Shown: piece by piece, positions 1 through 64,000 of the stretch
How positions within the stretch are numbered: the first letter of the stretch is position 1
How the letters are laid out: every line of letters starts with the position of its first letter
From: Fimbriiglobus ruber
GTDB lineage: Bacteria; Planctomycetota; Planctomycetia; Gemmatales; Gemmataceae
DNA length: 64,000 bases
Assembly: GCF_002197845.1 (NCBI RefSeq)
Contig: NZ_NIDE01000020.1
Location: 62,001 to 126,000 of the forward strand
Reading direction: 5' to 3'
Notes under the pieces: model-generated
Told to the model about the DNA's origin: nothing
Databases searched by the model: none
The model's input: the letters and a program-made list of their open reading frames with translations, nothing else
Made by a program: the position numbers and the translations under genes

Positions 1-2022
1 ATTGAATACGACCGCGCCGACGGGCGTACCCGCCGCCCGTAGTTGGGCCACCGCCTTGCGGGTCGTCAGGGCGTCCGCGTCGCGGACGACCACCATCCAG
101 GTGCTCTCGGCCTCCCGGCACACGATCGGCGATTCGATGGCGTCCGAAAGAGCCCCGGTGTCGACCAGCACCACGTCGTAACTCGCGGCAGCCGCCTTGA
201 ACACTGCCGCGATCGATTCGGCCCGGAGACCCGCCCGCTGGCGGTTGCCGAGCGCTCCGAGTGGGAGAATCCACAGATTGGGCTGCCAGGACTTAGTGAC
301 GCATTCCGCCAGGCCGCGTGTTTCGCAAAGAACATTGGCGAGACCGACTGTGGCCCGATCCGTTACCTGATCGGGCGCAGACGAGAACCGCCGGCCGATC
401 AGGTCGAAGTCGATAATCAGCACCCGTTGCCCGGTCACGGCTAGCGCCGTACCCAGGGCGGCCGTCAGTTCGGACTTCCCGTCCCCGCGGGACGTGCCCG
501 CGATGGCGATGACCCGGGCGGCCGACAGCTCGGGGTCCGTCTGCCACGTCGAAACGAGGCTGTAGATACAGAAGGCCGCCGTTTGCTGGGCGTCCGGTAT
601 GGCGTCCGAAACTTCTAGTAGTACGCCCAGAACCGGTACGTCGACCCCGAGGCAGGCCAGGTCAGTCGACCGGCGGGCCTTCCGATTTCGGAGCGAAAGG
701 GCAACGACCGCCCCGGCTCCCAGGGCGAAACCGCCGAGACCACCCGCCGCCCCCATCATTTTGCGCTTGTCCTTGGCCGGCCCGCCCGGTCGTTCGCCCT
801 CGTTGATGACGTTGATTTGCCCGATCACCGAGGAATCGACCCGGAGCGAGTCTAATTTCGATTCGTTATCCGCCAGCCGGTCTTTCGTCGCCTTGGCTTC
901 TTCCAGAAGGTTACTGACGCGGAGGTTCGCCCGGCCGAGTTCGAGGTACTTCTCCAGCGACTGGGAATACATCTCCCGCAATTTGGACGCCCGCATGCGG
1001 AGCGCATCGATGGCGGCCGGCGTTGGAACCCCTTCGAGTACGCCGACGTTGTTCACGAAACTCGTCCGGCGGAATTTTCGGAATGCGATCGCCCGGTCGC
1101 TGATGCGCTTCCGCACGTCGGTCAGATTGTCCCGCACCTTGACCACGTCAGGGTGGTCCGGGCCGTAAATTTTTTGTAGTTGGCGGAGTTCGGTCTCGTA
1201 ACGCGATTCTTCTTCGATGGACCGCCGAAGGAGTTCGTCTGTGGTCGCGATCTCGGACACCGGCATGGCGTCGTAATCCTTGGAGTTGCCGAGGGCGGCT
1301 TCCATCAGGATGACGTTGATTTCGGTGTCTTTCAGCATCGTCTCCAGCCGGTTGACCTCCTGGGTCTTGGCTTGGAGGAGTTCTTTCAGGTCGTCCGACC
1401 CAAACTTGTGGGCAATCTCGCCCGCCTCCTTCCGGAGCCGTGCGAGGTCCGCGGAGAGCTGGACGACCCGCTCGTCGGTGGCCGCCATTCGTTGATTCCC
1501 GGCCTTCCCGCCGTGGACCCGGAGGTACTCTCGAAATAAAAGCTTCACACCGAACGAGGCTCGCTTGGGGTTAACGTCCGTATACGACACTTCGATCAGT
1601 TCGGACCGCACCTGGTGTGTCACGGTCAGGTTCGCGAGGAACGCCTCGGCGGAAATCGGCTTGTCTCCGACGGCTTCCTCCCACTCTGGGGTGGCGAGAA
1701 CCGACTCGACCACCGTCCGACTCTTCATGATGTTGACCTGGACGTCCACGAAGCCGTCGAAGATGGACGGTACGACGTCGTGTTGGGCGTACAGCATCCG
1801 GAGGGCCACCGGCGTGATCCGTAGCAGCCCGGAACTTTTATAGGCCGGCGGAGAACTCTTGTACCCGGCGGCAGCCGCCCCTAACCCAACGGTCAGGCCG
1901 GCGAAGACGGCCCACGGATACCGCCTCCGCATCCGGGAGTGAATCCGGCGCAGGATGTTCGGGCCCTTCTTCGGAGGCGAAGCGGTATCGACCGGTGCAG
2001 GTTCGGCGGACGGAGCGGTCAC
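1..2022 (-). CDS. Polysaccharide chain-length/export protein, Wzz-BY-kinase-like fusion (3-prime end missing)
   Basis: The protein is probably an inner-membrane polysaccharide co-polymerase that sets chain length and drives export. It starts with GTG at 2022, sharing GTGA with the stop of the preceding gene, and stays open to the left edge (674 codons). A first membrane segment lies near residues 38-56 and a second near 421-445. The long stretch between them is charged and helical, as in Wzz proteins. A cytoplasmic ATPase follows, with Walker A GTSRGDGKSELT near residue 507, a Walker A-prime LIIDFD and a Walker B VLVDTG. The last visible residues (GAVVFN) match the end of the kinase fold, so only a short tail, which would hold any tyrosine cluster, is missing. 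Whether it is a true tyrosine kinase cannot be decided here. Confidence 0.85.
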   Translation of the reverse strand, partial: MTAPSAEPAPVDTASPPKKGPNILRRIHSRMRRRYPWAVFAGLTVGLGAAAAGYKSSPPAYKSSGLLRITPVALRMLYAQHDVVPSIFDGFVDVQVNIMKSRTVVESVLATPEWEEAVGDKPISAEAFLANLTVTHQVRSELIEVSYTDVNPKRASFGVKLLFREYLRVHGGKAGNQRMAATDERVVQLSADLARLRKEAGEIAHKFGSDDLKELLQAKTQEVNRLETMLKDTEINVILMEAALGNSKDYDAMPVSEIATTDELLRRSIEEESRYETELRQLQKIYGPDHPDVVKVRDNLTDVRKRISDRAIAFRKFRRTSFVNNVGVLEGVPTPAAIDALRMRASKLREMYSQSLEKYLELGRANLRVSNLLEEAKATKDRLADNESKLDSLRVDSSVIGQINVINEGERPGGPAKDKRKMMGAAGGLGGFALGAGAVVALSLRNRKARRSTDLACLGVDVPVLGVLLEVSDAIPDAQQTAAFCIYSLVSTWQTDPELSAARVIAIAGTSRGDGKSELTAALGTALAVTGQRVLIIDFDLIGRRFSSAPDQVTDRATVGLANVLCETRGLAECVTKSWQPNLWILPLGALGNRQRAGLRAESIAAVFKAAAASYDVVLVDTGALSDAIESPIVCREAESTWMVVVRDADALTTRKAVAQLRAAGTPVGAVVFN

Positions 2023-2858
2023 GGATGGGCACCACCGGGACGAAAGCCTGTGAACCTCCGGGCGGCGGCCCGGAGTAGCAACCCGCAGCCGTACGGGATG
2101 CCGTCGATGAGATACCGGCGAGCCAGTCGACGGGGTTCCTGACTGACCCGGAAAGCCCACTCGAGCCCGATTCGTTGGACCCACGCGGGAGCCCGCCGGA
2201 CCTGGCCCGTCAGGAAGCTAAAGCTAACCCCGACGCCGACCCACCATGTTCGCGGGAACTGACCCACGAGTTCAGCGATGAGCCACTCGGTCTTGGGCGA
2301 CCCGAGGCCGATGAACACGATGTCTGGCGACCCTGCGGCGCGAATCGCCTCGGCGACGGCCGCAACGCAGGCCCGGTCTGGGACGGCCGGGACGGCTGGC
2401 GAACACGTACCGGCCACCACGAGGTCCGGGTGTCGCGCGGCAAGTACCGCCGCCGCACCGGCCGCCGCGCCGGGCTCCCCGCCCAGAAGATAAATCGAGT
2501 GCCCGGCACGAGCGGCCCCGGCCGCGAGCGTGCTTATCAGGGAAGATCCGGCAACCCGTCCGGGGAGCGGCGTTCCCTGGAGCTTGGCGGCCCAGACCAG
2601 CGGGGTGCCGTCCGCCACCCGGAACGTGGCCTCGTTCAAGAGCCTGCGGAATTCAACACACCGCCGGTAGCGGCGAAGGTAATCGAGGTTCGGCGTCACG
2701 CACCAACCGCCTCGGCCGGCGTCGAGTTCGGAGACGATGAACTCGACGGCCTCCGGTTCGGTGACGGCGTGCAGGCCGAGCCCGTCCACGTCCACCGTGG
2801 GGGGTGACAGAACGGGGCGAGTCGGGACCGGACTCGGGGCAGTAGTCTGGGCGATCAT
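2019..2858 (-). CDS. WecG/TagA/CpsF family glycosyltransferase
   Basis: 279 residues, the usual length for this family, which transfers N-acetylmannosamine-type sugars to lipid-linked acceptors on the cytoplasmic face of the membrane. The family hallmark VADGTPLVWAAKLQG is at about residues 81-95, with the conserved Asp. It is followed by the nucleotide-fold stretch SIYLLGGEPG and the late motif DIVFIGLGSPKTEWL. Its stop overlaps the start of the Wzz-like gene by four bases, and its ATG lies three bases after the stop of the upstream glycosyltransferase, so it is an internal gene of the exopolysaccharide operon. The exact sugar donor cannot be read from sequence. Confidence 0.88.
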   Translation of the reverse strand: MIAQTTAPSPVPTRPVLSPPTVDVDGLGLHAVTEPEAVEFIVSELDAGRGGWCVTPNLDYLRRYRRCVEFRRLLNEATFRVADGTPLVWAAKLQGTPLPGRVAGSSLISTLAAGAARAGHSIYLLGGEPGAAAGAAAVLAARHPDLVVAGTCSPAVPAVPDRACVAAVAEAIRAAGSPDIVFIGLGSPKTEWLIAELVGQFPRTWWVGVGVSFSFLTGQVRRAPAWVQRIGLEWAFRVSQEPRRLARRYLIDGIPYGCGLLLRAAARRFTGFRPGGAHP

Positions 2859-2861
2859 GCG

Positions 2862-4082
2862 CTACCTTAGAACAGGTTCAGGGTCGGCGGGCACGGTCGC
2901 CTTCGTGGCGCGGGCGGCCCGGACCCATGCTTGTTGGGGGCGGAAAACCAGACCGAGGTAAATCGGGAACTTCCTGGCCACGTACAGGGGAATTTGGACG
3001 AGATCGAACAACCCGATCCACGACCGGCCGTGCCGCAACCACGCCAGCACTTGTCCGGCTGCCATCAGCGCGATCGCCGTGAGGAGGATTCCGATGGGAC
3101 TTTCAGCACCGGTCAGCCACCACGCCCCTATCGCCAGGACGGCGGCCGCCAGTGTCGCCAACCCCAGGAGCGAGAGTGGGGGGACGGCGAGGTCGAGGCC
3201 CAGCAGTACCAGCCCCGGCCGGCGGCGGGTCAGGCCGGCGACGACGAGCCGGGGGGCCTGGCGAAGGAGCGTTCGGACATGCCCGTGCTCCCAGCGCCGC
3301 CGCTGCGTACCGGCCGCCGCGTCCCCGGTCGGAAATTCGCCCGTCACACAAGGTACGGCGAGAAATCGGGGCGGGTGCCCAGCCAGAGTCAGGTCGACCC
3401 CGAGTTGCAAGTCTTCGACGATGTTTCCGCTGGCGAGCCGGGTATGGCGGAGCAGCCCCCAGGGCAGCGCGAGCCCGGTGCCGAACAGGTGGCACGGGCC
3501 GCCGAGTCGCGACAAGCCCAACGGGCGGATCACGTTTTTCAGGAAGAAAGCGTAAGCCGAAACCCGCGCCTTGGCGCCGGACCCGGGCGGTGGGTAGAGA
3601 ACGTTAATCCCTTGGACCGGCCGGCCAAACCCGGCCGCGGCCGCCAGAGCGTCCAACGCCCCGTTGCCGACCCCGCAATCGGCGTCAATGACGGCCAACA
3701 CGGCCGGCGGGTCGGCGGACAGGTGGCGGATGCCGGCGTCCAGGGCGTACCCCTTTCCGCGCCGGACCGCGTCCGACCTCTCAACGACCTCGGCCCCGTA
3801 AGATCGGGCGACGGCGGCCGTTTGGTCCGAGCAATTATCAGCCACCACGACGCACCGGTCCCCTGGGCGCAGTTGCGCCATGACGTCAGTCAGGGTGCGG
3901 GATAGCCCGTCCTCCTCGTTGTGGGCCGGGATCAGCACGGCCAGCCTTGGGCGGTCGGCGGCGGCTGGAGGGATGCGGAGCCGACGAACGGCCGCGGCCA
4001 GTGTTTCCGCCGCGAGAAGCAGGAGCGGAATGGCGACTACGACCGCCGCCGCCCAGGCCAAGAGTTCCAGTGTGAGCGCCAT
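2862..4082 (-). CDS. Membrane glycosyltransferase family 2
   Basis: 406 residues. An N-terminal membrane helix (about 5-30) precedes a GT-A domain with AVLIPAHNEEDGLSRTL, a DADCG metal-binding motif and a QRRRWEHGH motif like the QxxRW of processive synthases. Two or three C-terminal helices follow (about 290-350). This architecture fits an inner-membrane enzyme that adds a sugar to a growing exopolysaccharide. The start ATG overlaps the preceding stop by one base (TGATG), so translation is probably coupled. The clear QxxRW-like motif and several membrane segments make a chain-extending enzyme possible, but no specific polymer can be named. Confidence 0.87.
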   Translation of the reverse strand: MALTLELLAWAAAVVVAIPLLLLAAETLAAAVRRLRIPPAAADRPRLAVLIPAHNEEDGLSRTLTDVMAQLRPGDRCVVVADNCSDQTAAVARSYGAEVVERSDAVRRGKGYALDAGIRHLSADPPAVLAVIDADCGVGNGALDALAAAAGFGRPVQGINVLYPPPGSGAKARVSAYAFFLKNVIRPLGLSRLGGPCHLFGTGLALPWGLLRHTRLASGNIVEDLQLGVDLTLAGHPPRFLAVPCVTGEFPTGDAAAGTQRRRWEHGHVRTLLRQAPRLVVAGLTRRRPGLVLLGLDLAVPPLSLLGLATLAAAVLAIGAWWLTGAESPIGILLTAIALMAAGQVLAWLRHGRSWIGLFDLVQIPLYVARKFPIYLGLVFRPQQAWVRAARATKATVPADPEPVLR

Positions 4083-5287
4083 CAGATCTCCTCGGAATGA
4101 GCGCGGAAGAAGCCGGCGAGTTTACTGGCCTCGACGTCGACGTCGTGCATGAGGCCCACCCGGCCGGCCCCGACCTTCCCCATTCGCGTCAGGTCGTCGT
4201 CCGGGGTCGTCAGGACGGCCGCCATCGCGTCCGCCAAGGCGTCAACCGACCCGGCCGGCACGAGCCACCCGCACCGGCCCGGCTCGACCAATTCCGGGAT
4301 GCCGGCGATGAACGTCGTGACCACCGGCCGGCCGAGCCCGAGCGCCTCCATTAGCACCACGGGCAACCCTTCCGCGAAGCTCGGCAAAACCATCGCCCGT
4401 GACCCTAGCAGTTCCCGTCGGACGGCGTCACCCGGCAATGAGCCGAGTAGCTTCACTATCCCGCCCAGGTTCAATCGCGCGATCTCGGCTTCGATCACGT
4501 CGCGGAGGGGGCCGTCGCCGATCACCGCGAGTTCAAAGGCCAGTCCACTGTCGCGCACCCGGGCGGCAGCCTGCACGAGCAGCAATTGCCCTTTTTGTTC
4601 ACTGAGGCGGCCAATGTTGATGAGGCGAGGCACGGCCGGGACCGGGCTGGGATCACCGGATCGAAACACTGCATCCACACCGCAACGGACGACGCGGACT
4701 TTCGGCCAGTCGGCAAGCGGACACCAGCGGTAGAGCTGACTTCGCCCGAAGTCGCTGATCGCCACGACGAACGCCGCCCCGCCGATCTTTTCGCCCAGCG
4801 ACAAGGCGTCCGGCCGGTCGAACTCCTCCGGGCCGTGGACCGTGAAACTGTACGTCGGCCCTCCAAGTTGACGGGAAAGCAGTGCAACGGCGGCCGGGTT
4901 GGTTCCGAAGTGGGCGTGCAAGTGGTGCGCCCCTGCCCGCCTACAGAGACGGGCGACGGCACAGGCTTCCACGAAGTAAGCCAGGTGACGGACCCACCCG
5001 CCGCCCCGCCGGGCCAGTCGAGCGGCTGTCGCGGTCCCCCGTACCCAACTTCGGGGCCGGGCCAACAGCAAGGCGAGGACGTGTCCGAGAAGAGCGAGAC
5101 GCCCGAGACCGAGCACGGCGGTCGTTTTCGCGGCTTCGGCCCGATCGCCGGTGTCGATGAGCGTCCCTGAGTGGCGGACCGACAACCGAACGACATTGAC
5201 CCCGAGCCGTTCCAGAGCCTGGATTTCCCGGCGGATAAAACTGTGGCTCAGCTGCGGGTACTGGTTAACCAGATAAGCGACTTTCAC
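4082..5287 (-). CDS. Glycosyltransferase family 4
   Basis: 401 residues from the GTG at 5287, which shares GTGA with the preceding stop. The much longer open frame upstream only overlaps the previous gene and has no homologous content. The GT-B fold is shown by an N-terminal VAYLVNQYPQLSHSF, a donor-site INIGRLSEQKG, then VIGDGPLRD, and the retaining-enzyme signature SFAEGLPVVLMEALGLG with the EX7E glutamates. Residues near 115 include HAHFGTNPA, common in GT4 enzymes of capsule and exopolysaccharide loci. It acts on the cytoplasmic side of the membrane on a lipid-linked oligosaccharide. The donor sugar is unknown. Confidence 0.88.
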   Translation of the reverse strand: MKVAYLVNQYPQLSHSFIRREIQALERLGVNVVRLSVRHSGTLIDTGDRAEAAKTTAVLGLGRLALLGHVLALLLARPRSWVRGTATAARLARRGGGWVRHLAYFVEACAVARLCRRAGAHHLHAHFGTNPAAVALLSRQLGGPTYSFTVHGPEEFDRPDALSLGEKIGGAAFVVAISDFGRSQLYRWCPLADWPKVRVVRCGVDAVFRSGDPSPVPAVPRLINIGRLSEQKGQLLLVQAAARVRDSGLAFELAVIGDGPLRDVIEAEIARLNLGGIVKLLGSLPGDAVRRELLGSRAMVLPSFAEGLPVVLMEALGLGRPVVTTFIAGIPELVEPGRCGWLVPAGSVDALADAMAAVLTTPDDDLTRMGKVGAGRVGLMHDVDVEASKLAGFFRAHSEEI

Positions 5288-6300
5288 GGCTGACCTCCCA
5301 CCGGGGCGGCGGCCGGCGTCTTGTACTCGATGATTTTCGATGGCCGACGGACGATCCGCCCCCACAAATACCGCCATTGGCCACGGGCTTGCGGGAATTT
5401 CGCCAAGACGCAGAAACCTGCGTACAGGGCGGCGTCGCGGGTCGACCAGCGGCGGCGGGCGAACCGGTAGGTTTTGAGCGCGAGCAGTGGGTACAGAGCG
5501 ACTAGCACCAGGCCCCACCAGCCGGCGAAGATCACGGACAAAATGATCGCCAAGGGAAGCAACGCTCCCCAGACGCGAATCGCCCGGACTTCTCGCCGCC
5601 AGATCGGCGTCGGGCCGTCGCGGAGGAGGGCCGACACCTCGGTATAGGCGTACCCGGCCCGAACGGCCCGCGCCCACCAATGCCGGAAGCGGGTCATAGC
5701 CGCGTCGTGTAGGGCCATCTCCGTCGGTAGCCGCTCCAACCGCCAACCCGACGCCCGCATGCGGGCACACAACTCCGGTTCTTCCCCGGCGATCAGCGTC
5801 GGCCGGAACCCGCCGACCTCACGGAATGCTTCGAGGCGGACAACTGCGATCCCGCCACACGCGTCCGTCGGCCCGACCGCGGTGTCCCATTCCAGGTCGC
5901 ACAGACGGTTGTAAATCGAGGCCTCGGGAAATCGTTCCCGGAGTCGGCCGGCGACGACGGCCAACCTGGCATCGTCCGACAGTTTCGCGTAAGCCGCGTC
6001 GAGCCAACCGGGTACGAGTTCACAGTCGCCATCGATAAACTGCACGAATTCGACCCGGGCGGCCGCGGGCATCTCGGTGAGCCGGTCGGCCCCGGCGTTC
6101 CTGGCGCGGGCGGCAGTGAACGGAACCGACATGTCCAGTTCCACGACTTCTGCCCCGAGTCCGCGGGCCGCGGCCACGCTCCCGTCCGTCGAACCCGAGT
6201 CGACGTACACCACCGGTATCCCGTCCGGGACCGACTTCAGGCAGCGGACCAGTCGAAGCCCTTCGTTCCTTCCGATCACGACCATTCCTATGTCGTTCAT
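5284..6300 (-). CDS. Glycosyltransferase family 2 with C-terminal membrane segments
   Basis: 338 residues from the ATG at 6300, which overlaps the preceding stop as ATGA. The GT-A motifs are MVVIGRNEGLRL at the N-terminus, VDSGSTDGSV near residue 38 and IDGDCEL near 100. A hydrophobic pair near residues 255-290 probably anchors the protein. The two DxD-type acidic clusters are intact. It belongs to the exopolysaccharide operon and probably adds one sugar to the repeat unit. An open frame extends 81 bases further upstream but only overlaps the acyltransferase gene, so the ATG at the coupled junction is preferred. Confidence 0.87.
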   Translation of the reverse strand: MNDIGMVVIGRNEGLRLVRCLKSVPDGIPVVYVDSGSTDGSVAAARGLGAEVVELDMSVPFTAARARNAGADRLTEMPAAARVEFVQFIDGDCELVPGWLDAAYAKLSDDARLAVVAGRLRERFPEASIYNRLCDLEWDTAVGPTDACGGIAVVRLEAFREVGGFRPTLIAGEEPELCARMRASGWRLERLPTEMALHDAAMTRFRHWWARAVRAGYAYTEVSALLRDGPTPIWRREVRAIRVWGALLPLAIILSVIFAGWWGLVLVALYPLLALKTYRFARRRWSTRDAALYAGFCVLAKFPQARGQWRYLWGRIVRRPSKIIEYKTPAAAPVGGQP

Positions 6301-6842
6301 TCGAAGCACTCCTCGTGATCGAGCGCCGGGATGATCCGGGCTGGAATTCCGACCGCCGTCGCACCGGCCGGAACGTCGCACAGGACGACGGCGTTGGCCC
6401 CAATCTTGGCGTGGTCGCCGATCACCACCCCTCCGAGGATCTTGGCTCCGGCCCCCACGTCTACGTGACCGCCGAGCCGAGGCACACCGGCCGGCCGGCC
6501 GCCGTGGCCCAGCGTGACCTGTTGGAACAGCAAGCAGTTCGGCCCAACATTAGAATCCGGGTGGATGACCACGCCGTTCGGGTGCGGGAGCAGCAAGCCG
6601 CCGCCGAGCCGGCTGTTGAGTGGGACGTCGGCCCCGGAGACGACGCTCCAGAACCGGTGCTTGAGTACGTACACGTAGGTGACGAGCCGGCCGAGCGGGC
6701 CGCGGTTTCGGTACCGCTGATACCCACGGATACTCGCCAACAGACGCCGGCCTGGATCCCAAAACCTCTGCGGCTTTTCGCGCGACCAGTCCGGGGCGTC
6801 AGCCGAAATGCGGGGGACGGGATCGGATAGAACGGCGGTCAT
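6297..6842 (-). CDS. Hexapeptide-repeat acyltransferase (serine acetyltransferase-like)
   Basis: 181 residues from an ATG at 6842 that overlaps the preceding stop as ATGA. The C-terminal half is a left-handed beta helix built of hexapeptides, such as GGLLLPHPNGVVIHPDSNVG and HVDVGAGAKILGGVVIGDHA, closing with the loop PAGATAVGIPARII that is typical of CysE-like enzymes. The N-terminal 70 residues are helical and short compared with full CysE. In a polysaccharide operon such enzymes usually O-acetylate a sugar of the repeat unit rather than make O-acetylserine. That role is inferred from context only. Confidence 0.85.
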   Translation of the reverse strand: MTAVLSDPVPRISADAPDWSREKPQRFWDPGRRLLASIRGYQRYRNRGPLGRLVTYVYVLKHRFWSVVSGADVPLNSRLGGGLLLPHPNGVVIHPDSNVGPNCLLFQQVTLGHGGRPAGVPRLGGHVDVGAGAKILGGVVIGDHAKIGANAVVLCDVPAGATAVGIPARIIPALDHEECFE

Positions 6843-7804
6843 CGGGATACTCCCGTCGAACCCCACGTTTGACGGATGAAATCGGCAACGAGCCCCGGCG
6901 GCGTGTCGTCGGGGCGACGTTCGACACGCTGGCGGGTGCGCCACAAAAGATGGCCGGCGAGCCAGCCGATGTCCGCGGCTCGGGCGTAACACCACCCGTG
7001 GCCGCTTTCGAAGTACCGCTTCCGGGCCGCGAACCAGTAGCCCGGAACCCGTTTCGGCAGGTGCGTTCGTTCGTCGAGCCCGGTACTCTGCCCGACAAGG
7101 TGTACGACCCGGCTGGCTGGTTCGTACCGACAGTCCCAACCGGCTCGAGTTGCCCGGCGGCAAAAGTCCGTTTCTTCGAAGTAGAGGAAGTACCCGTCGT
7201 CAAGCAGCCCAACGGTGTCGAACACTTCCCGGCGGACGAGCATACTTGCCCCGGATACCCATTCGGTTCGCGTCGGCCCGCTCGGAACCGGCGGCGCGAC
7301 GACCTGGCGGGCGAGTAGCCGCGTCACCGGTCCAGTGCGGGCCGCCCGTTCAAATTCGCCTAGGACGCTCGGGAAGTGGAAGGCCGACCGTTGGGGGCCA
7401 CCATCCCGATTTTCGAGCCGGCTACCGACGATCCCGACGTTGGGATTAGCCGTTAGGCACCCGACGAGCGGGGCCAGGGCGTTCGCCCGGACCAGTGTGT
7501 CGGGGTTTAAGAGCCAGACGGCGTCGGGCGGCGTGAGGTCCGTCAGACCAACACGGATCGCGGCGTTGTTCCCGGCCGCGAACCCGTCGTTGACCGCGCG
7601 GGGCATGACCGACGCCCAGGTTCCGTGCCCGTGTTCGCGAACGTGAGATTCGAGGCGCTCCGGCGACCCGTCCCCGGATGCGTTATCGACCACGACCGCC
7701 CGCATTCGGCCGGCGGTTGTCTCCGGGAGTGCGGCGAGCGTGTCGAGGCAGTCCGCGGTCATGACTGGCGTGCGGTAGTTGAGAATTACTGTTAGAATGT
7801 TCAT
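6839..7804 (-). CDS. Glycosyltransferase family 2, rhamnosyltransferase-like
   Basis: 321 residues. The N-terminus TVILNYRTPVMTADCL, the motif VVDNASGDGSPERL and the metal-site VWLLNPDTLVRAN form the GT-A core found in rhamnosyl and related transferases. FEETDFCRRATRAGW near residue 215 supplies the catalytic acidic residue region. No clear membrane segment is present, so the enzyme is probably peripheral to the inner membrane. It is coupled at both ends by ATGA overlaps with the ligase-like gene upstream and the acyltransferase downstream. Rhamnose as donor is only a family guess. Confidence 0.86.
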   Translation of the reverse strand: MNILTVILNYRTPVMTADCLDTLAALPETTAGRMRAVVVDNASGDGSPERLESHVREHGHGTWASVMPRAVNDGFAAGNNAAIRVGLTDLTPPDAVWLLNPDTLVRANALAPLVGCLTANPNVGIVGSRLENRDGGPQRSAFHFPSVLGEFERAARTGPVTRLLARQVVAPPVPSGPTRTEWVSGASMLVRREVFDTVGLLDDGYFLYFEETDFCRRATRAGWDCRYEPASRVVHLVGQSTGLDERTHLPKRVPGYWFAARKRYFESGHGWCYARAADIGWLAGHLLWRTRQRVERRPDDTPPGLVADFIRQTWGSTGVSR

Positions 7805-9228
7805 GCCGCCCCTATCCCGACCGGGTATTTGATTCGCGCCCGCCGCGGCGCCGATACCGGCTTCGGAACCGCCGCCGCACCATCACCGACCGACCGCCGG
7901 CCGGCCGATTCCACTTGTGCTAGCGTCAGGCTGTTCAACCCGCCGGCAATTAACATGAACACGGGATTGATCATGGCGTTCAATAGTCCGTCGACCGCGT
8001 ACAGCACAAGGGAAACTGCCAACGCGGCTGCGGGCCCGAACGCGGGGGCAGCCCACACACGGGCCGGGAACCGCACTAGGATACGTATGGCGGGCACGAG
8101 CAGCGTCCCCGTCATGGCAATGAGACCGTAGACCCCGCGTTCGCCGAACGCGATGATCCAGAGCCCGTCGGTGACGGTGATGTCCTTCCCGTCGATGTCG
8201 AACACCCGGTTCCGGCCCCACCCGCCCCAGCCTAACAACGGGCTTTGCTTAGCCCGGGCGAGGAGCAAGTTTTCATTGTCCAGGCGGAAGATGAACGAAG
8301 CCGCTCGCTCCTTGTCAAAACTATTGCCCATCGCCTCCCCGAGTTCCATTCCCGTCCACCCGCCCCAACCCCGACCGTAAACGTAAGCCGGGAAGATCAG
8401 CACGAGCAGGAGCACCATCGGCGGCACCGGGAGCGGGATGTAGCGGGCGGAGAGCAACACCGCCGCGCCGATCACCCCGAGTCCGATCGCCCCGCTCGAT
8501 TTGCAGAGGACCGTGATCACGGCCATGAGGACGAAAACCCACAGCATCGGGACCGTCTTCTTCCGGACCGTCACCTTTTGCATCGACCGCACCCACCAGA
8601 GCCAGAAGGCGAGCAGGGTGGCGGTCGTCATCCACGACCCGACCGCCAAACCGTGTTCCATGAACACGACCGGGCGGTAGCCTCCGAACCGAATCGTCTG
8701 GGCGAAGCTGTGCGGGAAGTACCCGTACACCCAGGTGTGCATCTGCGGGCTCATCTGCGTTTCGACGAAGCAGAGTGGCGCGTACACGATCCCGCTCCCG
8801 ATCATCGCCAGGCAGAGTTCCTTCAGCTCGGTCGGGGAGTTTAGGTAGACCCGGCCGATGAGGTACGGCATCCCCCAACTGATCGTCTGTTCGAGGGACT
8901 GTGAGAACCCGTCGTAAGGTCCGAGCCCGTTCACAATCGACGACGGGAACGGGCAGGTACACCAGACCAGAACCGGGATGTCGGACGCCTTCGGTCGGAG
9001 CGCGAACAACCGCGGCCCGTCGTAGATCACGGCGGCCAGCAGAATGCCGTAACACGTCGCCCGCATCTTGGTCCACTTGATTCCCAGAACCGGCTCGTGA
9101 ACGACCGGTAGGAACAGCCACGCGATCAAGAACGCGGCGATCACGGCCCGGTGTTTCGGGAGAAAGGCGAACAGCGCCAGGCACGCCGGCACCCACCCGA
9201 AGAGGGCGATCGGGACGAATGCGTTCAT
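7801..9228 (-). CDS. O-antigen ligase/polymerase-like multispanning membrane protein
   Basis: 475 residues and mostly hydrophobic, with about ten to twelve predicted membrane segments, beginning with an N-terminal pair around FGWVPACLALFAFLPKHRAVIAAF (written here as two adjacent helices, residues 9-45). A large extracytoplasmic loop between late helices contains RLDNENLLLARAKQSPLLGWG, the kind of loop seen in the Wzy/WaaL superfamily. The protein probably polymerises or ligates undecaprenyl-linked repeats in the periplasm. It sits between the initiating transferase and a GT2, with ATGA overlaps on both sides. Ligase and polymerase cannot be told apart by sequence alone. Confidence 0.8.
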   Translation of the reverse strand: MNAFVPIALFGWVPACLALFAFLPKHRAVIAAFLIAWLFLPVVHEPVLGIKWTKMRATCYGILLAAVIYDGPRLFALRPKASDIPVLVWCTCPFPSSIVNGLGPYDGFSQSLEQTISWGMPYLIGRVYLNSPTELKELCLAMIGSGIVYAPLCFVETQMSPQMHTWVYGYFPHSFAQTIRFGGYRPVVFMEHGLAVGSWMTTATLLAFWLWWVRSMQKVTVRKKTVPMLWVFVLMAVITVLCKSSGAIGLGVIGAAVLLSARYIPLPVPPMVLLLVLIFPAYVYGRGWGGWTGMELGEAMGNSFDKERAASFIFRLDNENLLLARAKQSPLLGWGGWGRNRVFDIDGKDITVTDGLWIIAFGERGVYGLIAMTGTLLVPAIRILVRFPARVWAAPAFGPAAALAVSLVLYAVDGLLNAMINPVFMLIAGGLNSLTLAQVESAGRRSVGDGAAAVPKPVSAPRRARIKYPVGIGAA

Positions 9229-9902
9229 GCGTGCGCGCCGGCCGGCACACCTACCGACTTCCGACCCCGGCTGGGGAGCACCCGACGGACCAATTTCCGG
9301 GCCATGAACATCGCCGTCACGCCGACGAGGACCAAGTCATACCAGACCGAGCGGTGGCGGATGTAGTGCAGGTCCGCTTCCAGCCGCAGCCGCCAGTCCT
9401 CGACCAGCTTGTCACCGTCGGCGTTGTCGTACACGCAGACCTGGCCGACATTCGTCAGCCCGGGCGGGACGTCCAACCGGCGGGCGAACCCGGGCAATTC
9501 GCGACAGAGCTTCTCGTGCAGTGCGGGGGCGATCGGCCGCGGCCCGACGAAGCACATCTCCCCGCGGACGACATTCCAGAGTTGAGGCAGTTCGTCCAGC
9601 TTCAGATCGCGGAGAATCCGACCGACAGCCGTCACCTGGGTGTTGTTTTTTGTCACGGCGAATGCATTTTTGACGTCCCGATCGCTCCCGACCGTCATCG
9701 TGCGGACTTTCCAAACTGTGAACGGTTGGCCGCCGAGCCCAGGACGGGTCTGACAGTACAGGAACGGTCCGCGGGAGGTGAGCCGCACGACTAAATACAT
9801 TACTGCGAGTAAAGGCGCGAGCAGGACGAGCATCGCGAACGCGATCAGGCGCTGAGTCAGGCACCAGAGCGTGGGCTGCCGCCGCTGGTTGTTTGTTGTC
9901 AT
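9225..9902 (-). CDS. Initiating sugar transferase (undecaprenyl-phosphate glycosyl-1-phosphate transferase)
   Basis: 225 residues, the short single-domain form of the bacterial sugar transferase family. An N-terminal reentrant membrane helix is at about 17-40. The catalytic core reads PFLYCQTRPGLGGQPFTVWK, then VRTM, LRDLKLDELPQLWNVVRGEM and CFVGPRPIAP, all family signatures. It would load the first sugar phosphate onto the lipid carrier and so commit the pathway. A weak second hydrophobic stretch is near residue 195. The gene overlaps the receiver-domain gene upstream (ATGA) and the ligase-like gene downstream (ATGA). Confidence 0.92.
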   Translation of the reverse strand: MTTNNQRRQPTLWCLTQRLIAFAMLVLLAPLLAVMYLVVRLTSRGPFLYCQTRPGLGGQPFTVWKVRTMTVGSDRDVKNAFAVTKNNTQVTAVGRILRDLKLDELPQLWNVVRGEMCFVGPRPIAPALHEKLCRELPGFARRLDVPPGLTNVGQVCVYDNADGDKLVEDWRLRLEADLHYIRHRSVWYDLVLVGVTAMFMARKLVRRVLPSRGRKSVGVPAGAHA

Positions 9903-10405
9903 CTGTGGGCCGCAGTGAGGTGTGGGTCTGGCACAATGTCATTGCCGTCCAGGCGGTTATTCCATTCTCGAAGTAGGTCAGTGATCAGTCGGATCGTTCC
10001 GCCCAATCCACCGGTCTGGCGAGTCCCGGCGGTTGCGTCGGCAGTCGCCAGGTAAGCCCTGACGACGTCGAACGTCCGGGCGAGTTCGTCGGGGTCGCCT
10101 TTTTCGCACGCCCCGTTGCAACCTTCGTTAATGAGACGCTTCAAGGTTGGCGCGTCGAGCCGGCCCGACAGGGCAATGACCAGCGCCTTCGGATACGCGC
10201 GACGTATGCTTTGGACGAGTTCCGCGGCCAGCGGCACATCCCCAAATTGATTGTCCAGGAAATAAATTTCGTACTGACCCGAAACGTCCGGCTCGGCCCG
10301 GTCGGTTAGCTCGATGTTGGGAAAAGTCGCCCGAAGTCTTGCCCGGAAAGCTTTTCGGAACCATTCGTCGTCATCGACCAGGAGAGCCCGTGTGAGCCCT
10401 GACAT
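9899..10405 (-). CDS. Stand-alone response regulator receiver protein heading the exopolysaccharide operon
   Basis: 168 residues. The first 120 form a receiver domain: acidic pocket RALLVDDDEWF, phosphoacceptor region IYFLDNQFGD with the Asp near residue 51, an ALSGR switch motif and the lysine in GACEKGDPDEL. No DNA-binding or enzymatic output follows, only a 50-residue helical tail. A good ribosome site (GGAGAAGG) lies seven bases before the ATG. As the first gene of a ten-gene coupled operon it probably tunes polysaccharide synthesis by protein contact. The partner kinase is not identified, although hybrid kinases lie a few kilobases away. Confidence 0.85.
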   Translation of the reverse strand: MSGLTRALLVDDDEWFRKAFRARLRATFPNIELTDRAEPDVSGQYEIYFLDNQFGDVPLAAELVQSIRRAYPKALVIALSGRLDAPTLKRLINEGCNGACEKGDPDELARTFDVVRAYLATADATAGTRQTGGLGGTIRLITDLLREWNNRLDGNDIVPDPHLTAAHR

Positions 10406-10504
10406 GAATCCTTCTCCCCATGATGAAGAATGTCTTTGCGAAAAAAATTCACATCATCGAACGTGATTGTGACTCAAGATATAGCACACCGAATGAGGGC
10501 CCGC
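10406..10504. promoter_or_regulatory. Divergent intergenic region between the exopolysaccharide operon and the flippase gene
   Basis: This short stretch is richer in A and T than its surroundings (for example AAAAAAATTCACATC and CAAGATATAGCAC) and lies between divergent genes, so it should hold the promoters of both. A TATAGC-like hexamer on the plus strand near 10481 could be a minus-10 box. No convincing minus-35 partner or operator was found. The region exists only if the flippase starts downstream of the first ATG at 10430. Confidence 0.4.
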
Positions 10505-11977
10505 GTGACAGAACTTATCGCAAAATCCGAACTGACCTCCCAAGTTCCGACTACTTCCTCACCGACTCTGGCCCCACGAGTAGCCGTCCGGAGTGCCGTC
10601 TGGCTGGTCGGAGGCTACGCCGTCCTGCAGGTGCTGCGGTTCGCGGTCAATTTGGTGTTGGCCAGGCTCGTGAGCCCGGAAGTGTTCGGCGTGATGGCCC
10701 TGGTTAACCTGATCGTCCAGGGCGTCCACATGGTTTCGGACGTCGGCATCGGGTCGTGGGTGATGCGGCACCCGCGAGGCGACGATCCGCGGCTGCTGAA
10801 CACCGCGTGGACGGTCGGCATCGTTCGCGGGGGGGTGATCTGGGTCGCGGCGGCCGCGATCGCCGGCCTCGTCGCGTGGCTGTATGGCGAACCGCAGCTG
10901 TTTTCCCTGATAGCAGTCGCCGGGTCGACCGCGGTGCTGTACGGGCTCTATTCGGCCGCGATGTTGACCCAGGCCCGGCGGATGGCTCAGGGGCGGCTGA
11001 TGATGATCCAACTCGTCAGTTACGGCACGTCGGCAGCCTTCTCTGTCGGGTGGGTCTGGGTCTGGCCGACCCCCTGGGGTTTAGTCGCGGGCACGATCAG
11101 TTCCGGGCTGATCACGCTCGCCCTGAGCCACCTCGTCTTGCCGCGAATGCAACACCGCTTCGTCTGGGACCGGGCCGTCGTCGCCGACTTGTTCGTCTAC
11201 GGACGGTGGGTTTTTGTCAGCACGTTCCTGACGTACCTGACAAATCAGGCTGACCGGCTGACCGTCGGCCTGATCGCGTCAGTGGCGGCCCTCGGTGTTT
11301 ACCACATGGCAGCGATGTTCGTCGGCGTACCGGTGTACTTGGCAGCGGGGTTGTGCGGGAACTGGGTGCTGCCAGTGTTCAGCCGCCTGCGGGATCAGCC
11401 TGGTGCCCGACGGACACTGACAGCCTACTACGCTTTAGCCGTACGATTCGGCTGGGGGCTCACAGCCGGTGTACTCGTCACAGCCCCGGCGGCAATCGAA
11501 CTACTTTACCGAGGAGACTACTTGGGTGGAGTCGGGCTCGTCAGGCTCCTTGTCTGGGGGGCGTGGTTCCAGATCCTGTTCGGCTTACAGTCGTCCGTGC
11601 TGTTCGCGTACGGCAGCCCGCGGACGTCGGCGATCGCCAACGGAGTCAAATTGATCGCCCTCCCGGGCCTCGCGACCGCCGGGGCACACTTCGCCAGCGT
11701 GCCGGGTATGGTCGTCGGGTTCGCGCTCGCAGACGCGGTACGTTACGTGTTTACGTTGAATTATTTCCGCCGGGAATGCCCGAGTTCGGTACTCGAGGAT
11801 TGCCGCCTGACGCTCCTCCTCGCGGTGGTCACGGTCGCCGAGGCGGTGGCCGCGGACCAGTTCGGCAGTTCCACGTCGGCGTCGATCGGCCGACTCGCGG
11901 GCGGGGCCGCGATCGTCTCAGTCGTAGCCGGCGGACTCTTGTTCAAGGCTTGGCACTCAACTAAGGAGCAGCGATGA
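10430..11977 (+). CDS. Oligosaccharide flippase (Wzx/MATE-like)
   Basis: Up to 515 residues, mostly hydrophobic, with about twelve to fourteen membrane segments. The core begins AVWLVGGYAVLQVLRFAVNL near residue 54, followed by the family-typical ARLVSPEVFGVMALVN. It would flip lipid-linked repeat units across the inner membrane. Start choice is uncertain. ATG 10430 lacks a clear ribosome site, ATG 10493 is in frame, and GTG 10505 has GAGGG six bases upstream and would free the divergent region as a promoter. The stop overlaps the next glycosyltransferase gene as ATGA. Confidence 0.85.
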   Translation: MSLRKKFTSSNVIVTQDIAHRMRARVTELIAKSELTSQVPTTSSPTLAPRVAVRSAVWLVGGYAVLQVLRFAVNLVLARLVSPEVFGVMALVNLIVQGVHMVSDVGIGSWVMRHPRGDDPRLLNTAWTVGIVRGGVIWVAAAAIAGLVAWLYGEPQLFSLIAVAGSTAVLYGLYSAAMLTQARRMAQGRLMMIQLVSYGTSAAFSVGWVWVWPTPWGLVAGTISSGLITLALSHLVLPRMQHRFVWDRAVVADLFVYGRWVFVSTFLTYLTNQADRLTVGLIASVAALGVYHMAAMFVGVPVYLAAGLCGNWVLPVFSRLRDQPGARRTLTAYYALAVRFGWGLTAGVLVTAPAAIELLYRGDYLGGVGLVRLLVWGAWFQILFGLQSSVLFAYGSPRTSAIANGVKLIALPGLATAGAHFASVPGMVVGFALADAVRYVFTLNYFRRECPSSVLEDCRLTLLLAVVTVAEAVAADQFGSSTSASIGRLAGGAAIVSVVAGGLLFKAWHSTKEQR

Positions 11978-13122
11978 CGCGCAAGTTCAACCGGCGGGTC
12001 GTGACCCTGTTCCCGCATTACAACACTGGCGGGGCGAACAGCCACATCGTGGCCGGCATTCTGAGCGGGATGGTCGGGCTCGGGGCCGACGTCTCGCTCT
12101 GGGTTCCCGCGTCCGGCCCGGGTGCGGCTCGGTCGTATACCAAGAACGCCGTCCCCGGACGGCTCCGCGGGTTGTCGTACCGGATCGCCGGGGTATCTCG
12201 CGTCAACCGTTTCGCCGAGCGACGGTTCCTGGCTTCACTCCGGCCGGACGATCTGGCCTACATTTGGCCCGGGGCGTCACTCGACGTCTACCTTCGGGCC
12301 AAGGACCGCGGGGCAATGGTGGCGGCCGAGAACATCAACTGCCATACCGCCACCGCCCGCGCGATCTTGGAGCGAGAGGGGGCGGCACTTGGTCTGCCCC
12401 CGGATCATGGGATTACCGACGAAGCGATCGCCCACGAACGGGCGGTGCACGAGGCGGCTGACGTCGTCTTTTCTCCGAACCAGATGGTGGACGAATCCCT
12501 CCGGCAGAACGACGTACCGGAAGCGAAAATCCTGCCGTGTAGTTATGGGTGGGCGCCGGAGCGGATCGGCGGCCCGCCCGCCAACCCGCGTGCGATCGAC
12601 GGACGATTGCGAGTTCTGTTCGTTGGACTGGCGTGCGTCCGCAAGGGGGTGCCACGGTTGCTCGATGCGTGGGCTCGGGCCGGGCTGACCGGCGAATTGC
12701 AATTCGCGGGCCGGGTGAGTGACGACCTCTTGAAGAGCCGGGCCGGCGATTTCGCCCGATCGGACGTGCGGCGGTTCGGGCACGTCCCGAACGTCGGAGA
12801 TTTGTACCGGGCGGCCGACGTGTTCGCGTTCCCGAGCCTAGAAGAAGGCGGCCCGCTGGTAACCTACGAGGCGATGGGCTGCGGGCTGCCTGTCGTCGTG
12901 TCCCCGATGGGAGCCGGGCGGGTAGCCCGCGGGGAGGAGGACGGGGCGATCGTGCTCCCCCCCGAAGACGTGGACGGGTGGGCCGCCGCGTTCCGCCGAC
13001 TGGCCGACCCGGAACTTCGGGCCGAGTTCGGCCGACGGGCGGCGGCACGGGCGGCCGCTTTTACCTGGGACGGCTGTGCCGCAACCCGGTTGGAGCGGCT
13101 CGCGGCCGTCTGCCCGTCCTGA
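11974..13122 (+). CDS. Glycosyltransferase family 4
   Basis: 382 residues. The N-terminal acceptor domain has LFPHYNTGGANSHIVAG, and the donor domain has VLFVGLACVRKGVPRLLDAW, GHVPNVGDLYRAADVFAFPS and EEGGPLVTYEAMGCGLPVVV with the EX7E-type glutamates. It is translationally coupled to the flippase gene by an ATGA overlap, so the two probably act on the same lipid-linked oligosaccharide. No membrane segment is seen. The donor sugar is unknown. Confidence 0.87.
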   Translation: MTRKFNRRVVTLFPHYNTGGANSHIVAGILSGMVGLGADVSLWVPASGPGAARSYTKNAVPGRLRGLSYRIAGVSRVNRFAERRFLASLRPDDLAYIWPGASLDVYLRAKDRGAMVAAENINCHTATARAILEREGAALGLPPDHGITDEAIAHERAVHEAADVVFSPNQMVDESLRQNDVPEAKILPCSYGWAPERIGGPPANPRAIDGRLRVLFVGLACVRKGVPRLLDAWARAGLTGELQFAGRVSDDLLKSRAGDFARSDVRRFGHVPNVGDLYRAADVFAFPSLEEGGPLVTYEAMGCGLPVVVSPMGAGRVARGEEDGAIVLPPEDVDGWAAAFRRLADPELRAEFGRRAAARAAAFTWDGCAATRLERLAAVCPS

Positions 13123-13128
13123 CGGGCA
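13111..13128. terminator. Possible bidirectional hairpin between convergent genes
   Basis: The inverted repeat TGCCCGTC/GACGGGCA spans the end of the plus-strand glycosyltransferase gene, just before the convergent glycosyltransferase gene. The stem is strong, but there is no T tract on either strand, so this is at best a weak terminator or a transcript-stabilising hairpin. Confidence 0.3.
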
Positions 13129-13186
13129 AGGCGACGGAAGTTCGCCGGCACGCGGGCAAAAATCGGAAAGGCGCCGCCGGCGGAGG

Positions 13187-14353
13187 TTAAAGCGTCCGCT
13201 GCCAATCCGCGAGTAAATCCCCGAACGTGTTCGGGCACTCTTCACGCGAGAACGCCTCGGCAGCGGCTTCGGACGTGGCCCGGTACAAAACTGGGTCAGT
13301 GAGTAGGGTGGCGACCGTGTTCGCCAGGTCACCCGCGTCGCCGCCGCGGAACCAGCGCACCCCGGCTGTCCCGGTCAAGGCGGCGACGAAGACCGGGTGG
13401 TCTGAGATGACGACCGGCGTCCGGCTCGCCAGGCCTTCGGTCAGGGTCTTCGGAAACCCTTCCGTGAACTCCCGGCGGGACGGGACGCAAACCACGTCGG
13501 CCGCCCGCATCCGGGCGAACACTTCGGTATTCGGGACCACCCCAAGAAAGTTCACCGCGCCAGCCGGGAGGCGGGCGGCCTCGGCCGTCAGATTGGCCAC
13601 GTCCGGTCCGGCCCCGGCCACCGTTAGCCGGGCCCCAATGCCCCGGGCTCGCAAACGACGGACGGCGTCGGTCAGGTCGAACACGCCCTTCGCCCGGTCC
13701 ACGATGCCCGCGTAAAAGAGTTCGGGCTCCGGCCCCGCGTTTAGATGTCGGGGAGCGTAATTCACCGGGTTCGGGCGCCCCGGCCAGTCGAACGCCACCA
13801 CTTTTCGCGGGTCCACTCCGCAGGCGATCATGCTGTCGGCGGCCGGCCGCCGGTGGTTCCCGACGCGATACACGTTCGGCCGGTTCAGCAAATTCGCCAG
13901 GCGCGCGTTCACCAGTCGGAAGTATCGCCGCTCCCGGTCGAAATAGCCGTGGAAGATGGTCATGACGGTGACGTGCTTGCGGGCCGCCCACGCGAGAAGG
14001 CGGGTGGCGGGGAGCCCCCCTGCTCGAAGGAGTAGGTGGGTCGGGCGGAAGCGGTCGAGGTGCTCGATCCACCGCCCGGCCCAGACCCACTCCGCGACCG
14101 TTCCGGGAACCCGCCCCCAGGACGGTTTCGGGCACCCGACGTTTTCTCCGAGCGGCGTACGTTCGGAGCCGGCCGGTGCCCCGAGGCTCACGATCAGGTG
14201 CGGCTTCCCTTCCACGAGCCGTTCGACCGCCCCGACCGCGTGAGATATGCCGAAATAACTTTCCGGTTCTCCCCGCGCGATCGACCGTTGGGCGGCTGAG
14301 AAATCGCCGTGTTGAACTGCGGCGATGCGAACGGGGCGACGAAACGGGGTCAT
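13187..14353 (-). CDS. Glycosyltransferase family 4
   Basis: 388 residues from ATG 14353, which overlaps the preceding stop as ATGA; a second ATG lies two codons upstream. Visible GT-B motifs are LFYAGIVDRAKGVFDL, LTVAGAGPDVANL and VPSRREFTEGFPKTLTEGLA with paired glutamates. The N-terminus RIAAVQHGDFSAAQRSIARG is repeated in the fragment immediately upstream. It forms an operon with that fragment and a hybrid histidine kinase. A role in the same exopolysaccharide is likely from position but not shown. Confidence 0.85.
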   Translation of the reverse strand: MTPFRRPVRIAAVQHGDFSAAQRSIARGEPESYFGISHAVGAVERLVEGKPHLIVSLGAPAGSERTPLGENVGCPKPSWGRVPGTVAEWVWAGRWIEHLDRFRPTHLLLRAGGLPATRLLAWAARKHVTVMTIFHGYFDRERRYFRLVNARLANLLNRPNVYRVGNHRRPAADSMIACGVDPRKVVAFDWPGRPNPVNYAPRHLNAGPEPELFYAGIVDRAKGVFDLTDAVRRLRARGIGARLTVAGAGPDVANLTAEAARLPAGAVNFLGVVPNTEVFARMRAADVVCVPSRREFTEGFPKTLTEGLASRTPVVISDHPVFVAALTGTAGVRWFRGGDAGDLANTVATLLTDPVLYRATSEAAAEAFSREECPNTFGDLLADWQRTL

Positions 14354-14571
14354 ATACATTCTCCGTAGACACGAGCAAGCGGACCGGTCCAAGTCGGATG
14401 ACCAACCTTGGAGTAAATCCGCAGCGGCGACGGGGCATTCATTACGAATAAAAGCTGCGGCCACACTCTGGTTAGCTCCGAAATACGCCTCAAGTCGCCC
14501 GCCGCCGTGGCCCGGAGGGCGGCCGTGAAATCGCCGTATTGGATCGCCGCGATTCGCGGGCCCGTTCTCAC
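14350..14571 (-). pseudogene. Duplicated N-terminal fragment of the downstream glycosyltransferase
   Basis: 73 codons from a GTG at 14571 that shares GTGA with the kinase stop; its stop shares ATGA with the next gene. Its opening RIAAIQYGDFTAALRATAAG clearly parallels RIAAVQHGDFSAAQRSIARG in the following glycosyltransferase, but no donor-binding domain follows. The simplest reading is a paralogous transferase reduced to its first 70 residues by internal deletion, with the reading-frame coupling kept. A small functional peptide cannot be excluded. Confidence 0.6.
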
Positions 14572-17114
14572 GACGGAACCCCGGCCGTCCGAATGATCAG
14601 ATCGTGTAAGGCAGACAGGTCGGGGCCACAAGCCGTCAGGTCTGTCCCGCTGCGGAGGGAGTCCTCGACGTAGCCGGCGGCTGTGGACAGATCTGGCATG
14701 CCGTACATTCCGGCCGCGCCTCGAAGTTTGTGGACGGAACTTGTTACAGCCGCCAAGTCTCCACGGTCAGCAGCCGCTTTGATGTCAGCCGCCTGCTTGG
14801 GGAGAGAATTCTGATACTCCCGGATCAGTTCGCCGAAAGGGTTCTCGGCGGGGAGCGGCGTCATGGCCGGCTTGCGCACGGTGTCCTGGGTGCGGATCGA
14901 CCAAGTCTTCCTGGTCAAATTCCGGGCGATTGTGTCCCGGAGCAGGTCAGGGTCGACCGGTTTGGTCAGATACCCGCTACACCCCGCCTTGAGGCACCGC
15001 TCCTCGTCGCCCGCCATGGCGTGAGCGGTGAGGGCGATGATCGGGCGAGCGTATCCTCGCCGCCGCAGTAGGGCGGTCGCCTCGTACCCGTCCATCTCGG
15101 GCATCTGCATGTCCATCAGGACGACGTCGAACGACTCGGCCTCCGCACGATCTACTGCCTGACGCCCGTTCTCGACGACGACCACCTGAAGACCCACGCG
15201 CTCCAAGAAGTATCGCAAGATTTGTTGTTTGTCGGGGCTGTCTTCGGCGAGGAGAACTCGCCCGCTGAGTTTCGACCGATTCGCCTTAGCGTGCGGGAGA
15301 TCGAACGTGGACTCGCGGGCCAACTCGTCCGCGTCAACTAAATCAGCCATTTCCTCCGCGGTCACCGGGAATTTCAACGTGAACCGGCTCCCCGAGCCCG
15401 GTGTACTCTCGACCGTGATGTCGCCGCCCAGCGCCGCGGCAAGCCGCCGGCTGATCGCTAGACCCAAGCCGGTCCCGCCGAACCTCCGGGTGGTGGAGGC
15501 GTCTGCCTGGGTGAAAGGCCGGAAGAGTTTGGCCAACTGATCGGGCGTCATCCCGATCCCCTGGTCCCGGACCTGGAACATGACCCAGCCACCGCCCTCC
15601 CGCGGTTCCGTCCAGAGCCGCAACTCGACCGTCCCGGTGGCGGTAAATTTGATCGCGTTCGACAGGAGGTTGTCGAGAATCTGGCGGAGCCGCGTCGGGT
15701 CGCTCAGCACCGTGTACGGGATCTTGCCGTCCGGCGCCATCTGAAGGGTGAGGCGCTTCTCCTCGGCGGCCACACCGGCCGCCGACATGGCCTGGAGCAC
15801 CACCGACCGAATCCGCACCGGAATCCGCTCCAGGTCCATGCGGCCGAGTTCGATCTTCGACAGGTCGAGGATGTCGTTGATGATCTGGAGCAGGTGCCGA
15901 CCGTTCCGCCGGATCGCGTTCACTTTCTGAAGCCGGTCTTCTGGACCCAGTCGCGGGTCGGTGAGCATCTCGGCGTACCCGAGGACGGCCGCCATCGGGG
16001 TCCGGACCTCGTGGCTCATGTTCGCCAGGAACTGGCTCTTGGCCAGACTCGCGTCTTCCGCGGCTTGCTTCGCCTTCCGGAGTTCCGCCTCCGCCTCCCG
16101 GCGAGCGGTGATGTCCTGAATGAAGGCGGTAAACGTCGGGTTGTCTCCGTCATCGGTCCGGGCGATCCGCAGTTCGGCCAGAACCTCGGCACCGTTCGCC
16201 CGGAGCACCGGACGTTCGAGGCGGCTGCCCAACCCCTCCGCGCCCTTCCCCTTCAACTGTCGTTTTAACCAGACGCCGAAGACTTTGTGGTGTCCGTCGG
16301 GGAGTAGGATTTGAGCCGGCCGGCCGATAACGTCCTCGCGGCGGCGGTCGAATAACTTTTCGGCGGCCGGGTTGAACTCGGTTATCGTCCCGAATCGATC
16401 GACCGACACGATCCCCTTGAGGGCGGAATCGATCGCCGTCCGGAGGCGGGCCTCGTTCGCGCGGGCCGCGGCCGCGAGGCGGCGCCGGTCCGTGGCGTCT
16501 CGAAAGTACCAGACGCGGCCCAGGAATTCTCCTTTCGCGTTCCGTAACGGGCTCGTGTCGTACTCTATCACCCGATTATCCAGCAGGCGCACCTCATCGG
16601 TCAGCGCCGCTTTGGGGTCCGACGTGAGGAGCCGCACGCGGTCGCGGAATCCGTCGGGGTTGGACGCGAGGCTCGTGTATCGGTCCCACGGCAAGCTCTC
16701 CGTCCGGGCCGGTAACGACTCTCCGTGAGCCGACCAGATTTTACGAAATGCTTCGTTGCATGAGAGCCAGCGCCCGTCCGGCGACACGATCAGGAAACCG
16801 TCCCGCGCGGTTTCGACGGCGGCCTTAAGCAGATTCATCTCGTCGCTCCGGCCGAACATCCCTTCCCGCGGGCGGGAGCCGCGGCCACGAATAGCGTGCG
16901 TTAAGCCGAGCGCGATCCAGCCGGTTACTGCAAGACATGCAATCTCTGTCGCCACCTGATACCGAACAGCAAACCAGACGAATGAGGCGGCGGTAAGACT
17001 TAATGCCGGTATCAAAATGTCAGTACGTGACCACCCGAACCGATCACAGCTCGACCCCGCCGGGGCTGTTCGGAATTCGAAGAATGCAAAGGGAAAACGT
17101 GCGTTCCATCTCAT
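14568..17114 (-). CDS. Membrane-anchored hybrid histidine kinase (PAS-PAS-HisKA-HATPase-REC-HPt)
   Basis: 848 residues if started at ATG 17114; the open frame continues about 600 bases upstream but that part is low-complexity and unlikely to be coding. Two membrane helices (about 32-75) are followed by two PAS domains (about 93-215 and 220-345) and a HisKA domain with SHEVRTP, the histidine near residue 367. An HATPase follows with NLLSNAIKF and [10 protein letters not shown] receiver has [12 protein letters not shown] with Asp near 665, and a C-terminal HPt has [10 protein letters not shown] with His near 793. All phosphorelay residues are present. It is coupled to the two downstream glycosyltransferase genes, suggesting control of, or co-expression with, polysaccharide synthesis. 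Confidence 0.88.
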
Positions 17115-17309
17115 GTCAATCTTTAGCACGAACTGACGACCGGTGCCGGCAATGTTTGCCGAAACCGCAAATGTTACCTCAATTCGGTTGACGCAAATAA
17201 ACGCAGGTGCGAGTGGGGAATGATCCGGCACCGATGACACGAAGCCGCGATACTGGCGAGGCGGGATGGAGGACGGCGTCCTTGGATCGACCAAAAGATA
17301 AGGACCCGA

Positions 17310-17369
17310 GAATCGAGGCGGGAGAACGTTCCCGATCGTTCCTCCACTTCCTGAATTGGGTCGTGATCC
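17310..17369 (+). repeat. 60-bp direct repeat, copy 1
   Basis: This copy has the core AGAACGTTCCCGATCGTTC followed by CTCCACTTCCTGAAT and is nearly identical to copy 2 at 17705. The core contains the near-palindrome GAACG-TTCCCGAT-CGTTC, so it could bind a dimeric regulator. Only two copies occur in this window. Confidence 0.75.
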
Positions 17370-17704
17370 TACGAGCGGTCCCGACAAGCGGATTCCCCGA
17401 ACGGATCGGACTTCCCCTTCGACCTCAGACAAACCCCGCACACCGGATGGGAGCGCGCCGTGTCCGACCACCAGTCGTGATGCGAAGGGACCACGGAGGT
17501 CACGAATCATGGGTCCGAGGGGGTTTTTGCGCTTTTCGCACCTTTTATCGCGTTTGTTGACGATGGACGGACCAGAACATCCATGCACGGAAAATGGTCG
17601 GCTCAGTGGACCGCGTTCCGTCGTCGGGCATCGACTTGCAGGCGCGGGCCGGGGCCGGTTTTTGCGCGGTCGCGCGTTCGGATCACCGAACGATACATTC
17701 CTGA

Positions 17705-17764
17705 GAATCAAGGCCGAAGAACGTTCCCGATCGTTCCTCCACTTCCTGAATCGGGATGTTATCC
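17705..17764 (+). repeat. 60-bp direct repeat, copy 2
   Basis: This second copy of the 60-base unit lies 20 bases beyond the stop codon of the giant kinase. It has the same length as copy 1, with a handful of substitutions concentrated at the edges. The shared core again contains GAACGTTCCCGATCGTTC. Confidence 0.75.
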
Positions 17765-17783
17765 GCCGACCGGTCTTAAGTCA

Positions 17784-20700
17784 TTAGGCCGCGTCGAGTA
17801 TTGCCCGAACTTTGCGGGCCAGGCCGAGTGGCGTGAACGGCTTCTGGAGCAACGCGTCGCCGCTCCCGACAACCCCGTGGCGGACGACCGCGTCGTCCAG
17901 ATACCCGCTGAGGTACAGCACACGCAGCCCCGGCCGGCGGACTCGCACGGTCGCGGCCAACTGCCGACCACCCATTTCCGGCATGACCACGTCCGTCACC
18001 AGCAGATCGATCGGCCCCTGGTACTTCACGGCCAGGCGGATCGCTTCCACGCTGCGGCCGGTGTCTAGTACCTGGTAGCCCTGCATCTCCAGGGCAAGGC
18101 GGGCGATCGTGCGGACCGCGTCTTCGTCCTCCACGAGCAGGATGGTTTCGGTCCCCCGACTGACCAACCCGGTGCCCCCGGACGCCGGGCGCGACGGCTC
18201 CTCTTTGGCGACCGGGATCAGGATTTCGAACGTCGTCCCGACCCCGACGGCACTCTCGACACTGATCGCCCCGCCGCTTTGCTGGACGATGCCGTGGACC
18301 ACCGCCAGCCCGAGTCCGGTTCCCTTCCCGATTCCCTTGGTGGTGAAGAATGGTTCGAAGATTTGAGCCCGCACCTCGGGGGGCATTCCCTGCCCGGTGT
18401 CGGTGACCGTGAGCCGCGCGTACCGGCCGGGGGACAGGTCGGGGTATCGCGCCAGGTCGTCGGGCCCGAGGGTCACGGCGCGCGTCTCAAACGTCAGTCG
18501 GCCGCCGATCGGCATGGCGTCCCGGGCATTCACCGCCAGGTTCATGATGACCTGCTCGAATTGGCCGGGGTCCACCCGGACGCGGCCCAGGTCGGTGTCG
18601 GGCACGACGGTTAGCTCGACGTCTTCGCCGATCAACCGGCGGAGCAACCGACCGGATTCGGTGACCAGCTCGTTGAGGTCGAGGATTTTCGATTCGACGA
18701 CGGTCTTGCGGCTGAAGGTGAGGAGCTGTTGGGTTAGTCGGGCGGCCCGCTCGCCGGCGTCCCGGATCGCCGAGAGCGCCTCCCGCTTGGGGTCGCCGGT
18801 CGCCAGTTCCATGAGGAGCAGGTCGCCGTACCCGTTAATGATGGTGAGAAGGTTGTTGAAGTCATGGGCGACGCCGCTTGCCAGCTGCCCGACGGCTTCC
18901 ATTTTCTGGGCCTGCCGGAACTGGGCTTCCAGTTGCCGGCGGGCGGTGATGTCACGGGCCACGCCGGTGAAGTGTTGCTGACCGTCGAGCCGGAACTCGG
19001 TCACCGTCAGTTCGACCGGGAAGGTGGAGCCGTCTTTCCGCCGGGCGTCGACCTCCCGCCCGATTCCGATCACCTTCGCCATCCCCGTCCGCCGGTATTC
19101 GGCAAGATACCCGTCGTGCGCGCTCCGGTGGGGTTCGGGCATGAGGAGACTGACGTTGGCGCCCACCAGTTCTGACTCCGAGTACCCGAACTGCTCCTCG
19201 ACGGCGTGGTTGACCGACCGGATCGTCCCCCGCTCGTCGATGGTCAGGATGGCGTCATTGACGCTCCTCATGACCGACCGGAGCAGGTCCATGGACCGTT
19301 CGCGGTCGGTCAGGTCGGACTGGGCGACGAGGATCGCGGACGGGCCGGCCCCGGCAATCGGGGTGGCGACGGAGTACACCGGGACCGGGTGGCCGTCCAG
19401 CCGGACGACGCGCATCTCGACCCCGGGTGCGGTCCGGCCGGTCGCGGTCATGGCCGCGGCCCGGGCGCGGACGAGGTCGTGGTAATCGGGATGGGCCACG
19501 TCGTACGGGCTCTTGCCCAACAACTCTTCGGGACCGCTGGCCCCCATCAATCGGACGAACGCAGGGTTGCAGAACACGATTTTGTCGTCCGCATGCACGA
19601 ACACAGCCCCGGGAAGGACGTCCATCAACCGGCGGTATCTCTCCTCGCTCTCGCGGATGGAGGCCTCCGACCGCTTATTCTCGGTGATCTCTAGCACCAC
19701 GACCACGACCGTTCGCCCCCCGGCGTCGTCGGCCCGCGGCTCGTACATCACCCGGAACCACCGTGCCGCGGCCACGCTGCCCGTCGAGGGCAGCGTCAGT
19801 TCGTACGCGACCCGCTCGCCGACCAGTGCGCGGTCCAGGCGCGTCTGAATTTGCGGCCAGCCCGCCGGAAGTAAGTCGTAGACCCTGCGGCCGACGATCG
19901 CGCCGGCGTCGAGCCCGAAGATCTCGGCGTACGCTTCGTTGGCGAACAGGTACTCGTACTGGTCGCTCACCACCACCAGCCCGACGCGGGCGGAGCTGGT
20001 GACGATGCCGAGGAACCGCTCGCGATCCCGGAGGGCCCGCTCGGCCCGCTTGGCATCGGTGACGTCCCGTGTCACGGTGGCGAACCACGCGGGCCCCTCC
20101 GCCTCGTCCCGGATGAGGAACGTCGTGCGGAGGACGTCGAGTCGTGCGCCCGTGCGCAGGTGGTGCATCTGCATCTCGCCCTCCCACAACCCACGCTCGC
20201 GGGCCGTGCCGAGGACGGTGTCGCGGAAGAAGCTGTGCCAGTCCGGGGGGACGTAATCTTTGAAGTTGATGTGCGTCACGTCCTCGTCTTCGGTCAACCC
20301 GATCATCCGCCGCCCGCCGGCGTTCATAAAGGTGATCCGCCCGTCGAGGTCCGCCAGCGCGATGAAGTCTCGGCTGTGCTGGATCAGTTTCACCAGCTTC
20401 CGCTGTTCGGCCTCGGCGTGCTTGCGCGCGGTGATGTCTTCCGTGAAGAGAAAGATGCCGCCGATCTCGCCCCCGGCACGCAGCCACGGCCGCACCTCCC
20501 ACCGGATCCACTGCACCGTCCCGTCGGCCCGCTCGAACCGGTCCTCGTCGTTCCGCTCGACCTCCCCAGCCAGACACCGCCGGTGGACCGCCTTCCACCG
20601 CTCGGACACTTCCGGGAACAGGTCGTAGTGGCTCAGACCGGTCACGTCCCGGTCACCCAGCCGGTAATCGGTGAGCCAGCGGCGGCTGACCTGGAGATAC

Positions 20701-23700
20701 CGCATCTCGCGGTCCAGCATGGCGATCGGGGCCGGCACGTGCTCGGCGAACAGGCGGAGCTGAGCTTCGCTCGCCCGCAACGCCACCTCGGCTCGCCGGC
20801 GGTCGACGCACTGGGCCATCAACTCGGCCACGCCGACCAGATTCGCGAAAGCGGTCGGGTGGAGTGCGGCCCGGGAAAACATCGCAACGACTCCGACCAA
20901 CCGGCCTTCGACCAGTAGTGGATAACCGGCGAACGCGACCAGCCGCTCCCGGGCCACCCACTCCTGATCCGGGATTCGGGGGTCACTGGCGACCGCGTTG
21001 GTCATGTGGGGCAGTCGCTCCTGGGCGATGAGCCCGATCTTGAACTGCCCGACCGGGATCCGCCGGTGCGGCCCGTCAATGTGTGTGTACAGCCCGGCGC
21101 TGCCTTGCAACTCCAGAGACTGGGTCGCATCGTCGAGGGTCCAAGCGCGCGCGAGGGCGACTCCGAGATCGCGGACCAACACCTCGCAACACTCTTGCAG
21201 GATAGCCCGCACGTCGGCTGCCCGGGCGACGGCGACCGCAACGGCCGCCCGCACGGCCGTCGCCTCGGCTTGCTCGGCGAGCGCAGCCTCCGCCCGCTTC
21301 CGGTCGGTAATATCCCGGAAGAACCAGACCCGGCCGAGTCGCTCGCCGTCTGCTCCCCGGACCGGGCTGCTGTACCGGTCGAGCGTCCGCCCGTCGGCCA
21401 GGGCGACCTCGTCCTCGCTCTGCAGGTCCGGGTCGGCGTAGATGGTTGCGACGCGGGCGGCGAAACCCTCCGGGTCGGCCACCCGGTCCCGTACCTGGGC
21501 CAGGATCGGGGCGTCGTCCCCGGCCGCGGCGAGGCTCTCCGGGATGCCCCAAATGTCGAGAAACCGGTGGTTAAAGGACAGGACGTGGCTGTCCGGCCCG
21601 ACGACCAAGATGCCGTCCGGTGAGGCCTCGGTCTGGCTCCGAAGGAGTGCGTGTTGGAAGCGGAGAACCGCCTCGTCACGCTTTCGGTCGGTAACGTCGG
21701 TCAGGAATCCGTGCCACAGCTTACTGCCGTCCGGTTCGTGGACTGGCGTGGCGTGGCCCTCGATCCAAATATACCCGCCGCCCGGCCGGCGGACGCGGTA
21801 CGTTTCGCGCCACGAATCTGAGGTGCGGGCGGATTCCTCAATGGCGGCCCGGAACCGGGCGGCGTCCTCCGGGTGGATCGCCTCGAAAATCGGGGACGCG
21901 TCTGCGGTAAGGTCGTCCGGCCGCACCCCGTAAAGGGTCGTGATCGCCGGACTGGCGTACGGGAAGGACGTCGTGCCGTCCGGGCGAAGTCGGAAGGAGA
22001 AAATCACCCCCGGGGCGGTAGCCGCGACTTTGGCGAACCGGTCCCGCTCGTCCCGCAGCGCCTCCTCGATCCGCCGCCGGTCGGTAATGTCCTCCCACGT
22101 CCCCAGGACGCCGATCACGCGACCGCCGGCGTCGTGCATCGGCACCTTGTTCCGGTCCAGCCAGATCGTCCGCCCGTCGGCCTGGGTCATCGGCTCGACG
22201 ATGTGGTACTGGGCTACATCCGCGTCCATCACCTCCCGGTTCTTCTGGGCGAAGAAGGCCGCCTGGTCCGGGGTGATCCCCGGCAGGTCGAAGTTCGTCA
22301 GCCCGACGATCGCGTCCGGGCTGTCGAATCCCATCATCCGGGCGACCACCCGGTTGCAGCCGAGGAACCGGGACTCGCGGTCCTTCCAGAACACCCCCTG
22401 GGGAATGTTGTCGAGCACCAACTGGAGCATTTCCCGGGACCGGCGGACGGCTTCCTCGGCGAGTCTCCGCTCGGTCACGTCCTGCATCACCCCGATCACC
22501 CGCACCGGCGCCCCCGCCTCGTCGCAGAACGTCCGGCCGAAGTCGTGGACCCACCGCACCTCGCCCCCCGGGCGGACGACGCGGAATTCGATCGAGAAGT
22601 CGGACCGCCCAGTGATCGCCTGCCGGACCGCGACCGCAACGGCCGCCGCGTCGTCCAGGTAAACACTCCGGGTAAACGCGTCGTGGTCCGGGCCGAGCGA
22701 GTCGACCCCGAAGATCGCGAGGCACTCCGGCGAGCGGTGGACGGCGTCCGTGCGCAGGTCCCAGTCCCAGGCACCCATCCGGGCGGCGGACAGGGCGAGT
22801 TGCAACCGCTCCCGGCTCTCCGCCAGGAGGTGCTCGTGTTCCTTGCGGCGCTGGATGTCCCGGCTGATCCCGACCAGGCCGGTGACGACCCCGGCGGTGT
22901 CCCGCAGGGGCACCTTGTTGATGAGCCGCCACGTGTCCCGGCCGGTCGCGTCGCGGGCGAGTTCCTCGTGGTCGAGGATGGATTCGCCGCCGCGGACGAC
23001 CCGCATGTCATCTTCGTGGAACGCCCGGGCCTGATCCGGGGGGTAAAAGTCGAACACGGTCTTGCCGGCGATGTCCGCCTCGTCGGCCAGGCCGACGAAC
23101 GCCAGCGACGACTGGTTGCTCAGGACGAACCGGCCGGCGAGATCCTTGGTGAAGATGAGGTCCGGGATCGCGTCAATAAGCGTCCGCAAAAGGGTCCGTT
23201 CGTTCCGCAGGGCTTGCTCGGCCCGCTTCAGGTCTTCGACGTCCGTACACGTCCCGTACCACACGACGACCGCCCCGGACGGGTCGCGGGCTGGCACCTG
23301 CCGGGTCATGTGCCACCGGTACTCCCCGTCGGCCCGCCGGATGCGGAACTCGACACCCCGGGGTTCGCCGGTCCGCAGGGTCTCGGTCCAGCGCTCGATC
23401 GTCCGGGGCAGATCGTCCGGGTGGATCACCCGGTCCCAGGCCCACCCGGTCAGCTCGCGGGCGTCGAGCCCCGTGTACTCGCCGGCTTTCGTGTTCAGGT
23501 GCGTCAGCGCCCCGGCCGGGTCGGCCGTCCAGACGATCTGGGGGATGGCGTCGGCCAGTTCGCGGAACCGCTTCTCGCCGGCCTGCAACGCGTCCTCCGC
23601 CCACCGCCGGTCGGTCACGTCATGGAGGGTGAGGACGATCAGGTCCGGGGTCCCGTCGGCCGCGACCACGCGGGCCCCGTTGTAACTGATGACCCGCTCG

Positions 23701-25085
23701 CGACCGCGGTCAGTCTGACGGACGACCAGTTCGTAGTTCTCGACCGCCTCCCCCCGGGTGAGTCGCGGCAGAGGCCACTCGGCGAACGGCAGCGGCGGTC
23801 CGCCCGGAATTGACAGGACGAATGTGTCGGTGAACGTCGACAGGTTCCGGCGGACCTCGTCCAGGCTCGCGTACTCGTGCATCCGTAGGGCCGCGGGGTT
23901 CCAGTCGAGTAGGTTTCCCCCGGCGTCCGACAGGATCACCCCGTCGGCCAGGCTCGTAACCACCGCCCGGAAGCGGGCCAGGCTCCGCTCGGACTCGGCC
24001 CGGGCCGCCCGCAACTCGTTTTCGATCCGCTTCCGCTCGGTGATGTTCGTGTGTGCGACGACGACTCCATCGCTGTGGTGGCCGAGGCGGGTTGCCACCA
24101 TCATGAACCACCGCTGCTCGTCCGGGGAGTGGCACGGGTATTCGATCTCGAACCGGTCCGCCGTACCGGCGATCACCTGTCGGACCCCGGAAGCGGCGAC
24201 CGCCGCTTCCAGGCCGTCGTGGTCCACGCTCTCGTCGCAGACTTGGAGGTAATTCGTCCCGACTCCGGTCCGGGGCGACGGGCCGCGCGGGCCCGGGTTG
24301 TCGGCCGCGAACATCCGCCAAGAGTCGTTGACCGCGACGATGACTCCCGCGGGATCGAGAACCGCGATGTGGGCAGTCATCGAATCGAGCACGCCGCGGG
24401 CGAATATCTCCCGCTCCTGGACCAACTCGGCGGCCCGCTTGCGCTCCGTGATCTCGTGCGAAATGCCGACCAGACCAAGTACCCGGCCGTCGGTGTCGCG
24501 GTATGGTGCCTTGGTCGCGAGGTACGTCCGGGTGACCCCCGCGGCGGTCAACTCCTCTTCCTGTGTGTCGGGCCGTCCGTCCGCCATGACCTGGCGGTCC
24601 CGGGCCATCACCCGGTTGGCGCTTTCCGGGTCGAACAGCGCCGTGTCGTCCCGGCCCAGCACGGCGGCGACCGGCAGTCCGACGAACTGAGCGGCGGCCT
24701 CGTTAAAAAGTAAATACTTACCGGCGCTGTCTTTCACGAAAACGGCGTTGGTCGTATTGTCGGTGACCGCCCGGAGGAGACTGTTGACCCGGTCGACGAC
24801 CCGTAGTTCGCGGCGGACAAGCCAGTAGATCAGAGCCGCGGAGATGAGAACGAAGACCGATCCTTTGCCGGTCGCTGCCCAGAAGCCGGACTCAGTTCCG
24901 ACCGGCAGCCAAAACAGGACGCGGTCCGTGAACCAGACCCATGCAAGCCCGAATACCGTGTACAAGCCCACGACCCGGAGGAGCGTCCCGCGGTACGCGC
25001 CCGGTGGTCGCCCGGCGACCGGGTCTTGAGAGAGCCGGGCCGGGACATCGCGGCGAAGTTCGTTGGGCATGACGTCACTCAACAC
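17784..25085 (-). CDS. Giant multi-PAS hybrid histidine kinase
   Basis: 2433 residues (GTG 25085; ATG 25070 is an alternative). Two membrane helices lie at about 32-58 and 70-90. I count about fourteen PAS modules, nine before and five after a GAF domain (about 1265-1385), each ending in a DxTERKR-like linker. The kinase core has a HisKA-type [10 protein letters not shown] with His near 2072, an HATPase with [11 protein letters not shown] and GTGLGLAVV, and a C-terminal receiver with [13 protein letters not shown], Asp near 2365. The combination suggests integration of many small-molecule or redox signals. Its output regulator is not encoded next to it. The length is exceptional even for planctomycetes. 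Confidence 0.93.
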
Positions 25086-25312
25086 ACGGCGGGCATCGCG
25101 TGGGCAGGGCGGTCGGCGCGCCCCGGCCCGCGCGGGGGGCGAACCGCTTTCGTAGCCGAGAGTGGTATCATATCACTGCGGCGATAAAGGCGAAGCGATT
25201 TATTGGACAAGTGAATAGTATGTGACAATGCGCAGACGTTAATACGCGACGCTCCGACGACTGGGCTGCCCGTGCTAGCCTTATAAGAATGGCTCCTCCG
25301 GCCGTCGCGGTC
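25086..25312. promoter_or_regulatory. Upstream region of the giant kinase gene
   Basis: This gap between two minus-strand genes becomes AT-richer around 25165-25235. On the minus strand a TATGAT hexamer (near 25167-25172) is a good minus-10 candidate for the kinase, but no matching minus-35 box stands out. A very GC-rich block lies nearer the start codon. Confidence 0.35.
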
Positions 25313-27559
25313 TTACCGGGGGTGCTGTTGATAGATCTGATCGAATTGAGGGGCGGCCGCCTGGAACGCGGCCGCCAGCAGCGGGTCGAACTGGTTCGGG
25401 CTCTCGGCCGTGATGATCCGGAGCGTCCGGGCGTGGGTGAACCCGGGCCGCGCGGGCCGGCGGGAGCGCAGGGCGTCGTACACGGAAACGAGCCCGACCA
25501 CACGGGCGGCCAGCGGGATGTCCGCCCCTTTGAGCCCGTCCGGGTACCCGCCTCCGTCCCACCGCTCGTGGTGCGACCGGACCACTTCGGCGGCCAACGA
25601 CAGGCACGGCAGGGATTGGCCGTACTTGGCAACCAGGTCCGCGATCACGTCCGCCCCGATCGTCGCGTGCATCTGGACGGCCATCATCTCCTCAGCGTCC
25701 AGCCGCCCCGGCTTCATCGAGATGGGGGTCGGGATCGCCAGCAGGCCCACGTCGTGGAGCGGGGCCACAGCCGCCAGCATGTCCAGGTACGTCTGGTCCT
25801 TGAGCCGCGCGTACTCGGCGTGGTAAGGGGCAACGGCCGCCAGGGCCGACACGTACCGCGTGAGCCGGGCGCTATGCCCGCGGCTCAGAACGGTGACTTC
25901 TTCCAAGAGCCGCGTGACGATCAGACCCAGGGCCTTCGCGGTCGTGTACGGCGGCGGGCCGGCGAACGGGTCGCCGGGCGAGGGGCCCGCCAGCGTCCGG
26001 GGCTCGAACCGCGTGTCCGCTCCGGTCAGACGAGTCGTGGCCCGGGCGGGAATCCGAACGGTGTCCCGGGCCGATGGACTTTGGGGCGGCCGCGCCTCGA
26101 ACCCGGGCCGGCGGTTCAACAGCCCGCGGACGCGGGACAGGAATTCAGACGGCTGGAACGGCTTGCGGATGAAATCGTCCGCCCCTTCGAGCAGCAAGTT
26201 GCCGAGCGTCTCTGTCGTGACCGCCCCGGACATCAACATCACCATCGGGAGCGGGTCCGGGACCTGGGCCTGGATGCGGGCCGTCAGGCCCGCCCCGTCC
26301 AACCCCGGCATGTCCATGTCCGAGATCACCAGATCGAACGGCTGGTGTTCGAGGGCTTCCCAGGCCGCGTCCCCCGTCTCGACCTCGGTACACGCGCACT
26401 CGCCGGCGAGGAGGTTCCGAACGAAAACCCGGATGTCGATGTCGTCGTCGGCAACGAGGACACGGAATTTCGAGCTCGCGTCCGCGCCGGCCACGACCGG
26501 TTGCCATCGGGTGAACGGGCCGAGGGCGGCGGCGACCGCGGCGGCCGAGGGCGGCCGCCGGTCTGGGTCCGGTTGCATCAACCGGGCGATCAGGTCGCTC
26601 AGCCCGACCGGGTACTCCGGACGAACCGCCCGGAGTTCCGGCGGGGGGGCGTTCAAGCGGAGTTGCAGGTCAACGATGGCCGCCCCCGTCACGGGAAACG
26701 GCTCCCTGCCCGTTAGGGCCCAGAACAGCGACGCCCCGAGGGAAAACAGGTCGGCCCGGATGTCGACCCGGTGTGGGTCGCGGGCCTGTTCCGGAGCCAT
26801 GTACCCGACCGACCCGAGCAGGACGCCCGGTTCGGTCACCTGCAACTGGGGGTGCAGGGCCAGGCCGAAGTCGAGCACCTTGGCCTGCCAGTCCGGGGTG
26901 ACTATGATGTTCTGCGGCTTGATGTCGCGGTGGATTAGCCCGTGGCGGTGGGCTTCCGTCAGGGCGTCCGCGACCTGCCGGAAGAGGGCGGCGGCCCTGT
27001 GGACCGGGACCGGCCCGTTCTCCGTGACGAACCCGTGTAGGTCCCGCCCCGGGACGAGTTCCATCACGTAGTAATCCCGCACCTCGCGGGCGCCGGGCGG
27101 GCGATGCTGACCAGCGTCCTGGCAGCCGACGATGTTCGGGTGCTGGAGGCGGGCGACCGACCGGGCTTCTAGGTAGAATCGGTGCAAGCGGGCGTGGTCC
27201 CCGTGTCCGGCGGACACGAGTTTGACGGCGACCTGCCGGCGGAGGTGAATGTGCTCGGCCCGGTAGACGACGCCCATGCCGCCGCGGCCGAGCGGTTCGA
27301 GCAGGCGGTAGTGGCCGACCACCAGGTCCGTACTCTGGCCGCTCCGGATCATCTGGGACTGGAACTCGGTGAGCAGTTGCCGCTCGACCAGTTTTTCGAG
27401 GAGCGACTCGATTTGTTCGGTGGACGCGATGTCGGACAGGATCTGGGCCGGGAGTTCGCACCACTCTTCCGGGTGAATGATTGATTGTTCGAGAAGATCG
27501 TTGAGGAAGTCCAACCCCGGCGGAATCACGGCGGTTTTCAATACGAGAGTGCTGCTCAT
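25313..27559 (-). CDS. Ser/Thr protein kinase - receiver - HD-GYP fusion
   Basis: 748 residues from ATG 27559; an in-frame ATG lies 12 codons upstream. A helical N-terminus precedes an eukaryotic-type kinase with [22 protein letters not shown] near residue 213, LDFGLAL and APEQ. A receiver follows with RVLVADDD, phosphoacceptor ISDMDMPG near 415 and FIRKPF. After a linker comes an HD-GYP domain with LHDVGLL near 601 and HHERWDGGGYPDG near 668. All catalytic signatures are intact, so it may couple protein phosphorylation and phosphorelay input to cyclic-di-GMP breakdown. A paralog lies directly upstream. Confidence 0.9.
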   Translation of the reverse strand: MSSTLVLKTAVIPPGLDFLNDLLEQSIIHPEEWCELPAQILSDIASTEQIESLLEKLVERQLLTEFQSQMIRSGQSTDLVVGHYRLLEPLGRGGMGVVYRAEHIHLRRQVAVKLVSAGHGDHARLHRFYLEARSVARLQHPNIVGCQDAGQHRPPGAREVRDYYVMELVPGRDLHGFVTENGPVPVHRAAALFRQVADALTEAHRHGLIHRDIKPQNIIVTPDWQAKVLDFGLALHPQLQVTEPGVLLGSVGYMAPEQARDPHRVDIRADLFSLGASLFWALTGREPFPVTGAAIVDLQLRLNAPPPELRAVRPEYPVGLSDLIARLMQPDPDRRPPSAAAVAAALGPFTRWQPVVAGADASSKFRVLVADDDIDIRVFVRNLLAGECACTEVETGDAAWEALEHQPFDLVISDMDMPGLDGAGLTARIQAQVPDPLPMVMLMSGAVTTETLGNLLLEGADDFIRKPFQPSEFLSRVRGLLNRRPGFEARPPQSPSARDTVRIPARATTRLTGADTRFEPRTLAGPSPGDPFAGPPPYTTAKALGLIVTRLLEEVTVLSRGHSARLTRYVSALAAVAPYHAEYARLKDQTYLDMLAAVAPLHDVGLLAIPTPISMKPGRLDAEEMMAVQMHATIGADVIADLVAKYGQSLPCLSLAAEVVRSHHERWDGGGYPDGLKGADIPLAARVVGLVSVYDALRSRRPARPGFTHARTLRIITAESPNQFDPLLAAAFQAAAPQFDQIYQQHPR

Positions 27560-27726
27560 GTCTTGGCCCGCTTGAATCGGAGTCAGACTGATCACAAGCC
27601 CGGAGAGTGCCGTTCAGTGTGATGGCGGTCCGAATTTAAAAGTATAGGTCACGGCCAGTGATAGTGATGTGACGAATTATTATTTAAATAGCGTAAATTA
27701 TTGGTTTCGTAATATTTGAATAGATT

Positions 27727-27853
27727 TAGGAGTTACGCAGTCGATTCCGCAAGTCATTACTAAATCAAGACTTGCGTCATTTGGCCTTCAAGAGCGCTTT
27801 TGCTACAAGTCGATACTGCATAATGGCTTATGGAATCGACTGCGTAACTCCTA
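27727..27853. mobile_element. 127-bp MITE with 22-bp terminal inverted repeats
   Basis: The ends are perfect inverted repeats beginning TAGGAGTTACGCAGTCGATT. The element is flanked by 5-bp direct repeats AGATT (27722-27726 and 27854-27858), as expected for a target-site duplication. The inside has a further small inverted pair (GCAAGTC/GACTTGC) and no coding capacity. It lies in an AT-rich gap between the two kinase-HD-GYP genes. No full-length partner transposon with these ends is in the window. Confidence 0.85.
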
Positions 27854-27937
27854 AGATTTATGGCTAATTTTTAGGGCACCAAGGGAATCGGTGGTACACA
27901 GCGGCGCTGATTCGCCCTGCGTGAGAACGAGTCAGCG

Positions 27938-30163
27938 TTACGAATAGCGCTTGAACACGTCTTCGAACCGGGGCGCCGACGCGGCGAACGCGGCCAGAAT
28001 AGCCGGGTCAAACCGGCCGGGGCTCTCGTTCGCGATCACCCGCACGGCGTGGGCGTGGCTCAGGGCCGGGCGGTGCGGGCGGCGGGACCGCAGCGCGTCG
28101 TACACCGACGCCACCGCCATCACCCGCGCGGCCAGCGGGATTTCCGAGCCGGCGAGCTGGTCCGGGTACCCGGACCCGTCCCACCGCTCGTGGTGGCCCC
28201 GGATCAAGTCGGCCGCGACCGCCAGACCGGCCGACTCCGTCGGGAGCTTGGCCGCCATCCCGCCCATCAACCCGGCCCCGATCGAGACGTGCGTCTGCAT
28301 CACCATTTGCTCGTCCGCGTCCAGGCGGCCCGGCTTCATCACCAGTCCCCCCGGCAGGACCAGGAGCCCGATGTCGTACAGTGGGGCGGCCACGGTCAGG
28401 ACGTTCACGTAAGCCGCGTCCTGGAGCCGCGCGTACTCGCCCTCCGGGTCGGTCATGACGGCCAAAGCCTGGACGTACCGGGAGATCCGGTGCTGGAACC
28501 CGGCGGCCAGGTAGCCGGACTCGGCCAACAGCTCGGCCACCGCCGTAATCATCACGTTCCACGGGTGGGCGACCTCCGTGCGTGCGCCCCCCGCCGGGGT
28601 GACGGTGATGTCGACCGGCCGGGTGCCGGGCCCGGGAGTCGCCGTGTCTCGGGCCGCCTTCCGTCGGCTCAGTAGGGCCCGGACGCGGGAGCGGAACTCG
28701 ACCGGGCGGAACGGGTGCGCGAGAAAGTCGTCGGCCCCGCAGGCGAGTAAGCCACCCAGGGCCTCGGTCGGGGTGTCCCGGGACACGAGCAGGATTTTCA
28801 GTTCGGGGTCCGGCGTGTGTGTCCGGATGGTCGTGAGCAGTTCCGCGAGCCCACTGTCCGGCGAGGCGACGTCGATCACGACGAGGTCGACGGCCCGCCG
28901 TTCGAGTACGGTGAGCATGTCCTTGTTGTTGCGGGACCAGATGACGCGGAACTCGTCCCCGAGCAGGGCTTCGAGGTAGTTCCGGGTCGTGTCGTCCTGG
29001 CCGACCGCTAGAACCCGGGTCGCCTTCTCGCGGCCGTCCGCGGCGACCGCCTCGTGAGGAGTCCAGCGGGTGAACGGGACGAGCGCGGCGGACAGCGCGG
29101 CGGCCGACGGGAACCGGTCCTCGGGGTTCGTCTCCATGAGCTTCTGGATGAGCGCGGCCAAATCGACCGGGAGTTCCGGGCGGACCTTCAAGACATCCGG
29201 GGGCGCGCCCGTCAGCCGCCGACTCAGGTCGGCGAGAACATTCCCGCTCTCGGGGAACGGCTCGGACCCGGTGGCCGCCAGGAACATCGTCGCCCCGAGC
29301 GAGAACAGGTCGGCCCGGCCGTCTACGGCGTGTGCGTCTTTGGCCTGCTCGGGGGCCATGTACCCGACCGTCCCGAGGAGGGCACCCGGCTCGGTCAGCT
29401 GGCGGTGCGGCTGGAGGGCGAGCCCGAAGTCGAGCAGCTTGGCCTGCCAGTCCGGGGTGACGAAGATGTTCGGCGGCTTGATGTCCCGGTGGACGAGTCC
29501 GTGCCGGTGGGCCTCGGCCAGCGCGTCCGCGATCTGCCGGAACAGCGTGGCCACCCGGTACACGGGGAGCGGCCCGGTGGTCCGGACGAGCGAGAACAGG
29601 TCCTGCCCGTTGAGCAGTTCCATCACGAAATAGTCGCGGGGCGGCTTCGTCGAGTCCGCCCACTGGTGCCGCCCGCTGTCCAGACAGGTCACGATGTTCG
29701 GGTGCCGAAGGCGGGCGACGGCCCGGGACTCGGCGTAGAAGCGGTGGAGGAGCCGGGGGTTGTCCTCGATCATCTGGGTGGTGACTTTGATCGCCACCCG
29801 GCGACGGAGGTACAGGTGCTCGGCGCAGTAGACGACGCCCATCCCGCCCCGGCCGATCTGCCCGAGCAGCCGGTAGTGCCCGAGGATGAGTTCGTCCCAC
29901 TTCCCGCGGTGGAGCAAGTCGGCCTGGAAGCGGGTGAGGAGTTTGGACGCGACGAGCTGGTTGGTGAGCTCCTCGATCGTCGCGCTGTTCTGGATGTTGG
30001 ACCGGACGAGCTGCGAGAGCTCGTCCCAATCTTCCGGGAGGACGACCCAGGTATCCAGCATCCAGGTGAGAAGTTTGGACGCGGCCGCATCGACCGGTGG
30101 AGCCTTCGGGATCTCGAGATCGACCGTTTCCAGGAGGACGAGATCGTTCGTACTCTTCACCAT
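27938..30163 (-). CDS. Ser/Thr protein kinase - degenerate receiver - degenerate HD-GYP fusion
   Basis: 741 residues from ATG 30163; the frame continues 38 codons further to ATG 30277. It is a paralog of the neighbouring fusion with the same domain order. The kinase is intact ([28 protein letters not shown]). The receiver keeps an Asp in LVVIDVAS, but the invariant lysine position reads FLAHPFRP instead of KPF. The HD-GYP domain reads [10 protein letters not shown] where the paralog has LHDVGLL, so the first metal-binding histidine is replaced by tyrosine, although [12 protein letters not shown] remains. Kinase activity is likely kept, while phosphodiesterase activity is probably lost. Confidence 0.9.
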
Positions 30164-30563
30164 AAAATCGCGACCTGTTCTTGTCGACAAAGGGAGGGCG
30201 AACGGCCGGATCATCGTGAAATCAACGGGCAGCATTCGACGGCATTCAGAATGTCTGGCCAATTCGTACCATTCCATTCGTTACATTCCACAGGTGCCTC
30301 TCGCGTGCCTGCGACCCGTCGACCTTGTGTCGCACAGGGGGCTCTCATTTATGACCTTGGACATAAGTTTGCGAGCAAAGACAAACGGAAAATCTCCCTC
30401 TCGATAAATTCATGTTAGACGCGAACATCTGCGCCTCGTGGCGAAGTTGGTCTCTACAACCGGTAGAAACCGCGGCATTTCCCTATTCTTTAGCACACTC
30501 CCCGGCTTAACCACGCATTCCTGCGGGAGAAAAACCCGGCAAAATGGGTCGCCAATGTCTTAA
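30164..30563. other. Non-coding gap upstream of the second kinase fusion
   Basis: About 400 bases with no supported gene. The part nearest 30163 could encode the 38-codon N-terminal extension of the kinase if translation begins at 30277. The rest is moderately AT-rich, ends at the IS701 target duplication and should hold the kinase promoter. No clear promoter boxes or hairpins were recognised. Confidence 0.5.
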
Positions 30564-31932
30564 CAGTACAGCGCGTATTTTACGTAACACGTTTGTGCCG
30601 CTGCTTCTTATGAGATCGGGTGGCTTGCTTGTTTCGCCGCTGGTGGTATTGAATTACGTCGCTGGTATGTTGGGTGGCCCCGGTTCCCCGTCGCCGCCGG
30701 AACAGGATCGCGCACCGGACGTTGAGCGCCCGGCACACCTGCTCCATCGTCACGTCTGGGTTTTTCCCCCCGGAGCCGCTCCGTGTGGGCGGCGACGAAT
30801 CCGAGGACGACCACGGCCAGGGTCAGGTGCCGCATCAGCCCCGTGTAATCCCGCCCCTCGTAGTGCATCAGTCCGACTTCCTGTTTGGCGACCCGGAATA
30901 GATGCTCGACCGTCCACCGGCGGAAGGCGACGGCGAGAATCCGAGCCACCGGCTCGGCCGTGGCGTTCGTCAGGAAGTACTTGATCTCCCCGGTCGCGTC
31001 GTTGCGGGCGACCATCAGGGTGTGCTTGCGGTCGGCCACCCAGACGATGGCGGTGGCCACCCGCCAGACCGACGGGCGGGTCGTCTGGCGGGTCAACCGG
31101 TACACTCGCCCCCGCTCGGCGTGACCCCCGGTCAACCGCTCGTCGGCCCGCCGGGAGGGGCCCCCGGCCGCGTCCCGGACGGCGAAATTCGTCGGGATTT
31201 CACCCACGAACCGCTGTCCCATCACGCCCAACACGGTCAGGAGCGGGACGGCTGCCCCGTACCCTTCGTCGAACGTCAGCCAGTCGAACGTGATCCCGTT
31301 CGTGTTCGCCCGGAGGAGTTGGTCGAGGGCCAGCCGCCACTTCGGGTGGTGCCGGACGGTGTCCGGGATGCCGGCCGCCTGACACCGCGCGCGGTCCACG
31401 TCCCACGACTCGGGTAGGAACAGGTCGGCGTCCAACAGGGTACGAAAGGTGCCCTTGGTGACCCCCACGTGGACGGTCACGATCCCATTGTCGACCTTGC
31501 CCACACACCCCAGGTACTGCCGTTGGACGCCCGGAGTGTGATCCCCCCACTTCCGGCTGCTCGTCTCGTCGATCACCCGACCGTTCCGACGGGATCGGTC
31601 GGGAGATCGGCCAGCGTATCGGCCACGAATCGGTGCAACCGCGTCCGGGCCTCGTCGTACGACCACACCGAGGTCGTCACGAACAACTGGAGGGTACGGA
31701 CCGTCGTCCCGCTCGCCAACGCGATCGGTTCGATCGATTTCCGCGGCAGGTCGGATAACAGGCCCCGACAATACGTGTCGAAGTGGGCGGCCGTGCGGTC
31801 CTGCCGGAACACGTCCCGATACCGGCCCAGATACCGGGCGAACGCCGGGCCGACGCCCACGATTTCCTGCTCGGTCATGTGATTCCTCCTAAATCCTTCC
31901 CTCCCATCCTATTAAATTACTGCGCTGTACTG
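30564..31932 (-). mobile_element. IS701-family insertion sequence (inactivated)
   Basis: A 1369-bp element with terminal inverted repeats CAGTACAGCGC, flanked by TTAA direct repeats (30560-30563 and 31933-31936). TTAA fits the YTAR target preference of IS701. The single transposase gene reads leftward and has two frameshifts. Confidence 0.85.
30580..31878 (-). pseudogene. IS701 transposase, two frameshifts
   Basis: The N-terminus starts at 31878 (TEQEIVGVGPAFARYLGRY). The frame must shift near 31576, at a CCC run, to continue into GRVIDETSSRKWGDHTPGVQ, the region of the first catalytic Asp. A long middle part follows with LTFDEGYG and RRWTVEHLFRVAKQEVGL. A second shift at a run of six C residues (30766-30771) is needed to read the natural C-terminus NPDVTMEQVCRALNVRCAIL, ending at 30580. 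Each shift corresponds to one base lost or gained in a G/C run. The gene is therefore inactive unless these are sequencing errors. Confidence 0.8.
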
Positions 31933-32054
31933 TTAAACATTAAAAAACAAGACAGTATATATAGTTCATCCGGGATGAGCGTACCCGGAAGTTGGTCAGA
32001 ACGAGGAACATGCCGTTTCTAGAAGAGTAACCACACCTTCTTCCGGAGAACGGC

Positions 32055-32465
32055 ATGTCCTCGACGTTACTCTATCGCGCGTTCGGGTTCCGCCAGTACG
32101 ATTGCGTCCGGCCGACCACCGCCGACGGCATCATGACCCTTCACCTCTGGCAAGATCCCACCCACGACCGGTGCTCGTACTGCCAGTCCCCGGATGTCAT
32201 CCGCCACGGGGCCGAGGAGCGGACCGTTCGGACGGTCCCGATCGGGGGCAAGCCCGTCGACCTGCGGTTACCCGTGCCCCGCCTCGGGTGCCGTAACTGC
32301 GGTCGCATCCGCCAAGCCGCGATCCGCTTCACCCGCCCCTTCCGCCGGTTCACCCATGCCTTCGAGCGGTATGCCTTGAGCCTGCTGTCACACATGACCA
32401 TCCAAGCCGTCGCCGACCACCTCCAGGTCGGCTGGACGTATGCGTTCAACCGGTGGCGGGGATGA
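32055..32465 (+). pseudogene. ISL3-family transposase, N-terminal fragment
   Basis: 136 codons. The zinc-finger start of ISL3 transposases is visible: a CSYCQSP knuckle, then VRTVPIGGKPVDLRLPVPRL, CRNCGR and a helix-turn-helix region MTIQAVADHLQVGW. Coding stops abruptly at NRWRG, where the sequence passes into the 3-prime end of the IS66 gene on the opposite strand. The catalytic DDE domain, about two thirds of the protein, is missing, so this is a truncated remnant. Confidence 0.85.
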
Positions 32466-33903
32466 GTGAGGGGACCGGGGTGCCGGTTCGGGCGGCGGCG
32501 ATGGTTTCGACGAGGAAGGTCAGAATGCTGCGCTCTTGAGCCTTGCAATTGGCGATCACCGTCAACATCCGTTCGACGAATCGACTCCCCCGGGTACTGT
32601 TCGTCCCGTAGCTCGTCTTCCGCCAGCAGACGGCGTGACGCAGGGCCCGCTCGGCCGCGTTGTTCGTCGGTTCGATCCCGGGATGTCGGGCGAACGTCCA
32701 CAGGCCGTCTGCGATCCCCAGCAATTCCCGGCAGACGGCCGCCGTCTTGGCGCAGGCGGACGCGGCCCCGCGGGTCAGCAGGTCGTGGACCTCGGACCGC
32801 AGGTGGGGCAGGTACGATCGCCGGAACGTGTCCCGGGTGAGTGTCCGCTTGCGGACCCGGTCCCCGTGTTCGAACAGGATGTTCGCGTGGGCCAGGAGTT
32901 CGGCTCCGATCTCCGCGCCCGCATTCCGCCGGTCGATCATGGCCTGGAAGTCCCGGGCCAGATGCGCCCAGCACACCTGGCGTCGGCCGGGGTCGAGGTG
33001 GTCGTACACGGAATACCGATCGGTCGTGTGGATGGTCGTGGCCCCGCCCCGGAGGGCGTCGAACGACGCCCGGTCGCGGTGCCGGGTGATCACGAACGCG
33101 GTCACGAAGGTGGTCACGGCCACCCACAGCCCGGCCTTCTTCGCGGCCTCCGTCCACCCGGTCTCGTCGACGTTCGCGTCGTGCCCGCGGGTGTGCGCGA
33201 GGGCGGCCGTGTGGACCGGTTCGAGGGCTTGGCTGGTCTGGTGTTCGAGGTGGCTAACCGTTCCCAGGCGGATCGGGATGTCGCACACATCGTCGAAGAA
33301 CGGGCGGACGCCCCGCTTGCCCAGACGTCCGGCGGCCGACAGGTAGGCGGCCACGGCCTGGACCCGGGGACCGTACCCGGTGGCCGCATCGGGGACCGGG
33401 GCGGCCGTGGTGGCGACCTGACAGTGGGGGCAGGTGAGGGTGTGCCGGCGGTGGTGGGTGACGTGCCGCAGGACGGGCGGGAGGTCGACTACCTGATCGA
33501 CGATCGGGTCAGGGTCGTCGCCGGTCAGGAGCTGCTGACACCGGTGGCACTGCGACGGCTTGTGGTCGATCACCTGATCGGGCGGCAGGATGGTCCGGGG
33601 ATGAGGCGGGTGGCCGGGTTGTCCGCCGCGCTTCCGGCCGGACGGCGGCTTGGGCGGGGCGGGTTTGGCGGACGGCGGATCGGACGATGGGGGCTTCGAC
33701 GAGTTCGTCGAGTTCAGCCGGAGTTGGGCCTCGAGGTCGGCGATCCGGGCCAGCAGTTGGGCGACCACGGTTTCGAGTTGGGTGATCTTGTCGGCCTGGG
33801 CGGCCAGGATTTCCTGGATGCCCTCGGGGGCCGATCGCCACAACGGTTCGGGGATCGAAGGCGGCCGGGTCATGGCCGACGAAAAGACAGGATTTGCGGG
33901 CAA
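32446..33903 (-). CDS. IS66-family transposase TnpC
   Basis: 485 residues, close to a full TnpC. An N-terminal coiled coil (ITQLETVVAQLLARIADLEA) is followed by the typical NSSKPPSSDPP and RKRGGQPGHPP linker and a zinc knuckle (CHRCQQLL). The DDE core has VDETGW, a TTDRYSVYDH segment and CWAHLARDFQ, and ends with TNNAAERALRHAV. No tnpA or tnpB genes accompany it, and the normal IS66 end is missing at 32446 where it abuts the ISL3 fragment. The coding frame looks intact, but the element is probably immobile without both ends. Confidence 0.88.
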   Translation of the reverse strand: MPANPVFSSAMTRPPSIPEPLWRSAPEGIQEILAAQADKITQLETVVAQLLARIADLEAQLRLNSTNSSKPPSSDPPSAKPAPPKPPSGRKRGGQPGHPPHPRTILPPDQVIDHKPSQCHRCQQLLTGDDPDPIVDQVVDLPPVLRHVTHHRRHTLTCPHCQVATTAAPVPDAATGYGPRVQAVAAYLSAAGRLGKRGVRPFFDDVCDIPIRLGTVSHLEHQTSQALEPVHTAALAHTRGHDANVDETGWTEAAKKAGLWVAVTTFVTAFVITRHRDRASFDALRGGATTIHTTDRYSVYDHLDPGRRQVCWAHLARDFQAMIDRRNAGAEIGAELLAHANILFEHGDRVRKRTLTRDTFRRSYLPHLRSEVHDLLTRGAASACAKTAAVCRELLGIADGLWTFARHPGIEPTNNAAERALRHAVCWRKTSYGTNSTRGSRFVERMLTVIANCKAQERSILTFLVETIAAARTGTPVPSLIPATG

Positions 33904-33973
33904 AAGTCAAGACGAAGACCGAGGGGTTGAACCTGTACCTCCACGAAACCGCGGCCGGCCGGCTACTCCGGGT

Positions 33974-34447
33974 CTACTTATGACGCTCTGTAAGGAGAAG
34001 CGCCCGGAGGCAACCTCGGGCGAGCGTCGAAAGTGGGTTGTCGCCGTCGAACAACGGCGGGCATTCCGACGCCCCTTGGGGCGGTGTTCGGATCGCATCG
34101 TCCAGGTACGTAAGGGCAGCGGTACATCCATCGGGAAATTGTTCTCGCAGGACAATCCCCATCACCCACAGGTTGTCGTCCACGCCCTCGAGGCGGACAT
34201 TTCGGATTTGAAGGACGTTTTTGACCCAGGCTATATAGCCCGTGAAAATGGCCGGACAGGAGTAGGTCAGGGCGGCGGCGAGGTGTGAGAGGCTGTACTT
34301 GGTGTCATGGACGCATTTCGCCATCCCGTCATCCCCGTACCTCTGCCGGAGTTCGGGCTGGTGGCCGTAGAGGCGGACGACGACCGCCTGGGCCAACGCC
34401 GGGCGTTGGCTCAGAATGAATCTCGCAACAGCCTTCTCGGACATCAT
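33974..34447 (-). CDS. Small helical protein coupled to a LOV kinase, function unknown
   Basis: 157 residues. Its ATG overlaps the stop of the LOV hybrid kinase (ATGA), so the two are co-translated. The sequence is predicted helical, with RYGDDGMAKCVHDTKYSLSH near 35-55 and FTGYIAWVKNVLQIR near 70-85. This pattern loosely recalls the helical segment found next to cobalamin-binding domains in some sensory proteins, but no B12-binding Rossmann domain or DxHxxG motif is present. That resemblance is from memory and weak. A partner or effector of the kinase is the contextual guess. Confidence 0.6.
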   Translation of the reverse strand: MMSEKAVARFILSQRPALAQAVVVRLYGHQPELRQRYGDDGMAKCVHDTKYSLSHLAAALTYSCPAIFTGYIAWVKNVLQIRNVRLEGVDDNLWVMGIVLREQFPDGCTAALTYLDDAIRTPPQGASECPPLFDGDNPLSTLARGCLRALLLTERHK

Positions 34448-36168
34448 TTCAGATCCAGAACTTGCCGGACCTTGTTCGCTAGAGATTGGAGAGAGTACGG
34501 CTTCTGGAGGAAAGCGGTCTCCTCTTGCAGGATGCCGTGTCGTACCACCGCGTCGTCCGTGTACCCGCTGGTGTAGAGTACCTTCATCTGTGGGAAACGG
34601 AGCTGGAGCGTCTGGGCCACTTCCCGCCCGCCCATACCCGGCATCACCACGTCCGTTAACAACAGGTCAATCGCTCCCTGGTGCCTCTCCACCACCCGCA
34701 GGGCGTCCTTGCCGTCTGTTGCTGCAAGCACCTTGTACCCGTGGGTTTGCAAGATCAGCAAGACCAGGGTACGAACACCGTCCTCGTCCTCCACCACCAG
34801 AACTGTCTCTGCACCCCGCACGCTCCCCACATCCGATCGGGCGGTGGCGCGGCTGGCCTGATCTTCGACGGCGGGAAAGTAGAGCTTGAACGCCGTTCCT
34901 CGGTTGACCTCGCTGTACACCGCCACATGCCCGCCGCTTTGCTTGACAATGCCCATGACCACGGCGAGGCCTAACCCGGTCCCCGTACCGACGCCCTTCG
35001 TCGTGAAGAACGGCTCGAAGATGCGTTCCTTCACATCTGGTGGCATGCCGGTGCCAGTGTCAGACACCGCTAACATGGTGTATTTACCTGGCCTCACGTC
35101 GGAGTGAAGGCGAGCGTACTCCTGGTCCAGCTCGACGGGTCGGGTCTCGATCGTCAGGCTCCCTCCCCTGGGCATGGCGTCGCGGGCGTTGACGGTAAGG
35201 TTCATCAGCATCTGGCCCAACTGATCGGGATCGACCTTCACCCGACTGATCATCGGGTCGAGGACGTTGGTAAACAGGATGTCTTCGCCGATCAGCCGCC
35301 GCAACATCTTCCCCGTTTCCCGGACCACCTCGTTCAGGTCCAGCACCTTCGGCTCCAGGACCGTCTTCCGGCTGAAGGCGAGCAACTGGCGCGTCAGGGA
35401 AGCCGCGCGCGCACTCGCCTCGCTGATTTCCTTTACGAACGCCCGGATCGGATCGTCCTTCCCCGCCTTGGAGAGAATGATTTCGCTGTAGCCCGTAATG
35501 ATGGACAGCAGGTTGTTGAAGTCGTGGGCCACGCCGCCAGCCAGTTGCCCCACCGCCTCCATCTTCTGCGCCTGGCGGAACTGTTCCTCCAGGCTGCGAC
35601 GCTCGGTCACGTCCGTTTGGACGCCGACGAAATGCGTCAACGCCCCACTCTGATTCTTCACTGGGGCGAGTGATAACTCGTTCCAGAACGGCGTGCCGTC
35701 CTTTCGGTAGTTCAGTAGCTCCTCCTTGCAAGGCTTTGCTTCCCGCACGGCCTCCCGAATTCTTCCCACGGCCGCCCTGTCCGTGCCCATGCCCTGGAGG
35801 AACCGGCAGTTCTGGCCGATGACCTCCTCGGTCCCATAGCCGGTCAGTTGCACGAACCCGGGGCTGGCGTAGACGATGGGGGCGTCCGGCTGGCGGGCGT
35901 CGGTAATGAGGATGCCCTGCGATACCGACTGCATGGCCCGGTCCCGCAGACGTAACTCCTCGTCCGCTCGCTTCTGGGAAGTGATGTCGTGGCCGGTGAC
36001 GGAAAAGGCGTGCTGGTCGAGCAGCGGTGCCCCGCTCCACAAGAACGTCCGATAGGTTCCATCCTTGGTCCGGAGCCGGCTCTCGAACGACGCCACGGCC
36101 TCTCCGCCCGCCATCCGTTCCAGATGAGCGAGGCTGCTCTGCCGATCTTCGGGGTGGATCAGGTTCAC
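34444..36168 (-). CDS. LOV/PAS hybrid histidine kinase with C-terminal receiver
   Basis: 574 residues from a GTG at 36168. A first PAS is cut at its N-terminus by this start. The second PAS carries the LOV photoreceptor signature GQNCRFLQG with the flavin-adduct cysteine near residue 118, and the preceding [12 protein letters not shown] fits. The kinase core has [10 protein letters not shown] (His near 214), [11 protein letters not shown] and GTGLGLAVV. The receiver has [13 protein letters not shown] with Asp near 506. In-frame sequence upstream of the GTG continues a good PAS core (GVIRFDGQFQRINPAW, then LGYTSEELLAERF) up to a stop near 36477 but offers no ATG, GTG or TTG. The true start is therefore unclear, or the 5-prime end is damaged. 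Confidence 0.85.
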
Positions 36169-36720
36169 GAATCGCTCGGCCAGCAGCTCTTCGGACGTAT
36201 AGCCGAGGGTGCGCGCCCAGGCCGGGTTGATCCGCTGGAACTGCCCGTCGAAGCGAATGACGCCGAGCAGGGCGAGGGACTCGCTGAAGAGTCGAGAAGA
36301 AACAATTCGGCCAGCATCAGCGCTTTCTCTGTCGAGTCTAGGACACCGGGACTCGGTGATCGTGACGTGCGCAAGTTTTGCTGGATAAGGGAAAAACGCG
36401 ATTGCCCCTGGATGAGCCTCAACCGAGGCGTGCTTGGCTAACTGGCCGGGTGGAGGTGAACGTCGCGAAGAATCTCAGATCCCTTAACGGCGTGCTGAGG
36501 ATCGGATTCTCGGTCACATCGGTCGGTGTCGAGCGAGACTAAGAGAAAACATCGCCGCCGCGAAAGTTTCGCGATGATGAGAATTTGTCGGCTTTCAGCT
36601 GCTCCGAGTATTAACGAAAGAAAAGAGGGAAATCGAGGGCAGAAGAGGGTTGATAGTATACTGATGAACAGATAATTTTAGGGGAGTCATTATTTCCTCG
36701 TCGCCCCCGAGGGCACCCTG
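36169..36720. other. Upstream remainder of the LOV kinase PAS domain and non-coding gap
   Basis: From 36169 to about 36474 the minus strand stays open in the LOV kinase frame and encodes convincing PAS sequence near its downstream end, but with no standard start. A second minus-strand frame with an ATG at 36422 overlaps it, so one base change or error could join them. From about 36480 to 36720 no gene is seen; this part is AT-richer and would hold the promoter of the plus-strand cassette. Confidence 0.5.
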
Positions 36721-37893
36721 ATGGTTCGTCCTTACGCCCCCAAAACGTTCCTCCGACACGTCCCGTTCGACCTCCTCCGTCAATTCTTCGACGCCCAGCG
36801 AATCGTGCTCGGCGTCGACTGGGACGCCACGCCCGACGGCGACGTCCAACCCGTGTACGACGCGTGGCTGAATCTTCTCCCGGCAGACCGGGAGCGGGCC
36901 GAACTGATGTTCCGGAACGTGCACGACCTGGCTGACCCGGACGGCGTCCGGATGCTCGCCGAGGAAGCCGCGTTCCAGCGATTCGATCCCAACCCGGCCG
37001 ACCCCGGGTACGGGCCGCACGCGATCGCCCTGTGGACCTTGCTCAACTTGCCGCCGGTCTTTCACAACGCACTTCAAATCCGACAAGCGGACATTCTCCC
37101 CGGACGGTACTGGCACCGGATCCCCGGACTCCCGAATCTACCGCCCGACGCGTCACCCGATCTCCGCCACCAACTTCAGATCGTCCTGGCGGACTATTTT
37201 CGTCGGGAGCAAGGGCGCGGACAGCGGGTGACGGTCGAGCATTACCCTCGGCCGGACGGAAAGCACTATTACTTCTGTTACCCGGACGACTACACGCACG
37301 CGCACGTCGGACACGATGTCGGGGGCAAACTCCGCCGATCGCCCGTTCGCCCGGCGTTCGAGATCGTGTTCGTCTTCGATTCCGCGAGCGGGGTTCTCGA
37401 ACTCTACGCACCCGGCCCGAAGGCCGTCCGCGGGGTACTCGAAGAACTCTTTTGCAAGACGTTGCTCAACACGTCCCCGCCCGTCGAAGTCCCGCACGAC
37501 CCGGCATACCAACTCGACCGGTTGCTCGACCCGTCGCACCCGTTCCCGACCGACCCGGCCGACGGCGTCTGCGAGGTCCGGGTCCGCCGGATGCGGGTGA
37601 GTTTGACGAACTCCCGGCGGCGAACGATTCTCGAAGCGGACCCGGAGGCGACGACGGCCGACGTGTTCGACATGCTCACAGAACAGTTCCCAATCGCCCG
37701 GTACCCCTGCAGTCAGATGCACATCACCCAGGCGGCGTTCGCCCTGACCTACCAACCACGGGGCGGCGGGAGGGACCGCAAGCTGACGTTCGAGGTGACC
37801 TACCCGAACGGTTGCACGCTCAAGAATCGATCCGAAGAGCAGCGGACACTCGGTGAGAAGTATTTGAAATCTTGGGGTATCGTGAGTGACTGA
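36721..37893 (+). CDS. Uncharacterised protein, first gene of a two-gene cassette
   Basis: 390 residues and no family recognised. The N-terminus (YAPKTFLRHVPFDLLRQFF, then GVDWDATPDG) is followed by a helical part. The middle is beta-rich with HYYFCYPDDYTHAHVGHDVG and EIVFVFDSASGVLELYAPG, and the C-terminal domain has VRRMRVSLTNSRRRTILEAD and LTFEVTYPNGCTLKNRSEEQ. There is no signal peptide or membrane segment, so it is probably cytoplasmic. A GAGGG ribosome site precedes the ATG. The last eight bases overlap the second gene, so the pair is made together. The gene neighbourhood suggests accessory cargo of a mobile element. Confidence 0.75.
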   Translation: MVRPYAPKTFLRHVPFDLLRQFFDAQRIVLGVDWDATPDGDVQPVYDAWLNLLPADRERAELMFRNVHDLADPDGVRMLAEEAAFQRFDPNPADPGYGPHAIALWTLLNLPPVFHNALQIRQADILPGRYWHRIPGLPNLPPDASPDLRHQLQIVLADYFRREQGRGQRVTVEHYPRPDGKHYYFCYPDDYTHAHVGHDVGGKLRRSPVRPAFEIVFVFDSASGVLELYAPGPKAVRGVLEELFCKTLLNTSPPVEVPHDPAYQLDRLLDPSHPFPTDPADGVCEVRVRRMRVSLTNSRRRTILEADPEATTADVFDMLTEQFPIARYPCSQMHITQAAFALTYQPRGGGRDRKLTFEVTYPNGCTLKNRSEEQRTLGEKYLKSWGIVSD

Positions 37894-39319
37894 TCCACTT
37901 CGGGACTTGCTCGCGGCGGCCGATCGAACCGACCCGCTGTTTTCGGCCGCCGACTTTGTGCGATGGCCAAATGGTGCCGCGCGTCAATTCGAGCAGCTCG
38001 GGTTACTGGCCGAGACATCACCGTCCGCGTACGTGGCGTGCGACTCGTGCGGCGGCGATCACGTCGAGCAAGTCATTTGGTTGGACACACCGACGCCGCG
38101 GCGGGCGTTTATCCCCTGCCCGGCAGACGGGCGCGTGCGGATTGATCCCGAGCGCCTGCGGCGGTGGACCGTTCGCCGGCCGAAACTGGCCGAGCGGGTG
38201 GCCGCGGCGGCCGGTGCGATCGGCGAGGTCACCGAGCGTGTTCCTACCCATTTGTGGAAGTTAGGGACAATCCGGACCGGCGGGCGCATCTGGAGTAGCT
38301 TCCTTGCGGTCGGACTTCATCACCCAACCGGGGTGGCCACCGTCGCGATGGTCCCCGAACTTGGTAACTCGAACGCACTCCTGTTCATCCTGTCCGTGAG
38401 CCCGCCCGCGAGCATTTGGTCAGCCACAGCGCCGCGGATCGTTCCCCTCGTTGACGTCCTGAGTCTCGGTAGCCGGGGATTGAACCTCGATCGCGAGACC
38501 CTGGAATCGGCCCTGACTCCATCGAGCGAGCCGTTACCCGCACCGTCGCCGATTGCCCTCCCCGCCGGAACGACCTGGGACCAAGTAGAACTGATCGTCG
38601 ACGACCACGTTCTCACCGTTCGCGTCGGAATGACAGAGCGGCGCGTCGGATTTGCCGCCGCCGGATTCGAGGACGGGCGGAAATCGAACGTCCCCGATCA
38701 GACCTGGGCGATCCTCACGTTGCTGGCCCGGCGGGGAGGCATTCTCGGCACGCCCGACTCCATCACCACCAAGTCGGGCGCATTCAAGCGAGCGATGAGC
38801 CAGATCCGGAAGCGCCTGAACGCCCTCGTTGGTCTCGACGATGACCCGTTCCACCCGGTCGGCCGGGGAAGTGATTACCGAACCCGCTTCCGCATCCGCG
38901 CGGAGTCGGGGTCCGTGTTCCCCACTCCGTCCGGGGCTACATGGTCGGACATTTCTATCGTCGAAGTGGCTCCGGGTGTGATCACCGTATCCGCCGACGA
39001 CACATCGGTCGGCGTCGAGAAGACGAACGCCCACTCGATCTCGTCGGCTCAGTTCGAAGCAACGGTCGGAGCGAGCCATCGGACCGTTCGTTACACGGTG
39101 GCCGACCTCGACGCCCCGATTCCGGCCCGGGACGCGCTGCTCGATGTACTCCGAGGCGGTGGTACCGTGCGACGGCCGGGAACGGATGACGGGATGCTCG
39201 CACTCGGCTCCTTCCTGTCACGCTTTTTTCTACTCGACTCGCCCCCGCTCACATTTCACCTCGGGAAATGGACCACCGAGTTTGAAGCCTACTCGTCAGC
39301 CGAGGACGGCGATCGGTGA
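37886..39319 (+). CDS. Uncharacterised protein with zinc-knuckle-like N-terminus and winged-helix-like region
   Basis: 477 residues from a GTG at 37886 that lies inside the end of the previous gene. The N-terminal 110 residues hold ACDSCGGDH and FIPCPADGRVRIDPERLRRW, giving a CxxC plus a further Cys that may bind zinc. A beta-rich middle follows. Around residues 270-330, TWAILTLLARRGGI and KRAMSQIRKRLNALVG, ending YRTRFRI, look like a winged helix with a recognition helix and wing. This suggests a DNA-binding sensor, but the function is unknown. A strong terminator lies 70 bases after the stop. Confidence 0.75.
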   Translation: MTDPLRDLLAAADRTDPLFSAADFVRWPNGAARQFEQLGLLAETSPSAYVACDSCGGDHVEQVIWLDTPTPRRAFIPCPADGRVRIDPERLRRWTVRRPKLAERVAAAAGAIGEVTERVPTHLWKLGTIRTGGRIWSSFLAVGLHHPTGVATVAMVPELGNSNALLFILSVSPPASIWSATAPRIVPLVDVLSLGSRGLNLDRETLESALTPSSEPLPAPSPIALPAGTTWDQVELIVDDHVLTVRVGMTERRVGFAAAGFEDGRKSNVPDQTWAILTLLARRGGILGTPDSITTKSGAFKRAMSQIRKRLNALVGLDDDPFHPVGRGSDYRTRFRIRAESGSVFPTPSGATWSDISIVEVAPGVITVSADDTSVGVEKTNAHSISSAQFEATVGASHRTVRYTVADLDAPIPARDALLDVLRGGGTVRRPGTDDGMLALGSFLSRFFLLDSPPLTFHLGKWTTEFEAYSSAEDGDR

Positions 39320-39387
39320 TCGATTACCGATCCCGTCGCACACGCCCTCAAAAATTTCTGTCAATTCCCGTCCGCCCGAACTCATTG

Positions 39388-39438
39388 ACTCGCAATCGGT
39401 TCCCGCCAATTCGGTGGGGATCGATTGCGAGTTTTTTT
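39388..39438 (+). terminator. Rho-independent terminator of the two-gene cassette
   Basis: An 11-bp stem ACTCGCAATCG/CGATTGCGAGT, extended by an inner CCCGCC/GGTGGG pairing, is followed directly by seven T residues. It lies about 70 bases beyond the stop at 39319 on the same strand and closes the cassette. Confidence 0.85.
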
Positions 39439-39453
39439 GCGTTCGGGTGATCG

Positions 39454-39915
39454 ATTACCGGTAACGCTCGTCGGCCGTTGGCGGCGGGCCACTGCCATCC
39501 AAATAGACCCTCTCGCGTACCGCGTAGGCTGGTTCCCTCTTTGGCCCTCAGGGGACGCGGAGACCGATCGAATGGCCGCACCGGCGTACCGCGTAGACTC
39601 GGAACCCGGCGTCCGCGCGATCGTGGTGTTGACCTGGCCAACGGTTCATCCGACGTGCCCTGGGTCTGGGGCCGCCTGGGTTCTGACAGGGGTGGTCGAG
39701 ATGCGAACGGATTCCGCCGTACCGGTTAGGTTCCCGACGGCGGCCGACGACGGCGATGACCGGGCAAACAGTCGCTTGGCCGTACCGGATACGCTCGCTC
39801 GTGGCCTTCCGGCGGCGGTTCTCCGGCGAACCGGTGTTTCGACGTACCGGGTCGGTTGCCGCCGCGACGGATCATCCCGGGGCGGTCCGCGGGCGAGCGG
39901 TGTGCCGTACCGCAT
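39454..39915 (+). repeat. Phased array of short degenerate repeats around CGTACCG
   Basis: A motif close to CGTACCGSRTA recurs at 39516, 39585, 39718, 39781, 39843 and 39906. A weaker copy is at 39654 (CGTGCCC), and a related ATTACCGGTA is near 39455. The spacings are about 62, 69, 69, 64, 63, 62 and 63 bases. The sequence between motifs is not conserved. The array fills the gap between the terminator and the replication-type genes of the element, so it may be an iteron-like origin or a multi-site operator. Coding use of this gap is not supported. Confidence 0.6.
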
Positions 39916-39993
39916 ACCCTCGAAAACCGTGACCGGCCCGCAAGCAGCCTGTGGTTCCCCTCAGCGGGACACAGTTGACATGAGGAGGACGAA

Positions 39994-41010
39994 ATGAGTT
40001 CGGACAAGCGTCGCACGGCGAACCGCCGGAACGCGGAGAAGTCGACCGGCCCGAAGACGCCGGCCGGCCGAGCCAAGGTTGCGGGGAACGCCCTCGCGCA
40101 CAGCCTCGATTCGGCGCGAACCGTTCTGCCCGGCGAGTCGGCCGCCGCCTGGGACCAGCACCGGGCCGGGGTGATGACATCCCTCGCACCGGTCGGCGAG
40201 CTGGAAGTCGCCCTGGCGGACCGGGTGGCCGCCTGTCTGTGGCGACTCCGGCGGGTGGTGGCGTATGAGACGGCGGTCACGGTCGCCGATCTGGAGGAGG
40301 CCGCCGAACCCGTCCCGCGGGAAGACGAGGACCGGACGTTCGACGCGGGTCGGGCCGACCGCCAGCGGATGAGGGAACTCGAGAACCGAATGACCGACCT
40401 GTTTGGGGTTCTCACAGCCTGGTCGTCTGCGGCCGAGTTATTCGAGCAGTTGCCCTCACTGCCCGACGGCACGGGACTCGACGGGGACGCGGTCGAGGGC
40501 GTGTTCGAGGACATGGCCGGGAACCTCTCCGACCACGACGGACCCGCATTCGACATCACATCCGCGGAGTTCCTGGCCGGTCTCGACGTCCCCGCGGCAG
40601 CGCGGGACGACCCGTTCCACTGGGACGGTTGGACCGCAGGGTTGGTCCGCCGGGCGGTCGCCGTGATGGCGGCGGCCGGGAACGTCGACGCGGACGATCT
40701 GTTGACCCGGGCGGGCGAAAGCCGCCGGCAGTGGGTCCGCGATCAGCGGGAGCAGATCGCCCGGCTCGAAACCGCCGCGCTCGAGGTGGAAGCCCGCCTC
40801 ACCGCGCGGCGGGACCGCCAGATCCTTCGGGCCGCGATCCCGGCCGCGGCTACCCTCGACCGGATCACCCGGTACGAGGCCCACCTGTCCCGCCAGATCA
40901 CCCACGCCCTGCACACCCTGGAACGACTCCAGGCCGCCCGCGCCGGGCAACCGGTCCTCCCGCCGGTGGCCATTGATGTGGTCGTCGACGTTCCGCCACC
41001 GACCGGCTGA
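39994..41010 (+). CDS. Conserved mobile-element protein with ANRRNAEKSTGP motif, function unknown
   Basis: 338 residues behind a strong AGGAGG ribosome site. The N-terminus RRTANRRNAEKSTGPKTPAG, continuing into RAKVAGNALAHSL, is a widespread signature of uncharacterised proteins in soil bacteria, often near mobile elements. The rest is helical and charged, with probable coiled coils (RDQREQIARLETAALEVEAR and the ITHALHTLERLQAA end). No catalytic motif is seen. The basic N-terminus could bind nucleic acid. It is the first gene after the phased repeat array and precedes the AlpA-like and primase-like genes. Confidence 0.8.
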   Translation: MSSDKRRTANRRNAEKSTGPKTPAGRAKVAGNALAHSLDSARTVLPGESAAAWDQHRAGVMTSLAPVGELEVALADRVAACLWRLRRVVAYETAVTVADLEEAAEPVPREDEDRTFDAGRADRQRMRELENRMTDLFGVLTAWSSAAELFEQLPSLPDGTGLDGDAVEGVFEDMAGNLSDHDGPAFDITSAEFLAGLDVPAAARDDPFHWDGWTAGLVRRAVAVMAAAGNVDADDLLTRAGESRRQWVRDQREQIARLETAALEVEARLTARRDRQILRAAIPAAATLDRITRYEAHLSRQITHALHTLERLQAARAGQPVLPPVAIDVVVDVPPPTG

Positions 41011-41107
41011 ATGGCTTTGTTTCGCAAAAACGGTCGTCGCGAACCGCGACGGACCTCGTCCGGTGCCCGCTGAACGTTGTCTGAGTCTCAACCCGAGGAA
41101 CCGAACC

Positions 41108-41371
41108 ATGACTACCGACCAGCCCACCGACGAACCCCAACCGGCCCACGGCGTTCTCCCGCCGTCGTTGCTGATCGACATCCGAGACCTGTCGGCGCTC
41201 ATCCGCCGGTCGGTGGCTTCGCTGGAGCGGGACCAGGCGGCCGGGCGACTCCCATCCCCGGTCCGGCTCGGGGGGTCGCGGCTGTGGCGGCGGGCCGAGA
41301 TCGAGGCGTGGGTCACGGCCGGGTGCCCGGACGCGGCCCGGTGGGCCGCCCTCACTGCGGCCGCCAAGTGA
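41108..41371 (+). CDS. AlpA/excisionase-like helix-turn-helix protein
   Basis: 87 residues from ATG 41108. The core LLIDIRDLSALIRRSVASLE, then RLPSPVRLGGSRLWRRAEIE and AWVTAG is the MerR/AlpA-type winged helix-turn-helix used by excisionases and satellite-phage activators. The size is typical. It lies between the STGP-motif protein and the Toprim/helicase-like gene, 34 bases before the latter. It probably controls excision or replication gene expression of the integrative element. The integrase gene is 3.2 kb downstream on the same strand. Confidence 0.85.
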   Translation: MTTDQPTDEPQPAHGVLPPSLLIDIRDLSALIRRSVASLERDQAAGRLPSPVRLGGSRLWRRAEIEAWVTAGCPDAARWAALTAAAK

Positions 41372-41405
41372 TTCCGCACGCGCTCCACCCGGGAGTACGA
41401 CCGAC

Positions 41406-43289
41406 ATGACGACCCCCGCGCCCGACGACCCGGCCGAGACCGTGAGCGACCGGCTGCTCCCGCAGCACCTGGCCGACCTCCGCGGGTCCGGGCTGTCGGA
41501 CGACCAAATCCTGCGGTGCCGATTCCGGTCCCTGAGCGACCCCGCGGACGTGGCGAAATGGCTCCGGTGGCCAGAGCGCAAGAAGGCCGCCGGGCTGGGT
41601 CCGTGCCTGGCGTTCCCGTTTTACGACCCCGCCGGCGCGTTTCTCGACTACGTCCGCCTCAAGCCCGATCGCCCGCGGACGCTCAAGAAGAAAGCGGTCA
41701 AGTACGAGAGTCCGGTCGGCGTCGCGAACCGCGCGTATGTCCCGCCCGGGACGCGCAGCATTCTGGCCGACCCGTCCGTCCTCCTGTTGATGACCGAGGG
41801 TGAGAAGAAGGCGGCCAAGGCGGATCAGGACGGATTCCCGTGCGTCGGGCTGGTCGGGGTGTACGGGTGGCAACAGAAGCGGCCCCGGGATGCGAACCGG
41901 CGGGCGGCGGGGGCGCGGGAGCTGATCCCTGATCTGGCCGGGATCGCGTGGGCCGGCCGAACTGTGGTCATCGCCTACGACTCGGACGTGGCCCAGAAGC
42001 CCGAGGTCCGGACGGCCGAGTGGCACCTGGCCGCGACCCTCGGGGCCGCCGGCGCGACCGTCCGGGCCGTTCGGTTCCCGGGTGGTCCGGGGGGCGAGAA
42101 GGTCGGGCTCGACGACTTCCTGGTCGCCCACGGGCCGGACGCCCTGCGGGTCCTGGTCGCGGCGGCCGAGCCGGTGACCAACCCGAATAAAGCGCCGGAA
42201 ATCGTGATCGGGACGGACGAGCACCGGGTGAACGAGGCGGCGGCGGCGGCCCTGGCGACCGAACCCGATGTGTACGAGCGAGGCGGGTTGCTCGTTTACG
42301 TCCGCGAGACGGCGGCCGAACCCGATTCGGACGAGATCGTCCGCCGACCGGTCGGGGCGCCCGTCGTCCGCGAACTCGCCCGCCCGCTCCTCCGCGAACG
42401 ACTGACCCGGTGCGCGGCCTGGAAGCAGTGGCGGGGGAGCGGGGAAGAGGCCACCCTGGAGGACGCCCACCCACCCGACTGGTGCGTCCAGGCTGTCCAC
42501 GCCCGCGGCGCGTGGCCGGATCTTCGCCGTCTGGACGCGGTCGTCACCTATCCGGTCCTGATGCCGAGCGGAGCCGTCCTCACGGCCAACGGGTACCACC
42601 GCGGCACGGGGTTGCTCGCGTGCCTCCCGCCCGACCTCGCGATCGATGTCCCGGACCGCCCGACGACCGCCGACGTGACGGCGGCCGTGGCGACGCTCTT
42701 CGACCCACTGGCCGACTTCCCGTTCGAAACGCCGGCCCACCGGGCCGCCCTGATCGCCGGCCTCCTGACCCCGCTCGCATGGTTCCTGTTCGAGGGCCCG
42801 GCTCCCCTCTTCCTGATCGACAAGAACGTCCGCGGGGCCGGGGCCGGACTGCTCGCCGATGTCGTCGCTTTGGTCGTCACCGGCTTGCGGTTCCCGGTCA
42901 TGTCATACACGAACGACCGGGAGGAGTTACGGAAGCGGATCACCACCCTGGCGATGGAGGGCGAGCGGTTGGTCCTGCTCGACAACCTGGCCGGGGCGGT
43001 CGGCAACGACATCCTCGACGCGGCCCTGACGGCCGACCGGTGGAAGGATCGCATTCTCGGCGGGAACAGGGTGTACGACGGCCCGTTGCACGTCGTCTGG
43101 TTCGGGACCGGGAACAACGTCCAACTCCACGCCGACACGTCCCGGCGGGTGTGTCACATCCGGATGGAGAGCGACCACGAGTGGCCGGAGATGCGGGACG
43201 GGTTCCGGTATGCGAACCTGCGGGCTCACGTCCGATCGCATCGGGGGAAGTTGCTGTCGGCCGCGCTAACCATCCTCCGCGGGTGGTGA
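41406..43289 (+). CDS. Toprim (DUF3854-like) and helicase-like replication protein, N-terminal part
   Basis: 627 residues. The N-terminal half has a Toprim-like fold with LLLMTEGEKKAAKA near residue 128 and VVIAYDSDVA near 190. The C-terminal half is an AAA+-like domain with FLIDKNVRGAGAGLLADV near 473 in place of a classical GxGKT loop, a Walker B-like RLVLLDNLAG near 520 and a sensor-like VVWFGTGNN near 562. The overall plan matches primase-helicase proteins of satellites and plasmids. The reading frame ends at LRGW, and natural-looking sequence continues in the next frame, so the gene may be frameshifted. A degenerate P-loop leaves ATPase activity doubtful. Confidence 0.8.
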   Translation: MTTPAPDDPAETVSDRLLPQHLADLRGSGLSDDQILRCRFRSLSDPADVAKWLRWPERKKAAGLGPCLAFPFYDPAGAFLDYVRLKPDRPRTLKKKAVKYESPVGVANRAYVPPGTRSILADPSVLLLMTEGEKKAAKADQDGFPCVGLVGVYGWQQKRPRDANRRAAGARELIPDLAGIAWAGRTVVIAYDSDVAQKPEVRTAEWHLAATLGAAGATVRAVRFPGGPGGEKVGLDDFLVAHGPDALRVLVAAAEPVTNPNKAPEIVIGTDEHRVNEAAAAALATEPDVYERGGLLVYVRETAAEPDSDEIVRRPVGAPVVRELARPLLRERLTRCAAWKQWRGSGEEATLEDAHPPDWCVQAVHARGAWPDLRRLDAVVTYPVLMPSGAVLTANGYHRGTGLLACLPPDLAIDVPDRPTTADVTAAVATLFDPLADFPFETPAHRAALIAGLLTPLAWFLFEGPAPLFLIDKNVRGAGAGLLADVVALVVTGLRFPVMSYTNDREELRKRITTLAMEGERLVLLDNLAGAVGNDILDAALTADRWKDRILGGNRVYDGPLHVVWFGTGNNVQLHADTSRRVCHIRMESDHEWPEMRDGFRYANLRAHVRSHRGKLLSAALTILRGW

Positions 43290-44110
43290 TGGCCGGTCGG
43301 CCGAAGCACGGGCTGAAGCCGTGGGGGAGTTACGAGGGATGGTCGGACGTGGTCCGAGAGGCGGTCGTGTTCGCGGGCCTGCCGGACCCCGGGGAAACAC
43401 GGGTGGCTTTACAGACGGCGGCCGACCGGGACGCGGCCGCGATGGCCGACATCGTGGCCGGGCTGGCCCGGATGGACGAGACCGGCCGCGGGCTGACAAC
43501 AGCCGACATTCTGACCCGGTTGAAGGAGACCACCCCGATTCCGGACTGGATGGCCGACATGCGGGCGGCGGTCGAGGAGTTGTGCGGGAAGTTGGACGGG
43601 CGGGCTCTGGGGTACAAGTTCCGGCACTTCGCCCGGCGGAACTTCGGCGGGCGGATGGTGGACAAGTCGGACGCCCCGCACGGGGCCAACCGGTGGGTCG
43701 TCCGGGACGCCCGATCGCGGGTCGAGACGCGCAACCACCCTCAACCGCCCGCACCGGCCGACGAGTCGGTTACGCCCGGTGGACATGGTGGCGATGGTGG
43801 ACATGTTTCCGCCCGATCGGGGAAAGCCGTGATCTCCCCGGGTGAACACGGTGGCTCTCCCGAGATGGCTAACTTCGGTGGACATGGTGGCGATGGTGGA
43901 CATGTTCCGGCCCGATCGGGTCACACGGAAAAGATCCCACACGGGTCAAGCGAACTCGCTCAGGTGAATGGTTCCGGTGGACATGGTGGCGATGGTGGAC
44001 ATGTTCCGGCCCAGTCCGGGAATCCCACACCATCCACCACGCGGAAACGACGGTACGGGTCGAACCCGAATCGCGGGACGCCACTGGACCCGACGGGAGG
44101 TGCATCATGA
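43289..44110 (+). CDS. C-terminal part of the replication protein, with glycine/histidine-rich tandem repeats
   Basis: 273 residues; the ATG overlaps the preceding stop by one base (TGATG). The first 150 residues (GLKPWGSYEGWSDVVREAVV, FAGLPDPGETR, KLDGRALGYKFRHFARRNFG) look like the usual C-terminal region of DUF3854/helicase proteins. One added G at 43282-43286 would fuse it in frame with the upstream gene. The tail carries three copies of GGHGGDGGHV with SARSG, PARSG or PAQSG, spaced exactly 33 residues apart. Either this is a coupled separate subunit or a frameshift split one protein. Confidence 0.75.
   Translation: MAGRPKHGLKPWGSYEGWSDVVREAVVFAGLPDPGETRVALQTAADRDAAAMADIVAGLARMDETGRGLTTADILTRLKETTPIPDWMADMRAAVEELCGKLDGRALGYKFRHFARRNFGGRMVDKSDAPHGANRWVVRDARSRVETRNHPQPPAPADESVTPGGHGGDGGHVSARSGKAVISPGEHGGSPEMANFGGHGGDGGHVPARSGHTEKIPHGSSELAQVNGSGGHGGDGGHVPAQSGNPTPSTTRKRRYGSNPNRGTPLDPTGGAS
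43778..44020 (+). repeat. Three tandem copies of a 99-bp unit inside the replication protein gene
   Basis: Copies start at 43778, 43877 and 43976, each beginning GGTGGACATGGTGGCGATGG. About 45 bases are nearly identical, and the remaining 54 bases of each unit are diverged. Confidence 0.8.
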
Positions 44111-44481
44111 CCGCTCGGCAACTGCTCGACGCCCTCACCGCGGCCGGGTGTGTCCCGTCCATCGAGGGAGAAGAATTGGTGCTCGATACCATCCCGCCCG
44201 CGCCTCTGGAACCGTTCGTTGAGCTGCTCAGTACGGGCATGCGGGCCCTGCTGACCGGTCGGCGGTGGTTCGGGCTCGACGCCCAGACCGGCCGCGGGTG
44301 CGGGCCACTGAGGGACGGCGCGCTCGATCCGGCCCAACTTCTCCCCTCAAATGTGTCGCTGTTGTGCGTTGAGGGTGACCGGATCTGGGACCGCCACCCC
44401 CTCGCGGTGGTCCTCACGCCCAGCGCCTTTGAGCCACCCGCGACCAAGAAGCAAAAGAATGGTCGGACGGCGGCCGTGTAA
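44107..44481 (+). CDS. Small protein with TubC N-terminal docking-like domain
   Basis: 124 residues, overlapping the previous gene by ATGA. The first 60 residues (ARQLLDALTAAGCVPSIEGE, LVLDTIPPAPLEPFVELLST, RALLTG) match the small alpha-beta pattern of TubC-like docking domains, which also occur in mobile-element proteins of unknown role. The rest is short and basic at the end (KKQKNGRTAAV). It has no catalytic motif. Its coupling to the replication genes suggests an accessory subunit. Confidence 0.7.
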   Translation: MTARQLLDALTAAGCVPSIEGEELVLDTIPPAPLEPFVELLSTGMRALLTGRRWFGLDAQTGRGCGPLRDGALDPAQLLPSNVSLLCVEGDRIWDRHPLAVVLTPSAFEPPATKKQKNGRTAAV

Positions 44482-44601
44482 ACGCTCGTGTCCTGCTGAC
44501 GCGGAAGTGATGAAGGAGTCGCCTACAAGACTCTCAACTGCCATCGATCTCGCCCGAAAATGCGTTATGGTTCTAACATCTGTCGTACAGGAGACCGCCC
44601 G

Positions 44602-46227
44602 ATGGCCAGCCTGATCCGCCCGTCCCGCCCGTATCCGCTCCCCACAGGTGCTGAGGTCGTCACGCGAACACTCGCCAAGCCGAAGAAGCTGAAATCCGGG
44701 GCGGTCGTCCGAGAGTGGCGGTTCGTCCGCGTAAAGGACGGAAAGAAGACGCTCGACTGCCCGCTGTCCGCCGACGGGACCAAGTATCTGAAACCGTCCA
44801 AGAAGTGGTACGCCAAGTACCGGGACGCGGACGGGGTAGTCCGCAAGGTTCCGTTGTCCGCGAACAAGGACGCAGCCCAGCAGATGCTGGCCGAAATCGT
44901 CCGCAAGCAAGAGCGGAAGAAGGCGGGACTGCACGACCCGTTCGAGCAGCACACACGGAACCCGTTGGCCCAACACCTGGACGTCTGGGAAGCAACGCTC
45001 AAAGCCGACGGGGCCGGCGAGAAACACGCCCGCGAGACGGCCCGTTGCGCGCGGCAGGTCTTCGCCCGGACCGGGGCCGTGTTCGTGGCCGATGTTTCGG
45101 CGTCCCGCGTTCAGCAGTTCCTTGCCGAGCTACGGAATGCCCGGACAGATCTCCCGGCCGTCGACCCCGCTCAGGAAGTGTTCACGAAAGCCCAAGCCGC
45201 GGCGGCACTCGGGGTGAAACCGTCGGCCATTCCGTCGCTCGTCAAGCGGCACCGTTTGACCGCGACGGGTAACGGGAAGGCCCGCCGGTACCCGCGGGCC
45301 ATCGTCGCTGCCCTCCGCGCCCGCCGTGCGACCGGGATGAGCGTGAAGACGACCAACTTGTATCTGGACGCGGCCAAGGCGTTCATGACGTGGCTGGTTC
45401 TGGACCGCCGAGCCGGCCAGAACCCACTCGCTCACCTGTCCGGCGGAAATGTGAAACTCGACCGCCGACACGACCGCCGACCGCTCTCGGCGGACGAACT
45501 CCGGCGGCTGCTCCGGGCGGCCGAAACGAACCCTGCCCCGTTCCGCGGGTTGGCGGGCCCGGATCGGGTCGTCCTGTACGCGGTGGCCGGGGCGACCGGT
45601 TTCCGAGCCGAGGAATTGGCGCGTCTTTCCCCCGTCGCCTTTGATTTAAACCACTCACCTCCGACGGTCTCGCTGGGGGCGAAGGACACCAAGAACGGGA
45701 AATCGGTCGTGCAACCGTTACCCGGAGAGTTGACCGAGATCCTGACGGAGTACCTCGCCGATCGGACGGTCGATCAACCGGTGTGGCCCGGGACGTGGTA
45801 TCAGCGGGCTGCCGACATGATTCGACTCGACGAAGACTTGGCCGGGATTCCGTACGCGGTATCCGGGCCGGACGGTCCTCTGTACGCCGACTTCCACTGT
45901 CTGCGGCACACGTTCATTGCCCTGCTCGATCGCTCCGGGGCGACTCTCAAGGAAGCTATGCAGCTGGCCCGGCACTCGGACCCGAAATTGACGATGGCGG
46001 TTTACGGTCGCGCCCGGCTCACCGACCTGGGTGCCGCGGTCGGGCGGTTACCATCCATTCTTTGTGATTCTCCGGCGATTGAGGCTGCCGCAACCGGGCC
46101 GAGATCGGATGTACCCCGGGATGTACCTGCGGGTGATAGCAGGGGATACGAAATGGGGGCCGGTGAGCGTGGGAGGCGGGATTGTGGTGAAAACAGTTTC
46201 GGCCCCAACCTCCATGCGTTGCAGTGA
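44602..46227 (+). CDS. int: Tyrosine recombinase (integrase)
   Basis: 541 residues from ATG 44602, eight bases behind an AGGAG site. An upstream in-frame ATG at 44560 has no such site. The catalytic residues are all visible: Arg in TGFRAEELARL near 334, Lys in KDTKNGK near 361, HCLRHTF near 432, His in ARHSDPKL near 456 and Tyr in MAVYGRA near 467. The core-binding domain carries an extra helix-turn-helix segment (TKAQAAAALGVKPSAIPSLV, residues 195-215). A 70-residue tail follows the tyrosine. The gene ends about 40 bases from a truncated tRNA-Asn, the expected position for an integrase beside its attachment site. Confidence 0.92.
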   Translation: MASLIRPSRPYPLPTGAEVVTRTLAKPKKLKSGAVVREWRFVRVKDGKKTLDCPLSADGTKYLKPSKKWYAKYRDADGVVRKVPLSANKDAAQQMLAEIVRKQERKKAGLHDPFEQHTRNPLAQHLDVWEATLKADGAGEKHARETARCARQVFARTGAVFVADVSASRVQQFLAELRNARTDLPAVDPAQEVFTKAQAAAALGVKPSAIPSLVKRHRLTATGNGKARRYPRAIVAALRARRATGMSVKTTNLYLDAAKAFMTWLVLDRRAGQNPLAHLSGGNVKLDRRHDRRPLSADELRRLLRAAETNPAPFRGLAGPDRVVLYAVAGATGFRAEELARLSPVAFDLNHSPPTVSLGAKDTKNGKSVVQPLPGELTEILTEYLADRTVDQPVWPGTWYQRAADMIRLDEDLAGIPYAVSGPDGPLYADFHCLRHTFIALLDRSGATLKEAMQLARHSDPKLTMAVYGRARLTDLGAAVGRLPSILCDSPAIEAAATGPRSDVPRDVPAGDSRGYEMGAGERGRRDCGENSFGPNLHALQ

Positions 46228-46268
46228 GTTGAGGCCGATTGCGGGGCCGATCAGTTAGATGATAAAAA

Positions 46269-46315
46269 CTCCCCCGGTAGGATTCGAACCTACGACCCGC
46301 CGGTTAACAGCCGGC
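46269..46315 (-). other. Truncated tRNA-Asn(GUU) 3-prime half, probable attachment site
   Basis: The minus strand shows an anticodon arm GCCGG-CTGTTAA-CCGGC with anticodon GTT, a five-base variable loop, the T arm GTAGG-TTCGAAT-CCTAC and the acceptor 3-prime strand with a G discriminator, followed by TTTTT. Sequence upstream of the anticodon stem does not form a D arm or acceptor 5-prime strand, so this is not a complete tRNA. Half-tRNAs of this kind are left at one end of elements that integrate into tRNA genes. The 250 bases between it and the CRISPR array contain no recognised gene. Confidence 0.8.
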
Positions 46316-47126
46316 AGATTTCTTCGACTGGGATTAGAATAAATTTGGACTCTGTGCCACTCTGTGCCGACCAACGTAAAGACGTTCCTCCTTGGAACCT
46401 ATCGAATATAACACAACCTAAATTCTGGTATGAGAAGAGGTTACAACTGATAACTACAAAGTGTGGGAAGCAGTGCGAGCCGGTGGGGACACGCCGTGAT
46501 TAGCAGTTCGACGATACGCGATCACCACCCTACTCCTTCCAGTGGTGTCGGACGTTCGTCCCCGATAGCTTATCGCCTTTCGGCGTCACTGCGTTCATCA
46601 CCAAGCCCTCATCAAGCAGGTCGGCCAGTCGAACGCTTGCTCAACGCTTTTCGGCGTCACTGCGTTCATCACGATGAGGGCCGTATTCAAGGTGACGAGC
46701 CGGCCAAGGTGCTCAACGCCTTTCGGCGTCACTGCGTTCATCACTCCGGACGCCAGGCGCTGGCGGCCTCGCTCGGGGCGTGCTCAACGCCTTTCGGCGT
46801 CACTGCGTTCATCACCTGGCCGATCTGGTCGCGGCGCGGGAGGCCGAGTGCTCAACGCCTTTCGGCGTCACTGCGTTCATCACGTCTCGTGGCGGTCCGG
46901 GCGGCCCGCGATATGATGTGCTCAACGCCTTTCGGCGTCACTGCGTTCATCACTCGAACCCCTGCATCGGGAGCACGAGGACCTGGACGTGCTCAACGCC
47001 TTTCGGCGTCACTGCGTTCATCACCGCGACCCGCCTGAACATCGCGGCCTCCGGCACCCAGGTGTGCTCAACGCCTTTCGGCGTCACTGCGTTCATCACG
47101 AATGCTGCATCGGCCCTTGTGCCCTA

Positions 47127-48354
47127 GTGGGCCTGGCCAGAAGTCGTGAAACAAATTCAGTGCGCATGTTTAGCGAACCACAGCCGCATCTTCGCGTTAG
47201 TCCAAGTCCACTCGAACGGGTGGGCGTAGCGCCGGTTGTACTCCGGGCCGGAGGCCAGCACATGGTCGATGAACGCGGCCCGATCGCCCCAGGAACCTCG
47301 CTTCAGGTAGTGACCACCGAACGCCCCGACCAACATCTCGGCTTGGTTCAACCAAGAGGCGTGAGCGGGTGTCAGCCGAGGTCGCCACCACGTTCCGCAT
47401 CCCGCCAAGTACTCTTGCGTGTCGCCGGCCGTGTGGGTCGGATCGCCATCGTGGATCAGGAATACGCCCCTCAGCCCCTGGTGCCGACGGCGGAACGCCT
47501 TCAACGCACGGATGTAGTGTTCGGCATCTTTCGTGTCCTCAACCGCCACTTCCATCCGACCGGTATGAACGATCAGGAACAACAGGAGGCTGACTGTCCC
47601 GTGTCGAGTGTACTCGAATTCTTCCTGCTCAATCGCGCCGGGGATCGCTCGCCGGATCGGGTCGCGTTCCAGACCTGGAGGTTGGGCATCTCGTCGACCG
47701 CCACCGTCCAGATGCCTCGGTCGGCTAATTCCCAGGCATTCCCATAGCACCAGAGCACCTTCTCGGCTCGCTCCTTGAAGGTCGCGTCGAGCCGAGCCGT
47801 TCGCCAGTACCGGGTGCGGTGCGGTTGCAAGTCTACGTCGCTCAGGATTCTCCGGATCGTCCGTGGGCTGATGGCTTCGACGATCCCGTCGGTCACCGCT
47901 TGGCGGGCCAGATCCCGACTGGTCCAGTGGGTGATGTGCAACCCCTTGGCGACCGGTTCCAAGCAGGCCAACTTGACGATTTGGGCACGTTGGAGGGGGG
48001 AAATCTCCTGTGGCCGCCCTACCCGTGGGTCGTCCGACAGGAGTGAGGGCAGTCCACCGTCCGCATACCAGCGACACACCCTCCAGACGGTGGAGCGACT
48101 ACACCCCAACCGAGCGACGAGATCCCGGACCCGATCTCCACCCGCGAGGGCCAAGATGATCCGCGCGTGTTGAACTTGATACCAAGCCAATCGTCTGCTT
48201 TGGGCAACGGCTTCCAGAATGGGGCGATCAACAGGGGAGAGCATCACGGGCGAGGGCTTACGACCACGCATGGCAGTACCCCAGGAGCCGATAAGGGCGC
48301 AGGGCCAGCATACCCTCTCCGCGAATTCGTTTCACGACTTCTGGCCAGGCCCAC
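47127..48354 (-). mobile_element. IS630-family insertion sequence inside a CRISPR spacer
   Basis: A 1228-bp element with near-perfect inverted ends beginning GTGGGCCTGGCCAGAAGTCG, flanked by TA duplications (47125-47126, 48355-48356) as expected for IS630. Removing it and one TA restores a 35-base spacer between the repeats at 47064 and 48365. Confidence 0.92.
47157..48271 (-). pseudogene. IS630 transposase, one frameshift
   Basis: The N-terminal helix-turn-helix part (DLVARLGCSRSTVWRVCRWY) and the first catalytic Asp (WTVAVDEMPNLQV) lie in one frame starting at ATG 48271. The remainder, with FLIHDGDPTH and the late Glu in SWLNQAEMLVG, lies in another frame ending at 47157. The break is at 47671-47675, where one extra C would restore LQVLERDPIRRAIPGAIEQ. 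IS630 members sometimes use frameshifting, but no slippery A run is present here. It is probably inactive. Confidence 0.85.
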
Positions 48355-48639
48355 TAGAGAAGCAGTGCTCAACGCCTTTCGGCGTCACTGCGTTCATCAC
48401 AGTAGCGCACGAAGTCTTTCAACACGGAGGCGAAGTGTGCTCAACGCCTTTCGGCGTCACTGCGTTCATCACGAACGCGAGCGACAACTGCGGCGGCGGG
48501 CCGACCGCGTGCTCAACGCCTTTCGGCGTCACTGCGTACATCACCCTGTAAGACCTGATAATGTTAATTTCCTTGAGACAGTGCTCAACGCCTTTCGGCG
48601 TCACTGCGTTCATCACGTTCAATGACGGACACCTGCTAA

Positions 48640-49569
48640 GAAACCATCTCAGAAAGTATAATGTACCAGGGCAGGAGGTTACGGGAAATCGCGGAGCGAG
48701 TGTATGACGGCGGACAGAGAATCGATCCTTCCGACGATCTGGGAGGTATCCGATGATTTATGGGCGAGGATCGAACCGATCCTTGCGGCGGCCTGGCCTC
48801 GGCGAGACCCCGTGGTCGGCATCACGCGGATTGGCGTAGGTGCCTGAACGGGATCATCTACCAGATGCGGACCGGGTGCCAATGGAATGCGTTGCCCAAG
48901 GTGCTGGGTGACGACAGCACGGTTCACCGTTGGTATCAACGCTGGTGTCGCTTGGGTGTGATGGAAAAGATCTGGGCGGATCTGGTCCAGACATGTGATG
49001 ATCTGGGGCAAGTCCATTGGGACTGGCAGAGCGCTGACGGGTGCATGGGGAAGGCCCGTCACGGCGGCGACCACATCGGCAAAAACCCAACGGATCGAGG
49101 GAAAAACGGGACGAAGCGGAGCATCGTGGTGGACGAACAGGGTGGACCACTGGGGGTGGTCATTGACGGGGCGAATCGACACGATGCGAAGTTATTGAAG
49201 GCGACGATCGAGGCGATCGTCATCGAGCGGCCGGATCCCAAAGAACACGAGCAACATCTGTGTTTGGATAAAGCGTACGATAATCCGTCCGGCCAGTCTG
49301 CGGCGAGTGAGGCCCAATACACCCCTCACATCCGCCGAATCGGCGAGGAGAAGACAACGGTCACGGCCAAGCACCCGGATGGCAAGCCGCGTCGTTGGGT
49401 GGTTGAGCGTACCCTGAGTTGGCTGAATCGTTGCCGAGCCATCTTGGTCCGTTATGCAAAAAACGGAAAGAATTATTTGGGCTTAGTCCAGTTAGCGTGT
49501 TCCTTGATCTGGTATCGTAGACTCTTCCGCCTCAATGGGTTAGGTTGACGCCTATTTTGAGATGGTTTC
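48640..49569 (+). mobile_element. IS5-family insertion sequence inside a CRISPR spacer
   Basis: A 930-bp element with inverted ends GAAACCATCTCA, flanked by TAA direct repeats (48637-48639, 49570-49572), which fits the short TNA targets of IS5-type elements. Excision would restore a 34-base spacer between the repeats at 48581 and 49584. Confidence 0.92.
48704..49548 (+). pseudogene. IS5 transposase, one frameshift
   Basis: The N-terminus starts at ATG 48704 (TADRESILPTIWEVSDDLWA) and runs out of frame. The body (RRCLNGIIYQMRTGCQWNAL, QSADGCMGKARHGGDH, DKAYD, VERTLSWLNRCRAILVRY) is in the next frame and ends at 49548. One extra C in the CCCC run at 48808-48811 would give the expected RRDPRGRHHADWRR. 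The DDE residues all lie in the second frame, where an internal ATG at 48760 could start a shortened product. It is probably inactive. Confidence 0.85.
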
Positions 49570-49904
49570 TAAGCCCGTGGGAAGTGCTCAACGCCTTTCG
49601 GCGTCACTGCGTTCATCACCCGGGGGTGCCGTATGGAAGCCCATCCAAGCAACCGGTGCTCAACGCCTTTCGGCGTCACTGCGTTCATCACGACGTGAAG
49701 CACCATCCCGGCTACGGCGGCACCATGTGCTCAACGCCTTTCGGCGTCACTGCGTTCATCACACGACCGTCCAGTCGGACACTTCCATCTTGTCGAGTGC
49801 TCAACGCCTTTCGGCGTCACTGCGTTCATCACGTACGCACTGGTCGGGGCCTGGGATTGAAACACAGGGTGCTCAACGCCTTTCGGCGTCACTGCGTTCA
49901 TCAC

Positions 49905-50768
49905 CTTCTGGTACTCGGTCCACGAGATATCCCGGCCACCGTGCTCAACGCCTTTCGGCGTCACTGCGTTCATCACTCGAACTCCACGTATTCGGGCTCA
50001 CTCATCGCGCAGTGCTCAACGCCTTTCGGCGTCACTGCGTTCATCACCGCGATCAGCTCCGCCATCAGCCCAACCAGGTCCGGGTGCTCAACGCCTTTCG
50101 GCGTCACTGCGTTCATCACGGAGCGTACGTCGTGGTCGACGACCTGGACCCCGGGTGCTCAACGCCTTTCGGCGTCACTGCGTTCATCACGCAGTAGCGG
50201 CCGATCTCCTCGGACTTCTCCGGCTGCTTGTGCTCAACGCCTTTCGGCGTCACTGCGTTCATCACGCCCGGCCGACGGTCGGGGTCGGCGGCGCCGTTGG
50301 GTGCTCAACGCCTTTCGGCGTCACTGCGTTCATCACCGAGCAAGTCGCATCCACAAAAAGACCGGTTGCGAGTGCTCAACGCCTTTCGGCGTCACTGCGT
50401 TCATCACGGGAACGGGGCGCCGCCGTAAGGTGCCCCGCAGACGTGCTCAACGCCTTTCGGCGTCACTGCGTTCATCACCCGGCCCCGCGACCCGAACGCC
50501 GAGACCGTCGAGGGTGCTCAACGCCTTTCGGCGTCACTGCGTTCATCACGACGACGCGAAAGACCTGGCCGCGGCGTCCCGGCAGTGCTCAACGCCTTTC
50601 GGCGTCACTGCGTTCATCACGTAGTCGGCCGCTGGCGGGGCCGAGGCGGCGACCCCCACGAGTGCTCAACGCCTTTCGGCGTCACTGCGTTCATCACGAG
50701 AAAAAACTACTCATTGAACTCCTCGACCGCGAGTGCTCAACGCCTTTCGGCGTCACTGCGTTCATCAC
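49905..50768. repeat. Spacer block that was duplicated to 55485-55990 (original copy)
   Basis: Spacers starting at 49905, 49977, 50048, 50479, 50550, 50621 and 50698 reappear in the same order at 55485-55990. Five further spacers (50120-50442) lie inside this copy only. Confidence 0.9.
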
Positions 50769-53700
50769 GACGCGTGGGTGAGTTTATCCTGACCCTTCGG
50801 GGTGTGCTCAACGCCTTTCGGCGTCACTGCGTTCATCACGCGAAAAGTGGCTCAAGGAAATGTGGGCCGTGACCGCGTGCTCAACGCCTTTCGGCGTCAC
50901 TGCGTTCATCACTTTAGTGGTGATTTGCACGAGATCACTCCCCCAACTGTGCTCAACGCCTTTCGGCGTCACTGCGTTCATCACGACCCATGGAAACAAC
51001 ACGATATCGGCCGATTGGATGTGCTCAACGCCTTTCGGCGTCACTGCGTTCATCACGGTCCAATAGCTCTCTGGCTTTCGCGCGCTCATCGTGCTCAACG
51101 CCTTTCGGCGTCACTGCGTTCATCACGGCACCGGAGCAGTTCGTCAGCCGGGTCGGGGCAAAGTGCTCAACGCCTTTCGGCGTCACTGCGTTCATCACGT
51201 CGTCGAGCCCGGCCACGTCCAGTTCCGCGGGTGGCGTGATCAACGCCTTTCGGCGTCACTGCGTTCATCACGTCGCGGCCGACGCGTGGCAGGCGGTGTT
51301 GCAGAAGTGATCAACGCCTTTCGGCGTCACTGCGTTCATCACGCCCCGGGGCCGTCCCCCGCGAGGTGGTCGACGCGTGCTCAACGCCTTTCGGCGTCAC
51401 TGCGTTCATCACGCGGCGGTGGCGGACATCATCGCCCTGGTCGGGGAGTGCTCAACGCCTTTCGGCGTCACTGCGTTCATCACACCGTCCATTTGTCGTT
51501 CGTCACCTTGCTCACTATGTGATCAACGCCTTTCGGCGTCACTGCGTTCATCACATTGCTCCAGCTGTGAGAGTGTCAGACCCACGTTGTGATCAACGCC
51601 TTTCGGCGTCACTGCGTTCATCACAGTGCCACGTCCAACCCGCTCGTCGCCCAACAGGAGTGATCAACGCCTTTCGGCGTCACTGCGTTCATCACTTTCA
51701 ACAGCAAACTAGTTTCACACCAATTCTCGAAGTGATCAACGCCTTTCGGCGTCACTGCGTTCATCACTCGCTCCAGACGGACGCTCGATCATTGTAGAAG
51801 TTGTGATCAACGCCTTTCGGCGTCACTGCGTTCATCACGCGTTTGAACTTGAAGCACTCGCGGGGCATTTCGTCGTGATCAACGCCTTTCGGCGTCACTG
51901 CGTTCATCACTCACGCTTAAATCGTGGATCACCATCGCCGATGAAGTGATCAACGCCTTTCGGCGTCACTGCGTTCATCACAGAGTGGAGCGGAGACATT
52001 GGCCAGAGTGGAGCAGAGTGATCAACGCCTTTCGGCGTCACTGCGTTCATCACCGCTTGGGAATCTTGTGCTGTAACGGACCCACATAGTGATCAACGCC
52101 TTTCGGCGTCACTGCGTTCATCACAATATCCTCGGCATTAGACGTAATATAATCCGCAGGTGATCAACGCCTTTCGGCGTCACTGCGTTCATCACCTTGT
52201 CGCCGAAGCTATCAGCACCCTTCTTCGCGGGGTGATCAACGCCTTTCGGCGTCACTGCGTTCATCACGCAAACGATAGCGTTCATCGTGCTGATTTTAAC
52301 AGTGTGCTCAACGCCTTTCGGCGTCACTGCGTTCATCACGAGCAGTTGGTCTACGCGGCGAACCCGAGCGAGATGTGATCAACGCCTTTCGGCGTCACTG
52401 CGTTCATCACCTCGACCCCGAACGCCTCTTCCAGCACGGCCAGGATGTGATCAACGCCTTTCGGCGTCACTGCGTTCATCACTCTTTTTCACCCACCATC
52501 TTTACGAGGTCTGACTAGTGATCAACGCCTTTCGGCGTCACTGCGTTCATCACGCCCCAAAGCCCCTTGCAAGGACAGGTTCTTCGCGTGATCAACGCCT
52601 TTCGGCGTCACTGCGTTCATCACCCAGAGCGACGGCCGCCCGTCGTCCCGCGGCTCGTGTGATCAACGCCTTTCGGCGTCACTGCGTTCATCACTCCTTC
52701 CACCCGAGAGAGAGTCCGAATGAGCCTCGAGTGATCAACGCCTTTCGGCGTCACTGCGTTCATCACGGTGTGGCGTTTCGGCTGCTCGGCAAGCTGACGG
52801 AGTGATCAACGCCTTTCGGCGTCACTGCGTTCATCACGCCGGTTCGGTCCAATCCCACCCCCCGAAACTCAGGTGTGATCAACGCCTTTCGGCGTCACTG
52901 CGTTCATCACCCCGACAACGCCTACCTGGGCACCATCCTCAACACGTGATCAACGCCTTTCGGCGTCACTGCGTTCATCACGGGATCGAGGCGGTCATGC
53001 CCCTCGACCTGTACCTGTGATCAACGCCTTTCGGCGTCACTGCGTTCATCACGTCCGATCCATTCCTTGTCCAGGGCGTCCTGGTCGAGTGATCAACGCC
53101 TTTCGGCGTCACTGCGTTCATCACTCTTGTGCTGCCTTCAAGTCAGCAGCACGAGCGTGTGATCAACGCCTTTCGGCGTCACTGCGTTCATCACGGGACG
53201 AATTCCGCAACTCGGATCCCATTGCGGAGTGATCAACGCCTTTCGGCGTCACTGCGTTCATCACCATGAGGGCCAGAACGCGACGGAGCAGCAGCTATTG
53301 TGATCAACGCCTTTCGGCGTCACTGCGTTCATCACACCACCGACCGCCGCTTTCGCTTCCGAGCTGCCGCGTGATCAACGCCTTTCGGCGTCACTGCGTT
53401 CATCACACCGCCAGCCTGACGTACCCCGTTGGTTCGGACGCGTGATCAACGCCTTTCGGCGTCACTGCGTTCATCACAATCCACTAGCGGGACAGCGACC
53501 GGGCAAAGAACGTGATCAACGCCTTTCGGCGTCACTGCGTTCATCACACCGGCGGATCGAATTGGCCGGTCTGGAGATCCAGTGATCAACGCCTTTCGGC
53601 GTCACTGCGTTCATCACCACGTTGCCGCTGGGCTCGGTCATACCACAGACGTGTGATCAACGCCTTTCGGCGTCACTGCGTTCATCACATCACTCGCTTC

Positions 53701-55484
53701 CGAATCAGCGTGTTGAGGAACCAGTGATCAACGCCTTTCGGCGTCACTGCGTTCATCACCCGCCGTCGGAACCCAATTCCCGCCCGATGCCAAAGCGTGA
53801 TCAACGCCTTTCGGCGTCACTGCGTTCATCACAATTGGGACAGGTGGGGCAGTCGGTACGATCACGGCGTGATCAACGCCTTTCGGCGTCACTGCGTTCA
53901 TCACCCCGTACCGAACCCGCCGACTCCAGCGGCCGGCAGGTGATCAACGCCTTTCGGCGTCACTGCGTTCATCACACGGTGTAGCCTTCCTTCGACTTCT
54001 GACGAACCAAATGTGATCAACGCCTTTCGGCGTCACTGCGTTCATCACGGTCACACCGAGCTGGATATGACGAGGCGGTACTTGGTGATCAACGCCTTTC
54101 GGCGTCACTGCGTTCATCACGGATACACCAGTCCACTTCCAGCCGTGCCCGTGGCTGTGATCAACGCCTTTCGGCGTCACTGCGTTCATCACACGGCCGG
54201 GGAACTTGCGCTCGAGCCACCAGATCAGGTGATCAACGCCTTTCGGCGTCACTGCGTTCATCACCGTATACTACTGGCTTAGTCGACAAGGTGGATGTGT
54301 GTGATCAACGCCTTTCGGCGTCACTGCGTTCATCACGTTAGGCGTGCAGTTGGACATAAACGTGAAACCCAGCGTGATCAACGCCTTTCGGCGTCACTGC
54401 GTTCATCACATCGTGATCCCGTTCAACCGGCACGGGCCGTCGCCCAGTGATCAACGCCTTTCGGCGTCACTGCGTTCATCACGTCATCACCTTCTGGGCA
54501 GCCGAATTTGTGCCAAAGGTGATCAACGCCTTTCGGCGTCACTGCGTTCATCACACGGCACGATGACCGGCTTCTCCCGCTCGTAAAGGTGATCAACGCC
54601 TTTCGGCGTCACTGCGTTCATCACTCTTCCTCTTCTTCGTCTTCCCCGCCATCGTCGTGTGATCAACGCCTTTCGGCGTCACTGCGTTCATCACCTGATC
54701 GATGACGACGCGTTGGAAGTTCTCAAAGCGGCGTGATCAACGCCTTTCGGCGTCACTGCGTTCATCACTCTCACCAGTCCGGAACGGGATAAGTGGGAGG
54801 CTTGTGATCAACGCCTTTCGGCGTCACTGCGTTCATCACCTCTTGATCCCTGCCGGAACCTGTTGCCACGTATACGCGTGATCAACGCCTTTCGGCGTCA
54901 CTGCGTTCATCACCGGGCCGCGTCGTGGACTGGACCTGTACCCGTGAGGTGATCAACGCCTTTCGGCGTCACTGCGTTCATCACAATGCCTTGCGGAACG
55001 GCACCCGCGCGGCCGTCCCGTGATCAACGCCTTTCGGCGTCACTGCGTTCATCACGCTGCGTAGTCGGCCAAGAGTTGCCGGATTTTGATGTGATCAACG
55101 CCTTTCGGCGTCACTGCGTTCATCACCTTGCCGCTGCAAACCCTATGAGCGCCGAGACCGTGTGATCAACGCCTTTCGGCGTCACTGCGTTCATCACATT
55201 CGGTCGATGCTCGTCGGTTTTTGGGGGGGGGTTGTGATCAACGCCTTTCGGCGTCACTGCGTTCATCACGTTAGCGTAATCCGAAAGCCGTCGATAATCC
55301 ACCAGTGATCAACGCCTTTCGGCGTCACTGCGTTCATCACAAAGCGGCATTAATCACGGACGGTGCCTTAGATATGTGATCAACGCCTTTCGGCGTCACT
55401 GCGTTCATCACTTCACTACCGGCCAGTCGTACCCTCGCCCGTTCATCTGTGATCAACGCCTTTCGGCGTCACTGCGTTCATCAC

Positions 55485-55990
55485 CTTCTGGTACTCGGTC
55501 CACGAGATATCCCGGCCACCGTGCTCAACGCCTTTCGGCGTCACTGCGTTCATCACTCGAACTCCACGTATTCGGGCTCACTCATCGCGCAGTGCTCAAC
55601 GCCTTTCGGCGTCACTGCGTTCATCACCGCGATCAGCTCCGCCATCAGCCCAACCAGGTCCGGGTGCTCAACGCCTTTCGGCGTCACTGCGTTCATCACC
55701 CCGGCCCCGCGACCCGAACGCCGAGACCGTCGAGGGTGCTCAACGCCTTTCGGCGTCACTGCGTTCATCACGACGACGCGAAAGACCTGGCCGCGGCGTC
55801 CCGGCAGTGCTCAACGCCTTTCGGCGTCACTGCGTTCATCACGTAGTCGGCCGCTGGCGGGGCCGAGGCGGCGACCCCCACGAGTGCTCAACGCCTTTCG
55901 GCGTCACTGCGTTCATCACGAGAAAAAACTACTCATTGAACTCCTCGACCGCGAGTGCTCAACGCCTTTCGGCGTCACTGCGTTCATCAC
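55485..55990. repeat. Duplicated spacer block within the CRISPR array (condensed copy)
   Basis: Seven spacers identical to those of 49905-50768 stand here consecutively, separated by GTGCTC-type repeats in a neighbourhood of GTGATC-type repeats. At the joint the fourth spacer has one extra C, which marks the point where five spacers are absent. Confidence 0.9.
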
Positions 55991-58429
55991 AACGCGACAG
56001 CCGTCAGTGCCAAAGCAAAACGCTTGTGATCAACGCCTTTCGGCGTCACTGCGTTCATCACCTGTAACCCGGCCAGCTCTTGCGCTTCCCGGGCCGGTGA
56101 TCAACGCCTTTCGGCGTCACTGCGTTCATCACCAGTACCAGGAAGGTGCTGCGTGTCCTGGTGTGTGGTGATCAACGCCTTTCGGCGTCACTGCGTTCAT
56201 CACCGCACTCAACGGAACATTAACGCGACAAGGCTATTGTGATCAACGCCTTTCGGCGTCACTGCGTTCATCACGGGATCAAACCGCTGCTGACCGCCCA
56301 CCCGGTCACGTGATCAACGCCTTTCGGCGTCACTGCGTTCATCACCCAGTACACGCACTACCTGATTACGTGGTCCTACGAGTGCTCAACGCCTTTCGGC
56401 GTCACTGCGTTCATCACGGTGATCATCTCGGCTTTCCATCGCCCAGCTTCGTGTGATCAACGCCTTTCGGCGTCACTGCGTTCATCACAACGCTCGTCTC
56501 GCCGGCCTGATCGATTGGGATGCGTGATCAACGCCTTTCGGCGTCACTGCGTTCATCACTCGCGTGACGGCGTTCGGCCAGTTCTTCGACCAAGTGCTCA
56601 ACGCCTTTCGGCGTCACTGCGTTCATCACGGGGCGATGAGGGGGCCAGCCTGACCGGGTACTAGAGTGCTCAACGCCTTTCGGCGTCACTGCGTTCATCA
56701 CCGGCTGGGCGGCAAGGGGAAGCGGGGGAAGATCGGGTGCTCAACGCCTTTCGGCGTCACTGCGTTCATCACACTGACTTCCAATGGCGTACAGCGCGTT
56801 TCCGCCACGTGTGCTCAACGCCTTTCGGCGTCACTGCGTTCATCACGGGCAAACGCGAACAGAACGGATAGCGGCGGGGGGTGCTCAACGCCTTTCGGCG
56901 TCACTGCGTTCATCACGAAAACAGCGAGCATGTCGGTGTCGCGACTCACAAGTGCTCAACGCCTTTCGGCGTCACTGCGTTCATCACGTCCTCGTACGTC
57001 CCGCCGCAAACGAACGACGTGTGTGCTCAACGCCTTTCGGCGTCACTGCGTTCATCACCCTCCACCAACCGTTGGCCACTGGCCCGGAGGCGGAGTGCTC
57101 AACGCCTTTCGGCGTCACTGCGTTCATCACCCCTGGGCGTACGCTACCATGACCTTGCGATCGAGGTGCTCAACGCCTTTCGGCGTCACTGCGTTCATCA
57201 CTTGACTCGCGGTAATAGCCGCGTCGGCGGTGTCCCGTGCTCAACGCCTTTCGGCGTCACTGCGTTCATCACACCGTATCACCGAACTGAAAGCCAGTTC
57301 TAACGGTGGGTGCTCAACGCCTTTCGGCGTCACTGCGTTCATCACACTCAGTTCCTGCGAAACGCGATCCTGCCGGCTGAAGTGCTCAACGCCTTTCGGC
57401 GTCACTGCGTTCATCACCCGTCGATGAAGTTCGCGGCGGCCCGGCCGACCGGCCCGTGCTCAACGCCTTTCGGCGTCACTGCGTTCATCACGGGGCACTT
57501 GCCCCGGTTTTTTTGTCCGGGTAGGTGTGCTCAACGCCTTTCGGCGTCACTGCGTTCATCACCCCGCGATCAACACGCCCGGCAACGGGTCGGGCATGTG
57601 CTCAACGCCTTTCGGCGTCACTGCGTTCATCACACTGGGTGAGGAGTTGCGGCGACTGTTCACGGTACATGTGCTCAACGCCTTTCGGCGTCACTGCGTT
57701 CATCACACCGCCGTCGCGCTCCCGCACATGATCCACTGGAGGTGCTCAACGCCTTTCGGCGTCACTGCGTTCATCACGGTGGCGAAGTGACGCCAGAGGC
57801 CAGCATGTCACCTGTGCTCAACGCCTTTCGGCGTCACTGCGTTCATCACTTTCGAGCAAAATCCCGCCCCCGGTGTCGACCTTGGTGCTCAACGCCTTTC
57901 GGCGTCACTGCGTTCATCACCATGTTGGCCGGGTCAACGGCGACGATCAGCACCGGGTAACCTACGTGTGCTCAACGCCTTTCGGCGTCACTGCGTTCAT
58001 CACATCATTTCCGCTGTCTGGCGATGCACCATCCACGAGTGCTCAACGCCTTTCGGCGTCACTGCGTTCATCACAAGGAGGTTGAAACGTGCAAGACGAC
58101 GGCAAGCTGTGCTCAACGCCTTTCGGCGTCACTGCGTTCATCACGGGGCACCCTACGTTCGCGAGGAAGCGAGTCGGTGGTGCTCAACGCCTTTCGGCGT
58201 CACTGCGTTCATCACAAGACCAACGCCGTCGCTCCTGCCCGCGACCACGCGTGCTCAACGCCTTTCGGCGTCACTGCGTTCATCACGTGGTGTAACCGCC
58301 GGCGCCGCCGGTGAGGGTGTTGTGCTCAACGCCTTTCGGCGTCACTGCGTTCATCACCATTCCGACAGACCGGCAGATGAACGACCTGTCCGTGTGCTCA
58401 ACGCCTTTCGGCGTCACTGCGTTCATCAC

Positions 58430-58678
58430 CGCACACGTTACAAACTCTGGCCCTGTAACGAATTATCCCACCTCCTTTCAAGGTTCCCGATGCCACAGCC
58501 TCGGGAAGTCCATTCAGCAACCGGCTTCGGGGCCGTTTCCCTGAAAAATAAGGGTATTTCGTCGATCATGCACCGACATACGTTGTCAAAGATCGGTAGC
58601 CCGGCCTCGGGGCATGGGTTAGGGCCGGTTGGCCCCGTTCTGTCCGTCGACACGCGTCGGTGCGTGATTCGGTCGCCG
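58430..58678 (-). promoter_or_regulatory. CRISPR leader
   Basis: This gap of about 250 bases between the last perfect repeat and the cas2 stop has A/T-rich segments such as TTATTTTTCAGGG on the minus strand. It is placed where a leader is expected if the array is read on the minus strand, away from cas2. The leader boundaries and promoter boxes could not be fixed. Confidence 0.6.
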
Positions 58679-58978
58679 CTAGACGATTTCGTGCCGCGGC
58701 GGCCGGTCCGTCCACTCCGGCGGGCGTTCGCTCCCGTGGATCCCCACGATACCGTCCACACACGTCCCGCACAACGGGATGAGCATCACGTCGTCATCGC
58801 GGTCCAGCCGTTCGGTCAGCTCCCAGCGGAGCCGTTCCACTTCCCGACCGGTCAGCCAGCACCGGAACACCGAATACTGGACCCGGTGGCCATACCCCTC
58901 CATGTGCTTCGCGCACTTTCGCAGCCGGTCGGGGTTGTGGACGTCGTAGCACACCAGCCACCACTTGGCGTCGGACAC
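58679..58978 (-). CDS. cas2: CRISPR-associated endoribonuclease-fold protein Cas2
   Basis: 99 residues, normal for Cas2. The N-terminal beta strand with the conserved Asp (WWLVCYDVHNPDRL) is followed by VQYSVFRCWLTGREVERLRW and the strand VMLIPLCGTC. It would dimerise and bridge two Cas1 dimers in the spacer-integration complex. The ATG lies 16 bases after the cas4-cas1 stop, so it is the last gene of the operon. The leader and array follow directly. Confidence 0.95.
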   Translation of the reverse strand: MSDAKWWLVCYDVHNPDRLRKCAKHMEGYGHRVQYSVFRCWLTGREVERLRWELTERLDRDDDVMLIPLCGTCVDGIVGIHGSERPPEWTDRPPRHEIV

Positions 58979-58994
58979 GGGACCACCTCACGGG

Positions 58995-60656
58995 TCAGCG
59001 TAAGCGACTGCGGGCGAACAGGCCCGGTTCGCCCGTCCACTCCTTCTCCAAAAACCGCGCCTCCAACTCAATTGTCCGCGCGTAACTCAACGAATAGTTC
59101 AACACCGGGTGCTTCCACGTCTCCTGCAACCGGCCCTCGAACAACCCGATCGTCTTCTTCCGGCCCGCGTCCGACAGCCACACCTTCGCCCGCGTGACCG
59201 TGAAGTCGGCCGCCGGATCCCACTGGCCCCGGTTCAGCGACCCCACCACCGGCATGTCACACAACGTTACCCGGAATAACTCCATCAAATCGAGGACGAG
59301 CGGGTAAGCGGCCGACCGCGGGGTGTGGAAGAACCCGAGCGCCGGCTCCAAACCGGACGCCAGGACCGCCCGCATCACCGCCGTGTGCAACAAGCCGTAC
59401 CCGTAGCTCAGGAGCGCGTTGAACCGGTCCTGCGGCGGCCGTCGGGACCGGCTGTCGGCCCGCAGTTCGTCGGGCACCTGCGGGCCGAGCAGCGTCCGCA
59501 GGGCGGCGAAATAATGGACGGCCGCCGCCCCCTCCAACCCGCGGAGGGAGTCGCGGTCGGCCGCGTCCGGGATGCGACCGAGGAGCGGTTGAATGCCGTT
59601 CAGCGACGTTTGAATCTCGCCGCGAGCCTCGTCGTCCCCCCGGCTCGCCCGCATGAGATACCGGTACTGGCCCTCGACCTTGGCCGCCGCGAGCTGTTTG
59701 GCGAGCCGCAGACACGTGGCGTCGTCCGCCAGCGCCTGGTACTGGCGGACCCGCCGCTGGACCTGGCCGGCCGTCGGCACGAGACTGGCCGTGTGGTGCC
59801 CGCTAACGCTCAGCCAGTGGACACCGATGCCGTGCTCGACGCATTTGCGGACCGCCTGGGTGGTGATCTGGCTGAACCCGTGGAGGAGCACGGTGTCGAC
59901 GCTCCGGGCCGGGTGCTTGCTTTCCGGCCCCTCCCGCGGGCGGAGGACCAGGGTGTCCGCGCTGATGCCGACCTGGGTGCCCTGGGCCACGACGTGGAGG
60001 GTGGTGCCGTCGCGGTCGGGCGGGAACAGGCGGACCGGCTCCCGCTCCGGTTCGCGGTCCTGCCGCACCTCCTCGGGCAGGCAGACCGGGGCGAGCGAAC
60101 ACTTTTCGCACAATCGCGGGTTGTCGGTGATCGGCGGGCGGTCGAGGGTTTCGCGGAGCCGGCGGGCGTCGGCGATGGCGGCCGTCAGGTCGGCCCGGGC
60201 CCGGTCGTCGACGGGGACGCGGACGGTGACGTTGGCCGCGTGGTAGCGGACGCGGCCCTCCGGGATCGGCTGCCCGAACGCCTCTTCGAGCAGCACGGCG
60301 TACGCGACCAGTTGGAGCCGGTCCGACGGCCACACTTGCGGGGTGTCATCGGCGGCGCGGCCGGGCTTGCCGCGCTTGTGTTCGTACGGCAGGTACGACC
60401 CGTCGCGGCGGCGGACGCAATCGACCTTACCGAGGAGGCCGAGGGTTTCGCTGGCGAGTTCGAGGGCGACGGTCTCGCCTTCTTCGTCGGCTTCGAGGGC
60501 GGCGTGGAGTTGCCGGCCGGCGAACACCCGGTGGTCGGCGACGCGGATTTCCTCGACCTCTTCGAGGTAAAAGAGCCGCCGGCAGTACGCGAGGGCGTGC
60601 AGGGCCATGACCCGCACCGGCGGCCGGTGCGAGCCGAGGACGGGGAGCGGAAGCAT
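58995..60656 (-). CDS. cas4-cas1: Cas4-Cas1 fusion protein
   Basis: 553 residues. The Cas4 part (about 1-195) has a first Cys in LAYCRRLFYLEE, the nuclease core GKVDCVRR and YEHKRGK, and the iron-sulfur cluster cysteines in CEKCSLAPVC. The Cas1 part (about 220-553) has GLEGAAAVHYF with the metal Glu, the His in ALGFFHTP and the acidic LDLMELFR. All catalytic residues are present. Cas4 selects and trims prespacers next to the right motif, and Cas1 integrates them with Cas2; fusion links the two steps. The ATG is 12 bases after the cas5 stop. Confidence 0.95.
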   Translation of the reverse strand: MLPLPVLGSHRPPVRVMALHALAYCRRLFYLEEVEEIRVADHRVFAGRQLHAALEADEEGETVALELASETLGLLGKVDCVRRRDGSYLPYEHKRGKPGRAADDTPQVWPSDRLQLVAYAVLLEEAFGQPIPEGRVRYHAANVTVRVPVDDRARADLTAAIADARRLRETLDRPPITDNPRLCEKCSLAPVCLPEEVRQDREPEREPVRLFPPDRDGTTLHVVAQGTQVGISADTLVLRPREGPESKHPARSVDTVLLHGFSQITTQAVRKCVEHGIGVHWLSVSGHHTASLVPTAGQVQRRVRQYQALADDATCLRLAKQLAAAKVEGQYRYLMRASRGDDEARGEIQTSLNGIQPLLGRIPDAADRDSLRGLEGAAAVHYFAALRTLLGPQVPDELRADSRSRRPPQDRFNALLSYGYGLLHTAVMRAVLASGLEPALGFFHTPRSAAYPLVLDLMELFRVTLCDMPVVGSLNRGQWDPAADFTVTRAKVWLSDAGRKKTIGLFEGRLQETWKHPVLNYSLSYARTIELEARFLEKEWTGEPGLFARSRLR

Positions 60657-60668
60657 GAGGACTCCGGT

Positions 60669-61316
60669 CTAAGGACTGTGATGAATGATGGGTAATCGGT
60701 CGGCCGACGGGGGCGTCGGCAGAGTCATCTCTTCGAGACTGCCAGTCGCGTACCGCGTCCCAGCCGAGCCGACGTGATCGACCCAGACAGGAAGCGATAA
60801 CCGACCCTTCGGGGCGAGCAGGAACGCACGCCCGACTTGACCACTGATGCTGTCGGCCTTCTTCCCTTCGAGGAGCGAAACTTCGTCGACGAGGTGGGTG
60901 CTTTCGCCGAGCGACAGCCCGCCGAACCGGTTCACGGAACTGGGATGGGTGAAGGCAGCGCGCACACGGGCTTCTAGAGTCGGCTCCGTCCCCGACTCGG
61001 CCGACGAGTCCAACCACACGACCAGTTTCACGTCCGTGAGAAGTTGCTGGTAATCGGGCCGAGTGTTCCCGGGCGACCCGAGCGGCATCTTCTTCACCCG
61101 CCAGACCGTGCGAAGCACCACGCTCGTCGGCGGCTTGTTCAGTAAGACCGGGGCGACTCGCGCACCCACATGTCGGCGACGGTCCGTCTCCCCGACGAAC
61201 GAGAGTAGGAACCCGTAACAGGTCGCCGGCGGCGGAAGGGGTTCGGTTTCGAGGTATTCACGCGCCATCCCCTTGCGGAAGCAGGCCACGGGAACGGTGA
61301 CGTACACGCCGAGCAC
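60669..61316 (-). CDS. cas5: Cas5, Myxan/DevS-like
   Basis: 215 residues from a GTG at 61316, three bases after the cas7 stop. The N-terminal ferredoxin-like fold reads VYVTVPVACFRKGMAREYLE, with PPPATCYGFLLSFVGE, the pattern of DevS/Cmx5-type Cas5 proteins. A later glycine-rich part (RFGGLSLGESTHLVDEVSLL) fits the thumb-like region. It would hold the 5-prime handle of the crRNA at the foot of Cascade. The last residues (PIIHHSP) are not conserved-looking and may be an extension. Confidence 0.9.
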   Translation of the reverse strand: MLGVYVTVPVACFRKGMAREYLETEPLPPPATCYGFLLSFVGETDRRRHVGARVAPVLLNKPPTSVVLRTVWRVKKMPLGSPGNTRPDYQQLLTDVKLVVWLDSSAESGTEPTLEARVRAAFTHPSSVNRFGGLSLGESTHLVDEVSLLEGKKADSISGQVGRAFLLAPKGRLSLPVWVDHVGSAGTRYATGSLEEMTLPTPPSADRLPIIHHSP

Positions 61317-61319
61317 GGC

Positions 61320-62237
61320 TCACCCCTTGATCTTGAGTTCAGCGGTGATGCGCTTGACGGCCTCTTCGCACGCTTTTTTCACGCCGTACACGGGAACCTG
61401 TCTAGCCTTCAGGTCGGCGGCCAGTTTGCATTCCAGGTCGCTCACGCCGACGATCAATTCTTTCGGGTCGAGATCTTCGGCCGCGAGCCGTTGCAGGAGT
61501 TTCGGCGACACGACCGTTTTGCCGTCGTCGGTCGTATCGAAGCAATAAAGCAGCCGCGGGGCCGGGTCCTGCGTGACGCGAAGGACGACCGCGTCTGGGG
61601 AGAAGTCGAATAGAAATCGGCCGTGGTTGCCGGCGACGGTGCCGAGGTTACAGAGCGCGTCGATGGCTTTCGCGGCCCGCGTCTTATCCCGGAGACGATC
61701 CGGTGTAAGTGCGATCCCATACTGGTAGCGGGTGGCGTGGACTTCCGTGCCGTAGGGAACGGGGTTACTCCCCTTTTTCTGGGCCGATGGCGTAGCCCCC
61801 GGCGAGGCGGCGTTGAAGGTCACATCGCCAGCCCAAGGAGTAAGGGAGACGGCGCGGGTGATTTCGAGCACGGCCCGACGCACAGTCGCAGATCCTTTAC
61901 CGTCATCGCTGCCGTCCTCCTTGGCGGCCTCAGCGATCATGTAGCCGAGCAGGTCGTCGTCCACGAAGGTGACACCCTTCTCGGACGCCCAACCCTTGAA
62001 CTGGTGGTCCTGCCAAACATTGGAGCGCAGGGCTTCGTCCCAGACCCGGTTCGTCTTCTCGGCTGCGCCCAGGCGTCGGCGGAGGGCAAACCGAATCGCC
62101 TCGGCGCTAACGGTGCTGTGCGTTTCTCCTTGCCAAAGAAGCTTCTGAAGAGTGGTAATATTCCCTTCGGTCTCCGCCCGGTTGTTTGCGGCGGTTCCGA
62201 ACGGGGTGACAAAGTTGGCGAACACGTGCAGGCTCAT
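61320..62237 (-). CDS. cas7: Cas7, DevR-like backbone subunit
   Basis: 305 residues from ATG 62237, which has AGGAG a few bases upstream, inside the end of the previous gene. The start MSLHVFANFVTPFGTAANNR, then AETEGNITTLQKL is the typical opening of the Cst2/DevR type of Cas7, with WQGETHSTVSAEAIRFALRR following. GTEVHATRYQYGIALTP is another family segment. Several copies would coat the crRNA spacer. DevR proteins in Myxococcus were first seen as developmental autoregulators, but here the setting is a full CRISPR operon. Confidence 0.93.
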   Translation of the reverse strand: MSLHVFANFVTPFGTAANNRAETEGNITTLQKLLWQGETHSTVSAEAIRFALRRRLGAAEKTNRVWDEALRSNVWQDHQFKGWASEKGVTFVDDDLLGYMIAEAAKEDGSDDGKGSATVRRAVLEITRAVSLTPWAGDVTFNAASPGATPSAQKKGSNPVPYGTEVHATRYQYGIALTPDRLRDKTRAAKAIDALCNLGTVAGNHGRFLFDFSPDAVVLRVTQDPAPRLLYCFDTTDDGKTVVSPKLLQRLAAEDLDPKELIVGVSDLECKLAADLKARQVPVYGVKKACEEAVKRITAELKIKG

Positions 62238-62242
62238 GGACT

Positions 62243-63895
62243 TTACTCCTGATCGGGGGTGGGTTCGGTAGTTTCGGTGCGGTTGCCCTGGTAGCTGCAC
62301 AGCGCGAGGAGGGCCAGATCGCGAGCGTGTTGCCAGTTGTTTTGGCGGAGCATCGGCAGAACATCAGCCCACTGCTTCTGGAGAACCTGGTTGCGACCGG
62401 CACGGCTGAACAAGTCGCACAGAGCACGACGGAACTGGTCAGCAGTCTTTGATCCGGCGAAGGCCAGTCGCCACCGGTCGTACTCGCCGCCGAAGCGGTT
62501 CCGCATGGCAACCGGGTTCTTCTTGTTTTCGTCGGCGATCTGTGCGTAGCGGCCACGCAAGGCTTCGTGGACAGCCTGAACGACGATGCGCTCGCCTGCA
62601 GTGTCCCACATCGTGTCGTCGGCAATCATGGCGTGAAGTCCTCCTCGTTCAAAGGGAAGGCGGTCGCGGAATGGGTTACCCGTGGCCGGATTGATCTTGG
62701 TCATCAGGTCGCGGAAGCCGGCGTACCACGGTCGACCTAGGGCCAGGTTTTCGGCGATCAACGGGCGGACTACACTGTCGGAGCGAAACGACTCACGCCG
62801 CTCCGTGGTCACCTTCTGTTTGCCTCGCCCGGTCGATTCGGAAATCGTTCGAGTCACGATGCGCGTCGGCAGGTGGGTCAGTGCCCGGTCGAAACGGTCG
62901 AGGAGTTTATCGTCCCCCTCGGGAACGGTGATCGTGGCCACCCGCGACTTTTGCTGACTCGCCCAAGGGGTCGGGGTAAAAGTCATGACGTGACAGCTCG
63001 GGATGGCAGTCCCGCGGACAAGTTGTCGCCCCCGGGACTGCATTCGGGCCGCCCGCACCGGATTTCTTCTCAACCGCCACTGAGCTTGTAGCCCGGCATC
63101 GGCGGCGTTCGCGATCTGGCATTGCGCGGCCGTCGAAGGGGTCATCGCCGGGCGGTCGAACACGAAGTCGAGCAAGTTCTGTACGTCCGGCACGAGTAAC
63201 GCCGCCACCCCTCGATTGACCGGCAGGGACAGACAGCCGACGAGAGCGAAGTACAACGGCAACATCCGCTCGGGCACGTCTTCGACCGCTGTGTCGGCGG
63301 TAAACGCGACGTGCCGGACAACGGTCCCGGGACTGATCGGACCGTCGACCTTCATCACGTCACGAACCAGGCACCCTTTCTTGTCCACGAATAACTCCCA
63401 GCCGTCCTGATGTTTGAACCCGGAACATTTCCGGTATTCGACGACGACGCCCGGGACACCTTCTCCTTCCGGATCGTAAATTACCGTCGTCGATTCTTTC
63501 GCCAGTTGCCGCACCTTACCATGTTGCAGAAAAGTCAGCGTTAACCCGGACTGCAAATCCGCGAGAATAGCGGCCGGCGGTTCGATGTCGTATTGCCCGG
63601 GTAAACTGATGAGACCATCCTTCCGCACTGTGAACGCAAACGCGAAAAGCCGCTTCAACAACTCCGCCGCGTTCTCGGGCCGGCCGAACCGCAACGAGAC
63701 CGTCTGTTCGGTCACGTCCCATGCCAGCGCGTCGCCGCCGCTGACCGTGGGCACACGATCTCCTTGCTCACGTTCCATCGCCCTCAGGGTGCAAGCCAGT
63801 CCGCCCAACCCGGCCCGGTGCAAGAGCGACATCCCGGGGCCGAATAGGCCCATTGTCAGGTGGTCCGGCGCGGGCGCTTTGGTCACTTTCGCCAT
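62243..63895 (-). CDS. cas8: Cas8-type large subunit of Myxan family (Cmx8/Cas8a1-like)
   Basis: 550 residues. The opening LTMGLFGPGMSLLHRAGLGG, then LACTLRAME is typical of the Myxan-type large subunit, and position and size agree. PAM recognition and Cas3 recruitment are the expected roles. No zinc knuckle or nuclease motif is evident. The C-terminal 150 residues are helical (YAQIADENKKNPVAMRNRFG and later), where small-subunit functions usually reside. Cmx1 and Cmx8 designations cannot be separated without a profile search. Its ATG lies inside the last 13 bases of the upstream gene. Confidence 0.88.
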   Translation of the reverse strand: MAKVTKAPAPDHLTMGLFGPGMSLLHRAGLGGLACTLRAMEREQGDRVPTVSGGDALAWDVTEQTVSLRFGRPENAAELLKRLFAFAFTVRKDGLISLPGQYDIEPPAAILADLQSGLTLTFLQHGKVRQLAKESTTVIYDPEGEGVPGVVVEYRKCSGFKHQDGWELFVDKKGCLVRDVMKVDGPISPGTVVRHVAFTADTAVEDVPERMLPLYFALVGCLSLPVNRGVAALLVPDVQNLLDFVFDRPAMTPSTAAQCQIANAADAGLQAQWRLRRNPVRAARMQSRGRQLVRGTAIPSCHVMTFTPTPWASQQKSRVATITVPEGDDKLLDRFDRALTHLPTRIVTRTISESTGRGKQKVTTERRESFRSDSVVRPLIAENLALGRPWYAGFRDLMTKINPATGNPFRDRLPFERGGLHAMIADDTMWDTAGERIVVQAVHEALRGRYAQIADENKKNPVAMRNRFGGEYDRWRLAFAGSKTADQFRRALCDLFSRAGRNQVLQKQWADVLPMLRQNNWQHARDLALLALCSYQGNRTETTEPTPDQE

Positions 63896-64000
63896 TCGGC
63901 ACCTCGCATTTCGTCGTAGGTGATCGTCCCTGTCTCAGCGATCGGGATACCCTTGTGCCGCGCCCACGACCGCCAGTTACTTTTCCTCGGCGGTTCCGGC
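63883..64000 (-). CDS. C-terminal end of an upstream operon gene, possibly cas3 or cas6 (partial)
   Basis: An open minus-strand frame enters from the right edge and ends with TGA at 63883, thirteen bases into cas8. The visible residues include NWRSWARHKGIPIAETGTIT and YDEMRGAEWRK. Tight overlap with cas8 shows it belongs to the same operon. Cas3 or Cas6 would be expected here and neither is found elsewhere in the window, but 38 residues are too few to decide. Confidence 0.6.
   Translation of the reverse strand, partial: PEPPRKSNWRSWARHKGIPIAETGTITYDEMRGAEWRK

What the first reader, a model, noticed from the sequence alone, without database searches (positions are those of the whole stretch)
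51236..56629. Two repeat variants that differ in the predicted crRNA 5-prime handle
Seen: the old end and the new end use GTGCTC repeats, while most repeats from 51236 to 56559 use GTGATC. In the crRNA this changes the handle from TTGAGCAC to TTGATCAC. Known: the handle is held by Cas5 and new repeats copy the leader-proximal one. The switch, the mixed zones (51377, 51448, 52304, 56382) and the return to the first form are not explained by simple copying and imply recombination or gene conversion.
Basis: partly seen in the sequence, partly recalled or inferred. Interest (0 to 1): 0.6.

Follow-up and report, generated by a model that had tools for sequence, protein, structure and literature searches.

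The report
CRISPR array with two repeat spellings
A long bacterial CRISPR immune-memory array contains two spellings of its repeat that differ by one letter in the part expected to become the guide RNA's handle; one stretch is a copied piece of the old end, and both spellings occur in related systems, so this is mostly a readable record of array rearrangement.

Summary
The array has 136 repeats (46566-58429, minus strand): 70 end GAGCAC, 64 end GATCAC, 2 are degenerate; the forms lie in 11 runs, 68.8 expected. Leader and an intact type I-B (MYXAN) cas operon lie to the right, so the variant is handle position -4. Spacers 95-97 and 98-101 repeat old spacers 17-19 and 25-28 (one extra C), five units lost. 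Of eight other switches, the first (51236) is read as mutation, the rest as recombination or conversion; neither is shown, and duplication/deletion alone rarely restored GTGCTC at the leader end in simulation. The letter is probably tolerated: -4 is G in 11 planctomycete genomes' arrays, G in 2 and T in 5 of 7 cyanobacterial ones, with at least three changes on a Cas4-1 tree. GATCAC is predicted to disturb the Cas6 hairpin, but a relative with 192 identical repeats shows a similarly low prediction. Instructive, mostly ordinary.

The parts
46566..58429 (-). CRISPR array, 136 repeats of 36 nt, crRNA sense on the minus strand; trailer at left, leader at right
46566..46672 (-). two degenerate trailer-end repeats (numbers 1 and 2)
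49873..50768 (-). source block: spacers 17-28, all GTGCTC repeats
55453..55990 (-). copied block: spacers 17-19 and 25-28 again (spacers 95-101), bringing the seven GTGCTC repeats 96-102 into the GTGATC zone; five units missing; one extra C at the repeat/spacer edge near 55700
   Evidence: 250 of 251 positions agree in the first part; the second part (327 against 326 nt) is identical once the extra C is set aside
51236..55484 (-). main GTGATC zone, repeats 36-95 (57 of 60 GTGATC)
51377..51483 (-). GTGCTC repeats 38 and 39 inside the GTGATC zone
52304..52339 (-). single GTGCTC repeat 51
56026..56559 (-). repeats 103-110: seven GTGATC and a single GTGCTC (108, 56382-56417)
56594..58429 (-). leader-proximal run of 26 GTGCTC repeats (111-136)
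58430..58678 (-). leader between cas2 and the first repeat; a TGAAAGGAGGT-like stretch recurs in several relatives' leaders
58679..58978 (-). cas2
   Evidence: Cas2b, 3.7e-41
58995..60656 (-). cas4-cas1 fusion
60669..61316 (-). cas5 (I-B)
61320..62300 (-). cas7 (DevR type)
62243..63895 (-). cas8 (Cas8a1/MYXAN); cas3 overlaps the window's end and cas6 lies beyond it

Best explanation
This is an active-looking type I-B (MYXAN) CRISPR array. The ancestral repeat ends in GAGCAC. At about repeat 36 the leader-proximal repeat changed to GATCAC, and the change was inherited by copying through most of the next 60 acquisitions. Recombination between identical 36-nt repeats later moved GAGCAC units back. 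One case is shown: a block of old spacers 17-28 was copied between spacers 94 and 102 and lost five units. The small islands and the final return at repeat 111 are inferred to come from similar exchange or short-range conversion among repeats, the last one acting on the leader-proximal repeat so that all later repeats copied it. The handle letter (-4 G or U) is inferred to be tolerated by Cas5.
For: Block order and 11 runs against 68.8 expected. Copied spacers in the same order, identical except for one letter of repeat 95, one extra C and a five-unit loss. Both junction repeats carry the letter of their left spacer's unit (95 = A, 102 = C), as expected if crossovers fall in the 32 nt to the right of the variant. 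-4 is G in the arrays of all 11 other planctomycete genomes whose arrays I read, and a 27-base A-form pattern has 0 matches in genome contigs while the non-A pattern has 4, so A is taken as derived (the tool may leave out records of, or very near, the window's own genome). Relative G110 shows spread by copying with another handle change: 113 of 114 repeats end GAGCAG and only the trailer repeat ends GAGCAC. Among 7 cyanobacterial I-B arrays, 2 have G and 5 have T at -4; at least three changes on the Cas4-1 tree. Deecker and Ensminger 2020 (PMC7056967, passages): an array rebuilt from a single remaining last repeat took on that repeat's letter.
Against: The islands at 38-39, 51 and 108 and the return at 111 have no copied spacers, so recombination there is not shown. 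In simulation, duplication and deletion alone gave a GTGCTC leader end plus three or more islands in at most 12 of 1,920 retained runs, and in 0 runs when a plausible number of duplicated spacers was also asked for; no setting of either model met the strictest criteria (24 settings). Leader-biased conversion did better (11 to 446 of 3,000 runs), but without a test of the duplicates. No second strain with this array was found.
Confidence: 0.68

Rival explanations
1. Occasional template choice at acquisition: when a spacer is added, the new leader repeat is copied from, or corrected by, a repeat several units inside rather than always the first. This gives bursts of switching near any boundary between forms.
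For: Leader-biased conversion reproduced a GTGCTC leader end with three or more islands in 11 to 446 of 3,000 runs, more than duplication/deletion (at most 12 of 1,920) or one strain exchange (12 to 24 of 3,000). Switches are bursty (p 0.018 and 0.023). The copied block, if it came first, placed GTGCTC repeats six units from island 108.
Against: Rates were chosen by hand and duplicates were not scored; the p value is modest; no acquisition experiment is known to me (recall) that shows it.
Confidence: 0.25
2. Exchange with another strain's array through the shared repeats, leader and cas genes replaced the leader end and left mixed borders.
For: One crossover explains the run 111-136. Spacers differ slightly in G+C between zones (0.649 old C, 0.597 A, 0.637 new C; uncorrected p 0.03 and 0.07 against A).
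Against: No other genome or viral contig with the A form was found; exchange alone rarely made three islands as well.
Confidence: 0.25
3. Repeated point mutation at one hot site. The repeat ends are a quasi-palindrome (GTGATGAACGC...GCGTTGATCAC) and the A form matches the opposite arm, so a templated mutation could recur there.
For: End-arm complementarity rises from 9 to 10 of 11 with the A form. -4 also changed at least three times among relatives.
Against: Template switching explains C to A, not A to C. By my own arithmetic, eight propagated changes all at one of 36 positions has a chance of about 1e-11 without a hot spot. None of the 103-, 114- or 192-repeat relatives' arrays shows block switching.
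Confidence: 0.12
4. The two handles are functionally different and selected, for example GATCAC lowers crRNA processing, or changing handle escapes repeat-mimicking phage RNAs (Racrs; PMC10651486, seen in a search listing only).
For: Predicted probability of the Cas6 stem falls from 0.996 to 0.108 in the bare repeat and from 0.85 to 0.52 on average over 134 repeats in native context. The five T-handle relatives keep a predicted stem probability of 0.78 to 0.995, so the disturbance is particular to this repeat's 5' end.
Against: Relative G022 has 192 identical repeats with predicted stem probability 0.123, and G041 0.505, so the prediction does not imply loss. A 27-base A-form pattern had no match in viral contigs. 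The energy gap is near 1 kcal/mol.
Confidence: 0.1
5. The copied block is an assembly artefact.
For: The one extra C lies in a run of C, a usual error place; reads were not available.
Against: The five-unit loss and the letter A in repeat 95 are not simple re-use of one sequence; the genome is in 20 contigs, this one 614 kb.
Confidence: 0.07

Closest known systems
Type I-B (MYXAN, Cas8a1/Cmx1 and Cmx8) CRISPR-Cas, e.g. Synechocystis sp. PCC 6714 (PMC11096372, passages) and Nostoc sp. MS1 plasmid systems
   Same: cas gene set and order, Cas4-Cas1 fusion, 36-nt repeat ending GGCGTTGA[G/T]CAC
   Different: in each relative's array that I read the letter at -4 is uniform; here both letters are in one array
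Array segmental duplications and deletions (review PMC8047081; S. agalactiae PMC4466440; M. tuberculosis complex PMC7968741; passages of each)
   Same: blocks of spacers repeated in order, internal losses, spacer variants with one base gained at an end
   Different: here a repeat letter marks the moved block independently of the spacers
Copying of a remaining repeat's letter in a rebuilt type I-F array (Deecker and Ensminger 2020, PMC7056967, passages)
   Same: the letter of the repeat that serves as template spreads through later repeats
   Different: there collapse of the whole array to the last repeat (engineered, and proposed for nature); here switches inside a retained array
Haloferax volcanii type I-B loci with different handle letter at -8 (PMC4326828, passages)
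   Same: natural single-letter handle variants in one cell
   Different: there one letter per locus and at -8; here -4 and within one array

Membership tests
Type I-B (MYXAN) CRISPR-Cas | cas3, cas5, cas6, cas7, cas8a1/MYXAN, cas4-1, cas2 in one operon beside the array | tested here: met
   open reading frames unbroken
Type I-B (MYXAN) CRISPR-Cas | leader next to cas2 and polarised array with degenerate trailer repeat | tested here: met
Type I-B (MYXAN) CRISPR-Cas | 8-nt crRNA handle made by Cas6 | not testable with these tools
   inferred from the conserved 3' end of the repeat in relatives and the 8-nt handle reported for Haloferax I-B
Segmental array duplication | several spacers repeated in the same order elsewhere in the array | tested here: met
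   spacers 95-97 = 17-19 and 98-101 = 25-28 (98 with one extra C)
Gene conversion between repeats | letter changed with flanking spacers kept in place, donor known | tested here: inconclusive
   islands 38-39, 51, 108 lack copied spacers; no ancestral array to compare
Functionally distinct handle variant | different crRNA yield or Cascade binding | not testable with these tools
   only folding predictions

The most novel reading that the evidence does not exclude
The repeat template is not always the first repeat: during spacer addition the new leader repeat is sometimes converted by a nearby inner repeat, so allele boundaries generate bursts of switching, and a duplication that carries old repeats near the leader can reset the handle of all later guide RNAs. 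The GATCAC form, by completing a palindrome that competes with the Cas6 hairpin, would meanwhile lower output from about half of the array.
Probability: 0.15. Interest if true: 0.6.

Novelty: new member of a known kind. Interest (0 to 1): 0.33.

Why it matters
A neutral-looking letter that travels with its neighbouring spacer lets one read rearrangement in a single array without other strains. It makes testable whether new repeats always copy the first repeat, and whether both natural I-B handles work with one Cas5. If only duplication and copying are at work, it is a good teaching example and no more.

Tried and rejected
Random mixing of the forms was rejected. A handle change that breaks an invariant position was my first reading after the planctomycete arrays and the Synechocystis array; the cyanobacterial arrays with GATCAC removed it. 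Duplication and deletion alone as the cause of all switches was tested by simulation and did poorly. Zones with different spacer make-up: only weak G+C differences. Protospacer searches in phages, plasmids and 95 family genomes gave no convincing target: the hits whose query coordinates I compared with the array by eye fell on repeats or on low-complexity or very G+C-rich stretches, and the rest were not examined one by one; so no PAM was derived. The first 400-odd bases and the last repeat were outside one or other of the 8-kb queries. Avoidance of TGATCA as a restriction site: 9 seen, 4.8 expected in the window outside the array, so no avoidance. A second array at contig 20:7103-7420 is a short decayed relic; the copies I read there have no GTGATC form. 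Literature searches on mixed repeat forms inside one array listed no paper whose title or abstract start describes it; I read passages of only some listed papers, and the library lacks most subscription papers.

Full report
What is there. The window holds a CRISPR array of 136 repeats from 46566 to 58429. Counted by their last twelve bases in the crRNA sense, 70 end GGCGTTGAGCAC (69 standard and one, number 11, with another single change), 64 end GGCGTTGATCAC, and two at the left end are degenerate. The window lies in a 12.36 Mb genome of 20 contigs. The tool places relative G041 in the same family, and its array contigs match records titled Gemmataceae, so the host is taken to be a member of the Gemmataceae (inference).

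Direction. Reading from outside towards the array on the minus strand: cas6, cas3, cas8 (Cas8a1/MYXAN), cas7, cas5, cas4-cas1, cas2, then a 249-base leader, then the array. The degenerate repeats are at the other end. So the right end is new, the left end old, and the crRNA repeat is GTGATGAACGCAGTGACGCCGAAAGGCGTTGA[G/T]CAC. The variant is the fourth base before the spacer. I did not measure crRNA ends; the handle is inferred from conservation and from the I-B literature (PMC11096372 passages; PMC4326828 passages).

Is the pattern more than chance? Yes: 11 runs against 68.8 expected, z = -10 (the two degenerate repeats were counted as C). Forms in order from the old end: C35, A2, C2, A11, C1, A44, C7, A5, C1, A2, C26.

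The run of seven C repeats (55521-55990) sits inside a copied block. Spacers 95, 96, 97 equal 17, 18, 19; spacer 98 equals 25 with one extra C; 99, 100, 101 equal 26, 27, 28. Spacers 20-24 are missing from the copy. The first part agrees at 250 of 251 positions, the only difference being the variant letter of repeat 95; the second agrees exactly once the extra C is set aside. So two of the ten switches are explained by duplication. The letters at both junctions fit crossovers within the repeat to the right of the variant, so that the letter travels with the spacer on its left. Because repeat 103 is again A, the block was most likely placed internally and not at the then leader end (inference).

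Eight switches remain; the first (35 to 36) I read as the original mutation. Copied spacers are absent at 38-39, 51 and 108 and at the return at 111. I simulated polar copying with one mutation. Duplication and deletion alone gave a C run of at least 10 at the leader end and at least three islands in at most 12 of 1,920 retained runs over 12 settings, and in none with 4-14 duplicated spacers as well; with conversion between repeats, up to 168 of 2,998 (up to 9 of 3,000 with the duplicates); no setting of the 24 met the strictest criteria. A version in which the new repeat is sometimes set by a repeat a few units inside gave both features in 11 to 446 of 3,000 runs; a single exchange with a C-form sister array gave 12 to 24 of 3,000 (duplicates not scored). 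Switches are bursty, p = 0.018 to 0.023. These are plausibility checks with hand-chosen rates. Eight independent propagated mutations at one of 36 positions would have a chance near 1e-11 without a hot spot (my arithmetic).

Which form is older? A 27-base A-form pattern had no match in genome contigs or viral contigs; the non-A pattern matched four contigs, all titled Gemmataceae. The tool warns that records of, or very near, the window's own genome may be left out. In the 11 other planctomycete genomes whose arrays I read (G022, G026, G041, G044, G050, G052, G069, G104, G110, G200, G297), -4 is G; three further loci, G057, G123 and G401, showed no array in the stretch taken. So C is taken as ancestral here.

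Does the letter matter? In seven cyanobacterial plasmid systems found by Cas4-1 similarity, the handle ends GAGCAC in two (Synechocystis PCC 6714, NIES-970), GATCAC in four (Nostoc MS1, S. elongatus UTEX 3055, Gloeothece, Cylindrospermopsis) and GTTCAC in one (Nostoc CENA543). On an 18-row Cas4-1 tree the letter changed at least three times, with the window's own row left uncounted; which changes are gains and which losses is open. Both letters also occur within each of the two effector groups that Cas5 similarity suggests. So Cas5 of this family most likely tolerates both. I found no direct binding data for -4.

The five relatives with T at -4 keep a predicted stem probability of 0.78 to 0.995. 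Against a strong reading: relative G022, with 192 identical repeats, has a predicted stem probability of 0.123, and G041 0.505, and energies differ by about 1 kcal/mol. It remains a prediction.

A useful parallel. In relative G110, 113 of 114 repeats end GAGCAG and only the trailer repeat ends GAGCAC. A handle change therefore seems to have spread by copying there too. In the 13 relatives' array stretches examined for identical spacers, only G022 (one pair) and Nostoc MS1 (one neighbouring pair) had any.

Known ground. Duplications and losses of spacer blocks are well described (PMC8047081, PMC4466440, PMC7968741; passages). That an array rebuilt from one remaining repeat takes on its letter was shown after an engineered array deletion in a type I-F system; collapse by recombination in nature is those authors' model (PMC7056967; passages). 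Handle-letter differences between loci of one cell are known in Haloferax (PMC4326828; passages). My searches listed no paper whose title or abstract start describes two handle forms alternating in blocks within one array, but the library is partial.

Verdict. Recombination is shown for one block and inferred for the rest. The handle difference is probably tolerated. New member of a known kind, of modest interest, with one testable question: whether new repeats always copy the first repeat.

Noticed in passing
47100-48364 and 48617-49583: Two inserts carrying transposase genes (DDE_3; IS4/5-type DUF4096 and DDE_Tnp_1) interrupt the old part of the array after repeats 8 and 12.
   Followed up: partly
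57921-57967: Spacer 129 is 47 nt long, against 32-41 for the other spacers that contain no insert.
   Followed up: no
contig 20:7103-7420 (outside the window; L010): Short decayed relic array of the same repeat family, on the opposite strand.
   Followed up: partly
[quoted passage not shown]
   Followed up: no
17784-25085: 2433-aa histidine kinase with many PAS domains, beside another hybrid kinase at 14568-17711.
   Followed up: no
L074 (Nostoc sp. MS1 plasmid): Array with many repeat variants in its leader-distal half, none in the last 12 bases; a natural comparison for repeat-form mixing.
   Followed up: no
L080 (relative G110): Handle letter at -1 is G in 113 of 114 repeats and C only in the trailer repeat.
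   Followed up: partly
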